DNA of 41,885 bases from a virus. Below are positions 1 through 41,885 of the stretch, piece after piece (the first letter of the stretch is position 1; each line of letters opens with the position of its first letter). The notes below the pieces were generated by a model. That model was given only the letters and a program-made list of their open reading frames with translations, did no database searches and had not been told where the DNA came from. Location of the stretch: positions 1 to 41,885 of the IMG/VR virus record IMGVR_UViG_3300047457_000627, one strand, 5' to 3'. A program made the position numbers and the translations under genes.

Positions 1-184
1 CCAATCCCTTGTTCCAGGCCCCGAACGGGGTTCCAGAACCCTTGCAAACACTGGGCTTCTCAACAGCAACCGTTCTTGAGAACGCCGCTTTGGGGCGGTT
101 TGAGCCAGAAACTGAACGCAAAGGAACTGGGGGGAAGCACGGCCCCGGTTCCGGTTCCGCGCCTACTGTGGTTCCATCCCTGGG
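1..184. other. Left-edge non-coding stretch with weak hairpin
   Basis: I see no convincing gene here. It contains several short GGTTCC/GTTCC-like echoes and a weak GC hairpin (CCGC at 85-88 with GCGG at 95-98) followed by TTT, which could be the end of an upstream rightward transcript. An open frame at 76-264 lacks a plausible ribosome site and overlaps the better-supported next gene, so it is not called. Confidence 0.35.
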
Positions 185-736
185 ATGAGCATGGGCAAAA
201 GCGAAGCGCCAGCAATGGCCAAGCGGCTGGAGATGTGGCCAGTCGAGCGGTTGCAGCCTTATGACCGCAACAGCAGGACTCACAGCCCGGAACAAATTGC
301 TCAGATCCAGGCGTCGATCCGCGAGTTCGGCTTCACGGCGCCGATCTTGGTGGACGGGAAGGATGGGATCTTGGCGGGCCACGGCCGGCTGGCTGCGGCG
401 AAGGAGCTTGGCCTGGCCGAGGTTCCGGTGGTGGTGCTTGACCACCTCGACGCCAAACAGCGCCGGGCCTACGTGCTGGCGGACAACAAGCTAGCGCTGA
501 ACGCCGGGTGGGACATGAGCCTCTTGCAGCAGGAGGTGATGGCGTTGAACCTGGCGGATTTCGATTTGAGTCTGCTCGGGTGGAGCGACGACGAAATGGC
601 CAGGCTGCTGGATCCCGAGGGCATTGACGAGCCGGTGAAGGAATACGACGGCGCTGAAGAGTTCAATGAAGACGAGTTCAGCGAGTTTGAGCACAAGTGC
701 CCACGCTGCGGCTTCGAGTTCAATGGCAAGGGCTGA
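185..736 (+). CDS. ParB/Srx-fold nuclease-like protein with C-terminal zinc ribbon
   Basis: The 183-residue protein carries the ParB N-terminal fold: a start like WPVERLQPYDRNSRTHS, then a segment asking for values from neighbours (SIREFGFTAPILVD), then the phosphate-binding GILAGHGRLAAAKELG motif at about residues 60-75. This family is common in phages next to DNA methyltransferases, as here, where it overlaps the cytosine methylase by 14 nt. The C-terminus adds an acidic stretch and a CPRCGFEF half zinc ribbon. Some ParB-like phage proteins are nucleases or modification partners, so a role with the methylase is inferred. It is unlikely to be a partition protein, since no ParA or DNA-binding HTH follows. 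ATG 191 or 215 are alternative starts. Confidence 0.8.
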   Translation: MSMGKSEAPAMAKRLEMWPVERLQPYDRNSRTHSPEQIAQIQASIREFGFTAPILVDGKDGILAGHGRLAAAKELGLAEVPVVVLDHLDAKQRRAYVLADNKLALNAGWDMSLLQQEVMALNLADFDLSLLGWSDDEMARLLDPEGIDEPVKEYDGAEEFNEDEFSEFEHKCPRCGFEFNGKG

Positions 737-1754
737 GCTGCGCCGCGTCACCGGCCCCTGGCGGCTGGCGGATCTCAAGAAGGTGCCGAGCAACGGGCTG
801 ACGGCGTTCAGCTGCTTCCACTGCGGCGGCGGCTCGACAATGGGCTACAAGCTGGCCGGCTTCCAAATGCTGGGTGGCGTGGAGATCGACCCGGAAATGA
901 TGGGCATCTACCGGGCCAACCACCGCCCGAAGCACAGCTACCTGATGGGCGTGCAGCAGTTCAACCAGCTCTCGCTGGATGAGCTGCCCGACGAGCTGAA
1001 ACAGCTGGACGTGCTGGATGGATCACCGCCGTGTTCGGTGTTCAGCATGGCCGGCAAGCGCGACAAGAAGTGGGGCAGCGAGCACCACTTCCGCGAAGGC
1101 CAGCAAAAGCAGCGCCTGGACGATCTGTTCATGCACTTCATTGAGGTGGGCCAGCGGCTCCAGCCGAGGGTGATTGTGGCCGAGAATGTGAAGGGTCTAA
1201 TCCTTGGCAATGCCAAGGGCTACGTCAAAGAGATCTTCGCCGCCTTCCGGGAAGCTGGCTATGACGCGCAGCTGTTCCTGTTCAATGCTGCGCGGATGGG
1301 CGTGCCGCAGGCAAGGGAGCGGACGTTCTTCATCGCGCGACGCAAGGATCTTGGATGGGCGCCGCTAAAGATGGCGTTCAATGAGCAGATGATCCCGATT
1401 GGCAATCTGAGCCCCCGGCTCAGAGGCTATCGGATGATCACTGCATCCAATGAACGCCATTACGCTTTCGGGCGAATCAAAAACGCCTGGCCATGCAGCA
1501 GCAGGCCAGCGCCGACGCAAGTTGCCACCAAGCAGCGGCTGGACGCTGCAAAGGGATTCCCTGGCGATGGGACATTCATTGATCCCATCTCATTCAGCAA
1601 TGAGGAGCGCATCCTTATTCAAAGCTTCCCCGATGATTTTCACTTTGGAAAGTGCAGCGTTCAATACGTCTGCGGCATGAGCGTGCCGCCGTTCATGACT
1701 CAACGGGTGGCGCTTGAAATCGGCCGGCAATGGTTCGGGATCAACTACGAATGA
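723..1754 (+). CDS. C5 cytosine-specific DNA methyltransferase
   Basis: The 343-residue protein has the ordered motifs of the Dcm/M.HhaI family: motif I (LTAFSCFHCGGGSTMGYKLAG, residues 26-46), the catalytic PC loop of motif IV (DGSPPCS, Cys104), ENV of motif VI (AENVKG, Glu155) and QARER of motif VIII (196-200). The product would be 5-methylcytosine at an unknown target. The start is placed at ATG 723 inside the end of the ParB-like gene, because upstream residues in this frame are just the ParB gene read out of frame. No restriction endonuclease is present, so it is probably an orphan enzyme that protects phage DNA from host restriction or marks packaging sites; both roles are inferred. Confidence 0.93.
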   Translation: MARAELRRVTGPWRLADLKKVPSNGLTAFSCFHCGGGSTMGYKLAGFQMLGGVEIDPEMMGIYRANHRPKHSYLMGVQQFNQLSLDELPDELKQLDVLDGSPPCSVFSMAGKRDKKWGSEHHFREGQQKQRLDDLFMHFIEVGQRLQPRVIVAENVKGLILGNAKGYVKEIFAAFREAGYDAQLFLFNAARMGVPQARERTFFIARRKDLGWAPLKMAFNEQMIPIGNLSPRLRGYRMITASNERHYAFGRIKNAWPCSSRPAPTQVATKQRLDAAKGFPGDGTFIDPISFSNEERILIQSFPDDFHFGKCSVQYVCGMSVPPFMTQRVALEIGRQWFGINYE

Positions 1755-2143
1755 CCCGTCCGCCCGTGCTGCAGCTCACCTGGGCCGGCTTTGAGGCGGC
1801 TGTGGATCTGATCGCAGCGCAGTGCTGCTGGCGTGATCGCGCTGGGATCTACGGCGCGGATGCTGCGGGGCAGCTGCTGGCGTATGAACTGTCGGAACGC
1901 CTGGGGCTGAACACGCTGCCGCAGGCTGGCCCAGGCCGGATCGAAGTGCATGGCGTGGTGACCAAACCGTTGGCGAGCACCTGGGCGTGGCCTGACGTGG
2001 AGGTGTGGGCTTGGGTGGATGCAAGTGAAGCGCAGTCCGTGCAGTCTGTGATGAAGGTGACGGCCGGCACCACGGTGCTGATGCCCTGGCAAGATGCGCC
2101 AGCGCATTCGATTCGACCATTCGTCTCGGGGTTCGATGATTGA
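1751..2143 (+). CDS. Unknown protein, 130 aa
   Basis: The start ATG overlaps the methylase TGA (ATGA), which implies translational coupling. I do not recognise the family. The protein is rich in Trp and Ala (WAWPDVEVWAWVD near residue 85) and has no membrane segment or obvious metal motif. Its position between the methylase and the terminase, on the same strand and with a 3' overlap to the next gene, suggests an accessory role in modification or packaging, but no function can be assigned. Confidence 0.7.
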   Translation: MTRPPVLQLTWAGFEAAVDLIAAQCCWRDRAGIYGADAAGQLLAYELSERLGLNTLPQAGPGRIEVHGVVTKPLASTWAWPDVEVWAWVDASEAQSVQSVMKVTAGTTVLMPWQDAPAHSIRPFVSGFDD

Positions 2144-2414
2144 GGTGGCAAGCATCCGCTATGGCTGTCAGTGGGGCCCAGATGGGCATGTCAGGAGCTG
2201 GCCGCTGCGGATTGAGTTCGGGCTTGATGGCCCCGAGGTGACGGTTGACGAGATGCTGGAAGGCCGCGGCCACGCGGTGCTGTTGATCGACCAGCTGGTG
2301 GCGTTGGTGCGCGGGATGACGGGCACCGATACGCCGATCGAGCTGGTGCAGCCGGTGCCGCCTGGGCTGGGCGTCAAGCTGGCAAAGGCGGGCTACTACG
2401 TCGCGCTGTGCTGA
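2136..2414 (+). CDS. Unknown protein, 92 aa
   Basis: ATG 2136 overlaps the end of the previous gene by 8 nt, and the 3' end overlaps the small terminase start by 7 nt, so it lies in a continuous coupled operon. The residues (MIEVASIRYGCQWG at the start, then a VEL-rich second half) suggest a small soluble alpha/beta protein. No known family is recognised. Confidence 0.65.
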   Translation: MIEVASIRYGCQWGPDGHVRSWPLRIEFGLDGPEVTVDEMLEGRGHAVLLIDQLVALVRGMTGTDTPIELVQPVPPGLGVKLAKAGYYVALC

Positions 2415-2968
2415 TCACCCCGGATGAGTACGCCGCGCAGCGCGGTGTGAGCGGCCGAGCGGTGCGCAAGGCGATTGCTGCTGGCCGCCTGGTGCAAGGC
2501 GCGATGCGCGAAGGCGGGCGATGGAAGATCGACCCAGCGATCGCTGACGAGGAGTGGCAGCGGAACACGGCGCCGCAGTTCCAGCGGGAGAAAAAGGGCG
2601 GCGGGCGCACATCGAGCAAGCCTGCCGCGGCCGCCTCGGTGGCATCGCCAGCGAGCAGCGATGCGCCGATGCCGAAGGTACCGAGCCAGGCGCAGGCCGC
2701 GGCCGTGCGGACGATGTACCAGGCCCGACTGCTGGAGCTGGATCTGAAGGAACGCCAGGGCCTGCTGGTGCCGAAGGCGGATGTCGAGCGGGTGTGGTTC
2801 GAAGAAGGCCGGCGGGTGCGGGATGCGATCCGGCGAACGCCGCAGCAGATGATCGGCGACATCGCGCGAGCCGCCGGCGGGCTGACGCAGGAGCAGCGTG
2901 CAGAAGTGCTGCTGATCCTGGAGCGGCACCTGGTGAAGACGCTGGAGGGCTTGGCCAGTGCTGATTGA
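2408..2968 (+). CDS. Terminase small subunit (Nu1-like)
   Basis: This is a 186-residue DNA-packaging protein. Residues 3-40 form a winged-helix-like DNA-reading domain of the Nu1 type (TPDEYAAQRGVSGRAVRKAI, then GRLVQGAMREGGRWKID). A flexible Ala/Ser linker follows at about 65-95, then a helical C-terminus (MYQARLLELDLKERQG, later ILERHLVKTLEG) that would bind the large subunit. It begins with GTG inside the upstream gene and ends 11 nt into the large terminase, the standard small/large order. The family assignment comes from sequence layout and context. Confidence 0.82.
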   Translation: MLITPDEYAAQRGVSGRAVRKAIAAGRLVQGAMREGGRWKIDPAIADEEWQRNTAPQFQREKKGGGRTSSKPAAAASVASPASSDAPMPKVPSQAQAAAVRTMYQARLLELDLKERQGLLVPKADVERVWFEEGRRVRDAIRRTPQQMIGDIARAAGGLTQEQRAEVLLILERHLVKTLEGLASAD

Positions 2969-4880
2969 GGAGTGCCGCGCTGCGTTTCGGCGCGGGATGG
3001 AGCCCGACCCGCTGCTGACGGTGAGTGAGTGGGCGGATCAACGACGGGTGCTGAGCGCGAAGGCGAGCAGCGAGCACGGGCCCTGGCGGACAGCGCGCAC
3101 GCCGTATTTGCGCAAGCCGATGGATGACCTGAGCGCGACGAGCGCGGTGCAAGAGGTGGTGATGGTGTTCGGCGCCCAGACGGGCAAAAGCGAAAGCCTG
3201 AACAACTGGATGGGCTACACGATGGACATCGCACCGGGCCCGGCGCTGTTCGTGCAGCCAACGATCGACCTGGCGAAGCGCTACAGCAAGATGCGCATCG
3301 CGCCGATGATCGAGGCGAGTCCGAGCCTGCAGGAGAAGGTGGCGGCGCCGCGGGAGCGGGACAGCGGCAACACGATGCTGATGAAGGAGTTCACCGGTGG
3401 ATTTCTGATCCTGGGTGGCGCGAACGCGGCGAGCGGCCTGGCGTCGATGCCGATCCGCTACCTGGGCGGCGACGAGATCGACCGCTGGCCGAGTGATGTG
3501 GATGAAGAGGGCAGCCCGCTGGCGATCGTGACGGCCCGGACCCGGACCTTCGGCGTGCGGAAGAAGCTGGCCTGGACGTCAACGCCAACCGTGGCAGGGC
3601 GCAGCGCGATCTGGGCGAAGTGGGAAGAGAGCAACAAGCAGGTGCTCCGCCTGCCGTGTCCGCACTGCGGTCACCGGCAGGTGTTGAGCTGGGACCGGAT
3701 CCGGTACGACGCAAAGGATCCAGGCCTGCCGAACACGTTGCGGACGCCGCCGGTGCTGATCTGCGAGGAGTGCGGCACGGGGATCGAGGAGGACGCGAAG
3801 GCGTGGTGGTACGACCCGGATGTGTTCGACGACGGATGGTGGGATGCGGAGCACCCGGATCGACTGACGCAGGGGTATCACCTCTCGGCGCTCTACAGCC
3901 CGCTGGGCTGGTTCAGCTGGACTGAGGCGGCGGTCGGCTACGAGAAAGCGAAGGACAATCCGGCGGATCTGAAGCCGTGGACGAACACGGTGCTGGCGGA
4001 GTGCTGGAACGACGACGGCGAGGCGCCGGATTGGGAGGCGCTCTACAACCGGCGCGAGGACTACGACCTGGGCACAGTGCCTGATGGCGTGGTGTTCATC
4101 ACCTGCGGCGTCGACGTGCAGAAGGACCGCATCGAATTGGAGGTGGTTGGCTGGGGCCCGGGCATGGAGAGCTGGAGCCTGGACTACCAGGTGCTGGCTG
4201 GCGACACGGCGGAGCCGGATGTGTGGCGCGAGCTGACGAAGTTCGTGCGCAGCGAGTTCGGCCGCGGCGATGGGCAACGGCTGCCGATCAGGATGGCGGC
4301 GATCGACTCGGGCTTCAGGACCGAGGAGGTGAAGCGCTGGGTGAGGAAGCAGGCCAGCAACCGCGTGATCGCGGTGAAGGGCGTCGAGAGCCAGGTGAGC
4401 GTGATCGGCACGCCGAGCCGTGTGGAGGTGCTGCGCAATGGCAAGGCGCTGCGCGGTGGCGTGAAGATCTGGCCGATCGGCACGAGCACAGCGAAGGGCG
4501 AGCTCTATGGCTGGCTGCGGCGCCGACTGCCGGAGGAAGAAGGCGATCTGCTGCCGCACGGCTGGTGCCACTTCCCGCAGCATGGCGAGGAGTATTTCAG
4601 GCAGCTGTGCGCGGAGCGGCTGACCAACACGATCGACCGACGCGGCTATCCCCGGTTCGAGTGGGTCAAGACGCGGCCACGCAACGAGGCGCTCGACTGC
4701 AGGGTGTATGCGCGCGCAGCCGCGGCGTTGGTCGGCGCTGATCGCTGGAGCGATGAGCGGTGGGATGCTGAGCGCGGCGGCGAGCCGAGCGCACCAGCGC
4801 CGGTTGCAGCGCCGTTGCAGCGCGATGATGAGAGCCCGCGAGAGCAACCGCAGACAAGGCGAAGCAGCTTTTGGGACTGA
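2958..4880 (+). CDS. Terminase large subunit (GpA family)
   Basis: This 640-residue motor pumps DNA into the prohead and cuts it. The N-terminal ATPase has a Walker A-like loop (FGAQTGKSE, Lys77) and a Walker B acidic pair (YLGGDEIDRW, residues 168-177). A four-cysteine zinc site of the GpA type follows (CPHCG at 234 and CEECG at 269). The C-terminal RNase H-like nuclease has Asp386 in GVDVQKDRIELEV and Asp450 in AAIDSGFRTEEV. Length and motif order match lambda gpA-type terminases, which suggests cos or similar packaging, though I cannot see a cos site. Start is GTG, overlapping the small subunit. Confidence 0.95.
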   Translation: MLIEECRAAFRRGMEPDPLLTVSEWADQRRVLSAKASSEHGPWRTARTPYLRKPMDDLSATSAVQEVVMVFGAQTGKSESLNNWMGYTMDIAPGPALFVQPTIDLAKRYSKMRIAPMIEASPSLQEKVAAPRERDSGNTMLMKEFTGGFLILGGANAASGLASMPIRYLGGDEIDRWPSDVDEEGSPLAIVTARTRTFGVRKKLAWTSTPTVAGRSAIWAKWEESNKQVLRLPCPHCGHRQVLSWDRIRYDAKDPGLPNTLRTPPVLICEECGTGIEEDAKAWWYDPDVFDDGWWDAEHPDRLTQGYHLSALYSPLGWFSWTEAAVGYEKAKDNPADLKPWTNTVLAECWNDDGEAPDWEALYNRREDYDLGTVPDGVVFITCGVDVQKDRIELEVVGWGPGMESWSLDYQVLAGDTAEPDVWRELTKFVRSEFGRGDGQRLPIRMAAIDSGFRTEEVKRWVRKQASNRVIAVKGVESQVSVIGTPSRVEVLRNGKALRGGVKIWPIGTSTAKGELYGWLRRRLPEEEGDLLPHGWCHFPQHGEEYFRQLCAERLTNTIDRRGYPRFEWVKTRPRNEALDCRVYARAAAALVGADRWSDERWDAERGGEPSAPAPVAAPLQRDDESPREQPQTRRSSFWD

Positions 4881-4881
4881 G

Positions 4882-4887
4882 TAGCAT
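4882..4887 (+). promoter_or_regulatory. Late -10-like hexamer TAGCAT upstream of connector
   Basis: TAGCAT lies 21 nt before ATG 4909 in the short gap after the terminase. Similar hexamers sit at almost the same distance before the first gene of several later blocks (6645, 12773, 19031, 20170, 28230). No -35 box is evident. It is a candidate late promoter. Confidence 0.35.
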
Positions 4888-4908
4888 GAACCCACGGAGG
4901 TGGCCCGG

Positions 4909-5115
4909 ATGAGCACATTCACACAGGCGCATCTGACCGCCATCGAAGAAGCGATCGCCGGCGGCTACCTGGAGGTCAGATATGACGACAAGGTGGTGCG
5001 CTATCAGAGCATGAGCGACCTGCTGAAGGCGCGGCAACTGATCGCCTCGAAGCTGACGGAGCAGAGCGGCCCGATGCGGATCAGCTACGTCACCACCGCG
5101 CGGGACTACGAATGA
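4909..5115 (+). CDS. Head-tail connector, lambda gpW-like
   Basis: The protein has 68 residues, the same length as lambda gpW. The pattern is typical: an N-terminal helix (TQAHLTAIEEAIAGG), a beta hairpin (LEVRYDDKVVRYQS) and a second helix (SDLLKARQLIASKL). gpW-type proteins bind under the portal after packaging and prepare the head for tail joining. ATG 4909 is chosen over GTG 4900 because it has GGAGG (4896-4900) at a proper distance. The gene ends inside the portal start. Confidence 0.9.
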   Translation: MSTFTQAHLTAIEEAIAGGYLEVRYDDKVVRYQSMSDLLKARQLIASKLTEQSGPMRISYVTTARDYE

Positions 5116-6647
5116 ACCCGTTTGAGAGCCTGATCGCAGCGATCGCGCCGAAGACTGCTCTGCGGCGCCAGGCGGCCAGGCTGCAACTGGATCAGCTGCG
5201 CCGCTACGACGCCGACGCCCGCGGCCGGCGGGTGGACAACTGGATGGTGCGGCAGACCAGCGCCGACTGCGCCCTGGGGCCTGCCATCGGGTTGAAGGTT
5301 GAGCGCGCGCGCGACCTGGTGCGCAACAACCCCTATGCGCAGCGAATCATCCAGCTGTGGGTGGATGCGCTGGTAGGTCACGGGTGGAGCTTCAAGGCGA
5401 AGGCCGGCCGGCGGAACGGCGGCGCCCGCGGGCAGCGGGTGACGGATGAGTTCAGGGCCTGGGCCGCTGACCCGATGCAGTGCGACTACGAGGGCCTGCA
5501 GAACCTCGACGGGCTGATCGGCAAGGCGGTTGCGTGCTGGAAGGAGTCGGGCGAGGTGCTAATCCGATGGCGCACGCCGAGCCAGGCGACGATGCGCCGA
5601 CTGGGGCTGCGTGTGCCGCTGCAGCTGCACGTGCTGGAGCCCGACTGGCTCGATGAGAACCACGACACGCCGGCGGGCGAGGGCGGCGGCTACACGAAGC
5701 GCGGCATCATCTACGACGCCGAGGGCAAGCGCGAGAGATACTGGATCTACAACTACCACCCAGGCGAAAGCGCGCTGCGTGCGACGAGCATCGACTCGAA
5801 CACGGTGCCGGCTGAGCAGATCATCCATCTGTTCGCACCGAAGCGCGCCGGGCAGACGCGCGGCGTGACGAGCCTGGCGCCGGTGATGATCGCGCTGCGC
5901 GACCTCGACGACTACCTCGATGCGCAGCTGCTGAAGCAGAAGGTCTCGGCCTGCTTGACGGGCGTGATCGTTGACGTCGATGGCGCCGGCGATCAGAAGG
6001 CGGATGTGGGCGATCGCATCGAGCCTGGCGCGATGGTGCGCCTGGGCCCCGGGCAGGACATCCGCTTCAGCTCACCGCCGAGCGTGGGCGAGATCGACAA
6101 GGTGATGCGCGGCTACCTGCTGCGGATTGCGGCCGGCACCAACGTGCCGTATGAATTGCTGACAGGCGACTTCCAGGGCACCAACTTCTCGGCCGGGCGC
6201 CTGGGCTGGCAGAGCTTCAACAAGCAGACGGTGAGCGAGCAGTGGCAACTGCTGGCGCCGGCGATGAACCGGATCTGGCAGTGGTTCAGCGCCGCGACGC
6301 CGACACCGACTGAGGGGCTGACCCCCGACTGGACGCCGCCGCCCCCGCAGCCCTACGACCCAGCAGCCGACACCAAGGCGACGATCAGCAAGATGCGCGC
6401 AGGCCTCAAGCCGCCGCAGGAAGCGATCCGCGAGGAAGGCCTGGAGCCTGACGAGGTGCTGGAGCAGTACCGCGAATGGAACGCGCAGCTCGATGCTGGC
6501 GGCATCGTGCTCGACACCGATCCGCGGAAGGTGAGCGCCCAGGGCCTGACGCAAGCGCGCCCCATTGGATCTGAGATGCCCCCCACCGGCGAGCCACCGA
6601 GCGAGCCAACTTCCCCGCCTCAAGTTGCACCAGCCGGTGCGCCTTAG
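5112..6647 (+). CDS. Portal protein, lambda gpB family
   Basis: The 511-residue portal would form the 12-subunit ring at the capsid vertex for DNA entry and tail attachment. Recognisable family stretches are VERARDLVRNNPYAQRII, the HVLEPDWLDENHD segment, IIHLFAPKRAGQTRGV, and LLTGDFQGTNFSAGRLGW near residue 350. The C-terminus is Pro/Thr-rich and probably disordered. ATG overlaps the gpW stop (ATGA). The TAG stop is part of a putative late -10 box for the capsid gene. Confidence 0.95.
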   Translation: MNPFESLIAAIAPKTALRRQAARLQLDQLRRYDADARGRRVDNWMVRQTSADCALGPAIGLKVERARDLVRNNPYAQRIIQLWVDALVGHGWSFKAKAGRRNGGARGQRVTDEFRAWAADPMQCDYEGLQNLDGLIGKAVACWKESGEVLIRWRTPSQATMRRLGLRVPLQLHVLEPDWLDENHDTPAGEGGGYTKRGIIYDAEGKRERYWIYNYHPGESALRATSIDSNTVPAEQIIHLFAPKRAGQTRGVTSLAPVMIALRDLDDYLDAQLLKQKVSACLTGVIVDVDGAGDQKADVGDRIEPGAMVRLGPGQDIRFSSPPSVGEIDKVMRGYLLRIAAGTNVPYELLTGDFQGTNFSAGRLGWQSFNKQTVSEQWQLLAPAMNRIWQWFSAATPTPTEGLTPDWTPPPPQPYDPAADTKATISKMRAGLKPPQEAIREEGLEPDEVLEQYREWNAQLDAGGIVLDTDPRKVSAQGLTQARPIGSEMPPTGEPPSEPTSPPQVAPAGAP

Positions 6648-6650
6648 AAT
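6645..6650 (+). promoter_or_regulatory. Late -10-like hexamer TAGAAT upstream of capsid
   Basis: TAGAAT begins at the portal stop codon and lies 21 nt before the capsid fusion ATG. The same TAGAATC string stands before the sheath gene at 20170. A separate promoter for the most abundant head protein would make sense, but no -35 is seen. Confidence 0.4.
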
Positions 6651-6671
6651 CGAGACGCCATAGGAGTCGAC

Positions 6672-8561
6672 ATGAGCGACGGTCTGCTACAGACCCGGGC
6701 AATGTTCGCCCCCGACACGATCAACGTGGAGGAGCGAACTGTTGAGGTCGTGTGGACGACCGGCGCCCAGGTGAAGCGCGCGAGTTGGTCGCGCGGCGAC
6801 TACATCGAAGAGCTGAGCCTGGCCCCCGGCGCCGTGCGGCTGGAGCGCCTCAACAAAGGCGCTCCGCTGCTCGACAGCCACGATTCCTTCGGGCTCCGCA
6901 ACGTCATGGGCGTGGTGGAGCGTGCGTGGCTGAATGGCAGCGAAGGCCGTGCCTTGGTGCGGTTCAGCCGGCGGGATGACGTCGAGCCCATCTTCCAGGA
7001 TGTGCGCGACGGGATCCTGCGCAACATCAGCGTGGGCTACAAGACCTACCGAACTGAGCGCGATGAGAGCGGCCAAGTGCCGATCGAGCGCGCCGTCGAC
7101 TGGGAGCCCTACGAGCTCTCGCTGGTGCCGATCCCGGCTGACGCCGGGGCCCAGGTGCGCTCCGAGGAGGCGCCTGCAACCCAACCTTCCGAACAGGAAC
7201 GATCCATGACCCTTCCCGAGAATGGGGTGCAGGCTCCCGAGCCCACCCAAGAGATTGAAAGCCGCGCTGCTGTCTCGGCTCCCGCTGCCCCTGCAGTGGA
7301 CATCGAGGCTGTGCGCGCTGAAGAGCGCAAGCGCGCCGCCGGCATCCTCGACGCCGCCCGCAAGCTGCAGGTGAGCGACGATCTGGCCCACCAGCTGATC
7401 GAGCAAGGCGTCAGCCTGGACGCCGCACGCGGCCAGCTCATCGACGCCCGCGCCGCCGACGAGGCCCGCACCCCCGCCATCTCCCGGGTTGAAGTGACCC
7501 AGGACCACGGCGAGAAGCGCTTCGTGGCGATGGAAGATGCGCTGAAGGCCCGCGCCGGTTTCGGCAAGTGGGAAGACGGCGGCGCCCGTGAGTATGTCGG
7601 CAGCACCCTGCTCGACATGGCGCGCGAGTGCCTCGAGCGCTCCGGCGCCCGCACCCGCGGGATGGACAAGATGGAGCTTGCCAGCCGCGCGCTGCACAGC
7701 ACCACCGACTTCCCGCTGCTGATGGCCAGCATCCAGCGCGTGACGCTGAAGGCTGCCTACGCCGCCGAGGAGCAGACCTGGCGCCCCCTGGCGGAGCAGC
7801 GCAACCTGCCTGACTTCCGCGAGATGAAGGAGCTGGAAGTCGGCGGCCAGATGATCCCCGAGGAGATCAAGGAAGGCGGCGAGTACAAGGCCGGCACCAT
7901 CCAGGAGCAACAGGGCGGCTGGAGCCTCACCGAGTACGGCAAGAAGGTCGTGATCGGCCGTCGCCTGATCATCAACGACAACCTGGGCTACATCACCCGC
8001 GCGATCCAAATCCTGGCCCGCGGTGTGGCGACCCTGGAGTCGAACCTGATGTGGGGTCTGATCACCGGCAACGTGAAGACCACCAGCGACGGTGTGGCCC
8101 TGTTCCACGCGAACCACAACAACACCGGCACTGGCGCAATCGGCGAGGCTTCCATCTCCGAGGCCCGCAAGAAGATGCGGAACCAGAAGGACTTCACCGG
8201 CAAGAACCCGCTCTATGTGGTGCCCCGGTACATCCTGCTGCCGACCGCTCTGGAGACCGCGTTCGACAAGTTCAACACCACGATCGTTGCAAACCAGACC
8301 AGCAACGTGAACATCTTCTCGGGCTACCTGCAGAAGATCGTGGAGCCTCGCTTGGATGCCTCCAGCGAGCAGCAGTTCTACATCGTGGGCGACTACCCCG
8401 GCGTGGACAAGCTGGTCTACGGCTACCTGGAGGGCGAAGGCGGCGCCACCATCGACTCGGAGATCAAGCGCGATCCCGACGGCATCACCACCTACCTGCG
8501 CCACACCTTCGGCTGCCACGTGCCGCAGCACCAGGCTTTCTACCGCTCCAGCGGTGTGTGA
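6672..8561 (+). CDS. Prohead protease-major capsid protein fusion
   Basis: The 629-residue polyprotein joins two functions that are separate in HK97. Residues 1-160 are an HK97-type prohead protease with His70 (LLDSHDS), Ser120 (RNISVGYK) and an acidic residue in WEPYELSLVPIPAD. A linker and helical scaffold-like part (about 165-270, rich in Ala/Glu) follows. The rest is a Mu gpT-like capsid protein (for example GVALFHANHNNTG and YVVPRYILLPTALETAF). The protease is expected to cleave itself off and remove the scaffold during maturation. A sound ribosome site (AGGAG) precedes ATG. There is no frameshift or stop between the parts. Confidence 0.93.
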   Translation: MSDGLLQTRAMFAPDTINVEERTVEVVWTTGAQVKRASWSRGDYIEELSLAPGAVRLERLNKGAPLLDSHDSFGLRNVMGVVERAWLNGSEGRALVRFSRRDDVEPIFQDVRDGILRNISVGYKTYRTERDESGQVPIERAVDWEPYELSLVPIPADAGAQVRSEEAPATQPSEQERSMTLPENGVQAPEPTQEIESRAAVSAPAAPAVDIEAVRAEERKRAAGILDAARKLQVSDDLAHQLIEQGVSLDAARGQLIDARAADEARTPAISRVEVTQDHGEKRFVAMEDALKARAGFGKWEDGGAREYVGSTLLDMARECLERSGARTRGMDKMELASRALHSTTDFPLLMASIQRVTLKAAYAAEEQTWRPLAEQRNLPDFREMKELEVGGQMIPEEIKEGGEYKAGTIQEQQGGWSLTEYGKKVVIGRRLIINDNLGYITRAIQILARGVATLESNLMWGLITGNVKTTSDGVALFHANHNNTGTGAIGEASISEARKKMRNQKDFTGKNPLYVVPRYILLPTALETAFDKFNTTIVANQTSNVNIFSGYLQKIVEPRLDASSEQQFYIVGDYPGVDKLVYGYLEGEGGATIDSEIKRDPDGITTYLRHTFGCHVPQHQAFYRSSGV

Positions 8562-8599
8562 GCCGGCCCTTAATTCATCCACTTTCTGAGGACTGATCC

Positions 8600-8929
8600 A
8601 TGAAAAACCACGTGCAGGAGGGCCGCTACATTGAAGTGGCTCTGCCTTACGCCCGAAAGGGCGGTGAAGGTGTTCAGGTTGGCGCCGGCCTGTTTGGCGT
8701 GTGTGTGACCGATGGCGCCTCTGGCGCCTCGGTCAACATCGACACCGAAAGCGTCTACGACCTGGATGCCGCCACCGGCGCCAGCACTGATGCTGTTGTC
8801 GGGGCCTTGGCCTACTGGGACAACAGCGCCAAGAAGGTGACCCCTCAGGCGAGCACTCACCTGCAGATCGGCGTGTTCCTTGCCGCTAAGGCCACCACTG
8901 ATGCGGTGGCCCGGGTGAAGATCGGCTGA
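8600..8929 (+). CDS. Capsid cement/decoration protein (DUF2190-like)
   Basis: The 109-residue protein starts MKNHVQEGRYIEVALPYA and is mostly small residues and beta strands, with VGALAYWDNSAKKVT in the second half. This is the DUF2190 pattern found directly after capsid genes in many phages, where members stabilise the shell. The TGA overlaps the next ATG. Confidence 0.85.
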   Translation: MKNHVQEGRYIEVALPYARKGGEGVQVGAGLFGVCVTDGASGASVNIDTESVYDLDAATGASTDAVVGALAYWDNSAKKVTPQASTHLQIGVFLAAKATTDAVARVKIG

Positions 8930-9243
8930 TGATCAACGACCTGGCAAACCGTGCTCTGAGCGCTGTGGTGAGCGTGATGGGGGAACCTGTCACGATCAGC
9001 CGTGGTCAGAGCACGGCCCAGGCTCGTGGGGTCTTTCAAGCCAGTCATGTGGGCCTGGACCCGGAGACCGGGATCCAGGTCCGCTCGACGCAGCCGGTTC
9101 TGCTGGTGAAGCGCGGCGAGCTTCCCTGGGATCCAAAGAAAGGCGACACGGTGGTGGTCCTCAGTGTCACCTACCGCGTGCGCGACGCACAGCCTGATGG
9201 TCATGAAGGCTGGCTGCTAATGCTGCACCGCTCGCAGCCATGA
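8929..9243 (+). CDS. Head-tail joining protein, gpFII-like
   Basis: This 104-residue protein lies just after the cement gene and overlaps its neighbours by ATGA at both ends. Its beta-rich pattern (TISRGQSTAQARGVF, GDTVVVLSVTYRVRDAQPDG) fits the Phage_attach/gpFII group that forms the head side of the head-tail joint. Position agrees with this. The family is short and divergent, so the call is moderate. Confidence 0.65.
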   Translation: MINDLANRALSAVVSVMGEPVTISRGQSTAQARGVFQASHVGLDPETGIQVRSTQPVLLVKRGELPWDPKKGDTVVVLSVTYRVRDAQPDGHEGWLLMLHRSQP

Positions 9244-9872
9244 CCCACCCTCGCACTCAGATCCGCAATGCGGTGGTGGCGCGGCTCGGCCAGAACATCA
9301 CGCCGCCGCCGGCCCAGGGCCAGCAGCCGGGAGCGCCCACCTATCGCACCGCCGCCGGCCCGCGCGTCTTCAAGGGCCGGCTGATGCCGATCGAGGAGCC
9401 CGAGCTGCCCGCGATCGTCGTTCACACCCGCGACACCGAAGAGGTGCAGAGTCGCAGCATCTCGGGCTGGAACGGCTTTGAGCAGCGCCGCTGCATCGTC
9501 TCTGTCGTCTGCATCGCGCAGAGCTTCGACGACATTGACGAAGACCTCGACACGATGGCCAGCCAGGTAGAGGCCGCTCTGCAGAGCTGGATCATCCCTG
9601 GCTTCGAGTCGAGCGATCCGTTCCTGCTCGACACCAAGAGCGAAGATCCAGAGTTTGACGGCAGCCTGACGACCGGCGCCTCGACGCTGCGCTACGTCGT
9701 CACCTACCGCACGCCCTACCGCGACGGGCCCAACCCCTACGTCATCGACGGCGACGATCCCCTGGAGCGCAGCGGCGCCTATCCTGGGGGCCAAGTCACG
9801 CCCGACGGTCAAACCGGCGCCGCCTGCCCGGTGGGCAACGCCACCATCTACGCGAACCAGGAGCAGCTCTGA
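9240..9872 (+). CDS. Tail terminator/completion protein (lambda gpU-like)
   Basis: The 210-residue protein begins HPRTQIRNAVVARLGQ and contains RLMPIEEPELPAIVVHTRD and RRCIVSVVCIAQ, the pattern of gpU-like minor tail proteins that cap the growing tail and bind the head. It is longer than lambda gpU (about 131 aa) because of a C-terminal Gly/Pro-rich extension. It is coupled to both neighbours by overlapping stop and start codons. Confidence 0.65.
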   Translation: MTHPRTQIRNAVVARLGQNITPPPAQGQQPGAPTYRTAAGPRVFKGRLMPIEEPELPAIVVHTRDTEEVQSRSISGWNGFEQRRCIVSVVCIAQSFDDIDEDLDTMASQVEAALQSWIIPGFESSDPFLLDTKSEDPEFDGSLTTGASTLRYVVTYRTPYRDGPNPYVIDGDDPLERSGAYPGGQVTPDGQTGAACPVGNATIYANQEQL

Positions 9873-10240
9873 TGGCCACCACCCGCAAGCGCGCACGCAC
9901 CGCTGCCGGCCAGTTCCAAGCGGACGATCCGGCTACCCCGGAGCGCAACGAGGCCTACGTGCAGAACCTGCCGCTCGACGTCGATAGCCTTGCGGCGTTC
10001 ATGGAGATCGAGCAGCCGGACCGCAAGCGTCTGGGCCTCGCCCTGGATCTAGCCAAGGAGGCGGCGCTGGCCGTCACCGGCAAGCCTGTCGGCGAGCGCG
10101 CCTCGCACGGCATCCGCCACGGCGTCCACATGCTGGCCTCGCAGCTGCTGATCAAGGACCAGCTGGAAGCAGCTCCCGTCGGCGCAGAGATCCCCGGCGT
10201 CGTGCGCTACCTGTGGAATACCTCGGATGCTGGGCGTTAA
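9872..10240 (+). CDS. Possible gp6-like head-tail connector
   Basis: The 122-residue protein has a basic N-terminus, then a helical part (DVDSLAAFMEIEQPDRKRL) and a late helix (GIRHGVHMLASQLLI) followed by a short IPGVVRYLW end. This order recalls HK97 gp6-type connectors (DELKAHLRID, then a helix, then a late LL motif), but the match is by pattern only. It overlaps the next gene by 14 nt. Confidence 0.5.
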   Translation: MATTRKRARTAAGQFQADDPATPERNEAYVQNLPLDVDSLAAFMEIEQPDRKRLGLALDLAKEAALAVTGKPVGERASHGIRHGVHMLASQLLIKDQLEAAPVGAEIPGVVRYLWNTSDAGR

Positions 10241-10745
10241 TCGCTCCGATCAGCTGACCGCTGGCGTCGGCTCACCGGAGAGCACCGATCACGCGCGCCG
10301 GCTCAGCAACGTCGCGCGCTACGGCACGGTGGCGGAGGCCGACTACACCGGCGCGACCGCAGGCTTCCCAGCGATCCGCGTGCAGCTTCAGGACGGCGAG
10401 ATCCTCAGCGACTGGGTGCCCTGGTTCACGCCGCGCGCCGGCAAGGACCGCGTCTGGGATCCGCCGGAGGTGGGTGAGGTGGTGATGCTGCTGGCCCCGT
10501 CGGGCGAGCTGGCGAACGGCGTCGCTATCCCGGGCCTCTTCTCCAACGGCAACGCAAACGGCGATCGCGCTGGCCTGCAGCGGCGCACCTTCGACGATGG
10601 CACCGTGGTCGAGTACGACCGCGAGGCCCACAAGCTGTTCCTCGACGTGAAAGGCGACGTGAAGATCAAGGCCACCGGCAAGATCGAGATCGAGGCCCAG
10701 GGCGACTTGAAGCTGGTCGGCGACAGAATCGACCTGAACCCATAG
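10227..10745 (+). CDS. Baseplate spike protein, P2 gpV family
   Basis: The 172-residue protein has the OB-fold part (FPAIRVQLQDGEILSDWVPW), the WDPPEVGEVVMLLAPSGE segment and a C-terminal repeat of short strands (VKGDVKIKATGKIEIEAQGD) typical of the triple beta-helix needle of gpV. It would form the trimeric membrane-piercing spike. A separate PAAR protein (30607) could form its tip. Confidence 0.92.
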   Translation: MLGVNRSDQLTAGVGSPESTDHARRLSNVARYGTVAEADYTGATAGFPAIRVQLQDGEILSDWVPWFTPRAGKDRVWDPPEVGEVVMLLAPSGELANGVAIPGLFSNGNANGDRAGLQRRTFDDGTVVEYDREAHKLFLDVKGDVKIKATGKIEIEAQGDLKLVGDRIDLNP

Positions 10746-10755
10746 GAGGAGGGCC

Positions 10756-11094
10756 ATGGCCGGCATGAGCCGCACGACTGGCGAAGCGCTTGGCGGCTTC
10801 GATCACCTCCGCCAGTCCATCCAGGACATCCTCACGACGCCGATCGGCACCCGCGTGCATCGGCGCGACTACGGCAGCCGCATTCCGCGGCTTGTCGACC
10901 GGCCGATCAACAACAGCCTCGTCTCCGAGCTTGTCGCCGCGACGGCCGAAGCGCTCGAGCGTTGGGAACCGCGGCTGAAGTTGGAGCAGGTGAAGATCGA
11001 CAGCGTATCGGCCAGCGGGCAGATCAGCCTTAGCCTTGTTGGGTATTACCTGCTCAACGGGCAGCGAATCGAGATCGAGGGGCTGGTGGTCTGA
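10756..11094 (+). CDS. Baseplate wedge protein, P2 gpW/gp25 family
   Basis: This 112-residue protein has the family core: LRQSIQDILTTPIGTRVHRR, DYGSRIPRLVDRP, and AEALERWEPRLKLEQVKI. gp25-like proteins are core wedge parts that contact the sheath. A strong AGGAGG lies at 10744-10749 before ATG 10756. The TGA overlaps the next start. Confidence 0.93.
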   Translation: MAGMSRTTGEALGGFDHLRQSIQDILTTPIGTRVHRRDYGSRIPRLVDRPINNSLVSELVAATAEALERWEPRLKLEQVKIDSVSASGQISLSLVGYYLLNGQRIEIEGLVV

Positions 11095-11933
11095 TGGCGA
11101 CGATCGACTTCAGCTCCATTCCTGATCCAACGATCATCGAGGCGCTCGACTTCGAGACGATCCTTGCTGCGATGATCGCCGACCTGCAGGCGCGCGATCC
11201 GTCCTACAGCGAGATCCTCGAAAGCGACCCGGGCATCAAGATCCTGGAGGTCGCCGCGGCCCGCGAGCTGATCCTGCGGCAGCGGATCAACGACGCGCTT
11301 CAGGCGACCCTGCTGCGCTACTCTGGCGGCGCCGACCTCGACAACCTGGCGACCTTCTATGCCGTCACGCGCCTGGAGGACGAGAGCGACGAGGCCCTGC
11401 GCGCGCGCGTGATCGAGCGCATCATGGGCAGCAGCACCGCCGGCGGCGCGGCCTGGTATCGCTACCAGGCGTTGACCGCGAGCGAGTTGGTGAAGGATGC
11501 AGCGGTAAGCTCCCCGGCGCCGGGCGAGGTGCTCGTCAACATCCTCTCGACCCAGGGCAACGGAACCGCCAGTAGCCAGCTCCTGCAGACGGTCAACACC
11601 GTGCTGCAGAGCGACAGCGTGCGGGTGATCACCGACGTTGTCACGGTCGCCACCGCGACGATCAACACGGTGCCCGTCACCGCGCAGATCTATCTCTACC
11701 CCGAGACGCCGATCGAGGTTTTCACCGGCCTGCAAGCGCGCCTTACCGCTGCATTTGCCGAAGCCTCTGGCCTCGGCTGGGACGTCACCCGCTCCTGGCT
11801 GATCGCTCAGCTGCATCCCGCTGGCGTGCAGCGCGTCGTCTTGACGGCGCCTGCGGCTGATGTAGTCTGCGGCCCCAGTCAGGCTCCGGCGCTGGGCGCG
11901 ATCACGCTCACGATGGCGGGGCGTGACCGATGA
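11094..11933 (+). CDS. Baseplate wedge protein, gpJ-like
   Basis: The 279-residue protein matches baseplate J-like proteins: IIEALDFETILAAMIADLQ, then ESDPGIKILEVAAARELILR, SGGADLDNLATFYAVTR, then PGEVLVNILSTQGNGTAS. It joins gpW and gpI to build wedges around the hub. It sits in the standard V-W-J-I order with overlapping codons. Confidence 0.95.
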   Translation: MATIDFSSIPDPTIIEALDFETILAAMIADLQARDPSYSEILESDPGIKILEVAAARELILRQRINDALQATLLRYSGGADLDNLATFYAVTRLEDESDEALRARVIERIMGSSTAGGAAWYRYQALTASELVKDAAVSSPAPGEVLVNILSTQGNGTASSQLLQTVNTVLQSDSVRVITDVVTVATATINTVPVTAQIYLYPETPIEVFTGLQARLTAAFAEASGLGWDVTRSWLIAQLHPAGVQRVVLTAPAADVVCGPSQAPALGAITLTMAGRDR

Positions 11934-12775
11934 GCCGATACGACCTCCTCCCGCCTAACGCGACCTCCCTGGAGCGTGATTTCTCCCGCTCCACTTCCAG
12001 CCTGCAGCGCGCCGGCGGCCCGGTGCCGATCATCCGCACGGCGAAACGAGTCAACATCCCTGACTCGGTGGTGCCGTGGCTGATCTACGAATACGGCCTG
12101 GGCGAGATCCTTCCGTACCTCGGCAACAACCAGCGCCGCGCGATCGCCGAGGGCGTTCTGTGGCAGCGGATCCGGGGCACCCCTGAAGCGGTCCGCATCG
12201 CGCTGAGCTGGATCGGCGTCGAAGGCGTCATCGACGAATCTGAGGGCGGCTCCGCCCGCTGGGCTGAATACCAGCTGGGGCTATCGGAGAAGACAACCGG
12301 CGAGGAGATCATCACCGACATCGTCGGGGTCACTCGCATCAGTTCACCCGTGCGCTCGCGTCTGCAGCGCATCTACGCGGTCTACGACTTCCGCCGCTTC
12401 GTGCTGGACGACAGCCTGCTGAGCGACGGCGGGATGCTCAGCGACCACAGCGGCGTGCGGCCGCGGCCGGACTGGCCGCAGATCAGCTACGGAGAGATCC
12501 ACTCCAGCCTCGTGCAGGAGAACGCCACGGCCGCCAGCGCGCACACCGAAGTGATCAGCGTGCTGGTCAGGAACTTCGATCGGTTCCTGCTCGATCACAG
12601 CCTGATGGACGAGGAATGGCACACCCTCAACCATTCTGGGATGCTCACCAATCAAGAAGGTGTGAGCGGCAAATACGAAGGGCAAACATGGGCGGCGTTC
12701 ACCTGGCGATCCGATCTCACTTGGCTCGATGCGAACGCGGTCGTGTCGAGCTCCGTCACAACTCAGACCGCGTAG
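11930..12775 (+). CDS. Tail protein I-like baseplate wedge component
   Basis: The 281-residue protein begins LLPPNATSLERDFSRSTSSL and has the gpI block LPYLGNNQRRAIAEGVLWQRIRG written here in parts (LPYLGNNQRRAIAEGV; RGTPEAVRIALSWIG). It follows J as in P2. The second half contains two similar LLSDGGMLSDHSGVR / LMDEEWHTLNHSGML stretches that look like a repeated hairpin near the end, probably the fibre attachment part. The TAG stop at 12773 doubles as a -10-like hexamer. Confidence 0.85.
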   Translation: MSRYDLLPPNATSLERDFSRSTSSLQRAGGPVPIIRTAKRVNIPDSVVPWLIYEYGLGEILPYLGNNQRRAIAEGVLWQRIRGTPEAVRIALSWIGVEGVIDESEGGSARWAEYQLGLSEKTTGEEIITDIVGVTRISSPVRSRLQRIYAVYDFRRFVLDDSLLSDGGMLSDHSGVRPRPDWPQISYGEIHSSLVQENATAASAHTEVISVLVRNFDRFLLDHSLMDEEWHTLNHSGMLTNQEGVSGKYEGQTWAAFTWRSDLTWLDANAVVSSSVTTQTA

Positions 12776-12778
12776 CAT
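12773..12778 (+). promoter_or_regulatory. Late -10-like hexamer TAGCAT upstream of fibre block
   Basis: TAGCAT overlaps the gpI-like stop and lies 22 nt before ATG 12801. It fits the distance seen for the other TAGAAT-like hexamers. There is no -35 element. Confidence 0.3.
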
Positions 12779-12800
12779 GAGGGGCGACTAAGGGGCGAGC

Positions 12801-13286
12801 ATGGCGGCAGTCCTAACCACAAGCGGGCGCATCGCCATCGCCACGGCGATCAAGGCGCGCACCGCGCATCTTGCCTGGGGATCCGGCGACGCATCCTGGG
12901 GCAACAACCCACCGGCTCCCCCTGCGAACGCGACCGCTCTGCTCGCCGAAGTCGGACGGCGCAAGGCCACCCTGGTGGACTATTGCGCGCCCGACGCCAA
13001 TGGCGCCATCGTTGTGCCAGAGGGCAAGTTCTCCGTCTCCGCGACGCCGACGAACAACCTCTACTTCAAGTTCCACTTCGAGTTTGAAGAGGCAGTTGGA
13101 TCGACTATCCGCGAGCAGGCGATCTTTCTCGACACCGTGCTCGCCAATGGCGTTCCAGCCGGCCAGTTCTATCTGACGCCGGCCCAGGTGTCGCAGCCCG
13201 GCACGCTGCTGGTGATCGAGCGCCGCGCGCCCATCGTGCGTGAGATCACAACCCGTCAGCTGTTCGAGTTCGTGGTGACCTTCTGA
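12801..13286 (+). CDS. Tail fibre/baseplate-associated protein, 161 aa
   Basis: The protein begins AAVLTTSGRIAIATAIKA and has a mainly beta-rich body with SVSATPTNNLYFKFHFEF and a late REQAIFLDTVLANGVP segment. The layout resembles the N-terminal domain of P2-like tail-collar fibres that docks onto the baseplate, here as a free-standing protein. I infer an adaptor between gpI and the DUF4815 protein that follows with a coupled ATGA. Confidence 0.6.
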   Translation: MAAVLTTSGRIAIATAIKARTAHLAWGSGDASWGNNPPAPPANATALLAEVGRRKATLVDYCAPDANGAIVVPEGKFSVSATPTNNLYFKFHFEFEEAVGSTIREQAIFLDTVLANGVPAGQFYLTPAQVSQPGTLLVIERRAPIVREITTRQLFEFVVTF

Positions 13287-15226
13287 TGACGCTGACCGGC
13301 TACTACAACCGCTTCAACGCGGCGAACCGCTACGACGAGCTGCTCTTCCGCGCTGGCAAGGGCCTGCAGTCGGCCGAGCTGAACGAGGTGCAGAGCACGG
13401 TCATCGACCGGCTCAAGCGCATCGCCGACGCGGTGTTCAAGGATGGCGCTGTCATCAGCGGCACGCCGCCGACGATCAGCGGCAGCAACGTCACCTGCCC
13501 GCTGAGCCTGATCTACCTGCGCGGCGCGGTGCGGGAGATCGCCGCCCGCAGCTTCACCATCCCCACCACGGGCCTGGTGCGCGTCGGCGTCTACCTCCTC
13601 GACGAGGAGATCACCGAGCTGCAGGACGCAACGCTGCGTGATCCTGCGCTCAACACCCGCAACTACAACGAGCCCGGCGCCGGGCGCCTGCGCACCACCG
13701 GCACATGGGGCCGCGAGGGCGATGGCGGCACTGGCGTCTTCTACCCGGTCTACACCGTCATCGACGGCACGCTGCTCAACCAGGGTGGCGGCAATGTCGG
13801 CGACGCCTTCTCCGAGGCGCTCGCGCGCTACGACCGCGAGAGCAACGGCAACTACATCGTCACCGGCCTCAGCGTCACCGCCCTGGGCCTGGCGGCTGGC
13901 GTCAACGCCTTCTCGGTGAAGGACGGCACCGGCAACATCTTCGGCTACAAGATCGACAAGCTGGCCTCGACGCGGCTCAACTACGCCGAGGACCCCGACA
14001 TTGAAGTGGTCGACGCCGAGCCCGACACCTTCACGGGCACGACTGGCGGCAGCGCCACGATCCAGCTCAATCGCGCCCCGGTCGAGAGCATCCTGGAGGT
14101 GATCATCACCCGCGAGAAGACCGTCACTATCACCCGCGGCGGTTTCAGCGGCGGCCAGGACACGCTGCCTGACGTGTCGGTGCTCAGCATCCAGAGCATC
14201 ACCCAGGGCGGCACCACCTACGTCGCCAACACCGACTACTTCCTCAACGGCGACAAGATCGACTGGAGCCCCGGCGGCGCCGAGCCCGCGCCCGGCTCCA
14301 CCTACTCGATCACCTACCGCTACCTCGGCAACGTCACGCCGTCGGCTGTCGATCTACAGGCCGGCACCTTCACAGTCACCGGCGCCGTCAACGGCACGCT
14401 GGTGCTGACTGACTATCGCTGGAAGCTGCCGCGCTACGACCGCCTCTGCATCGACCGCGACGGCAACTTCTCGCGGATCAAGGGCATCAGCTCTCGCTTC
14501 ACCGCGCTGCCGCCTGCGGTGCCCGCGAACCTGCTCAGCCTGGCGACGATCCGCCAGAAGTGGGGTGAGACGCCGGAGGTGGTGAACGACGGCATCCGCG
14601 CGATCCCATTCGACCAGCTGGAGCGGATGCGCTCGCTGATCGTCGACCTCTTCGACCTGGTGGCGCTGGAGCGGCTGCGCAACGACATCAGCTCGCGCGA
14701 GCCCAGCAGCAAGCGCGGCGTCTTCGTGGATCCGTTCATCGACGACGACCTGCGCGATCAAGGCATCACGCAGACCGCCGCCATCGTCGATGGCACCCTG
14801 CAACTGCCGATCGCGCCAACGGTCTACCAGGCGCCGACCAACAACACCCAGGACTGGATGCTCCCCTACACCGAGGAGATCATCCTGGAGCAGACGCGCC
14901 AGACCGGCAGCAGCAAGATCAACCCCTACCAGGCGTTTGATCCCATCCCTGCTGCTGTCGTCCTGACGCCTGCGGTCGACCGCTTCACTGTGATCAACAC
15001 CGTCTGGACGTCGCCATCGACCCAGCAGATCTCGATCTTCATGGGCACGACGGGGCGCTTCTCGTCCGTCACGACGACCTCGACCCGCACTGAGCTGCTC
15101 AGCGAGACCGAGCGGCCTGCTGAGTTCCTGCGTCAGATCCAGATCAACTTCGCCCTCGACGGCTTCGACCCCGGTGAGACGCTCACCGAGGTCAAGTTCG
15201 ACGGGATCGACGTCACCCCTGCCTGA
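13286..15226 (+). CDS. DUF4815 tail protein, 646 aa
   Basis: The N-terminus (YYNRFNAANRYDELLFRAGK, then GLQSAELNEVQS) is the DUF4815 signature found in contractile phages, including cyanophages. It is a large baseplate/fibre network protein. About residues 245-360 form an insert with SATIQLNRAPVESILEV and YVANTDYFLNGDKIDW, a beta-sandwich module common in fibre proteins. The C-terminal 280 residues are rich in Asp and aromatic residues and probably contact the next fibre protein. Start is ATG overlapping the previous TGA. Confidence 0.88.
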   Translation: MTLTGYYNRFNAANRYDELLFRAGKGLQSAELNEVQSTVIDRLKRIADAVFKDGAVISGTPPTISGSNVTCPLSLIYLRGAVREIAARSFTIPTTGLVRVGVYLLDEEITELQDATLRDPALNTRNYNEPGAGRLRTTGTWGREGDGGTGVFYPVYTVIDGTLLNQGGGNVGDAFSEALARYDRESNGNYIVTGLSVTALGLAAGVNAFSVKDGTGNIFGYKIDKLASTRLNYAEDPDIEVVDAEPDTFTGTTGGSATIQLNRAPVESILEVIITREKTVTITRGGFSGGQDTLPDVSVLSIQSITQGGTTYVANTDYFLNGDKIDWSPGGAEPAPGSTYSITYRYLGNVTPSAVDLQAGTFTVTGAVNGTLVLTDYRWKLPRYDRLCIDRDGNFSRIKGISSRFTALPPAVPANLLSLATIRQKWGETPEVVNDGIRAIPFDQLERMRSLIVDLFDLVALERLRNDISSREPSSKRGVFVDPFIDDDLRDQGITQTAAIVDGTLQLPIAPTVYQAPTNNTQDWMLPYTEEIILEQTRQTGSSKINPYQAFDPIPAAVVLTPAVDRFTVINTVWTSPSTQQISIFMGTTGRFSSVTTTSTRTELLSETERPAEFLRQIQINFALDGFDPGETLTEVKFDGIDVTPA

Positions 15227-15231
15227 TAGCC

Positions 15232-16659
15232 ATGCCCCTCACAGCAAACGCAGCCGGTCAGATCTCGGGGTTGTTCACGATCCCCGCCAACGTGCCCGTC
15301 GGCACTAAGCGCGTCACCTTCCTGGGCAACCAGGGCAGCTTCGGCGCCGCCCGCTTCATCGGCTCCGGCACGATCCTCACGCGCACGCAGCGCCAGCTCA
15401 CCACGATCGAGACCCGGTTCTGGGATCCGCTGGCGCAGACTTTCCGCCTCGATGAGGCGCGGCACGTCACCGGCGTCGACTTCAAGTTCACAGCCCGGGG
15501 CAACACCGCCAACAAGGTCTACCTGGAGATCCGCGAGACCGAGCTCGGCCTGCCCAACGCCACGACGCTGGCCGAGGGCGTGATCCAGGGCACGGCGATC
15601 ACCGTGGGGCAGTGGAACAAGATCAGCCTCACCCGGCCCGTCTATCTGCAGGCTGGCGTCGAATACGCGATGGTGCTGCTCACGGACGACGCCGAGCACG
15701 CGGTCGGCCTGGCTGAGCTCGGCAAGTTCGACAGCGCCGCCCAGCAGTTCGTCACCTCGCAGCCCTACACGATCGGCACGCTGCTCAAGTCGAGCAACGC
15801 CTCGACCTGGACGCCAGTGCAAGAGAGCGACCTGACCTTCCGCATGTACGGGGCGCGCTTCACCAGCACCACCCGCACCTTGAACCTGGGCCAGCTGTGC
15901 GGCGCTGCGGTGTCGAGCCTGACCCGTTCCGGCGGCACCGCGACGCTCACCACCAGCACGCCGCACGGCTTTGTCACCGGCCAGAAGGTGGTGATCAGCG
16001 GCGCGACGCAGACCGACTACAACGGCGCCTTTACCGTCACGGTCACGGGGCCCACGACGTTCACCTACACGGTGGCGAACAGCCCAGCGACCCCGGCCAC
16101 CGGCACGATCCTGATCTCTGCTGGCGACATCACCGACCTGGTGGCGCTCGCCGGCGTCGAGCGGATCAGCTCGGAGACCGACGCCGAGTTCATCTTCACC
16201 CGGCCTGACGGCAGCCAGATCCGCGGCGCCGACAATGCCCGCATCCAGCTGGCCGAAGACGTGAACGTGCCGCTCAGCCTTTCGGCGGTGCTGCGCGGCA
16301 CGACGACCGCCAGCCCTTATCTCTTCGCTGGCAGCCAGGCGGTCTACGGCAACCTCAGCGAGACCGGCACCTATGTGAGCCGCGCTGTTGCCTGCGCCGC
16401 CAACGCTAAGGTCAGCTGCACCTTCGAGTCGCTGCTCCCTGGCGCATCGAGCGTGCTGGTGGAGTTCCAGAAGAGCGACGGGACCTGGCAGACGGTGAGC
16501 CTCACCAGCAGCTCGCCGGTGGGCGATGGCTGGGTGGAGCAGATCCACACCGTCGCCAGCTTCACCGCCGGCGGCACTGAGACTCGTGTCCGCCTTACCT
16601 TCACCGGCACGGCCGCGGCTCGCCCGCAGCTTCGCCAGCTCCGTCTTGTGGTGATCTGA
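15232..16659 (+). CDS. Tail appendage protein, 475 aa, beta-rich
   Basis: The protein begins PLTANAAGQISGLFTIPANV, contains a carbohydrate-module-like run (QTFRLDEARHVTGVDFKF, GQWNKISLTRPVYLQAGV), then an Ig-like repeat with TSTPHGFVTGQKVVISGA. Such mixtures occur in phage side fibres that bind cell-surface sugars. It lies between the DUF4815 protein and the tailspike-like protein with only 5-7 nt gaps. The function is inferred from context and fold. Confidence 0.65.
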   Translation: MPLTANAAGQISGLFTIPANVPVGTKRVTFLGNQGSFGAARFIGSGTILTRTQRQLTTIETRFWDPLAQTFRLDEARHVTGVDFKFTARGNTANKVYLEIRETELGLPNATTLAEGVIQGTAITVGQWNKISLTRPVYLQAGVEYAMVLLTDDAEHAVGLAELGKFDSAAQQFVTSQPYTIGTLLKSSNASTWTPVQESDLTFRMYGARFTSTTRTLNLGQLCGAAVSSLTRSGGTATLTTSTPHGFVTGQKVVISGATQTDYNGAFTVTVTGPTTFTYTVANSPATPATGTILISAGDITDLVALAGVERISSETDAEFIFTRPDGSQIRGADNARIQLAEDVNVPLSLSAVLRGTTTASPYLFAGSQAVYGNLSETGTYVSRAVACAANAKVSCTFESLLPGASSVLVEFQKSDGTWQTVSLTSSSPVGDGWVEQIHTVASFTAGGTETRVRLTFTGTAAARPQLRQLRLVVI

Positions 16660-16666
16660 TTCAGCC

Positions 16667-19003
16667 ATGCCCATCGACGACCGCACAACGAATCGCAGCT
16701 ACAAGCTGCCCAACGCCGGCAACTTCCTCGCCGACGACGTGCAGCGTCTGCGCGATGCGCTGACCGCAATCGACGCGGATGTGTTCGCTCGTTACACCAA
16801 GACTGAGACGGATCAGAAGCTCGCCGATCTGATCAACGGCGCGCCTGGCGCCCTCGACACGCTGAACGAGCTGGCCGCTGCGATGGGGAACGACCCCAAC
16901 TTCGCGGCGACGATCACCAACGCGCTTGCAGGCAAGCCCGGTTTCGCGGACGTGTGGACTCGGACCCAGGCGGACGCGCGCTATGTGCAAGGCGTCACGC
17001 AGACCGAGAACGTCTTCACCGGAACCGGCAGTCAGACGACCTTCACGCTCACGCAGACGCCGCCCACCAGGGAGTCGTTGCTGGTGACGGTGGATGGCGT
17101 CGTGCAACCGACGACCGCCTACAACCTCAGCGGTTCAGCGCTGATCCTCAGTGAAGCACCGGCAAGCGGGGCCAGTATTCGCGTGTTGATGTTGGGGGTC
17201 GCCGGGCCGGTGCAAAGCGCCAGCACTCTGAGCTTCACCCAAGCTGGCACTGGCGCGGTTACGAGGACGGTAGACAGCAAGCTGAAAGATGTTGTCAGCG
17301 TCAAAGACTTTGGCGCTGTTGGCGATGGCGCCACCAACGACACCGCAGCCATTCAGGCCGCAATCACGCACGCGGCAGAATCTGGCAAAATGGTCTTTAT
17401 ACCGGCCGGAACATACAGAGTGTCTTCTGTATCGGTGACCAACGGCATTGCTGGGATTCTTTGTGAAGGCACAATCAAGGGCCTCGGAACGGCATCGGAC
17501 GCAACAGTCGTCCTTGGTTCGGCCGGGAATCCTGTCCGTAATGCAGCGTTCACCCTGAGACTCAATCAGTCTGCAGGCGACCTTGTTGCCGTCAAAGGTT
17601 ACGACACCTCAGGCTGTTCTTTCACCGACTGCGTAATTTCCGAATTTGTTAACAGCCCAACCACCAACCACTATGCGTTTTGGATGGTTGGCCCGTGCAA
17701 TCAAAACGTTTTTGCAGGAAATAAAATCACTCTCGTAAGCAGTCCAACCCAAAGAGGATTTGGAATTGCACTACATGGCACTCCAGGAACCGCCTTGTCA
17801 TATGGTGGCTTTTTCGATGGGGTGTTGAGCAGGGGGCAGTTTCCCTCAGTGCGCAACGCTATTTCCGCCAACGTGATTAACGGCGGCAGCTATGCCATCA
17901 GTTTGCAAGTGGCCGAGTTCAATACGGCAACAGGAAATATCTGCAACGATCAGAACCATCGATCTATCTATGTAGCTGCTGCGGCTTGTGGCAATGTCAT
18001 CAACTCTAATACTCTTATCAACTTTGTAAGTTCGGCGGTACTGCTTGGCTACAACGCGACAAAGAATGTTATTGCGGGAAACCGATGCGAAACCCTGGCT
18101 GTTAGCGCAGAAGCAGCAATCAACATAAACACGGGATCAAGCGGCAATCTAGTGACGGGCAATAGCATAGATTCCCCAACCAACTACGGCATCTATATGG
18201 GATGCGACGTCAGAGAAAACACCGTTGCATCGAACGATATCAGAAATTACTACCTGGCGGGCATTGCACTAGAAAACGACTGGAAGTCTCCAAGGCCAGG
18301 CAATGCTCTCTATTCTCGGCCAAATTACGACGATCCACCATCACCTTACACCGCCTGGTCTCGCCTTAACTCTACAGATAACGTTATTCAAAACAATGTT
18401 CTGCGAAACGGCTACACAGGGCGCGCGACGGCAAGCATTGCCATTGCACAAATTGATGGTCCGAACACGACCACGACTGCAAATAACATAGTTTCTGGCA
18501 ACGTTGTCGCTAGCCCCGATAATATCGCGCATAATTTGCACATGTACGCAGATACAAACGCTAGGCTGTCCGGCGTCACCCTTGCAGATAACAGGTTCCA
18601 CTCAGAAAACACGTTCTTAAACACCACGACATCTGGCGCCACGCCTTGGAATGCGAGGATTTCATACTACGCCAGCAACAAGGGGCTGGATAATATCCTC
18701 GACGATGAAGCCGTTGTATTTTCCAACGGCGACACAACCCCGTCTATTGCTATTAACGCAGGCCCCAGCAACAATCGCGTCTACGAGTTTTCTGCGTACA
18801 CATCGTCTACCACTGTCACCAATTTTACTAATGGCTATAACGGCCAAGTTATCACCTTGCGGTTGCACCCAAACGTGACCATTGCCTACAACACGTTGCT
18901 CATCAGAACCAAGGGCCTTGCAAACGTTACTGGCAGTACGAATACGTTCATCCAATTCAGGCGAGTATCGAACATCTGGTTTGAGACATGGCGCAACTCG
19001 TAG
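16667..19003 (+). CDS. Tail fibre/tailspike with pectate-lyase-type beta-helix
   Basis: The 778-residue protein has a virion-binding N-terminus (about 1-110: DDVQRLRDALTAIDADVFAR and the YTKTETDQKL motif), a beta module (residues 115-190), and from about residue 205 the hallmark SVKDFGAVGDGATNDTAAIQ of right-handed beta-helix enzymes. A long stack of N/G/I-rich rungs follows. A tailspike that binds and perhaps cleaves host surface polysaccharide is likely. Base composition drops sharply from about position 17380 to the end (near 48 percent GC versus about 65 percent upstream), which indicates that the receptor domain was acquired separately. Confidence 0.85.
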   Translation: MPIDDRTTNRSYKLPNAGNFLADDVQRLRDALTAIDADVFARYTKTETDQKLADLINGAPGALDTLNELAAAMGNDPNFAATITNALAGKPGFADVWTRTQADARYVQGVTQTENVFTGTGSQTTFTLTQTPPTRESLLVTVDGVVQPTTAYNLSGSALILSEAPASGASIRVLMLGVAGPVQSASTLSFTQAGTGAVTRTVDSKLKDVVSVKDFGAVGDGATNDTAAIQAAITHAAESGKMVFIPAGTYRVSSVSVTNGIAGILCEGTIKGLGTASDATVVLGSAGNPVRNAAFTLRLNQSAGDLVAVKGYDTSGCSFTDCVISEFVNSPTTNHYAFWMVGPCNQNVFAGNKITLVSSPTQRGFGIALHGTPGTALSYGGFFDGVLSRGQFPSVRNAISANVINGGSYAISLQVAEFNTATGNICNDQNHRSIYVAAAACGNVINSNTLINFVSSAVLLGYNATKNVIAGNRCETLAVSAEAAININTGSSGNLVTGNSIDSPTNYGIYMGCDVRENTVASNDIRNYYLAGIALENDWKSPRPGNALYSRPNYDDPPSPYTAWSRLNSTDNVIQNNVLRNGYTGRATASIAIAQIDGPNTTTTANNIVSGNVVASPDNIAHNLHMYADTNARLSGVTLADNRFHSENTFLNTTTSGATPWNARISYYASNKGLDNILDDEAVVFSNGDTTPSIAINAGPSNNRVYEFSAYTSSTTVTNFTNGYNGQVITLRLHPNVTIAYNTLLIRTKGLANVTGSTNTFIQFRRVSNIWFETWRNS

Positions 19004-19030
19004 TAATCAGGCCGAGCGCTGCACCTGTCT

Positions 19031-19036
19031 TATAGT
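19031..19036 (+). promoter_or_regulatory. Late -10-like hexamer TATAGT
   Basis: TATAGT occurs in the 56-nt gap after the tailspike, 23 nt before ATG 19060. It is the closest match in the window to a bacterial -10 box, and the spacing fits the other late candidates. No -35 is seen. Confidence 0.4.
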
Positions 19037-19059
19037 ACCCACAACGACCTTTTTAATTC

Positions 19060-19320
19060 ATGGCCATCTTAAAGGGCTTAGCTAAGACCATCCCAGGATT
19101 CACGGGAGAGTTGACTGCCACTGACGTCTATTTCAAGGTCATCTACACCTTTGGCAACAAAGACCGCATCACGGCGACCGTTGAGGGCACCGTCGACGGC
19201 AGGCAGGTCTACCTGAGCGACCACGGCTTTGACCACAACGTCAACGGCCCAAACGTCGTAAAACAGGCTTACGAACACCTGAAGACACTGCCCGAGTTTG
19301 CGAACGCAATCGACTGCTGA
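19060..19320 (+). CDS. Small unknown tail-region protein, 86 aa
   Basis: The protein starts MAILKGLAKTIPGFTGEL and contains VYLSDHGFDHNVNGPNVVKQ. I do not recognise a family. It lies between the spike and a fibre-like gene and has no clear ribosome site, so initiation may rely on the nearby candidate promoter. It could be a spike chaperone or virion part; this is conjecture. Confidence 0.6.
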   Translation: MAILKGLAKTIPGFTGELTATDVYFKVIYTFGNKDRITATVEGTVDGRQVYLSDHGFDHNVNGPNVVKQAYEHLKTLPEFANAIDC

Positions 19321-19376
19321 TCGCCTACCTGTCCCATCGCCATCTAACCCAGCCACTTCAAAGGATCCCCGGCGCC

Positions 19377-20021
19377 ATGGTGTCGGATTCGACGATCACC
19401 GGGACTAATGTGCAGGACGGCTCCCTTGCTGGGGCCGACATCCAGGATGGTTCCATCGCCAGCGCCGACATCCAGGACGGCAGCATCACTGGCACTGACA
19501 TTCAAGATGGCAGCCTTGGTCGCGCGGACCTCGGCGAGTCAATCATCAACCGAGCCTCCGCCATCTCAACGCAGAGCGGCACGTTCAAGGATTTCTCAGG
19601 CATTCCTTCCTGGGCGCGTCGCGTCACTCTGCTGCTCTACGGCGTCTCCACCAACGGCGCTAGTGACATCCTCGTGCAGCTTGGCTCCAGCGCCACACCG
19701 CTCTCAAGCGGCTACATCAACGGCCAATCGGTCTTCTGCTGGAGCAGCGGCATCCTTACTTAAACTTCAACCGCTGGCATCCCGATTTACAACAACTCGG
19801 CCACCTACGTTTGGACTGGCCGGATCGTGATGGATCTGTTGGAGCCCGGCCTGCACAACTGGGTCGTGAGCGCGACGCTCAATAACACGGTGACCTCCCC
19901 GTCGTCCGTGATTTCCACTGGCGTTGCGCCACTCACCAGCGCTCTCACCATGGTGCGTCTCACCACCGCATCTGGCACGCCGACCTTCGATGCTGGCGAA
20001 GCCAGCATCGGCTGGGAGTAA
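19377..20021 (+). pseudogene. Fibre-like gene split by in-frame TAA at 19761
   Basis: Reading one frame from ATG 19377 gives a repeat-rich head (units of D-G-S-x-x-G-A-D-I-Q), then a beta domain starting STQSGTFKDFSGIPSWARRV, then TAA at 19761-19763. The same frame continues as TSTAGIPIYNNSATYVWTGR and DLLEPGLHNWVVSATLNN to a second TAA at 20019. The two parts together look like one phage beta-domain of a common fibre type, so the first TAA cuts it in the middle. It may be a true nonsense mutation, a sequencing error or a readthrough site. GTG 19827 could restart translation and give 64 residues. The first part alone would be 128 residues. Confidence 0.7.
19416..19535 (+). repeat. Four 30-bp coding repeats in fibre gene
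   Basis: Four successive 30-bp units start at 19416, 19446, 19476 and 19506 and encode ten-residue repeats of the pattern D-G-S-(I/L)-x-G-A-D-I-Q. The third and fourth are more diverged. Ten-residue units of this type often build trimeric fibre shafts. Confidence 0.85.
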
Positions 20022-20024
20022 TCC

Positions 20025-20162
20025 ATGGCCGTTAAAGCCAAGACCGGCGCCGCCCGCATCGACCACCGATCCGGCCCTCCCAAGACCACTTCTCAGGGCC
20101 AGGGTCTTCGCTCTCGCCCACGGCGCCGCGGCCGCAAGAAGCTGCGGGGCCAAGGGCGTTAA
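20025..20162 (+). CDS. Small very basic protein, 45 aa
   Basis: The frame runs from ATG 20025 to TAA 20160, 3 nt after the preceding fibre gene. The start reads MAVKAKTGAARIDHRSG and the end is dense in Arg/Lys, closing with KLRGQGR. Small proteins with the same MAVK-x-K start and RGQG end occur, as far as I recall, near tail genes of cyanophages, but I cannot verify this here. With roughly 14 Arg/Lys residues in 45 it should bind nucleic acid or an acidic partner. No function is assigned. Confidence 0.65.
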   Translation: MAVKAKTGAARIDHRSGPPKTTSQGQGLRSRPRRRGRKKLRGQGR

Positions 20163-20169
20163 GCACCCC

Positions 20170-20175
20170 TAGAAT
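20170..20175 (+). promoter_or_regulatory. Late -10-like hexamer TAGAAT upstream of sheath
   Basis: TAGAAT, followed by C as at 6645, is 24 nt before the sheath ATG. A strong ribosome site (AGGAGG, 20185-20190) follows. The two genes with this exact string encode the two most abundant virion proteins. Confidence 0.45.
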
Positions 20176-20199
20176 CATCAGGACAGGAGGATTCTCCAC

Positions 20200-21612
20200 A
20201 TGACCACAACCTTCCTCCACGGTGTGGAGGTCCTGCAGATTGATACCGGCGCGCGGCCGATCCAGACCGTTCGATCCTCGGTGATCGGCCTCATTGGCAC
20301 CGCACCCGACGCGGACGCTGAGAAGTTCCCCCTCAATACCCCGGTGCTCGTCGCTCGTCGCAGCGAGATGGCGGGCCTCGGCCTGACCGGCACACTGCAG
20401 TCGGCCCTCGACCTGATTTACGACCAGGCCGGCGCTGTCGTCGTCGTCGTGCGCGTTGAGCAAGGCGTCGACGAAGCGGCCACCATCAACAACGTCCGCG
20501 GCGGCATCAACAACGGCACCGGAGCCTACGAGGGTGTGCACGCCTTCCTCGCAGCTGAGAACGAAGTCGGCTTCTCGCCTCGCATCCTTCTGGCTCCTGG
20601 CTTCACCCACCAGCGCACCAGCAACGGCATCCTCTCGATCGCCGTGCAGACCCAGGGCTCGGGCTACACCACCGCCCCGGCTGTGACCATCAGCGGCGGC
20701 GGCGGCTCCGGCGCCACTGCGGTGGCCGTGCTCGGCACCGGCGCCAACGCCGGCAAGGTCGTGAGCTTCACGATCACCAACCCCGGCAAGGGCTACACCA
20801 CCAACCCGACCATCACCATCGCAGCGCCTCCTGCAGGCGGCGTGCAGGCCGTGGCCGGCACCGTCAACCGCGGCACCGTCCGCTCCGAGGTGCTGGCCGA
20901 GATGCTCGGCATCGCCAACCGCCTCCGCGCGGTAATCATCGCCGACGGCCCCAACACGACCGACGCTGCCGCAATCCAGATCGCTGACGACTTCGGCTCC
21001 GACCGCATCTTCGTGGTCGATCCCTGGGTGCTCCGCGATGGCGAGAGCGTGCCAGCTTCTCCTGCCGTCGCCGGCCTGATCAACAAGGTCGACAACGAGC
21101 GCGGCTTCTGGTGGAGCCCCTCGAACAACGAGATCGCCGGCATCGAGGGCACCTCGCGCGCCATCGACTTCACCCTCGGCGACTACACCAGCCGGGCCAA
21201 CCTGCTCAACGAAGCCAAGATCGCCACCATCGTGCGCGAGCAAGGCTTCCGCCTCTGGGGCAACCGCACCCTCGCGAGCGACCCTCTCTACGCCTTCCTC
21301 TCGGTGCGTCGCACCGCGGACATGGTGAACGAGAGCATCCTGCGCGGCCACCTCTGGGCCGTCGATCGCTGCATCACCGCCACCTACCTGGAGGAGGTGA
21401 TGGAAAGCGTGCGCGGCTACCTGCGCAGCCTCAAGGCCCGGGGCGCCATCCTCGGCGGCGACGTCTGGGTTGATCCTGAACTCAACAGCCCAGTAAGTAT
21501 TGCAAATGGGCAAGTATTTTTTGATTTTGAATTTACTCCTCCGTATCCTGCGGAAAGAGTTACTTTCCGTTCGCATCTAGTGAATTCTTATGTCGTCGAT
21601 CTTTTCGCTTGA
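20200..21612 (+). CDS. Contractile tail sheath protein (P2 FI-like) with internal insertion
   Basis: The 470-residue sheath has the expected start (FLHGVEVLQIDTGARPIQTV), the LLAPGFTHQRTSN segment, DGPNTTDAAAIQIADDFGS, a GFWWSPSNNEI stretch, NEAKIATIVREQGFRLWGNR and the C-terminal TFRSHLVNSYVVDLF strand that links sheath subunits. Residues about 143-225 are an extra Gly/Thr-rich domain with two similar units (QGSGYTTAPAVTISGG and NPGKGYTTNPTITIAAP) that P2 lacks. The last roughly 120 bp (21490-21612) shift to near 41 percent GC and new codon choices while the protein stays sheath-like. This is next to a homing endonuclease gene. Confidence 0.94.
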   Translation: MTTTFLHGVEVLQIDTGARPIQTVRSSVIGLIGTAPDADAEKFPLNTPVLVARRSEMAGLGLTGTLQSALDLIYDQAGAVVVVVRVEQGVDEAATINNVRGGINNGTGAYEGVHAFLAAENEVGFSPRILLAPGFTHQRTSNGILSIAVQTQGSGYTTAPAVTISGGGGSGATAVAVLGTGANAGKVVSFTITNPGKGYTTNPTITIAAPPAGGVQAVAGTVNRGTVRSEVLAEMLGIANRLRAVIIADGPNTTDAAAIQIADDFGSDRIFVVDPWVLRDGESVPASPAVAGLINKVDNERGFWWSPSNNEIAGIEGTSRAIDFTLGDYTSRANLLNEAKIATIVREQGFRLWGNRTLASDPLYAFLSVRRTADMVNESILRGHLWAVDRCITATYLEEVMESVRGYLRSLKARGAILGGDVWVDPELNSPVSIANGQVFFDFEFTPPYPAERVTFRSHLVNSYVVDLFA

Positions 21613-21629
21613 CGACTAGCTAAAGTGAT

Positions 21630-21658
21630 GGCCCGGCGGAGCTGACACTCCCCGGGCC
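21630..21658 (+). terminator. Strong hairpin after sheath gene
   Basis: GGCCCGG (21630-21636) plus GGAG pairs with CTCC plus CCGGGCC (21652-21658) around a six-base loop, with one bulged C. No T-run follows, so it may slow or protect rather than stop transcripts. It lies between the sheath and the homing endonuclease. Confidence 0.4.
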
Positions 21659-21678
21659 CGACCACCTGCAAGCACCAG

Positions 21679-22587
21679 ATGGCATCAGCAAGCATAGAAC
21701 CAGTGTGGGGGTATCGCGTCGAACTCGACGGTGCCCCCATTTATTTCGGCATCGGACAAGAAGGGCGCTGGAAGCATGTGACCAGCGGGCGCAGCCACAA
21801 CCACGTGCTGCGGGGCCTCGCCCGCGACAAGGCTCACCGGCTTGCGGTCATCCCGACCGATCGGCCGTTCGACTCCCGCGCTGATGCACAGCAGTGGGAG
21901 CGCGACATGATCGCGTTCTTCGGCCGCTGGGACAGAGGGCTTGGCCGCTTGGTAAACCACACCGATGGTGGGGATGGCGTCTCCAGCGATGACATGCGAA
22001 GGGAACATGCCAGGCGGCGCGCAAACGGGTGGACCGTGCCTGAGCACGCGCGGCGGCGCACGTCTGAATACCAAAAGGCACAAGCTGCCGCAGGCATTCA
22101 TCCGCTGCAAAACCCAGCAGTGAGAGCGGCTACCAGCCAGCGCATGAAGCGGGTCGCTGCTGAACGGTCGCGCCAACTACTGGAATCCGGTCGCCATCAC
22201 TTTCTGGACCCTGAGTTTCAGGAGCGCATGAAGCCCATCAAGCTCGCAGCTCTTCATTGCAGCACCTTGGAGCGCCGCGAGGCTGGCACTCTTGGCACCC
22301 AACGTGTGCGTCCATGGCATCAGCTCACTGCTACCGACGCGACTCGTGATGCTTGGGCCCAAACGCCTGTCATCATCGCCATGGTCAACGCCGGCACATC
22401 GCTGGCAGGAGTGGCGCGCACCTTGAACCTGCAGTGCTCTATCAAGCCGCTGCAGAACATCATGCGCAAAGCCCGCACCGGCTGGGTCCCAGAGCAGGAT
22501 TTAGACTGGCGTGAGTGGGCCCGAGCCTACCGGGCATCAAACCCAACCGGAGAACACACCCATGGCACAGATCCCTCGGGTCCTTAA
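21679..22587 (+). CDS. GIY-YIG homing endonuclease, free-standing
   Basis: The 302-residue protein has a GIY-YIG domain at residues about 10-105: VELDGAPIYFGIGQEGRWKH (Y-F-G-I-G replacing Y-V-G-K-G), a mid-domain acidic part WERDMIAFFGRWDRGL, and the LVNHTDGGDG end motif of phage GIY-YIG enzymes. The rest holds repeated NUMOD-like stretches (NPAVRAATSQRMKRVA; FLDPEFQERMKPIKLA) and a helical end with an HTH-like AGTSLAGVARTLNL. It sits between sheath and tube, overlaps the tube start by 26 nt and has no intron around it, as expected for intronless homing into a late operon. Confidence 0.85.
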   Translation: MASASIEPVWGYRVELDGAPIYFGIGQEGRWKHVTSGRSHNHVLRGLARDKAHRLAVIPTDRPFDSRADAQQWERDMIAFFGRWDRGLGRLVNHTDGGDGVSSDDMRREHARRRANGWTVPEHARRRTSEYQKAQAAAGIHPLQNPAVRAATSQRMKRVAAERSRQLLESGRHHFLDPEFQERMKPIKLAALHCSTLERREAGTLGTQRVRPWHQLTATDATRDAWAQTPVIIAMVNAGTSLAGVARTLNLQCSIKPLQNIMRKARTGWVPEQDLDWREWARAYRASNPTGEHTHGTDPSGP

Positions 22588-23068
22588 GGGCTACTCGTTG
22601 TTCGTTGATGGTCGCGGCCTCGCCGGCACCATTCAGACCCTGACTTTGCCCACGTTGACCACCAAGATGGAAGAGTTCCGCGGCGGCGGCATGGACGCCC
22701 CCGTGGAGCTCGACATGGGCATGGAGAAGCTGGAGGGCAGCTTCGAGCTGGCCGAGTACAACCCGGACATCATCGCCCTCTTCGGCCTGGCCTCGGCCGA
22801 CACCCAGCTGACCGCTCGTGGCGCCATGCGCCGCGACGGCGAAGCTGCTGTGCCGGTGGTGGTGAACATGACCGGCAACATCAAGGAGCTCGACCCAGGC
22901 GACTGGACCTCGGGCGACATGAGCACCGGCACCTTCGCCTACACACTCCGCTACTACAAGCTCACCGTCGGCGGCCGCGAGATCATCGAGGTCGACAAGG
23001 TGAACATGATCCGCCGCATCAGTGGCGTGGATCAGCTTGAAACCATCCGCACCGCGATCGGAGTCTGA
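22562..23068 (+). CDS. Major tail tube protein (P2 FII-like)
   Basis: The 168-residue protein starts MAQIPRVLKGYSLFVDGRG and contains TLPTLTTKMEEFRGGGMDAP, SFELAEYNPDIIALFGLA and a late YKLTVGGREIIEVD, all typical of FII tubes. ATG 22562 is chosen because GGAGAA precedes it and the upstream in-frame residues belong to the endonuclease region. The gene therefore starts inside the endonuclease, which may have displaced the native upstream signals. Confidence 0.94.
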   Translation: MAQIPRVLKGYSLFVDGRGLAGTIQTLTLPTLTTKMEEFRGGGMDAPVELDMGMEKLEGSFELAEYNPDIIALFGLASADTQLTARGAMRRDGEAAVPVVVNMTGNIKELDPGDWTSGDMSTGTFAYTLRYYKLTVGGREIIEVDKVNMIRRISGVDQLETIRTAIGV

Positions 23069-23352
23069 TGGCTAGGGATCCACACCCCAACACCGCAAAG
23101 ATCGTCCTCGACTTCCCGATCACCGTGTCGGGCGTCGAGGTCTCTCACCTCATCATGCGCCGCCCCAAGGTGCGCGACATCATTGCTGCGCAGAAGAGCG
23201 GCGGCAGCGAAGCGGATATGGGCGTCACCCTGGTGGCGAACCTGTGCGAGATCACGCCTGACGACGTGCTGGAGCTGGACAGCATCGACTGGGACAAGTG
23301 CGAGGCACAGGTGGCGGCTTTCAAGTCGGCCAGGTCACAGAAGGGGAGCTGA
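23068..23352 (+). CDS. Tail assembly chaperone, P2 gpE/Mu gp41-like
   Basis: The 94-residue protein has the Mu gp41/P2 E pattern: VLDFPITVSGVEVSHLIMRR, PKVRDIIAAQK, and a LCEITPDDVLELDSIDWD end. These chaperones coat the tape measure during tail assembly. It overlaps the tube stop, and its 3' end overlaps another frame that reads as E' (next entry), a layout usually tied to programmed frameshifting. Confidence 0.85.
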   Translation: MARDPHPNTAKIVLDFPITVSGVEVSHLIMRRPKVRDIIAAQKSGGSEADMGVTLVANLCEITPDDVLELDSIDWDKCEAQVAAFKSARSQKGS

Positions 23353-23495
23353 GGCAGGCGATCATCGTCTTGTCGAAGCTGACCAACTGGGGCCTGGCCG
23401 AAGTGCTTGAGCTGGAGGTGGATGAGTTCTGGGCCTACTTCAAACAGGCCCAGATCGTTGAGAATGAGATTGCCAAGCAACTGAGGGCCAAATGA
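23298..23495 (+). CDS. E' extension, likely made by -1 frameshift from E
   Basis: This frame is -1 relative to E and overlaps it by 55 nt. Its coding part (ELRQAIIVLSKLTNWGLAEV, then VDEFWAYFKQAQIV) has the helical look of P2 E' and lies just before the tape measure gene. It has no ribosome site, so E-E' fusion by slippage is more likely than free translation. Candidate slippery sites are GAAGGGGAG at 23340-23348 and the TTTC at 23319-23322, neither a perfect heptamer. The stop overlaps the tape measure ATG. Confidence 0.7.
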   Translation: MRGTGGGFQVGQVTEGELRQAIIVLSKLTNWGLAEVLELEVDEFWAYFKQAQIVENEIAKQLRAK

Positions 23496-25651
23496 TCGGG
23501 GGCGGCGCGCAGAAGATCACGGTTGAGATCGGCGGCAAGATCGCCGCCAGCCTTGGCGCGTCGCTCCGTAAGGCCCAGACCCAGGTCAGCAGCTTCGGGC
23601 GGAACGTCAGCCGCACGATGAACGATGCGGCGACCGCGGGCAAGAAGGGATTCAAGAACATCTTCAGCAACGACCTGTGGCAAGGTGCTGCTGCAGGCGC
23701 CGCCAGTATCGGCGCAGGGATGATGCTGAGTGTCCGGGCCGCCGCAAAGTTTGAGCAGTCGCTGACCGAGATCAGCAAGACGGCGCAGCTCACGGGTACG
23801 CAAACGAAGGCACTCGGTGCAGACATCCTTCGGATGACGACCGAAACCAATCAGTCGGGAGAAGAACTTAATCGTGGCTTCAAGGCGCTGGTAGGCTCAG
23901 GTCTAGAATTCGAACTGGCCAACAAGGCTCTGCGCGGTACTGGTCGCGTGGCCACTGCCACGCAGAGCGATATTGAAGATGTAGCGCTGACCACATACCA
24001 GCTGATTAAAAACCTGAAGGTGTTGCCTGAGCAGACCGAGAAGGCGTTTGACATCCTCGCCTACTCGGGCAAGCAGGGCGCCTTCGAGCTGAAGGACATG
24101 GCAAGGGAGTTTCCCAAGGTGGCCTCGTCTGCTCAGAAGCTGGGCATCGTGGGCCTGAAGGGAACTGCCAGCCTCGGCGCAATGCTCCAGGTCGTGCGCC
24201 GTGGTGCGTCTGACTCCGGCACCGCAGCGAACAACCTGGTGAACCTGCTGGAGAAGATCACCGGCCAAGATGCGGTGAAGAACTTCAAGATGTTCGGCGT
24301 CGACATCGAAAAGGTGGTCAAGGATGCACAAAAGAACGGACTGAACCCACTCGAAGAGTCGATCAAGGTCATTCAGAAGCTGACCAAGGGAGATCCGTTC
24401 GCGCTGAACAAGCTGTTTGGCGACATGCAGGTGAAAGCAGCCCTGGCGCCGCTGCTGAAGGACTTCAAACAGTACGAGGATATCCGCGATCGGGCGCTGA
24501 AAGCCAACGGCATCATTGATGAGGACTACCTAAAACAGCTCAACACATTCGTCGGTCGAATGAAGAGCTTCACGGTTGCAACCGACCGGCTTGGCATCAC
24601 GCTGGGCAATGCGCTGCTGCCGTCGCTCACGCGCATTGCAAAAGCGCTGACTCCGATGATCGAGGGCTTTGCCAAGTTCGCCAGCGATCACCCGCGCATC
24701 ACCACCGGCATCGTGACAATCGCTGGAGCACTGGCTGGCCTCATTCTGATTGCTCCTGGCCTCAAGGCAGTCGCTGGAGGCTTCGCGTTTATCTGGAACA
24801 CCGTGGCCGGCATGAAGATTGGCGCCACTATCGCTGGCTGGCTCCCAGCGATTGTCAAATTTGCTCGTGTAGCAAGCATCGCTTCCTTGTCATTCGGCAA
24901 GGCGATGGGCGTAGCCATGCTGGGGGCCACAAAAGCAGTGATTAGCTTTGGTATTAGCGCTTTCGCAGCAATGCTGCCGCTGCTGCCGTGGATCGCCCTG
25001 ATCGCTGGCATTGGCGTGGCAATCTACCTGCTGGTGAAAAACTGGGGCGAGGTCAAGAAAGCAGCGGCGAACGCATGGGCCGGCATCCAGGCCGCCTGGG
25101 GCCGCTTCACCACCTGGATCGGCGGCGTCTTCAATAAGGCGCTCGGCGTCATCAAGGCATGGGCACCAAAGGTGCTGGGCTTCCTGTTCCCAGTTCCTGG
25201 CATGATCATCCGCCTGTTCACCAGCAGCGGCATCGGCCAGCGGATCATCACCTCAATCATCAAGGGGCTCAAGGCGAAGTTCGGCGCGCTCGTTGGATGG
25301 GTCCGCGGCGCCTGGAGCAACATCAGCAGCGTCTTCGGTGGCGGCGGTGGCGCTGCACCGGCCGCAGCCCCGCAGCCACCCGGCCGCGCGATCGGTGGCG
25401 CTGTGCGCGCAGGCTTCCCCTACGTCGTCGGCGAACGGCGGCGTGAGCTGTTCGTGCCTGGCATGGATGGCGCGATCATCCCCCGCGTCGCACGCCCCGT
25501 CGCAGCCGGCGGCGGTGTCACGATCAATGCCCCCGTTACGATCAACGCAGCGGGTGGCAACGCCATGGAGATCCGCAACCAGGTGCGCGCCGCCTTCGAG
25601 GATCTGATGGCGATGGCCTCCAGCGGCTACCGCGTCGCCCTGAACGACTGA
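23492..25651 (+). CDS. Tail tape measure protein (P2 gpT-like)
   Basis: The 719-residue protein lies where P2 T is found and has the family order: an N-terminal ASLGASLRKAQTQVSSFGRN helix, a KFEQSLTEISKTAQLTGTQT region, long helical parts with TATQSDIEDVALTTYQLIK, two hydrophobic stretches (about 395-430 and 480-510) that could insert in the host membrane, and a C-terminal GGAVRAGFPYVVGERRRELF domain with VTINAPVTINAAGG. At about 1.5 angstrom per residue the tail would be near 110 nm. GC is slightly lower than in neighbouring genes. Confidence 0.95.
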   Translation: MIGGGAQKITVEIGGKIAASLGASLRKAQTQVSSFGRNVSRTMNDAATAGKKGFKNIFSNDLWQGAAAGAASIGAGMMLSVRAAAKFEQSLTEISKTAQLTGTQTKALGADILRMTTETNQSGEELNRGFKALVGSGLEFELANKALRGTGRVATATQSDIEDVALTTYQLIKNLKVLPEQTEKAFDILAYSGKQGAFELKDMAREFPKVASSAQKLGIVGLKGTASLGAMLQVVRRGASDSGTAANNLVNLLEKITGQDAVKNFKMFGVDIEKVVKDAQKNGLNPLEESIKVIQKLTKGDPFALNKLFGDMQVKAALAPLLKDFKQYEDIRDRALKANGIIDEDYLKQLNTFVGRMKSFTVATDRLGITLGNALLPSLTRIAKALTPMIEGFAKFASDHPRITTGIVTIAGALAGLILIAPGLKAVAGGFAFIWNTVAGMKIGATIAGWLPAIVKFARVASIASLSFGKAMGVAMLGATKAVISFGISAFAAMLPLLPWIALIAGIGVAIYLLVKNWGEVKKAAANAWAGIQAAWGRFTTWIGGVFNKALGVIKAWAPKVLGFLFPVPGMIIRLFTSSGIGQRIITSIIKGLKAKFGALVGWVRGAWSNISSVFGGGGGAAPAAAPQPPGRAIGGAVRAGFPYVVGERRRELFVPGMDGAIIPRVARPVAAGGGVTINAPVTINAAGGNAMEIRNQVRAAFEDLMAMASSGYRVALND

Positions 25652-25655
25652 CGCC

Positions 25656-26585
25656 ATGGCACGCCCCCTTTTCCAGCTCGGCTCCTTCCAGTTCGATCTG
25701 CCCAACGGCGTGCCGCAGTCGCTCAATCGCACTGCCGAATACCGCTGGGAGGTGCAGGACCGTCTGCTGCGCGATCCTGCGGCGCAGTTCCTCGGCCCCG
25801 GCAGCCAAGAGATCACGCTTGATGGCGTGCTGTTTCCTGGCTTCAGCGGGCGTCAAAGCACGATGGAGACCCTGCGCGAGCTGGCCGCCAAAGGCGAGCC
25901 GCAGATGCTCACTGATGGCCTGGGCAAGGTTTACGGCAAGTGGGCGATCCGATCCGTGCAGGAGGGCCTCGGCACCTTCGCCCCGGGCGGCGGGGCCCGC
26001 CAGATCAGTTTCAACATCAGCCTGTTGCGCTACGTCGAAGACAACCCCGGGGAGGCCGCCAGCCCGCTCAGCATGAACAACGCCAGCAGCTATGCCGGCG
26101 TCACCAGCAACGCGCTCGCCGGCCTCTCACCGCTCACCAGCGCCGACAGCGCCTTCGCCGCTCTGGATTGGGCAACCAACCCGCAGTTCTCTGCGGTCTC
26201 CACTGCAGCACAAAGCGGCGGCCTCGGCCTGGGCCAGCTGGCGGCGATCAGTCGCTCGATCGTCAACCAGGACTATGTGGGCGCAGCGCTCAACGCCTTT
26301 GGCCTCAGCAGCCTCAGCAGCGGCCAGCAGGGCGTCTGGGCGCAGCTGGGCGTCAACGCTGCGCAGCTCGCGCAGCAGTGGGCCCTGGGCCGCGGCGGTG
26401 AAGCGATGAGCGTGGCGCTCGATGCGCTGCGGCCCGCCACCTCAGCGATGCTCACCACGCTCGGCGGCTCGGCCAATGGCGCTGCAGCGCTGGCCAGCCT
26501 GATCCAGGACGCGGCGACGATCACCACGCTGCTCGACGTGGATCCGATGATCACCGATGCCGTCCGCCAGGTGGTGCAGCCATGA
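25656..26585 (+). CDS. Tail protein U (P2 gpU-like), extended
   Basis: Residues 1-140 match P2 U: PLFQLGSFQFDLPNGVPQSL, QEITLDGVLFPGFSGRQ, and GKWAIRSVQEGLGTFAPGG. P2 U is about 159 residues, whereas this protein has 309. The extra C-terminal half is Ala/Ser/Leu-rich helix (SLSSGQQGVWAQLGVNAAQL). U lies at the tail tip in P2. It starts 4 nt after the tape measure. Confidence 0.9.
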   Translation: MARPLFQLGSFQFDLPNGVPQSLNRTAEYRWEVQDRLLRDPAAQFLGPGSQEITLDGVLFPGFSGRQSTMETLRELAAKGEPQMLTDGLGKVYGKWAIRSVQEGLGTFAPGGGARQISFNISLLRYVEDNPGEAASPLSMNNASSYAGVTSNALAGLSPLTSADSAFAALDWATNPQFSAVSTAAQSGGLGLGQLAAISRSIVNQDYVGAALNAFGLSSLSSGQQGVWAQLGVNAAQLAQQWALGRGGEAMSVALDALRPATSAMLTTLGGSANGAAALASLIQDAATITTLLDVDPMITDAVRQVVQP

Positions 26586-26827
26586 GCCAGCTCTACGTCA
26601 CCCGCCAGTTCGATGAGCTCGATCACATCTGCTGGCGGTACTACGGCCGGACGCAGCAGACCGTCGAGGCGGTGATGCTGGCCAACCCGAACCTGGCGGA
26701 TCTGATGCCGATCCTGCCCGAGGGCCTGCAGATCCTGCTGCCTGATCTGCCGACGCCGAGCACCAGCGAGACGGTGCGGATCTGGGATCAGCTGCCGACA
26801 GCGGCGGCCGGCACCGGAGCAGCATGA
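26582..26827 (+). CDS. Tail protein X (LysM-like)
   Basis: The 81-residue protein has the P2 X pattern with DELDHICWRYYGRTQQTVEA, ANPNLADLMPILPEG and LQILLPDLP, a LysM-like fold. It is coupled to U and D by overlapping start and stop codons. P2 X is a small essential tail part. Confidence 0.93.
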   Translation: MSQLYVTRQFDELDHICWRYYGRTQQTVEAVMLANPNLADLMPILPEGLQILLPDLPTPSTSETVRIWDQLPTAAAGTGAA

Positions 26828-28218
26828 CGAAACCAGCGTTTCGCATCGAAGCGAACGGCGGCGACATCACCAAACTGATCGCGGATCGGCTGATCAGTAT
26901 GCGCCTGAACGAACAGGCCGAGCAGCAGAGCGACAGCCTGGAGATCAGCCTCGACGATCGCGACAAATGCGTGCCGGTGCCGGCGAACGGGACATGGCTG
27001 CGCGTCTGGCTGGGCTACTCCAGTGGCGGGCGCAAACCTGTCTACATGGGCGCCTTCGCGGTTGATGAGGTGGAGCTCAGCATGGGCCCCCGCTCGATGG
27101 TGATCAAGGCGACCGCCAGCAACACTGCACCGACCCTGCAGAAGGAGCAGCGCACCAAGAGCTGGCACGACACCACGCTCGGCGCGGTGGTGCAGGAAAT
27201 CGCCGGGCGCCACAACGTCGTGCCGGTGATCAAGGGCCAGCTGGCGAGCATCCAGATCAAGCACGAGGACCAGACCAACGAGAGCGACCAGGCGTTCCTC
27301 ACCCGCCTAGCGGAGAAGTTCAAGGCGACCATCAAGCCGGCCGACGGCAAGCTGGTGGTGGTGCCCCGGGCATCAGCTGACAACGCCGGCAACGTCACCA
27401 TCAAGCAGGAAGAGGTGACCAACTGGCGCGCTACGCTGAAGAACCGCGGCGCCTATGGCGGCGTGAAGGCGCGCTACCTGGACCGGACGCTCAACAAGGA
27501 GAAGACCGTCTCCGCCGGTCAGAGCAGCGGCGCGCTGCCGGTGTTCGAGGAAAAGCAGCTCTTCAAGACCCAGGCCGAAGCGCAGAAGGCTGCCGAGAGC
27601 CGGCTGCAGTCCCTCCGCGCGGGCGAGGTGCGCGTCAGCATCACGCTGCCCGGGCGGCCGGATGTGAACGCCGAGGGCCTGGTGACGCTGCAGGGCTTCC
27701 GCAGCGAGGTGGACGGCACCTGGAACGTGAAGCAGGTGACGCACGACCTGAGCGGTTCGGGCTATCTCACCACCGTCGAATGCGGCACCCAGGGCGAGGA
27801 GAGCAACGACTGGAGCACCGGCCGCGATAGCCAGGGTCGCGCGAGCGCAGGTGGCACCAAGGGCGTGATCGCGCGCACCGGCAGCAGCGGGGACAGCACC
27901 GGCCCGCATCTCGACGCACGCTGGGCGGATGGGCGCCGGATCAGCGCCGCCGACGCCGATCGCTACCTGCGCATCAATGGGCGCGCGCCGAGTTCCTACC
28001 GCGTCACCAGCAGTTATGGCCCGCGCAATCTCTTCGGCCGCAGTTTCCACTACGGCATTGACTTCGGTACGCCGAGCGGCTCATCTATCACCCTGATCAA
28101 CGGCGCTAGCTACGCACGCAACCTCGGCTACACAGGCGCCGGCGGCTACGCCGTTCAGATCAACACCCCCGAAGGACCGATGAAGCTGCTGCACTTACAG
28201 GCTGGCTCAGCCCGTTAG
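26824..28218 (+). CDS. Late tail protein D fused to M23-like domain
   Basis: Residues 1-320 match P2 gpD (hub protein): DITKLIADRLISMRLNEQ, SLEISLDDRDK, TKSWHDTTLGAVVQEIAGRH and the RPDVNAEGLVTLQGFRSEVD block. From about residue 390 there is an M23/lysostaphin-like module with a metal-binding FHYGIDFGTPSG (His409, Asp413) and LLHLQAGS (His457), but the usual HxH has Gln at the last position. The fusion would place a peptidoglycan hydrolase-like or wall-binding domain at the tail hub. Catalysis is doubtful because of the Gln. Confidence 0.9.
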   Translation: MTKPAFRIEANGGDITKLIADRLISMRLNEQAEQQSDSLEISLDDRDKCVPVPANGTWLRVWLGYSSGGRKPVYMGAFAVDEVELSMGPRSMVIKATASNTAPTLQKEQRTKSWHDTTLGAVVQEIAGRHNVVPVIKGQLASIQIKHEDQTNESDQAFLTRLAEKFKATIKPADGKLVVVPRASADNAGNVTIKQEEVTNWRATLKNRGAYGGVKARYLDRTLNKEKTVSAGQSSGALPVFEEKQLFKTQAEAQKAAESRLQSLRAGEVRVSITLPGRPDVNAEGLVTLQGFRSEVDGTWNVKQVTHDLSGSGYLTTVECGTQGEESNDWSTGRDSQGRASAGGTKGVIARTGSSGDSTGPHLDARWADGRRISAADADRYLRINGRAPSSYRVTSSYGPRNLFGRSFHYGIDFGTPSGSSITLINGASYARNLGYTGAGGYAVQINTPEGPMKLLHLQAGSAR

Positions 28219-28229
28219 CGCGCCATCAG

Positions 28230-28235
28230 TAGACT
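28230..28235 (+). promoter_or_regulatory. Late -10-like hexamer TAGACT upstream of lysis block
   Basis: TAGACT is in the 38-nt gap after gene D, 21 nt before ATG 28257. It fits the spacing of the other late hexamers and would allow separate lysis-gene transcription. Confidence 0.35.
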
Positions 28236-28256
28236 TAGCAGGACAGGGCGTTCTGT

Positions 28257-28523
28257 ATGGCTGAACACGAGGTCTCCCACGGAGACATCCTGCACAAGCT
28301 CGGCGTCATGGAAGGCAAGCTCGACGCCATGCACCAGAGCCTGGCCCAGAAGCACACCGACATCGCCGACGCTTTCAAGCGACTGGGTGAAGTCGAGAAG
28401 CGCGTCGCCCAGGGCGTCATCCTTGCCGTGGTGCTGAGCATGGTGATGCCGCTGGTGTGGACAGCAGCCAGCCCACGCCTACACTTCGGCGCAGAACATC
28501 CGGTGGAGGCGCGCCAGCGATGA
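28257..28523 (+). CDS. Coiled-coil single-TM protein (XhlA/holin-like)
   Basis: The 88-residue protein has a polar heptad-like region (DILHKLGVMEGKLDAMHQSL, then DIADAFKRLGEVEKRV), one hydrophobic segment (GVILAVVLSMVMPLVWTAA) near residues 53-71 and a short polar end. This is the layout of XhlA/hemolysin-type lysis accessory proteins. Its position before a peptidase and close to a lysozyme supports a lysis role, which remains inferred. Confidence 0.65.
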   Translation: MAEHEVSHGDILHKLGVMEGKLDAMHQSLAQKHTDIADAFKRLGEVEKRVAQGVILAVVLSMVMPLVWTAASPRLHFGAEHPVEARQR

Positions 28524-29239
28524 TCCAAGAGCTGATCGGCGACCTCGTTCCATTCTTTGAGCACTGGAAGGGGCTACCGCATCAGCGCGCTGCAGTTCAG
28601 CAGTTTTGGGACGCGGTTCCCGCAAGCCTCAAGAAGCGCGACGCAAGTTGGTACGAAACTTGGAAGGCCGCCGGCAAGCAGGATGAACCGCGCAGCAAGA
28701 CCAACCCGCTGCAGGTGCGCTACTTCAGCCAGCGCGACAGCGCCACTGAGCACGCGCTGCGGATGTGCTTCAGCAGCAGCTGCGCCATGCTGCTTGAAGC
28801 GCTAAAGCCCGGCACTCTCACCGGCCCCAACGGCGACGATGCTTATCTGGGCCGCGTGCTCCGCTACGGAGACACCACTGACCCGATCAGCCAGGGCAAA
28901 GCCCTGCAGTCCTATGGCGTCGAGGCGCGGATGGTGCGCAACGCCAGCTGGAGCACGATCAAGGATCAGATCGACAAGGGCATCCCGGTGCCGATGGGAA
29001 TCCTCCATCGAGGGCATGTCAGCGCCCCCACGGGCGGCGGCCACTGGATCTGCGCGATCGGCTACACCGACGACGCCGTCATCGCCCACGATCCCTTCGG
29101 CGATCTCGACCTGGTGAGCGGCTCCTACGTCAACAACTGGGGCGCGCGCCTGCGCTACAGCAAGAAGAACCTCGGCCCGCGCTGGATGGTCGAGGGGCCC
29201 GGCAGCGGTTGGGCCATAGTGGCCGAACCCCTGACCTAA
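28520..29239 (+). CDS. C39-family papain-like peptidase
   Basis: The 239-residue protein has a catalytic Cys in CFSSSCAMLLEAL (Cys88, with Cys83 nearby), His175 in GGGHWICAIGY and Asp191 in AHDPFGDLD. This is the C39-like fold that in phages acts as an endolysin-type peptidase or tail-associated hydrolase. ATG 28520 has GGAGG upstream and overlaps the previous stop (ATGA). Lacking a signal peptide, it probably acts with the upstream membrane protein. Peptidoglycan as substrate is inferred from context. Confidence 0.8.
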   Translation: MIQELIGDLVPFFEHWKGLPHQRAAVQQFWDAVPASLKKRDASWYETWKAAGKQDEPRSKTNPLQVRYFSQRDSATEHALRMCFSSSCAMLLEALKPGTLTGPNGDDAYLGRVLRYGDTTDPISQGKALQSYGVEARMVRNASWSTIKDQIDKGIPVPMGILHRGHVSAPTGGGHWICAIGYTDDAVIAHDPFGDLDLVSGSYVNNWGARLRYSKKNLGPRWMVEGPGSGWAIVAEPLT

Positions 29240-29245
29240 GGCTCG

Positions 29246-29806
29246 ATGAAGCTCGCGGATCTGATCCGTGCCTACCCCGGAGTGCTGCCGGCCGGACGCT
29301 GCCAGGAGCTGATCGACGGCTTCGAGGATCGCGCCAGCCAGCACCTGATCCACACCGGCGACGCGCTCAGCTTCGCCGAGCTGAACATCACGCAGCACTG
29401 GCAGGAGGCGCACGACATCGCCTTCCAGGCGGTGCTGCCCTGGTTCGAGCAGTATTCACGCGACCTGGCGATCGGACCGACGCAGTGGCCTGAGGAACTG
29501 GCGTTCGAGGAGCTGCGGATCAAGCGGTATCGCCCCGGCGGTCAGGACCAGTTCGCGCCGCATGTGGACGTGGGCAGCCACGCCAGCGCGCGGCGGTTCC
29601 TGGCGGCGCTGCTCTACCTCAACGACGTGGAGGAGGGCGGCGAGACGGAGTTCCTGGCATGGGGCGACGACCACGTTCAGCGGTCCTGGTTTCCCCGGGC
29701 CGGCACCCTCCTGTTGTTCCCACCGCTCTGGCCCTGGCTGCACGCCGGCCGGCCCCCGCTGTCGGGCCCGAAGTACATCCTGACCACCTATCTGCACTAC
29801 CTCTAG
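29246..29806 (+). CDS. 2-oxoglutarate/Fe(II) oxygenase, prolyl-4-hydroxylase-like
   Basis: The 186-residue enzyme has the iron-binding HxD (His106-Val-Asp108 in FAPHVDVGSH), the distal His166 (WPWLHAGRP) and Lys176 for 2-oxoglutarate (SGPKYILTTYLHYL). Such oxygenases are frequent in cyanophages and other marine phages. They may hydroxylate virion proteins or nucleobases; the substrate here is unknown. A CATAGT box 25 nt ahead and the 6-nt spacing from the C39 gene suggest the same transcript. Confidence 0.9.
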   Translation: MKLADLIRAYPGVLPAGRCQELIDGFEDRASQHLIHTGDALSFAELNITQHWQEAHDIAFQAVLPWFEQYSRDLAIGPTQWPEELAFEELRIKRYRPGGQDQFAPHVDVGSHASARRFLAALLYLNDVEEGGETEFLAWGDDHVQRSWFPRAGTLLLFPPLWPWLHAGRPPLSGPKYILTTYLHYL

Positions 29807-29824
29807 CCTGGAAGGAGCTTCACC

Positions 29825-29968
29825 ATGACCATGAATCCAACCACCACCGCGATGATCGCCATCGGCGTTGCTGCCGCCAGCGAGATCATCGGCCTGTCGC
29901 CGCTGAAGGCGAACAGCATCCTGCAGCTGGTTCTGCAGTTCCTGCGCCTGGCCTTCCCCCGCCGCTGA
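29825..29968 (+). CDS. Small hydrophobic protein, 47 aa
   Basis: The frame from ATG 29825 to TGA 29966 gives TAMIAIGVAAASEIIGLSPL, then LQLVLQFLRLAFPRR. An AGGAG ribosome site (29813-29817) precedes the start. Its TGA overlaps the lysozyme ATG (TGATG), so the two are translationally coupled. One short hydrophobic helix and a basic end would suit a small holin or membrane helper. I recall similar tiny proteins next to lysozymes in cyanophages but cannot check. Confidence 0.7.
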   Translation: MTMNPTTTAMIAIGVAAASEIIGLSPLKANSILQLVLQFLRLAFPRR

Positions 29969-30411
29969 TGATCGACCGCACGGCGATGGTGCGCCAGCTC
30001 CGCCTCCACGAGGGGGAGCGGCTCAAGCCCTACCGCGACACGGTGGGCAAGCTCACGATCGGGGTGGGCCGCAACCTCGAGGACCGTGGCATCACGGCCC
30101 AGGAGTCGGCCATGCTGCTCGCCAACGACATCAGCCGCGAGGAGCGTGAGCTGATCAATGCGTTGCCATGGGTGGCGCAGCTCGATGAAGTGCGCCAGCG
30201 TGTGCTGCTCGACATGGCCTTCAACATGGGTATCGTCGGGCTGCTGGCGTTCAAGCGGACGCTGGCCACAATCCAGGCCGGCGACTACCAGGCCGCGGCA
30301 TCAATGATGCTCGACTCACGGTGGGCCAAGCAGGTGGGGCAGCGAGCCGAACGACTGAGCCGGATGATGGCGACCGGCAAGACGCCCCGGGAGCTGTGGC
30401 CAAAGCCGTGA
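29968..30411 (+). CDS. GH24 lysozyme (T4-type endolysin)
   Basis: The 147-residue endolysin has the catalytic triad layout Glu15-Asp24-Thr30 in RLHEGERLKPYRDTVGKLTIG, then GRNLEDRGIT, and a C-terminal end DSRWAKQVGQRAERLSRMM typical of the family. It cuts peptidoglycan glycan strands at lysis. ATG 29968 overlaps the upstream small-protein TGA, which marks the start; longer upstream reading has no support. There is no signal peptide, so a holin is needed. Confidence 0.95.
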   Translation: MIDRTAMVRQLRLHEGERLKPYRDTVGKLTIGVGRNLEDRGITAQESAMLLANDISREERELINALPWVAQLDEVRQRVLLDMAFNMGIVGLLAFKRTLATIQAGDYQAAASMMLDSRWAKQVGQRAERLSRMMATGKTPRELWPKP

Positions 30412-30632
30412 CCTACCGCCAGGGCCGGTTCGATCTGATCGTCGGCGGCGTGCTGCGGTCCTACCAACGATGGGAGGATCTGCCGGCTGTCTTTGATCAC
30501 GTCATCCGGTTCGAGCCGGCGATCCCGCCGGCGCCGCACACGCCGGAGCAGCACGCCGAGGCGGCAATGTGGAACCAACGACTGCAAGAACTGATGGAGG
30601 TGGAGCGTGCCCGCAGCAACTCGGATCGGTGA
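30408..30632 (+). CDS. Unknown protein, 74 aa
   Basis: GTG 30408 overlaps the lysozyme TGA, so translation is coupled. The sequence TYRQGRFDLIVGGVLRSYQR is followed by a VFDHVIRFEPA part and an acidic C-terminus (QELMEVERARSNSDR). No family is recognised. It overlaps the PAAR start by 26 nt. Confidence 0.65.
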   Translation: MTYRQGRFDLIVGGVLRSYQRWEDLPAVFDHVIRFEPAIPPAPHTPEQHAEAAMWNQRLQELMEVERARSNSDR

Positions 30633-30897
30633 CGCCGACATCCCGCACTGCTCCGGCATGGTGCGGGCGGAGGGCAGCGACAACGTTTTCGTGAACGGCA
30701 TCCCCTGGAGCCGCCAGGGCGACGTAAACACGCCGCACCTGTTGCCCAGTGTGCCGTGCCCGACGCACACGGCGCCGATCGCGGTGGGCAGCACCAGCGT
30801 GTTCGTGAACGGCAAGGGCGCAGGCCGCGTGGGTGATGCGATCAGCGGCTGCACGAGCGTGGCGGCTGGATCACCCAACGTGTTCTGCGGGCCCTGA
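30607..30897 (+). CDS. PAAR-motif spike tip protein
   Basis: The 96-residue protein has repeated PAAR strands: PAATRIGDADIPHCSG, NVFVNGIPWSRQGDVNTPH, and TSVFVNGKGAGRVGDAISG, ending CTSVAAGSPNVFCGP. PAAR proteins sharpen the tip of a gpV spike, using His/Cys to hold a metal ion. It is the last rightward late gene. A partial second copy of its 3' end is at 31887-31935. Confidence 0.93.
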   Translation: MPAATRIGDADIPHCSGMVRAEGSDNVFVNGIPWSRQGDVNTPHLLPSVPCPTHTAPIAVGSTSVFVNGKGAGRVGDAISGCTSVAAGSPNVFCGP

Positions 30898-30913
30898 GGG
30901 CGGTGGAGTCAAT

Positions 30914-30931
30914 GCCCCGGTTGCCCGGGGC
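30914..30931. terminator. Weak GC hairpin between convergent genes
   Basis: GCCCCGG (30914-30920) pairs with CCGGGGC (30925-30931) around TTGC between the PAAR gene and the leftward gene that ends at 30939. There is no T-run on either strand. It could act as a weak bidirectional stop. Confidence 0.3.
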
Positions 30932-30938
30932 GGTTCCC

Positions 30939-31118
30939 TCAGACGAACCACTCTTCGAGCATGGCGGCCATGTCCCGCATCTCTGCGGCCAGTGCCAGCC
31001 CACGCTCGATTGAGCGTCCGTACGCCTCGAGCGCTGCGTCGATCTCCGCGAGGACCATCTCGGTCTCACGGCGATCCGCCTCGATCTCGGCGAGGAGGGC
31101 GCGGGTCTCGTCAGTCAT
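30939..31118 (-). CDS. Small coiled-coil protein A, 59 aa
   Basis: The protein starts MTDETRALLAEIEADRRETE and is nearly all helix with heptad spacing, ending RDMAAMLEEWFV. It is paralogous to the gene at 32705-32896 (shared A-E-I-D-x-A-L-x-A-Y and S-I-E-R-G-L-A-L blocks and the E-W-F end). ATG 31118 has GGAG on the minus strand at a good distance. A conserved structured leader lies directly upstream. Function is unknown; a small regulator or anti-host factor is possible. Confidence 0.75.
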   Translation of the reverse strand: MTDETRALLAEIEADRRETEMVLAEIDAALEAYGRSIERGLALAAEMRDMAAMLEEWFV

Positions 31119-31250
31119 GGTGATCTCCGGTGGGTGGTGAGTCCTGGCGGACTCAGTGGGGTGCCAGGGGATGGACCACCACCGGGATCGGGACTGACTG
31201 CCCGCTCGGCCGAAGCCGCTATTTCTAGGTGCTGGGGGTCCTGCCCCCAC
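31119..31250 (-). ncRNA. Structured 5' leader A (candidate cis-regulatory RNA)
   Basis: On the minus strand the leader would begin at about 31250, right at hairpin P1 (GGGGG-CAGGA-CCCCC, 31234-31248). A UUCG hairpin at 31207-31218 and a hairpin GAGTCC/GGACTC (31139-31154) follow, and an outer stem pairs 31176-31185 with 31127-31137, so half of the ribosome site GGAG (31125-31128) is inside a helix. The leader at 32897-33020 has the same order and changes bases in pairs. Confidence 0.55.
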
Positions 31251-31256
31251 AAGATC

Positions 31257-31307
31257 AGTATGCACCCGCGTCGGCCCCGTGCACCGTCCGTGTCACAACT
31301 CTTCACA
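31257..31307 (-). promoter_or_regulatory. Direct-repeat promoter a
   Basis: The minus strand carries TGTGAAGAGTTGTGACA (31291-31307), two TGTGA units 10 bp apart, and CATACT (31257-31262) 30 nt downstream as the -10. Predicted start is near 31250, at the base of the leader hairpin. Confidence 0.6.
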
Positions 31308-31320
31308 ATCGAACGGGCAC

Positions 31321-31345
31321 AAAAAAAGGGGCCCCGCAGGGCCCC
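31321..31345 (-). terminator. Intrinsic terminator for leftward transcript
   Basis: On the minus strand GGGGCCC (31339-31345 side) pairs with GGGCCCC (31328-31334 side) around a four-base loop, directly followed by seven T residues (31327-31321). It would end the transcript of gene 31351-31539. Confidence 0.85.
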
Positions 31346-31350
31346 GGCGC

Positions 31351-31539
31351 TCACATATCCAGCGCTTCTTCCAGCTCACAGCAGGCGCTGAGCAGAGCGT
31401 CAACTGGCGGGCAGTTGCACAGCTCTTCCCACAGCTCGGTTGAGCTGGCGTCCCGCAGGGCCTGGAAGGCGGCTACCACTTCCTCGGCATTGCTGAGGAC
31501 GGCGGCCAGCTCCTGGATCTGGGTGGCGAGAGTATTCAT
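31351..31539 (-). CDS. Unknown helical protein, 62 aa
   Basis: The protein MNTLATQIQELAAVLSNAEE has a heptad-like helical start and a later CNCPPVDALLSACCELEEAL region with four cysteines, which could hold a metal ion or form disulfides. ATG 31539 is preferred to the upstream GTG because it lies just after a predicted promoter start (31582-31633). A strong terminator follows. No family is recognised. Confidence 0.65.
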   Translation of the reverse strand: MNTLATQIQELAAVLSNAEEVVAAFQALRDASSTELWEELCNCPPVDALLSACCELEEALDM

Positions 31540-31581
31540 CTGTCTAGGTGCGGGGTACAGGGCATCTCTGCCCATGACGAC

Positions 31582-31633
31582 ACCCTACCGCCGGGGGTGC
31601 GCCCCGGGCGGGGTCGTGTCACAACTCTTCACA
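31582..31633 (-). promoter_or_regulatory. Direct-repeat promoter b
   Basis: The minus strand carries TGTGAAGAGTTGTGACA (31617-31633), identical to copy a, with TAGGGT (31582-31587) exactly 31 nt downstream of the second TGTGA. It overlaps the end of the wHTH gene and drives the 62-residue gene. Confidence 0.65.
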
Positions 31634-31892
31634 TTGGCCCCAGCCGGCGGATGCGGTACAGCCCGCGGCCGCTGCGGTAGTCGAGCAGGCCCGCCTCCCA
31701 CAAGCGGCGGAGGCGGTTGCTCACGGTGGCCTGGCTGCAGAGCCAGTGCCGCCGCAGCACGTCGGTCTCGATGTGGCAGGGCCGCTCCGGGAGCAGCTGC
31801 TCCAGGTCGAGCCAGTCGAGCAGCACGCTGTCGGACACGCGGTGGCGCAGGGACAGAAGGGTGTCAACTCCCAAGCAACTCCTAATCTGCAC
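31629..31892 (-). CDS. Winged-helix regulator, possibly 5'-truncated
   Basis: The protein body contains VLRRHWLCSQATVSNRLRRL and WEAGLLDYRSGRGLYRI, a clear winged-helix pattern (HTH, recognition helix, wing). GTG 31892 or TTG 31874 could start it; there is no ATG. The upstream sequence is the antisense of a PAAR remnant, so the native 5' end may have been cut off by the recombination that left that remnant. It could regulate the direct-repeat promoters, one of which overlaps its end, but there is no proof. Confidence 0.6.
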   Translation of the reverse strand: MQIRSCLGVDTLLSLRHRVSDSVLLDWLDLEQLLPERPCHIETDVLRRHWLCSQATVSNRLRRLWEAGLLDYRSGRGLYRIRRLGPM

Positions 31893-31935
31893 CAGCGTGG
31901 CGGCCGGGTCGCCCAACGTGTTCTGCGGGCCCTAG
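31887..31935 (+). pseudogene. PAAR gene 3'-end remnant
   Basis: These 49 bp match the last 49 bp of the PAAR gene (30849-30897) at 43 positions. Apart from the stop codon (TGA versus TAG) all differences are silent, and the frame ends in the same residues (TSVAAGSPNVFCGP). It is the leftover end of a second PAAR gene of related origin. Confidence 0.8.
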
Positions 31936-32312
31936 GCCGCCAGCGCCAGCTCAATCAGCTGCCGCTTCGCCAGCTTGCGGCGGATGCCGTAGCGCTGCCG
32001 GATCTGCCGGCAGGACAGCTGCTCGAGTTCCTGGCGGATGCTGATGACGCACGGCGCAGGCGTGGGCGCGGTGGGCACCAGCAGGCGGGCGTACCAGCAG
32101 CCGAGCCGCTCGGAGAGCACCGGCAACGCATCCCAGGCGCGCCGCGTGGCGCGACCGGCCAGCAGGGTGAGCACGATCAGGATCTGCAGGCCATGCAGCA
32201 CGATCTCGGCGACCTCGGCCCAGTCGATCGTGCGGTAAGCCCAGAGCAGGCCGCGGGCAGCGGCGCCGGTGATGCGGCCGGCAGCGCCGGCGATGGTGGT
32301 GGCGTTGGTCAT
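31932..32312 (-). CDS. Membrane-anchored protein with C-terminal helical motif, 126 aa
   Basis: ATG 32312 has GGAGGA on the minus strand. The protein has one hydrophobic segment (VAEIVLHGLQILIVLTLLAG) at about residues 33-52, a middle loop with RATRRAWDALPVLSERLG, and an end RQIRQRYGIRRKLAKRQLIE that resembles small SAP/Rho-N-type nucleic-acid-binding motifs. It is leftward; its stop abuts the PAAR remnant. Function is unknown. Confidence 0.65.
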   Translation of the reverse strand: MTNATTIAGAAGRITGAAARGLLWAYRTIDWAEVAEIVLHGLQILIVLTLLAGRATRRAWDALPVLSERLGCWYARLLVPTAPTPAPCVISIRQELEQLSCRQIRQRYGIRRKLAKRQLIELALAA

Positions 32313-32602
32313 GGTTCCTCCGGCCAATGCCGGGCGATGGTGGATCCGCTGGCGGCTCACTCGGCCGTCATCAGCGGGATGAAGGGGTGCCCCGTGATCG
32401 CTGCTCAGGGGCCAGGCAGGGCAGCTCTCGTGTCCGCTGCGGAGAATCCGGGGCGCGCTATCCGGCTTGTGGCCTGATTGGGGTGCCGGGCCAACCGGCG
32501 GTGCGGGCTTACTCAGGCCCTGTTGAGCTCGATTGTGGGGTCGTGTGCTCTGTTCCCCCCTAGACCGCGTTTTTAGCGAGGTGACGGTCCGCCTTCCCTC
32601 GT
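32313..32602 (-). other. Long untranslated leader of 126-aa gene
   Basis: Between a predicted start near 32602 and ATG 32312 lie 290 nt without an open frame of note on either strand. On the minus strand it has a GGCACCCCAATCAGGCC stretch similar to part of leaders A and B (GGCACCC-nn-TGAGTCC) and a stem GCCGG near the ribosome site. It may be a third, more diverged leader or the relic of a lost gene. Confidence 0.4.
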
Positions 32603-32608
32603 GATCAC

Positions 32609-32660
32609 AACCTACCGCCGGGAGACTGCATCGGGCGAGTTGATGTCACATCTCGTAATA
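32609..32660 (-). promoter_or_regulatory. Direct-repeat promoter c (diverged)
   Basis: The minus strand has TATTACGAGATGTGACA (32644-32660): the second TGTGA is intact and the first reads TATTA. TAGGTT (32609-32614) follows exactly 31 nt downstream. It faces the long leader of the 126-residue gene. Confidence 0.5.
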
Positions 32661-32683
32661 ATCCCGATGGCGGGGTGGAGTCT

Positions 32684-32697
32684 GCCCCCGAAGGGGC
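32684..32697 (-). terminator. Hairpin after coiled-coil gene B
   Basis: On the minus strand GCCCC-TTCG-GGGGC forms a five-pair stem 8 nt after the TGA of gene 32705-32896. No T-run follows. Confidence 0.3.
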
Positions 32698-32704
32698 CGC
32701 CGCA

Positions 32705-32896
32705 TCAGAACCACTCCTGCAGTTCTGCTGCGGCGTCCACCAGTCCGTTCTCGATGCCGTCTGCCATCTCGATCAGCTCCTGGCTCAGGGCCAGGCCGCG
32801 CTCGATCGAGGCGGTGTAGGCAGCGAGGGCCTCGTCGATCTCTGCGAACAGAGCGTCGATCTCGGCCTGGCTGGCGTTGCGGGTGGTGGCGTCCAT
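32705..32896 (-). CDS. Small coiled-coil protein B, 63 aa
   Basis: Starting MDATTRNASQAEIDALFAEI, this is the paralogue of the gene at 30939 with the same AEIDEALAAYTASIERGLAL core and an ELQEWF end. ATG 32896 has GGAG on the minus strand. It shares not only the protein but also its whole upstream region (leader and direct-repeat promoter) with gene A, so the unit has been duplicated or acquired twice. Confidence 0.8.
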   Translation of the reverse strand: MDATTRNASQAEIDALFAEIDEALAAYTASIERGLALSQELIEMADGIENGLVDAAAELQEWF

Positions 32897-33020
32897 CTGG
32901 ATCTCCGGTGAGTGGCGAGTCCCTGGCGGGGACTCATTGGGTGCCAGGTGTGGCCACCACCGGAGCGGGACGCTTCCCGCGAGCTATGCAGTTGTCCAGG
33001 TGCTGGGGCCGTGGCCCGCG
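32897..33020 (-). ncRNA. Structured 5' leader B (candidate cis-regulatory RNA)
   Basis: On the minus strand P1 (GGGCC-AC-GGCCC, 33006-33017) starts right after the predicted transcription start, followed by CAGCACCTGG, a GCGGGA/TCCCGC hairpin (32965-32980), a GAGTCCC/GGGACTC hairpin (32917-32935), and an outer stem pairing 32954-32963 with 32905-32915 next to the GGAG site. The last hairpin has one more G-C pair than in leader A, a compensatory change. Confidence 0.6.
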
Positions 33021-33025
33021 ATCAC

Positions 33026-33077
33026 ACGGTAAAGGCACGGCACGGCGCCGGGCGAGTCCATGTCACAACTCTTCATA
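33026..33077 (-). promoter_or_regulatory. Direct-repeat promoter d
   Basis: The minus strand has TATGAAGAGTTGTGACA (33061-33077) and TACCGT (33026-33031) exactly 31 nt downstream of the second repeat. Predicted start is at about 33019, two bases before leader hairpin P1. Confidence 0.65.
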
Positions 33078-33133
33078 TTAGCGCAGCAGCACCAGCTACA
33101 GCCAGCGCTGGCCAGCGTCGCTACCCTCCGGCC

Positions 33134-33268
33134 ATGGATGAGCAACAGGTGCGGCGGCTGATCGAGGACGCGATCCGCGACCACGAGATCCGCGTCGCGG
33201 CGATCTCCGGCGTGCTCGGCGTCCTGCTGATGATCGGCACCTGGCACGCGATCTGGCTCTGTCGGTGA
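33134..33268 (+). CDS. Small membrane protein, 44 aa
   Basis: The frame from ATG 33134 gives MDEQQVRRLIEDAIRDHE and then a single membrane segment (VAAISGVLGVLLMIGTW). It starts just after TACCCT (33122-33127), which would leave almost no leader, so the mRNA may be leaderless. It reads away from promoter d and ends exactly where the next leftward frame ends. Function is unknown. Confidence 0.6.
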   Translation: MDEQQVRRLIEDAIRDHEIRVAAISGVLGVLLMIGTWHAIWLCR

Positions 33269-33334
33269 TCACACCCCCAGGTCGTCGCTCACCCGGGCCA
33301 CAGCCGCCTGCGCGGCGGGGGAGAGATCAGTCAT
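33269..33334 (-). CDS. Micro-ORF or truncated gene, 21 aa
   Basis: The start ATG 33334 overlaps the end of the following-listed gene and the frame reads MTDLSPAAQAAVARVSDDLG before TGA. The beginning looks like the start of a longer helical protein, so it may be a truncated gene. It has no separate ribosome site. Low support. Confidence 0.3.
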   Translation of the reverse strand: MTDLSPAAQAAVARVSDDLGV

Positions 33335-33530
33335 CGATCGGCTCCCAGTCGATGGTGACATCGCGGCCGAAGCCGCAGGTTCCCCAGCGCACGATGCGGC
33401 GCTTGATGACCATTCCGGTCTCAACGATGCCCAGCGTGATCGGCACGAACGCTTCGCGCGGCGTGCCCGGTTTCGAGTTAAACCACCACAGCTCTCCGAT
33501 GCGGCCTCCTTCGCAGTTGATGATCACCAT
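33327..33530 (-). CDS. Unknown protein, 67 aa, paralogue of 37517 gene
   Basis: ATG 33530 is coupled to the Lar-like gene stop (TGATG) with GGGGAGG upstream. It shares I-N-x-x-x-G-R-I-G-E-L-W-W-x-N-S, L-G-I and R-W-G-T-x-G-x-G-R-D with the 60-residue protein at 37517-37699, so the two are paralogues. Small, probably beta-rich. No family is recognised. Confidence 0.7.
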   Translation of the reverse strand: MVIINCEGGRIGELWWFNSKPGTPREAFVPITLGIVETGMVIKRRIVRWGTCGFGRDVTIDWEPIDD

Positions 33531-34006
33531 CACTCCACCTCCCCGCTAAGCACCGGCAGGCCGGCGATCATGGCCGGCAATGCCGGGATGTCATGCGGGA
33601 GGCAGTGAGTCGCGTTGTCGTCGGTGACGGCGCTGCTCCAGTCCCAGCGGTCTGGTGCGTCCGGCAGCGGCCGGCCTATCCAGCATCGCCCCTGGTCATC
33701 GCACCAGCCCTCGCGCTCCCATGGCCGTTCACGCATCGGCACCGGCTGCAGCGATCCTTCCTCGCTGCTCATGTCCCAGGCTTCGCGGTAGTTGCCACCG
33801 ACTGGCCCGGCGATGGGCTCGGTCAGGGCGGCGCGGCGATTCCATGCGTCGCAAGCAGCGTCGTCGTCGCAGTACGGGTCAGCGGCCCGCTCATCGCAGG
33901 GGCCCTCAGTGCCGCACTCGTTGCATTCGATGTAGCCCTGAGATCCAGCGAACTCGTAGCGCAGGTTGGTGGAGCCGCAGAAAGGGCATGGCAACAGGTC
34001 AGCCAT
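33530..34006 (-). CDS. Lar-like restriction alleviation protein
   Basis: The 158-residue protein has a zinc ribbon at the start (LLPCPFCGSTNLRYEFAG, then IECNECGTEGP), followed by AACDAWNRRA, the standard signature of the Lar family. Lar of the Rac prophage lowers type I restriction. The C-terminal half (REAWDMSSEEGSLQPVPMRE, and later HDIPALPAMIAG) is longer than usual for Lar. ATG 34006 lies 35 nt after the predicted start of promoter e. Confidence 0.75.
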   Translation of the reverse strand: MADLLPCPFCGSTNLRYEFAGSQGYIECNECGTEGPCDERAADPYCDDDAACDAWNRRAALTEPIAGPVGGNYREAWDMSSEEGSLQPVPMRERPWEREGWCDDQGRCWIGRPLPDAPDRWDWSSAVTDDNATHCLPHDIPALPAMIAGLPVLSGEVE

Positions 34007-34047
34007 GGTCGAATTGGGTAGTGGGCGCCTCCGCCCTGGGCTCCCCC

Positions 34048-34099
34048 ATCTTCGGTAGCCGGCAGCCGCTTGACCGTCCAACCGTCACAAATTGTCACA
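34048..34099 (-). promoter_or_regulatory. Direct-repeat promoter e
   Basis: The minus strand has TGTGACAATTTGTGACG (34083-34099) with both TGTGA units intact, and GAAGAT (34048-34053) exactly 31 nt downstream. It drives the Lar-like gene. Confidence 0.6.
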
Positions 34100-34146
34100 T
34101 AACCGAGCTCAGCCTGAGCCGTGTCATTCCCACGCAGTTCCCACAG

Positions 34147-34174
34147 AAAAGCCCGGCGTCATGACTCGCCGGGC
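34147..34174 (-). terminator. Intrinsic terminator for the dcd operon
   Basis: On the minus strand GCCCGGCG (34174-34167) pairs with CGCCGGGC (34158-34151) around an eight-base loop, followed by TTTT (34150-34147). It ends leftward transcription coming from the operon that finishes at 34502, just before promoter e. Confidence 0.75.
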
Positions 34175-34241
34175 CCGTAGTCATGGTGACGACCCACCAA
34201 GCCGTCGTGCCTACGATACTGTCGATCTTCGCCTGGACGTT

Positions 34242-34520
34242 ATGTTCTGGCTTGACCTCAACCTGCCCCTCTCGGATGAGTTCGAGATCGAGAAGCAGGT
34301 GCGCTACGTCCGCGCTTGCACCAACATCGAGGAGCTGCGCAGCGTGACCATTGCACTGCTGCGCTTCGCCACTCAGCAGGCCCACGTCTCCAACCAGCTT
34401 GTCGCCCAGGTGGCCGAGATCGAGGCGGACCTGATCGGCCTGGGCCACTGCCCCGAGCCAACTGCAGAACATCACGCCATGGCGGCCGAGATCCTCGCCG
34501 CTCACCGCGCCAACAGCTGA
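34242..34520 (+). CDS. Small helical protein, 92 aa (NblA-like pattern possible)
   Basis: The protein begins MFWLDLNLPLSDEFEIEKQV and is predicted mainly helical (RYVRACTNIEELRSVTIALL, later VAQVAEIEADLIGL). The opening L-S-x-E-F-E-I-E-x-x-V followed by E-E-L-x-x-x-x-x-x-L-L recalls phycobilisome-degradation proteins of the NblA type known in some cyanophages, but the match is weak and lengths differ. ATG 34242 follows a TACGATACT -10-like box (34211-34219). It overlaps the end of a leftward gene by 19 nt. Confidence 0.6.
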   Translation: MFWLDLNLPLSDEFEIEKQVRYVRACTNIEELRSVTIALLRFATQQAHVSNQLVAQVAEIEADLIGLGHCPEPTAEHHAMAAEILAAHRANS

Positions 34521-34666
34521 TCCAGGTAGAGATCCGCTTGCCAGCGGTCTTCGCAGTAGCGGCAGTAACCGTGAGCGCAAGCGCGGTGGTAGATCTCACC
34601 GCGCTCGTTCTCCAGCAGCTCGATGCTGCCGCCATTGCGCTCCCAGCGATCGATCACTGTGCTCAC
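34502..34666 (-). CDS. Unknown protein with CxxC-like motif, 54 aa
   Basis: GTG 34666 overlaps the stop of the 29-residue gene (GTGA), so translation is coupled. It contains RACAHGYCRYCEDRWQADLY, with three cysteines and a histidine spaced like a small zinc site. It is the last gene of the dcd operon. Function is unknown. Confidence 0.65.
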   Translation of the reverse strand: MSTVIDRWERNGGSIELLENERGEIYHRACAHGYCRYCEDRWQADLYLDQLLAR

Positions 34667-34752
34667 GGCAAGATCCGCGACGCCAGCCACAGGCTAAGTC
34701 CGCAGATCAGCCAGTAGCAGGCGATCAGCACAAGCACGTCATGCAAGCTCAT
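34663..34752 (-). CDS. Micro-protein with one membrane segment, 29 aa
   Basis: The frame from ATG 34752 reads MSLHDVLVLIACYWLICGLS and then SLWLASRILP. It is almost entirely hydrophobic. It begins inside the previous gene and ends in a GTGA overlap with the next, and these couplings are why I believe it is translated in spite of its size. It may be a membrane micro-protein that alters the host cell. Confidence 0.55.
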   Translation of the reverse strand: MSLHDVLVLIACYWLICGLSLWLASRILP

Positions 34753-34945
34753 CGGCGTCAGCCTCCTGGCGATGGATCCAGGTTTTCAGCTCGGCCACAT
34801 AGTGGCGCAGGACCTGGGCCTGCTGCAGGTGGAAGCGATCGCCGGTGGCGAAGTAAAGACGGTTGTGGCGATCGACCGCCTGCAGCGCCTGGTGGATCAG
34901 CACGTTCCAGTGCTCGCGCACCGGCGTGTTCCACTCGCGCGGCAT
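34739..34945 (-). CDS. Unknown helical protein, 68 aa
   Basis: The sequence MPREWNTPVREHWNVLIHQA continues as one long helix-rich chain (LQQAQVLRHYVAELKTWIHR). ATG 34945 follows the dcd stop with GGGG upstream. No family is recognised. It is in the operon with dcd. Confidence 0.65.
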   Translation of the reverse strand: MPREWNTPVREHWNVLIHQALQAVDRHNRLYFATGDRFHLQQAQVLRHYVAELKTWIHRQEADADELA

Positions 34946-34949
34946 GGCG

Positions 34950-35468
34950 TCACCCCTTGCTGGCGGTGACTTGCTGATCGCAGTTGTAGCGACCCGTCAC
35001 CGCGTAGCTGCGCTGAGGCGTGTTGGCCATCTGATGGAACACCATCTGTCCAATCTTCATCCCAGGCCACAGCGCGACCGGGTGCAGCTGGCGGCTGTTG
35101 TGGAGCTCCATGGTGAGCCGGCTGCCGTACCAGCCCGGGTCGCAGTAGCCCGCCATCAGGTGCTCCAGGCCCTCGCGGGCTCGTGAGCTCTTGAGCATGA
35201 ACTGCGCAGCCACATCATGCGGCAGGTTGAACGTCTCCACCGTCTCGGCCAGCACGAACTGCCCAGGCCGCAGCAGGTAGGGGTTCTCATGCGTGTGACC
35301 AGCGAGGGGGTAAGGCACCATCTCAGGCCCCTGGGCCGACTCGATCAGCAACGTGTCACCGAGGCGCACGTCAAGGCTGGCGGGGTTTACCAGCTCAGGA
35401 TCAAAGGGAATCACCATCTCATCGCTGCCCATGCAGCGGGCGGTGATCTGCCAGTCGCAAAGGATCAC
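34950..35468 (-). CDS. dcd: dCTP deaminase (Dcd/DUT-like)
   Basis: The 172-residue enzyme has the Dcd blocks in order: PASLDVRLGDTLLIE, LAETVETFNLPHDVAAQ, the catalytic SSRAREGLEHLMAG, and GWYGSRLTMELHNS (Glu121 as general base), then LWPGMKIGQMVF. It turns dCTP into dUTP (or dUMP if bifunctional), which feeds dTTP supply for phage replication. GTG 35468 overlaps the upstream stop and has a strong GGAGG (minus strand). No thymidylate synthase or separate dUTPase is seen here. Confidence 0.92.
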   Translation of the reverse strand: MILCDWQITARCMGSDEMVIPFDPELVNPASLDVRLGDTLLIESAQGPEMVPYPLAGHTHENPYLLRPGQFVLAETVETFNLPHDVAAQFMLKSSRAREGLEHLMAGYCDPGWYGSRLTMELHNSRQLHPVALWPGMKIGQMVFHQMANTPQRSYAVTGRYNCDQQVTASKG

Positions 35469-35620
35469 TGGCTCACCTCCTGCTGCTGCGCAGCCTGAGC
35501 CAGGCCGGTGTAAAGGCAGTGCATCGGATGGTCGTGGTTGTGGCGACCGTCCTGCGCATACCAGGCCTCGAGCTGTTCCTGGCGCGCTTGCTGCTCGATC
35601 GGGTTGCAGTCGGAGTTCAT
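35465..35620 (-). CDS. Unknown protein, 51 aa
   Basis: ATG 35620 overlaps the stop of the 107-residue gene. The sequence NPIEQQARQEQLEAWYAQDG is followed by GRHNHDHPMHCLYTGLA and a Gln-rich end. Five His and two Cys could bind metal. Its end holds the ribosome site of dcd, so the two are coupled. Confidence 0.6.
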   Translation of the reverse strand: MNSDCNPIEQQARQEQLEAWYAQDGRHNHDHPMHCLYTGLAQAAQQQEVSQ

Positions 35621-35943
35621 CAGATGATCGTGCGGGTGTTGTGGTTAGGGTCGGTCTCGTCGAGGTGGCACTCGGGGCCAAAGCCGGTGGCGAGCACCTC
35701 CTCTCTTGCTGGCCCTGCAGAGCCGGCCACGTGTTCGGCGTCGGCCGCCTCCAGGCTGGCGATCCAGGAGCGGATGCTGTCGCCTGTTGGCGTTTTCACC
35801 GGCCACGCCAACCAGCGCAGCATGGCCCTGGTGTCGCGGAACAGCTGGCTCACGTCCGGCTTCCAGGCGATAAACCAGCGGCCGTTCCAGTCGCGCCCGG
35901 TCTCGATGCAGAGGCCACGGGCATGAAGGCGCTCGCGCTTCAT
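35620..35943 (-). CDS. Unknown protein, 107 aa
   Basis: ATG 35943 overlaps the upstream TGA. Sequence features: KRERLHARGLCIETGRDWNG, several Trp residues in WFIAWKPDVSQLFRDTRAML, and a polar C-terminus ending DPNHNTRTII. No family is recognised. It is in the middle of the dcd operon. Confidence 0.65.
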   Translation of the reverse strand: MKRERLHARGLCIETGRDWNGRWFIAWKPDVSQLFRDTRAMLRWLAWPVKTPTGDSIRSWIASLEAADAEHVAGSAGPAREEVLATGFGPECHLDETDPNHNTRTII

Positions 35944-36158
35944 GTCGACAGCGTGACGATCGGCTTGCCGGAGAGCTCCAGCTGGCTGATGCGCCACTCG
36001 ATGCCCACGCTGTCCATCACCAGGTAGTGAGGCCAGCTGTGAGCAGCGAGCTGACAGAGCACGACGGCGCGCTCATCCTGGGGCCAGGTGCGGACGTAGA
36101 CGTGATCACCAGGCTCGAAGCGCCAGGGCTGATGGTTGAGCAGGTAGACGCGGCTCAT
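35940..36158 (-). CDS. Unknown beta-rich protein, 72 aa
   Basis: The protein MSRVYLLNHQPWRFEPGDHV contains VRTWPQDERAVVLCQLAAHS and a YLVMDSVGIEWRIS part with alternating hydrophobics, suggesting a small SH3-like barrel. Start and stop overlap both neighbours (ATGA). No family is assigned. Confidence 0.65.
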   Translation of the reverse strand: MSRVYLLNHQPWRFEPGDHVYVRTWPQDERAVVLCQLAAHSWPHYLVMDSVGIEWRISQLELSGKPIVTLST

Positions 36159-36355
36159 GGTCGGATGACGCGGATTTCAGTGGCCCAGCCCCAGCACAGC
36201 CGCAGGAGCTGCTGGCGCTCAATGGCGATGTCGATGTTCGGCGCGCGCCAGGCCTTGGTCTGATCGTTGTCGATGGCGAGCACCGGCGGAATCGGCTCGC
36301 CGTCGCCCTGGGGCGCTGTGATCCAGCGGCCGCCGCGCATGAGTGCGTAGCTCAC
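36155..36355 (-). CDS. Unknown protein, 66 aa
   Basis: GTG 36355 overlaps the TGA of the membrane protein upstream. It reads SYALMRGGRWITAPQGDGEP and later DIAIERQQLLRLCWGWATEI. Coupled at both ends. No family is recognised. An internal ATG 36340 could be an alternative start. Confidence 0.6.
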   Translation of the reverse strand: MSYALMRGGRWITAPQGDGEPIPPVLAIDNDQTKAWRAPNIDIAIERQQLLRLCWGWATEIRVIRP

Positions 36356-36510
36356 AGCTTCACTCCGTCGCGCTGCAGTTGCTTGCAGGCCAGCTCGGCC
36401 CCGGCGCGGCAGTCGCGCCGCGTCATGTCGGTGAGGCTGCTGGTCAGCGCGAACCAGAACCCGGTAATGATCGCTGCCCATAGGGCGGCGGCGGCAATAG
36501 TCGATCGCAT
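36352..36510 (-). CDS. Small membrane protein, 52 aa
   Basis: ATG 36510 is the first start after promoter f. The protein begins MRSTIAAAALWAAIITGFWF, an N-terminal membrane segment or uncleaved signal, then a polar part with two Cys (RRDCRAGAELACKQL). It is the first gene of the dcd operon. Function is unknown; phages often carry such membrane micro-proteins early. Confidence 0.65.
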   Translation of the reverse strand: MRSTIAAAALWAAIITGFWFALTSSLTDMTRRDCRAGAELACKQLQRDGVKL

Positions 36511-36534
36511 GGTAAGTGGGATGCGGACGGGCCA

Positions 36535-36586
36535 ATCATCGGCACTGCAGCAGCTGATGGCGATGCCGTTGTCACAATCGTTCACA
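36535..36586 (-). promoter_or_regulatory. Direct-repeat promoter f
   Basis: The minus strand has TGTGAACGATTGTGACA (36570-36586), and GATGAT (36535-36540) exactly 31 nt downstream. It precedes the nine-gene dcd operon. A TAGGCT hexamer (36601-36606) faces the HNH gene on the other side. Confidence 0.65.
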
Positions 36587-36627
36587 CCGCAGAATCCTCC
36601 TAGGCTGGCCGCAGCAGCACGCAGCCC

Positions 36628-36915
36628 ATGCAGGCGCGGATCGAGGGCGCAGAGCTCGTCACCCGCCGCAGCTGGAGGCAACGCATCTTCGAGGCCTGGG
36701 ATCATCGCTGCGCTTACTGCAACGCGCCGGCGCAGTCGCTCGATCACATCTGGCCGAAGTGCAAAGGCGGCCTTACGGTGCGCGCCAACCTGGCGCCGGC
36801 ATGTCTGCCATGCAACAGGCAGAAGGGGCACCGCGAGGTGTTCAGCTGGTGGCGTGAGCAGCCCTACTGGAGCGAGATCGGTCAAGCCAAGCTGCTCGAC
36901 TGGCTCACCTCATAG
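36628..36915 (+). CDS. HNH endonuclease
   Basis: The 95-residue protein has the HNH core: CAYCNAPAQSLDHIWPKCKG, then NLAPACLPCNRQKGH, with the two CxxC pairs and the DH of the betabeta-alpha-metal fold. It cuts DNA and may be a homing enzyme or a packaging helper; being far from the terminase, the latter is less likely. Rightward, divergent from promoter f, it overlaps the end of the convergent gene by 34 nt. Confidence 0.88.
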   Translation: MQARIEGAELVTRRSWRQRIFEAWDHRCAYCNAPAQSLDHIWPKCKGGLTVRANLAPACLPCNRQKGHREVFSWWREQPYWSEIGQAKLLDWLTS

Positions 36916-37382
36916 AGGCTGCAGTCAGCAGCGAACGCTGGACCCTCTTCGAGCGGATCGGGGAAGCCCATCCCGCAGCGATCGCCTTTCCAGTGATCGC
37001 AGGCATGGCACGACACACTTGGATCGGGGCGTTGTTGCACGTGGCGACGCGGCAGCTCGGGCAGTATGCGCGCGTGCAAAGTGCCGCGTCGGATCGCGGC
37101 GACCGCCTCCTTCGATCGGCCGAGCTCGCGGGCGAGCTTGACGCTGCTGAGCGGCGACGTGAGCACCAGGCGCACTTCGTCCTCGGTCATTGGCGGCTTC
37201 GAGCGGTAGCCCTTGCGAGCGTTGGGGTCGCGGCCCTGAAACGGTCGCTCGCCGACCCATGTCGTCCAGCGGTGGGAGCACTCGTGGCAGTGATGGCGGC
37301 GCCGGCGGCCGCCAGTACGAACGGGGCGAGTTTCGATCACCCGCGTGTGGCTGCTTCTGCAGCTCGGGCAGTCAGTGGTCAT
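36882..37382 (-). CDS. Zinc-ribbon protein with NrdR-like start, 166 aa
   Basis: The N-terminus DCPSCRSSHTRVIETRP, then RRRRHHCHECSHRWTTW is a zinc ribbon like that of NrdR regulators. The middle has an HTH-like VKLARELGRSKEAVAAIRRG, and the end has a second Cys set (SCHACDHWKGDRCGMG). It lacks the NrdR ATP cone, so it is probably a phage transcription factor or nuclease. Start ATG 37382 has no ribosome site at the usual distance; GGAGG is about 15 nt upstream. Confidence 0.7.
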   Translation of the reverse strand: MTTDCPSCRSSHTRVIETRPVRTGGRRRRHHCHECSHRWTTWVGERPFQGRDPNARKGYRSKPPMTEDEVRLVLTSPLSSVKLARELGRSKEAVAAIRRGTLHARILPELPRRHVQQRPDPSVSCHACDHWKGDRCGMGFPDPLEEGPAFAADCSLYEVSQSSSLA

Positions 37383-37490
37383 CAGGAGAAGAAGGGCCGG
37401 GCCTCCGATACCGCACACTGCGGCAGCCGAGACCCCAGGCTCGACTGCGGCGGCGCTCGCCCTTACGGGTGGAGCCGACCCGGCTGGGGG

Positions 37491-37520
37491 TCAGGTTAGG
37501 TGGGCGGTCGGGTCAGTCAT
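37491..37520 (-). CDS. Nine-codon coupled micro-ORF
   Basis: ATG 37520 overlaps the stop of the 60-residue gene, has GGAGG at a good distance and reads nine codons to TGA. It is in frame with the zinc-ribbon gene, with no other stop between them. It may be a leader peptide, or the true start of the zinc-ribbon gene cut by a nonsense mutation. Confidence 0.3.
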   Translation of the reverse strand: MTDPTAHLT

Positions 37521-37699
37521 TCCTGCACCTCCAGCGCCAGCCGGATGTCGCGGCCAATGCCAACGGTGCCCCAGCGCACGTAACGCAACACCCTGGGGAT
37601 GCCAATGCCTAGTGGGTCGAGCGCTTCAAGAATGGTGGTGTCGGAGTTGATCCACCACAGCTCGCCGATGCGGCCCTGGTCAGAGTCGATGTTGATCAT
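37517..37699 (-). CDS. Unknown protein, 60 aa, paralogue of 33327 gene
   Basis: The sequence MINIDSDQGRIGELWWINSD, then YVRWGTVGIGRDIRL, is clearly related to the 67-residue protein at 33327-33530. It overlaps the previous stop (ATGA). The two copies lie in two different leftward operons. Function is unknown. Confidence 0.75.
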   Translation of the reverse strand: MINIDSDQGRIGELWWINSDTTILEALDPLGIGIPRVLRYVRWGTVGIGRDIRLALEVQE

Positions 37700-38127
37700 T
37701 GGCCTGCCTCCTGCTCAAGACGTCCTGCCCAGTAATCACCAGTGCTCAGATCTTGTGAGCGCAGCCAAGCCGCCACTTCGCGGATCACGGCGCGGGCTTC
37801 AGGTGCCCAGTTGACGGCCTCCTCGTCCCAGCACGAACTGTCTTCAATTCCGCTGATCGCAAGGGCCACTCGCTTCACCAACGAACTGCGCTCGAGCAGC
37901 CCGGCCGCCGCACGGATCTGCTCCGGCGTGGCGTTCTTGATCAGATCCATGCACGCATGAAACCGCCGGTCGTTCTCTTCCTCGTCAATCGGCTCAGGCT
38001 GCTGCTGCGCGGCCTCCAGCGCCTCGACCCTGGCGCGGAGTTCAAGCAAGCAGCGAGCGTCTTCACAATCACTCGCCCACTTGCTTTGCAGCTCCCAATC
38101 TTCCGGCGTTGCTTTGTAGTCAGTCAT
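37696..38127 (-). CDS. Unknown protein, 143 aa
   Basis: ATG 38127 overlaps the RlpA-like stop. It starts TDYKATPEDWELQSKWASDC and has a helical coiled-coil part (CLLELRARVEALEAAQQQPE), then NATPEQIRAAAGLLERSS and a Trp-rich end. The look is of cyanobacterial phage/host small proteins with a leading helical pair; no family is named. Confidence 0.65.
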   Translation of the reverse strand: MTDYKATPEDWELQSKWASDCEDARCLLELRARVEALEAAQQQPEPIDEEENDRRFHACMDLIKNATPEQIRAAAGLLERSSLVKRVALAISGIEDSSCWDEEAVNWAPEARAVIREVAAWLRSQDLSTGDYWAGRLEQEAGQ

Positions 38128-38456
38128 GGGTGAGAGATGCGAACAGTTGCAATGCCGTCGAGCGGCACACCCAAGCGATGAGCAGCGCCGGCGCTCAGGT
38201 CGATCGAGCTGCAGTCGCAGCGATCGGTCACCGGCACCGTGAGCACACGGCCCTGGTGGCTGACCCTGACGCGTGTGTTGCATGGCAGCCATGGATGCGC
38301 CGCCGACACGCCCCAGTGTCGATAGGTGCTGCCGCAGTAGGTGGTGCGGCCATGGAACCAGCCGTCGTAAACGGTCGCGGTCACAGCGCGGCCACCAGCA
38401 TCAGCAGGTGGCGTGAGCTGGTGGAGCAGAGCGATCAGGAGAAAGATGCGCTTCAT
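38124..38456 (-). CDS. Secreted RlpA-like double-psi beta-barrel protein
   Basis: The 110-residue protein has a signal peptide (KRIFLLIALLHQLTPPADAG), then an RlpA-type barrel with ATVYDGWFHGRTTYCG, VSAAHPWLPCNTRVRVSHQG and VTDRCDCSSIDLSAGAAHRL. Bacterial RlpA cuts naked glycan strands at the septum; related barrels bind cell-wall sugars. The Asp in VTDRC fits the catalytic position of the family. In a phage early operon it could alter the host wall during infection, for example to block superinfection. It overlaps both neighbours by ATGA. Confidence 0.8.
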   Translation of the reverse strand: MKRIFLLIALLHQLTPPADAGGRAVTATVYDGWFHGRTTYCGSTYRHWGVSAAHPWLPCNTRVRVSHQGRVLTVPVTDRCDCSSIDLSAGAAHRLGVPLDGIATVRISHP

Positions 38457-38677
38457 TGCAGGGTCGGGTTGCGTTGTTCAGCAGTCAGTGATGGGTGGCT
38501 GTCCCAGTCGTCTTCAGGTTCAGCGCAGGCGGCGTGATCCTCGATCCACTGCTCACCCAGCCATGCGGCCTCGTGCAGTGAGATCGGCAGCTGCAGCATC
38601 TGCTCAGCGCCGCACACCTCGCAGCGGAACTGCGGCGGCTGACTGGTGAGATCCACGACGCAGTGGTCGGCGGTCAT
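38453..38677 (-). CDS. Unknown protein with CxxC motif, 74 aa
   Basis: The sequence MTADHCVVDLTSQPPQFRCE is followed by CEVCGAEQMLQLPISL and a polar end. The CxxC and nearby Cys/His could form half a zinc ribbon. It overlaps both neighbours (ATGA). No family is recognised. Confidence 0.65.
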   Translation of the reverse strand: MTADHCVVDLTSQPPQFRCEVCGAEQMLQLPISLHEAAWLGEQWIEDHAACAEPEDDWDSHPSLTAEQRNPTLQ

Positions 38678-38976
38678 CGCTCGACTCCGTTGAGCCGATC
38701 GGCGACCAGCTGCGCATAGCCCGCGATGTCGTGCCAGCTGTCGGCATAGTCGGGGTCGCCGTTGATGATCCGGCCGATCTTGTGGCAGATCATGTCGAGG
38801 GCTTCCTGCTGGTCTGGCGCCAAGTGGTCGCCGCGTTTGCCATCAGGCCGGATCCGGCTCAATGGGGTGTGCTCAGCAATCACGCGCTTCAGGTCCTGAG
38901 TGATGCGCGCGTGGCCGGTGAAAGCGCCGTAGCGGCTGCCGCGCTCTTGCAGCGTGGCGGTGATGTCGGTGGTCAT
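38674..38976 (-). CDS. DUF6378-like protein, 100 aa
   Basis: The protein reads TLQERGSRYGAFTGHARITQ and later EALDMICHKIGRIINGDPDY and DSWHDIAGYAQLVADRL. These are the marks of the DUF6378 phage family (an all-helix fold related to MazG-like nucleotide enzymes by some accounts). ATG 38976 has a strong GGAGG. The role is unknown; a nucleotide-pool role is a guess. Confidence 0.75.
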   Translation of the reverse strand: MTTDITATLQERGSRYGAFTGHARITQDLKRVIAEHTPLSRIRPDGKRGDHLAPDQQEALDMICHKIGRIINGDPDYADSWHDIAGYAQLVADRLNGVER

Positions 38977-39221
38977 TGCTCCACCTCCCATCCAGCCAGC
39001 TCGCCGGCCGCTTCGAGCATCAGCCGCCGCGCCAGCTCGTGGACGGTCAGGCTCGGCTCCTTCTGGTTCAGCCAGACGATCTCGGCTGCCAGGTGCTCCA
39101 GCACCGCAGCGACGCCGCGGCGTGCGGCGGTTGACTGCTCTCGGGTAAGCGGCACGCTTGGAGCCAGCGCTTCTTCGAGGGCCACGGTGCAGCGGCCGAG
39201 CAGGGTGTTGTCAGTGGTCAT
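38973..39221 (-). CDS. Unknown helical protein, 82 aa
   Basis: The sequence starts MTTDNTLLGRCTVALEEALA and has helices AARRGVAAVLEHLAAEIVWL and LTVHELARRLMLEAAGELA. It overlaps both neighbours by ATGA. No family is recognised. Three successive genes in this operon start MTTD or MTAD, probably because the ribosome-site context was copied. Confidence 0.6.
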   Translation of the reverse strand: MTTDNTLLGRCTVALEEALAPSVPLTREQSTAARRGVAAVLEHLAAEIVWLNQKEPSLTVHELARRLMLEAAGELAGWEVEQ

Positions 39222-39493
39222 GGCAGGCGTGCCTCAAAGCTCATGTGGGCCACCACCTTGTCGATCAGCCACTGGGGCACGACTGGCGGCTTCGGCAGCC
39301 AGCGACTGGCTCTCCAGGCTTGCGCGTAAGGATCCCACGCGGCGATCTGATCGAGCAGCTTGCGCTGGCCGGTGCTGCGGTGGAAGCGCACCAGGTTGGG
39401 ATTGCCGCTGAAGGTCGGGTCTTGGGTGATCGTCCAGCCTGCGCCTGGCGTGTTGGCGTTGGCGGGCGACTGGTAGATGACGAGCGGTGCCAT
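39218..39493 (-). CDS. Unknown protein, 91 aa
   Basis: ATG 39493 has GGGAGG seven bases upstream and overlaps the preceding stop (TGATG). GTG 39496 is a less likely start. The protein reads APLVIYQSPANANTPGAGWT, FHRSTGQRKLLDQIAAWDPY and a WLPKPPVVPQWL part. No family is recognised. Confidence 0.6.
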   Translation of the reverse strand: MAPLVIYQSPANANTPGAGWTITQDPTFSGNPNLVRFHRSTGQRKLLDQIAAWDPYAQAWRASRWLPKPPVVPQWLIDKVVAHMSFEARLP

Positions 39494-39669
39494 CACACCA
39501 CCTCCCGCGGCCAGAACTGGCGCACCGACTCGATGTCCTCATCGCCGCGAGCCAGGAAACAGGCTCGGGCTTCGGCGTCTTCCAGGCATTCGGCCTCGAC
39601 GATCAGGCCGCGGCCGATCACGTCACCGCTCGGCGCGGTGTCGCGGTAGTGGATCTTGAACAGGGTCAT
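39493..39669 (-). CDS. Unknown small protein, 58 aa
   Basis: From ATG 39669 the frame reads MTLFKIHYRDTAPSGDVIGR, then GLIVEAECLEDAEARACFLA, to TGA 39493. It encodes an alpha/beta pattern, and its end carries the ribosome site of the next gene. It is the first gene of the long overlapping operon down to 36882. Confidence 0.6.
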   Translation of the reverse strand: MTLFKIHYRDTAPSGDVIGRGLIVEAECLEDAEARACFLARGDEDIESVRQFWPREVV

Positions 39670-39690
39670 GGTGGTAATGGGTAGATGAAT

Positions 39691-39710
39691 GGCCCCGGTC
39701 GACCGGGGCC
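39691..39710 (-). terminator. Perfect 20-bp GC palindrome
   Basis: GGCCCCGGTCGACCGGGGCC is a perfect palindrome between the 77-residue gene and the 58-residue gene. No T-run follows on either strand, so it may attenuate or protect RNA, or be a protein-binding site. Confidence 0.4.
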
Positions 39711-39719
39711 GTGTGCTGA

Positions 39720-39953
39720 TCAGGCCGCCTTCATGTAGGCGAAGCTCATGTCGAGCTCGGCGTCATACACCGTGTCGTCCTCGATCCGGCAGAGATCGTG
39801 CTTGATGCAGAACAGCACTGCGCGGTTCACCGCCACGCAGTCGCCGCTGATCGTGAAGCGATCCGCCGTGCGGAAGGTCCACTCGATCACAGCGCCGCAG
39901 CCGTTGCGGATCTGGGCCTCGATGTCGCTGCCGATCTGCTGAAGAAGATCCAT
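39720..39953 (-). CDS. Unknown protein, 77 aa
   Basis: The sequence DLLQQIGSDIEAQIRNGCGA is followed by AVNRAVLFCIKHDLCRIEDD. ATG 39953 is selected because promoter g predicts transcription start near 40002, which is after the more distal ATG codons (40010-40019). No family is recognised. Confidence 0.65.
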   Translation of the reverse strand: MDLLQQIGSDIEAQIRNGCGAVIEWTFRTADRFTISGDCVAVNRAVLFCIKHDLCRIEDDTVYDAELDMSFAYMKAA

Positions 39954-40008
39954 TGCTGAAACCGGCTCGAGGCCGGGCGGGGTGGTGGGAGTCGCCTCCC
40001 GTGAGGTC

Positions 40009-40060
40009 ATCATCGCCACTTGCCGCCCTTACCGCCAGCTGCCGTTCACACGCTGTAACA
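40009..40060 (-). promoter_or_regulatory. Direct-repeat promoter g
   Basis: The minus strand has TGTTACAGCGTGTGAAC (40044-40060), two units 10 bp apart, and GATGAT (40009-40014) exactly 31 nt downstream of the TGTGA. It overlaps the stop of the wHTH gene. The first unit contains GTTACA, the core of the cyanobacterial HLR1 element. Confidence 0.55.
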
Positions 40061-40510
40061 ATCGAGCGGTGTGGCCACCAGCTCCCACCGATCGCGCATC
40101 ACATGCTGGTGGCCAGCCAGGAAGCTCCGCATCGTCTGACGCGGAATCCCCTCCCGCCTGGCCCACTCCCACCGCTCACTGATCGTCACCCGCTGCTGCA
40201 GCCGCCGGTGGCGGTCGCGCAGCACCCAAGCCGGCTTATCCTCCGGCCGCGGCGCATCAGCCTCAGACCGCTGCACCCACCAGATCCACGTCCCGCCGCT
40301 GTTGCTGATCGAGGCCCGCCGCAGCAGGCCCAGATCCTCCAGCTTCCGCACAGAGCGGTTCAGCGTCGCCCGGTCGGTGCCCAGCTGGTTGGCCAACTCG
40401 GCGAGAGTCAGCCACCAACCAGGCGCCAACTGTTCGAGCTGCACCAGCACCAGCACCAGCTCAGCGCGATGGCGCCGCCGCAGCGACGCCAGGAACTCAG
40501 GCTCGATCAC
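40046..40510 (-). CDS. Winged-helix transcription regulator, 154 aa
   Basis: The protein starts IEPEFLASLRRRHRAELVLV and has a clear wHTH (LTLAELANQLGTDRATLNRS, then VRKLEDLGLLRR, and a wing SNSGGTWIWWV). A second helical part with RVTISERWEWARREGIPRQT follows, which may be another HTH. GTG 40510 is coupled to the ssb stop. A direct-repeat promoter overlaps its end, so autoregulation or control of the regulon is possible; this is inference. Confidence 0.75.
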   Translation of the reverse strand: MIEPEFLASLRRRHRAELVLVLVQLEQLAPGWWLTLAELANQLGTDRATLNRSVRKLEDLGLLRRASISNSGGTWIWWVQRSEADAPRPEDKPAWVLRDRHRRLQQRVTISERWEWARREGIPRQTMRSFLAGHQHVMRDRWELVATPLDCYSV

Positions 40511-40511
40511 C

Positions 40512-41033
40512 TCAGAACGGGATGCCGTCGTCGTCAGGCGGATCCAGCGGTGCGCTGTTCCACGCCGGCGGCTGCTGCGCGGCCACGGTGCCGTTCGCTG
40601 GGTTCGGGGCCCAGCCGGCCGCGGCCAGGTGCGCGGGCTGCGCAGCAGGTGCAGGCGCGGCGGCCGGAGCAGCAGGAGCAGCAGGCGGCTGCTGGATCAG
40701 CTGCCACTGCCGCACGATGCACACCAGCGCCACACGCTCAGCGCCTGTGTTCCGATCAGTCCAGCGGTCGGTCTTCACGCGACCCACTACATGCACCTCC
40801 TGGCCCTTGCGGCAGGTGTCCGCGAACCGCTGGCCGTCTTCCCCCCAGATCTCCAGCTTAATCCAGTCAGCATCCTGGCCGTCGTCCTTCTTCGACCCCG
40901 GCCGGTTGATGCCGATGCTCGCGTTGCACACGCTGTTGCCGTTCTGCAGGAACTTCGCCTCTGGATCACGGCCCAGGCGGCCGATGAAGTGATGCGAGCT
41001 CGCGCGGAGCAGCGTGTTGATGATTTCGCTCAT
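40512..41033 (-). CDS. ssb: Single-stranded DNA-binding protein
   Basis: The 173-residue protein has an OB fold (HFIGRLGRDPEAKFLQNGNS, NASIGINRPGSKKDD, WIKLEIWGEDGQRFADTCRK, QEVHVVGRVKTDRW), an Ala/Pro/Gln-rich linker and the acidic tip DPPDDDGIPF, which recruits partner proteins. ATG 41033 overlaps the HTH gene stop. It works with RecT in replication or recombination. Confidence 0.95.
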   Translation of the reverse strand: MSEIINTLLRASSHHFIGRLGRDPEAKFLQNGNSVCNASIGINRPGSKKDDGQDADWIKLEIWGEDGQRFADTCRKGQEVHVVGRVKTDRWTDRNTGAERVALVCIVRQWQLIQQPPAAPAAPAAAPAPAAQPAHLAAAGWAPNPANGTVAAQQPPAWNSAPLDPPDDDGIPF

Positions 41034-41248
41034 GTTGATGGTTGTGGTTGTTCTTCGTTGCTTAGCCATTGCTGGCTGAGCTTCTCGTAAGCGTGGATCC
41101 CCTCGATGGGGTAGAGAACCCGGGATCCAACCCGGATGAATGGCGGGCCCTTGCCCGCTGATCTCCAGTTCGCCAGCGTCTGATCGCTCAGCCGCCAGCG
41201 GTCTGCGACCTCTTTTGAGGTCAGAAACGTTGGTACTGCACTGCCCAT
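41030..41248 (-). CDS. Excisionase-like HTH protein, 72 aa
   Basis: The protein has the MerR/Xis-type domain FLTSKEVADRWRLSDQTLAN, then WRSAGKGPPFIRVGSRVLYP, as in HTH_17 excisionase or DNA-binding proteins. An AAGGAG ribosome site precedes ATG 41248. No integrase is visible in the window, so it may be a plain regulator. Confidence 0.82.
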   Translation of the reverse strand: MGSAVPTFLTSKEVADRWRLSDQTLANWRSAGKGPPFIRVGSRVLYPIEGIHAYEKLSQQWLSNEEQPQPST

Positions 41249-41260
41249 AGGCCGAACTCC

Positions 41261-41885
41261 TTAGAACGGGTCGTCTGCATCGACGACTTCTGCTTGGATG
41301 GAATTGTCAGCCGGCGCTGTCTCTTGAACAGCCTCGGCTTCGCCAGACACCGGCGGCTCCTGGGCTGCAGCAGCGATCTGGCGGTTGAGATCCGCCAATA
41401 CCGAACCATCAGTCTGCGGCGCCGGCGATGCGTCGCGCACCGTTACCTGCTCAACTTCCTCGCGCACGCCGAGACCGAACAACACTTCTGGCAGGTAAAG
41501 GTTGATCAGCCGTGTCGCAGACCGCCAGCGCAGCATCTGGCCCGGGATCGACTTGTACTTCGGGTTGCGCGTCCAGCCGTCAGCCGCGGCCTCCTTCATC
41601 GAGACCCTGGCCTGCACCACCTCGCCCGTCTCGCGCAGCGTTGCGCTCGCCGTCACCTCCAGCGCGTCGCCCTGGCCCTTCTCAGTCCAGGTGATCGGGC
41701 CCTGAAGCAGGCCCGACTTGTTGGCGCGGGCGATGGCGAACCTGGCGCTGGTGCTCGGCCGGCCGTTGATCACGCCCGTCTCCTGGAACATCACCATCGG
41801 ATGCTCGCCCAGCTGCTCGGCATACATCAGCGCCACCATGCAGCTCTCGGGCTTGCCCTGGAAGTGCGGCGGCACCATCCCGCTC
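41261..41885 (-). CDS. recT: RecT-family single-strand annealing recombinase (partial)
   Basis: The gene runs leftward and its 5' end is beyond the right edge of the window; 207 codons are visible. Family blocks: PPHFQGKPESCMVALMYAEQ, ETGVINGRPSTSARFAIARA, EGWTRNPKYKS-like AADGWTRNPKYKSIPGQMLR, and TRLINLYLPEVLFGLGV. The C-terminus is Ala/Glu/Asp-rich and ends DADDPF, similar to the SSB tip style. RecT anneals single strands during phage recombination, usually with an exonuclease that may lie further right. Confidence 0.92.
   Translation of the reverse strand, partial: SGMVPPHFQGKPESCMVALMYAEQLGEHPMVMFQETGVINGRPSTSARFAIARANKSGLLQGPITWTEKGQGDALEVTASATLRETGEVVQARVSMKEAAADGWTRNPKYKSIPGQMLRWRSATRLINLYLPEVLFGLGVREEVEQVTVRDASPAPQTDGSVLADLNRQIAAAAQEPPVSGEAEAVQETAPADNSIQAEVVDADDPF

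Follow-up and report, generated by a model that had tools for sequence, protein, structure and literature searches.

A predicted promoter cassette repeated in freshwater cyanobacterial phages resembles the psaA promoter of Cyanobium-type hosts

The RpaB/HLR1 regulon of cyanobacteria includes genes that are activated (psaA, psaD, cpcB and atpT) and genes that are repressed (hli, nblA and rpoD3). The HLR1 element has the consensus KTTACAWW-N2-KTTACAWW, and in model strains RpaB activates psaA from −66 to −45, while it represses at −38 to +23 (PMC13421787). In passages of one paper that names both RpaB and cyanophage, the two are not linked. Repeated promoters have been described in other viruses. 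The PeSLs of T4-like phages are described as composite promoter-terminator motifs in which a repeated promoter and a stem-loop precede small variable genes. Halovirus HF2 is not known to have an operator or hairpin module of the kind discussed here. Its conserved intergenic repeats have reportedly been shown to be promoters, but the virus is archaeal (PMC8707807).

The DNA analysed here, hereafter the window, is a stretch of 41,885 nt from the IMG/VR record IMGVR_UViG_3300047457_000627. In this freshwater cyanobacterial phage and in dozens of relatives, many small genes appear to stand under a repeated cassette, a predicted promoter. A preliminary description had reported seven minus-strand direct repeats with a 10-bp period at a fixed distance from −10-like hexamers; judged from the sequence, these repeats belong to a more extensive cassette recurring throughout a family of Cyanobium-type phages. 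Its order is the repeat (−58 to −42), 31 nt, a −10 element without a −35, a near-invariant +1 A and, in most cases, a GNRA-type hairpin of 5 bp at +3 followed by ACCACCCC. That description did not include the inverted HLR1 likeness, the 5'-terminal hairpin, the invariance of the +1 A or the likeness to a host photosystem-I promoter. A search for cultured relatives in the phage collection gave no close genome, and Rfam has no relevant family in the window.

All seven sites were found at the positions reported, on the minus strand, with the same hexamers and with 31 nt at six sites and 30 nt at one. The latter has the inverted HLR1-like, 10-bp direct repeat TGTGAAGAGTTGTGACA (31291..31307) followed by CATACT (31257..31262); its +1 is predicted at 31250, and a hairpin GGGGG-CAGGA-CCCCC (31234..31248) opens a leader that continues to an ATG at 31118. 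The same repeat, TGTGAAGAGTTGTGACA, recurs at 31617..31633, where it overlaps the stop codon of the winged-helix (wHTH) ORF 31629-31916; TAGGGT (31582..31587), a predicted +1 A at 31575 and the GNRA-looped hairpin GGGCA-GAGA-TGCCC (31560..31573) precede an ORF start ATG at 31539. At 32644..32660, TATTACGAGATGTGACA is followed by TAGGTT (32609..32614), a predicted +1 A at 32602 and a long leader to the ATG at 32312, and at 33061..33077, TATGAAGAGTTGTGACA is followed by TACCGT (33026..33031), a predicted +1 at 33019, a weaker hairpin (33006-33017) and an ATG at 32896. The repeat TGTGACAATTTGTGACG (34083..34099) lies upstream of the −10-like GAAGAT (34048..34053), the hairpin GGGCG-GAGG-CGCCC (34023..34036) with a following ACTACCC, and a Lar-like gene with its ATG near 34006. 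With TGTGAACGATTGTGACA (36570..36586), which has GATGAT at 36535-36540 and lacks a hairpin, it shares a match to inverted HLR1 at 12 of 14 positions. The 36570 site lies inside a mechanically called ORF (36352-36885); in L009, a close relative, the corresponding frame stops just before the repeat. Finally, TGTTACAGCGTGTGAAC (40044..40060) precedes the −10-like GATGAT (40009..40014), a predicted +1 A at 40002 and the hairpin GGGAG-GCGA-CTCCC with its ACCACCCC tail (hairpin at 39987..40000).

Taken from the window alone, the repeats are only modestly significant. On the minus strand there are four exact TGTGA pairs at a distance of 10 bp and a single pair at any other distance from 5 to 30 bp; none is found on the plus strand within that range. 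Allowing up to two mismatches gives 6 matches in the window versus 2.6 ± 1.6 in shuffles, a value reached by 3 of 100 shuffles. Site 40044 departs from the originally proposed consensus at three positions; what secures it is solely the presence of the complete cassette in its orthologues. The relatives decide the matter: the direct repeats are genuine, and so is their fixed spacing. Downstream of 148 non-redundant repeat sites from relatives, TANNNT occurs 26 times at 31 nt and 6 times at 30 nt, with a further 8 at 41 nt, one additional 10-bp unit away; across 1000 shuffles the largest count at any offset was 7. The composite pattern matches 35 times in 17 phage records, against 0 for a reversed control. 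As −10 hexamers GATGAT and GAAGAT are weak; GATGAT at 30-31 nt recurs in many relatives.

The anatomy of the cassette has the hallmarks of an activator-dependent −10 promoter: a −10 at fixed distance, no −35 and a purine at +1. The predicted +1 is A in 28 of 29 cassettes, the −10 stands 8 nt from the hairpin in 22 of the 29, and no significant sigma-70 −35/−10 pair is present in the region. The earlier proposal of a promoter regulon with an activator-type site is supported; the site lies between about −58 and −42 relative to the predicted start. Leaderless translation was considered for some sites with ATG or GTG at the predicted +1 and rejected, as these codons are unconserved in relatives. 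At a given locus the cassette is the same among relatives but the small gene behind it differs, as might be expected if the cassettes were mobile regulatory modules that propagate selfishly, in the manner of the promoter/stem-loop elements described for T4-like phages, with the regulator incidental. We consider this very improbable, since the spacers have drifted apart without apparent constraint around an unchanging repeat, spacing, −10 and +1, a pattern that points to promoter function. PeSLs, as described, also differ in kind: here the stem-loop sits at the transcript 5' end, with no U tract, and the promoter would depend on an upstream operator.

Which regulator could bind these repeats? 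The preliminary description had noted a loose resemblance to HLR1, at one site; read in reverse orientation, the sites as a group fit HLR1 well. In that orientation 68 phage sites match on average 11.2 of 14 HLR1 positions versus 8.3 expected under the selection pattern. The outer WW, a position outside the pattern used to select the sites, is present in 35 of the 68 versus about 10% expected, related sites not being fully independent, and the inner W positions are likewise enriched. Shared with the RpaB/HLR1 regulon are two repeats with a 10-bp period, NTNACA cores and the A/T positions, as well as a location near the activating window: the phage repeat at −58 to −42 overlaps, though does not exactly match, −66 to −45. 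Phage sites differ in being multicopy, inverted and joined to a GNRA hairpin at +3. Counting against RpaB, the third base of the reversed KTTACA core is usually C rather than T, which leaves a G on the other strand. Because of the reversed orientation, a forward comparison is misleading and was set aside; GTTAC in both units, read forward, occurs in 0 of the 68 phage sites. A scan of host genomes for GTKAC twice gave nothing above control, so that the phage repeat has no exact counterpart among host sites. Nor is the exact phage motif enriched in host genomes, which counted against a host regulator only until the inverted psaA-type form was recognised.

That form was found in the hosts themselves. 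All 19 psaA promoters inspected carry TTRAAYCTTTGTAACT, an inverted HLR1-like repeat, exactly 31 nt from TATACT, and the predicted RNA has a +1 A and a hairpin at +4. A genus-wide pattern, composed after the psaA promoter had been seen, hits one site each in 40 of 42 genomes versus 5 control matches in total; all but two of the matches listed carry psaA sequence, their location at psaA being confirmed for the 19 promoters inspected. The Cyanobium psaA promoter thus shares with the phage cassette the inverted HLR1-like repeat, the 31 nt, TANNNT, the +1 A and a 5'-proximal hairpin. It differs in the hairpin, which has its own sequence, starts at +4 and lacks the ACCACCCC tail, and it is nearly single-copy in host genomes, whereas the phage cassette is repeated. 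Host hli genes have a forward HLR1 about 41 nt upstream of the ATG, probably at a repressing position. RpaB binding to psaA in Cyanobium is assumed here from other cyanobacteria. Together, the reverse-orientation HLR1 fit and the 31-nt psaA layout, both read from sequence, support the earlier suggestion of RpaB and make this host protein the likely regulator. A different OmpR-type regulator of the host, for instance RpaA, might bind the repeats and the psaA promoter instead, as 10-bp direct repeats are typical of the class and RpaA and RpaB targets overlap at some promoters; the match specifically to HLR1 and the well-established control of psaA by RpaB in two model strains make this improbable (PMC13421787).

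Phage-encoded regulators have to be weighed as well. The two wHTH proteins put forward in the preliminary description fare poorly as drivers: homologues of those at 40046 and 31629 occur in only 10 and 5, respectively, of 17 repeat-bearing phage records, several of which are fragments, and some repeat-rich records have neither, for example L120 with six composite sites. An NrdR-like zinc-ribbon protein (36882-37418) was likewise rejected, being undetected in several repeat-bearing fragments. The main rival to RpaB is a 72-residue AlpA/HTH_17 protein (41033..41248, minus strand), universal and conserved in repeat-bearing phages and present in those contigs that cover its locus. As a BldC/excisionase-like winged-helix protein it might bind the 10-bp repeats head to tail and activate transcription, including that of its own operon. 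By both sequence and fold, the solved structures closest to it are RdfS and BldC, which form head-to-tail oligomers as do members of the wider BldC/RdfS/Xis/AlpA family, and BldC binds direct repeats (PMC5859096, PMC11963761). Moreover, the recT-operon promoters bear 10-bp repeats running towards the −10, and AlpA has been called the master regulator in Gram-negative phage-inducible islands (PMC11773190). Around AlpA proteins at least 55% identical there are 122 composites in 503 kb, versus 8 in 246 kb around more divergent ones; such tracking would also suit a phage-encoded regulator, although the hosts may differ as well. Yet BldC sites are 9-bp AATT-type repeats, the protein here is only a candidate binder that could equally be an excisionase or autorepressor, and its recognition helix, compared by eye, does not clearly covary with the repeats. 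Neither the A/T positions of HLR1 nor the identical layout of the host psaA promoter would be predicted by such a regulator. In view of the psaA promoters AlpA is a rival rather than the favoured regulator, and its role as activator is judged unlikely.

The hairpin is a further common element of the phage cassette. All five of its pairs change on both sides, with 97% of cells paired; when units are located from the hairpin alone, the repeat turns up 44-47 nt upstream of it, so spacing and hairpin recur together, and a scan of the viral collection with the hairpin pattern returned mostly the same cassettes. In most of them the RNA would open with a hairpin at +3, of 5 bp and usually capped by a GNRA loop, and continue as single-stranded ACCACCCC, an arrangement that most likely protects the RNA 5' end against decay. 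Instead of simply stabilising the 5' end, the hairpin might act as a lambda boxB-type antitermination signal or be recognised by a phage RNA-binding protein, which its 5-bp stem, its GNRA tetraloop and the conserved ACCACCCC after it would also suit. We find this doubtful: with about 2 nt between it and the predicted 5' end, the hairpin leaves no space for the boxA of a lambda nut site, loops differ in some units, the 36570 site and the recT-type promoters have no hairpin, and host psaA RNA bears its own 5' hairpin of unrelated sequence. A T4-type PeSL terminator is not indicated either, given that the hairpin begins at +3 with no U tract 3' of it.

From the repeat, spacing, −10, +1 A, hairpin covariation and the HLR1 and psaA matches we infer a mechanism in which the phages probably mimic the RpaB-activated psaA promoter of their Cyanobium-type host and add a 5'-terminal hairpin. 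RpaB, a host OmpR-family response regulator, would occupy the inverted HLR1-like repeat between about −58 and −42 and bring RNA polymerase to a promoter with a −10 but lacking a −35, so that phage genes would be read when RpaB activates, presumably in its phosphorylated state at low to moderate light. Transcription would start at the conserved A. With a putative RpaB site and the psaA layout copied, the expression of phage genes may be coupled to light.

What would this mean for the phages? We are evenly balanced on the fuller account, in which a freshwater cyanophage family copied an RpaB-activated photosystem-I promoter as a multi-copy cassette, placed accessory as well as replication and recombination genes under host light/redox control, and marks or protects its mRNAs with a new 5'-terminal GNRA hairpin and ACCACCCC. 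The cassette would offer a ready-made promoter for Cyanobium-type hosts. If it is RpaB-responsive, phage expression would be wired directly to the photosynthetic redox state, via the switch that sets photosystem-I levels, which bears on how cyanobacterial phages sense light.

The record of 41,885 bases is classed as linear in IMG/VR. ParB-like, methyltransferase, terminase, portal, head, sheath and tail genes lie on its plus strand. On the minus strand, the stretch between 41.9 and 30.9 kb contains part of a RecT gene (its end), an AlpA-like HTH, an SSB and many small genes. Because the closest terminases among cellular genomes (82-86%) sit in Cyanobium and Synechococcaceae assemblies, the host very probably belongs to this group. 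The phage collection searched held no close cultured relative.

The preliminary description had reported seven minus-strand 10-bp direct repeats (sites 31291, 31617, 32644, 33061, 34083, 36570 and 40044) at a fixed distance from -10-like hexamers, and the window bears out both elements. Repeat statistics limited to the window are only moderate; it is the relatives, which carry the same unit many times, that establish the repeats as real. When repeats were picked blind to the promoter, TANNNT followed at 31 nt 26 times, at 30 nt six times and at 41 nt eight times, against a top count of 7 at any offset in 1000 shuffles. The 41-nt class consists mostly of recT-operon promoters bearing additional 10-bp units. 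Between the helicase and exonuclease/recT operons lies a conserved divergent control region (L009:6055-6214 on a related contig, with equivalents in about 14 relatives), whose 10-bp repeats extend in the direction of the recT -10. At L109:2904, L113:1036, L115:6664 and L131:555 (minus), CCTGTGGAAATCGAGTTCTCCACAGG adjoins a repeat of the same type; it resembles paired DnaA boxes and is possibly a replication origin. The much larger phage contig L136 (75.9 kb) combines GATGAT, the hairpin and a p32705-like gene at 3908 on the minus strand with an only degenerate repeat.

The cassette was also approached from its other end. Most real units among the hairpins picked blind to the repeat had one 44-47 nt upstream, and a strong hairpin began 40-50 nt after the repeat in 37 of the 68 promoters with repeat and -10 (3.4 expected). 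In 28 of 29 hairpin units an A occupies position 7 beyond the -10, and in 22 the distance from the -10 to the start of the hairpin is 8 nt; from this the RNA is predicted to begin with A, then C or U, a 5-bp stem capped by a GNRA-type loop and usually ACCACCCC. Double changes occur at all five stem pairs, 97% of cells are paired, and the covariation score is 0.50 versus 0.13 in shuffles; some rows were picked with the hairpin already known, and a selection made before pairing gave the same picture. In the window the hairpin is clear at 40044, 34083, 31617 and 31291, weaker at 33061 and 32644, and missing at 36570. Starting at +3, this 5' hairpin most likely shields the end of the RNA, with protein binding or antitermination as a possible alternative function. 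A strong intrinsic terminator (31345-31328, minus strand) sits some 20 bases upstream of the 31291 cassette, placing terminator and promoter side by side.

Two paralogous small genes are preceded by a structured leader of another kind (window 31250-31118 and 33019-32896, minus strand), which recurs in the related contigs L007, L009, L106 and L108. Its outer stem, CCGGTGGTGG...CACCGG, touches the GGAG ribosome site, and the stem of its inner hairpin varies between phages in compensating ways. The loop GCCA/GCCT could pair with upstream TGGC/AGGC in a possible pseudoknot. With E allowed up to 1, Rfam yielded no match in the window.

Which protein reads the repeats? The preliminary description named either the host's RpaB or one of two phage-encoded wHTH proteins (40046 and 31629). 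As drivers the latter find no support, with homologues in just 10 and 5 of 17 repeat-bearing phage records, some being fragments. The sole DNA-binding protein found throughout these phages is a 72-residue AlpA/HTH_17 protein, whose closest relatives of solved structure, RdfS and BldC, form head-to-tail oligomers on DNA (PMC11963761, PMC5859096). Where AlpA genes are at least 55% identical, composite sites crowd around them (122 in 503 kb versus 1.4 in the shuffle); near more divergent ones they are few (8 in 246 kb). This protein led for a time as candidate regulator, until two host tests, on hli HLR1 sites and the psaA layout, shifted the balance. A further possible regulator (window 36882-37418, minus strand) combines an NrdR-like zinc ribbon with additional cysteine motifs.

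According to a 2026 review, HLR1, the RpaB site KTTACAWW-N2-KTTACAWW, activates at about -66 to -45 and represses at -38 to +23, and psaA is among its activated genes in PCC 7942 and PCC 6803 (PMC13421787); a second publication puts an activating element resembling HLR1 between -45 and -60 (PMC9241938). Against HLR1, the 68 phage sites average 11.2 of 14 when taken on the opposite strand; random sequences built to the same selection pattern average 8.3, and the sites themselves reach 9.4 when read forward. The outer A/T pair, outside the selection pattern, is present in 35 of 68 (about 10% expected); P values here are optimistic, as related sites are not fully independent. In 42 Cyanobium genomes, the HLR1 sites read in context belong mainly to hli genes, about 41 nt before the ATG. 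Upstream of psaA, all 19 genomes inspected of these 42 have TTRAAYCTTTGTAACT, exactly 31 nt and TATACT, the spacing and register of the phage units; an A stands at position 7 past the hexamer, a hairpin starts at +4, and the repeat in reverse scores 11-12. A genus-wide pattern, written after psaA was seen and matching both the phage form and the psaA form, hits once in almost all genomes (40 of 42, versus five control hits in total); it speaks for rarity elsewhere rather than independent discovery. All listed sites but two have the psaA sequence, the position at psaA being confirmed only for the 19 inspected.

The inverted HLR1 match and the psaA layout thus make host RpaB the most likely regulator. 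We infer that RpaB, once phosphorylated, most likely occupies the inverted HLR1-like repeat and draws RNA polymerase to a promoter with a -10 only, on the model of psaA. Expression of the cassette genes would then, by analogy, take place in low to moderate light and drop in high light. Regulation by RpaB in the host, HLR1 and repeated phage promoters have all been described separately; a non-exhaustive literature search found no phage family that deploys the layout of the psaA promoter in many copies per genome, joined to a covarying 5' hairpin. Directly behind one cassette lies the gene for a Lar-like restriction-alleviation protein (window 33530-34006, minus strand), which hints at a role of the regulon in host takeover.
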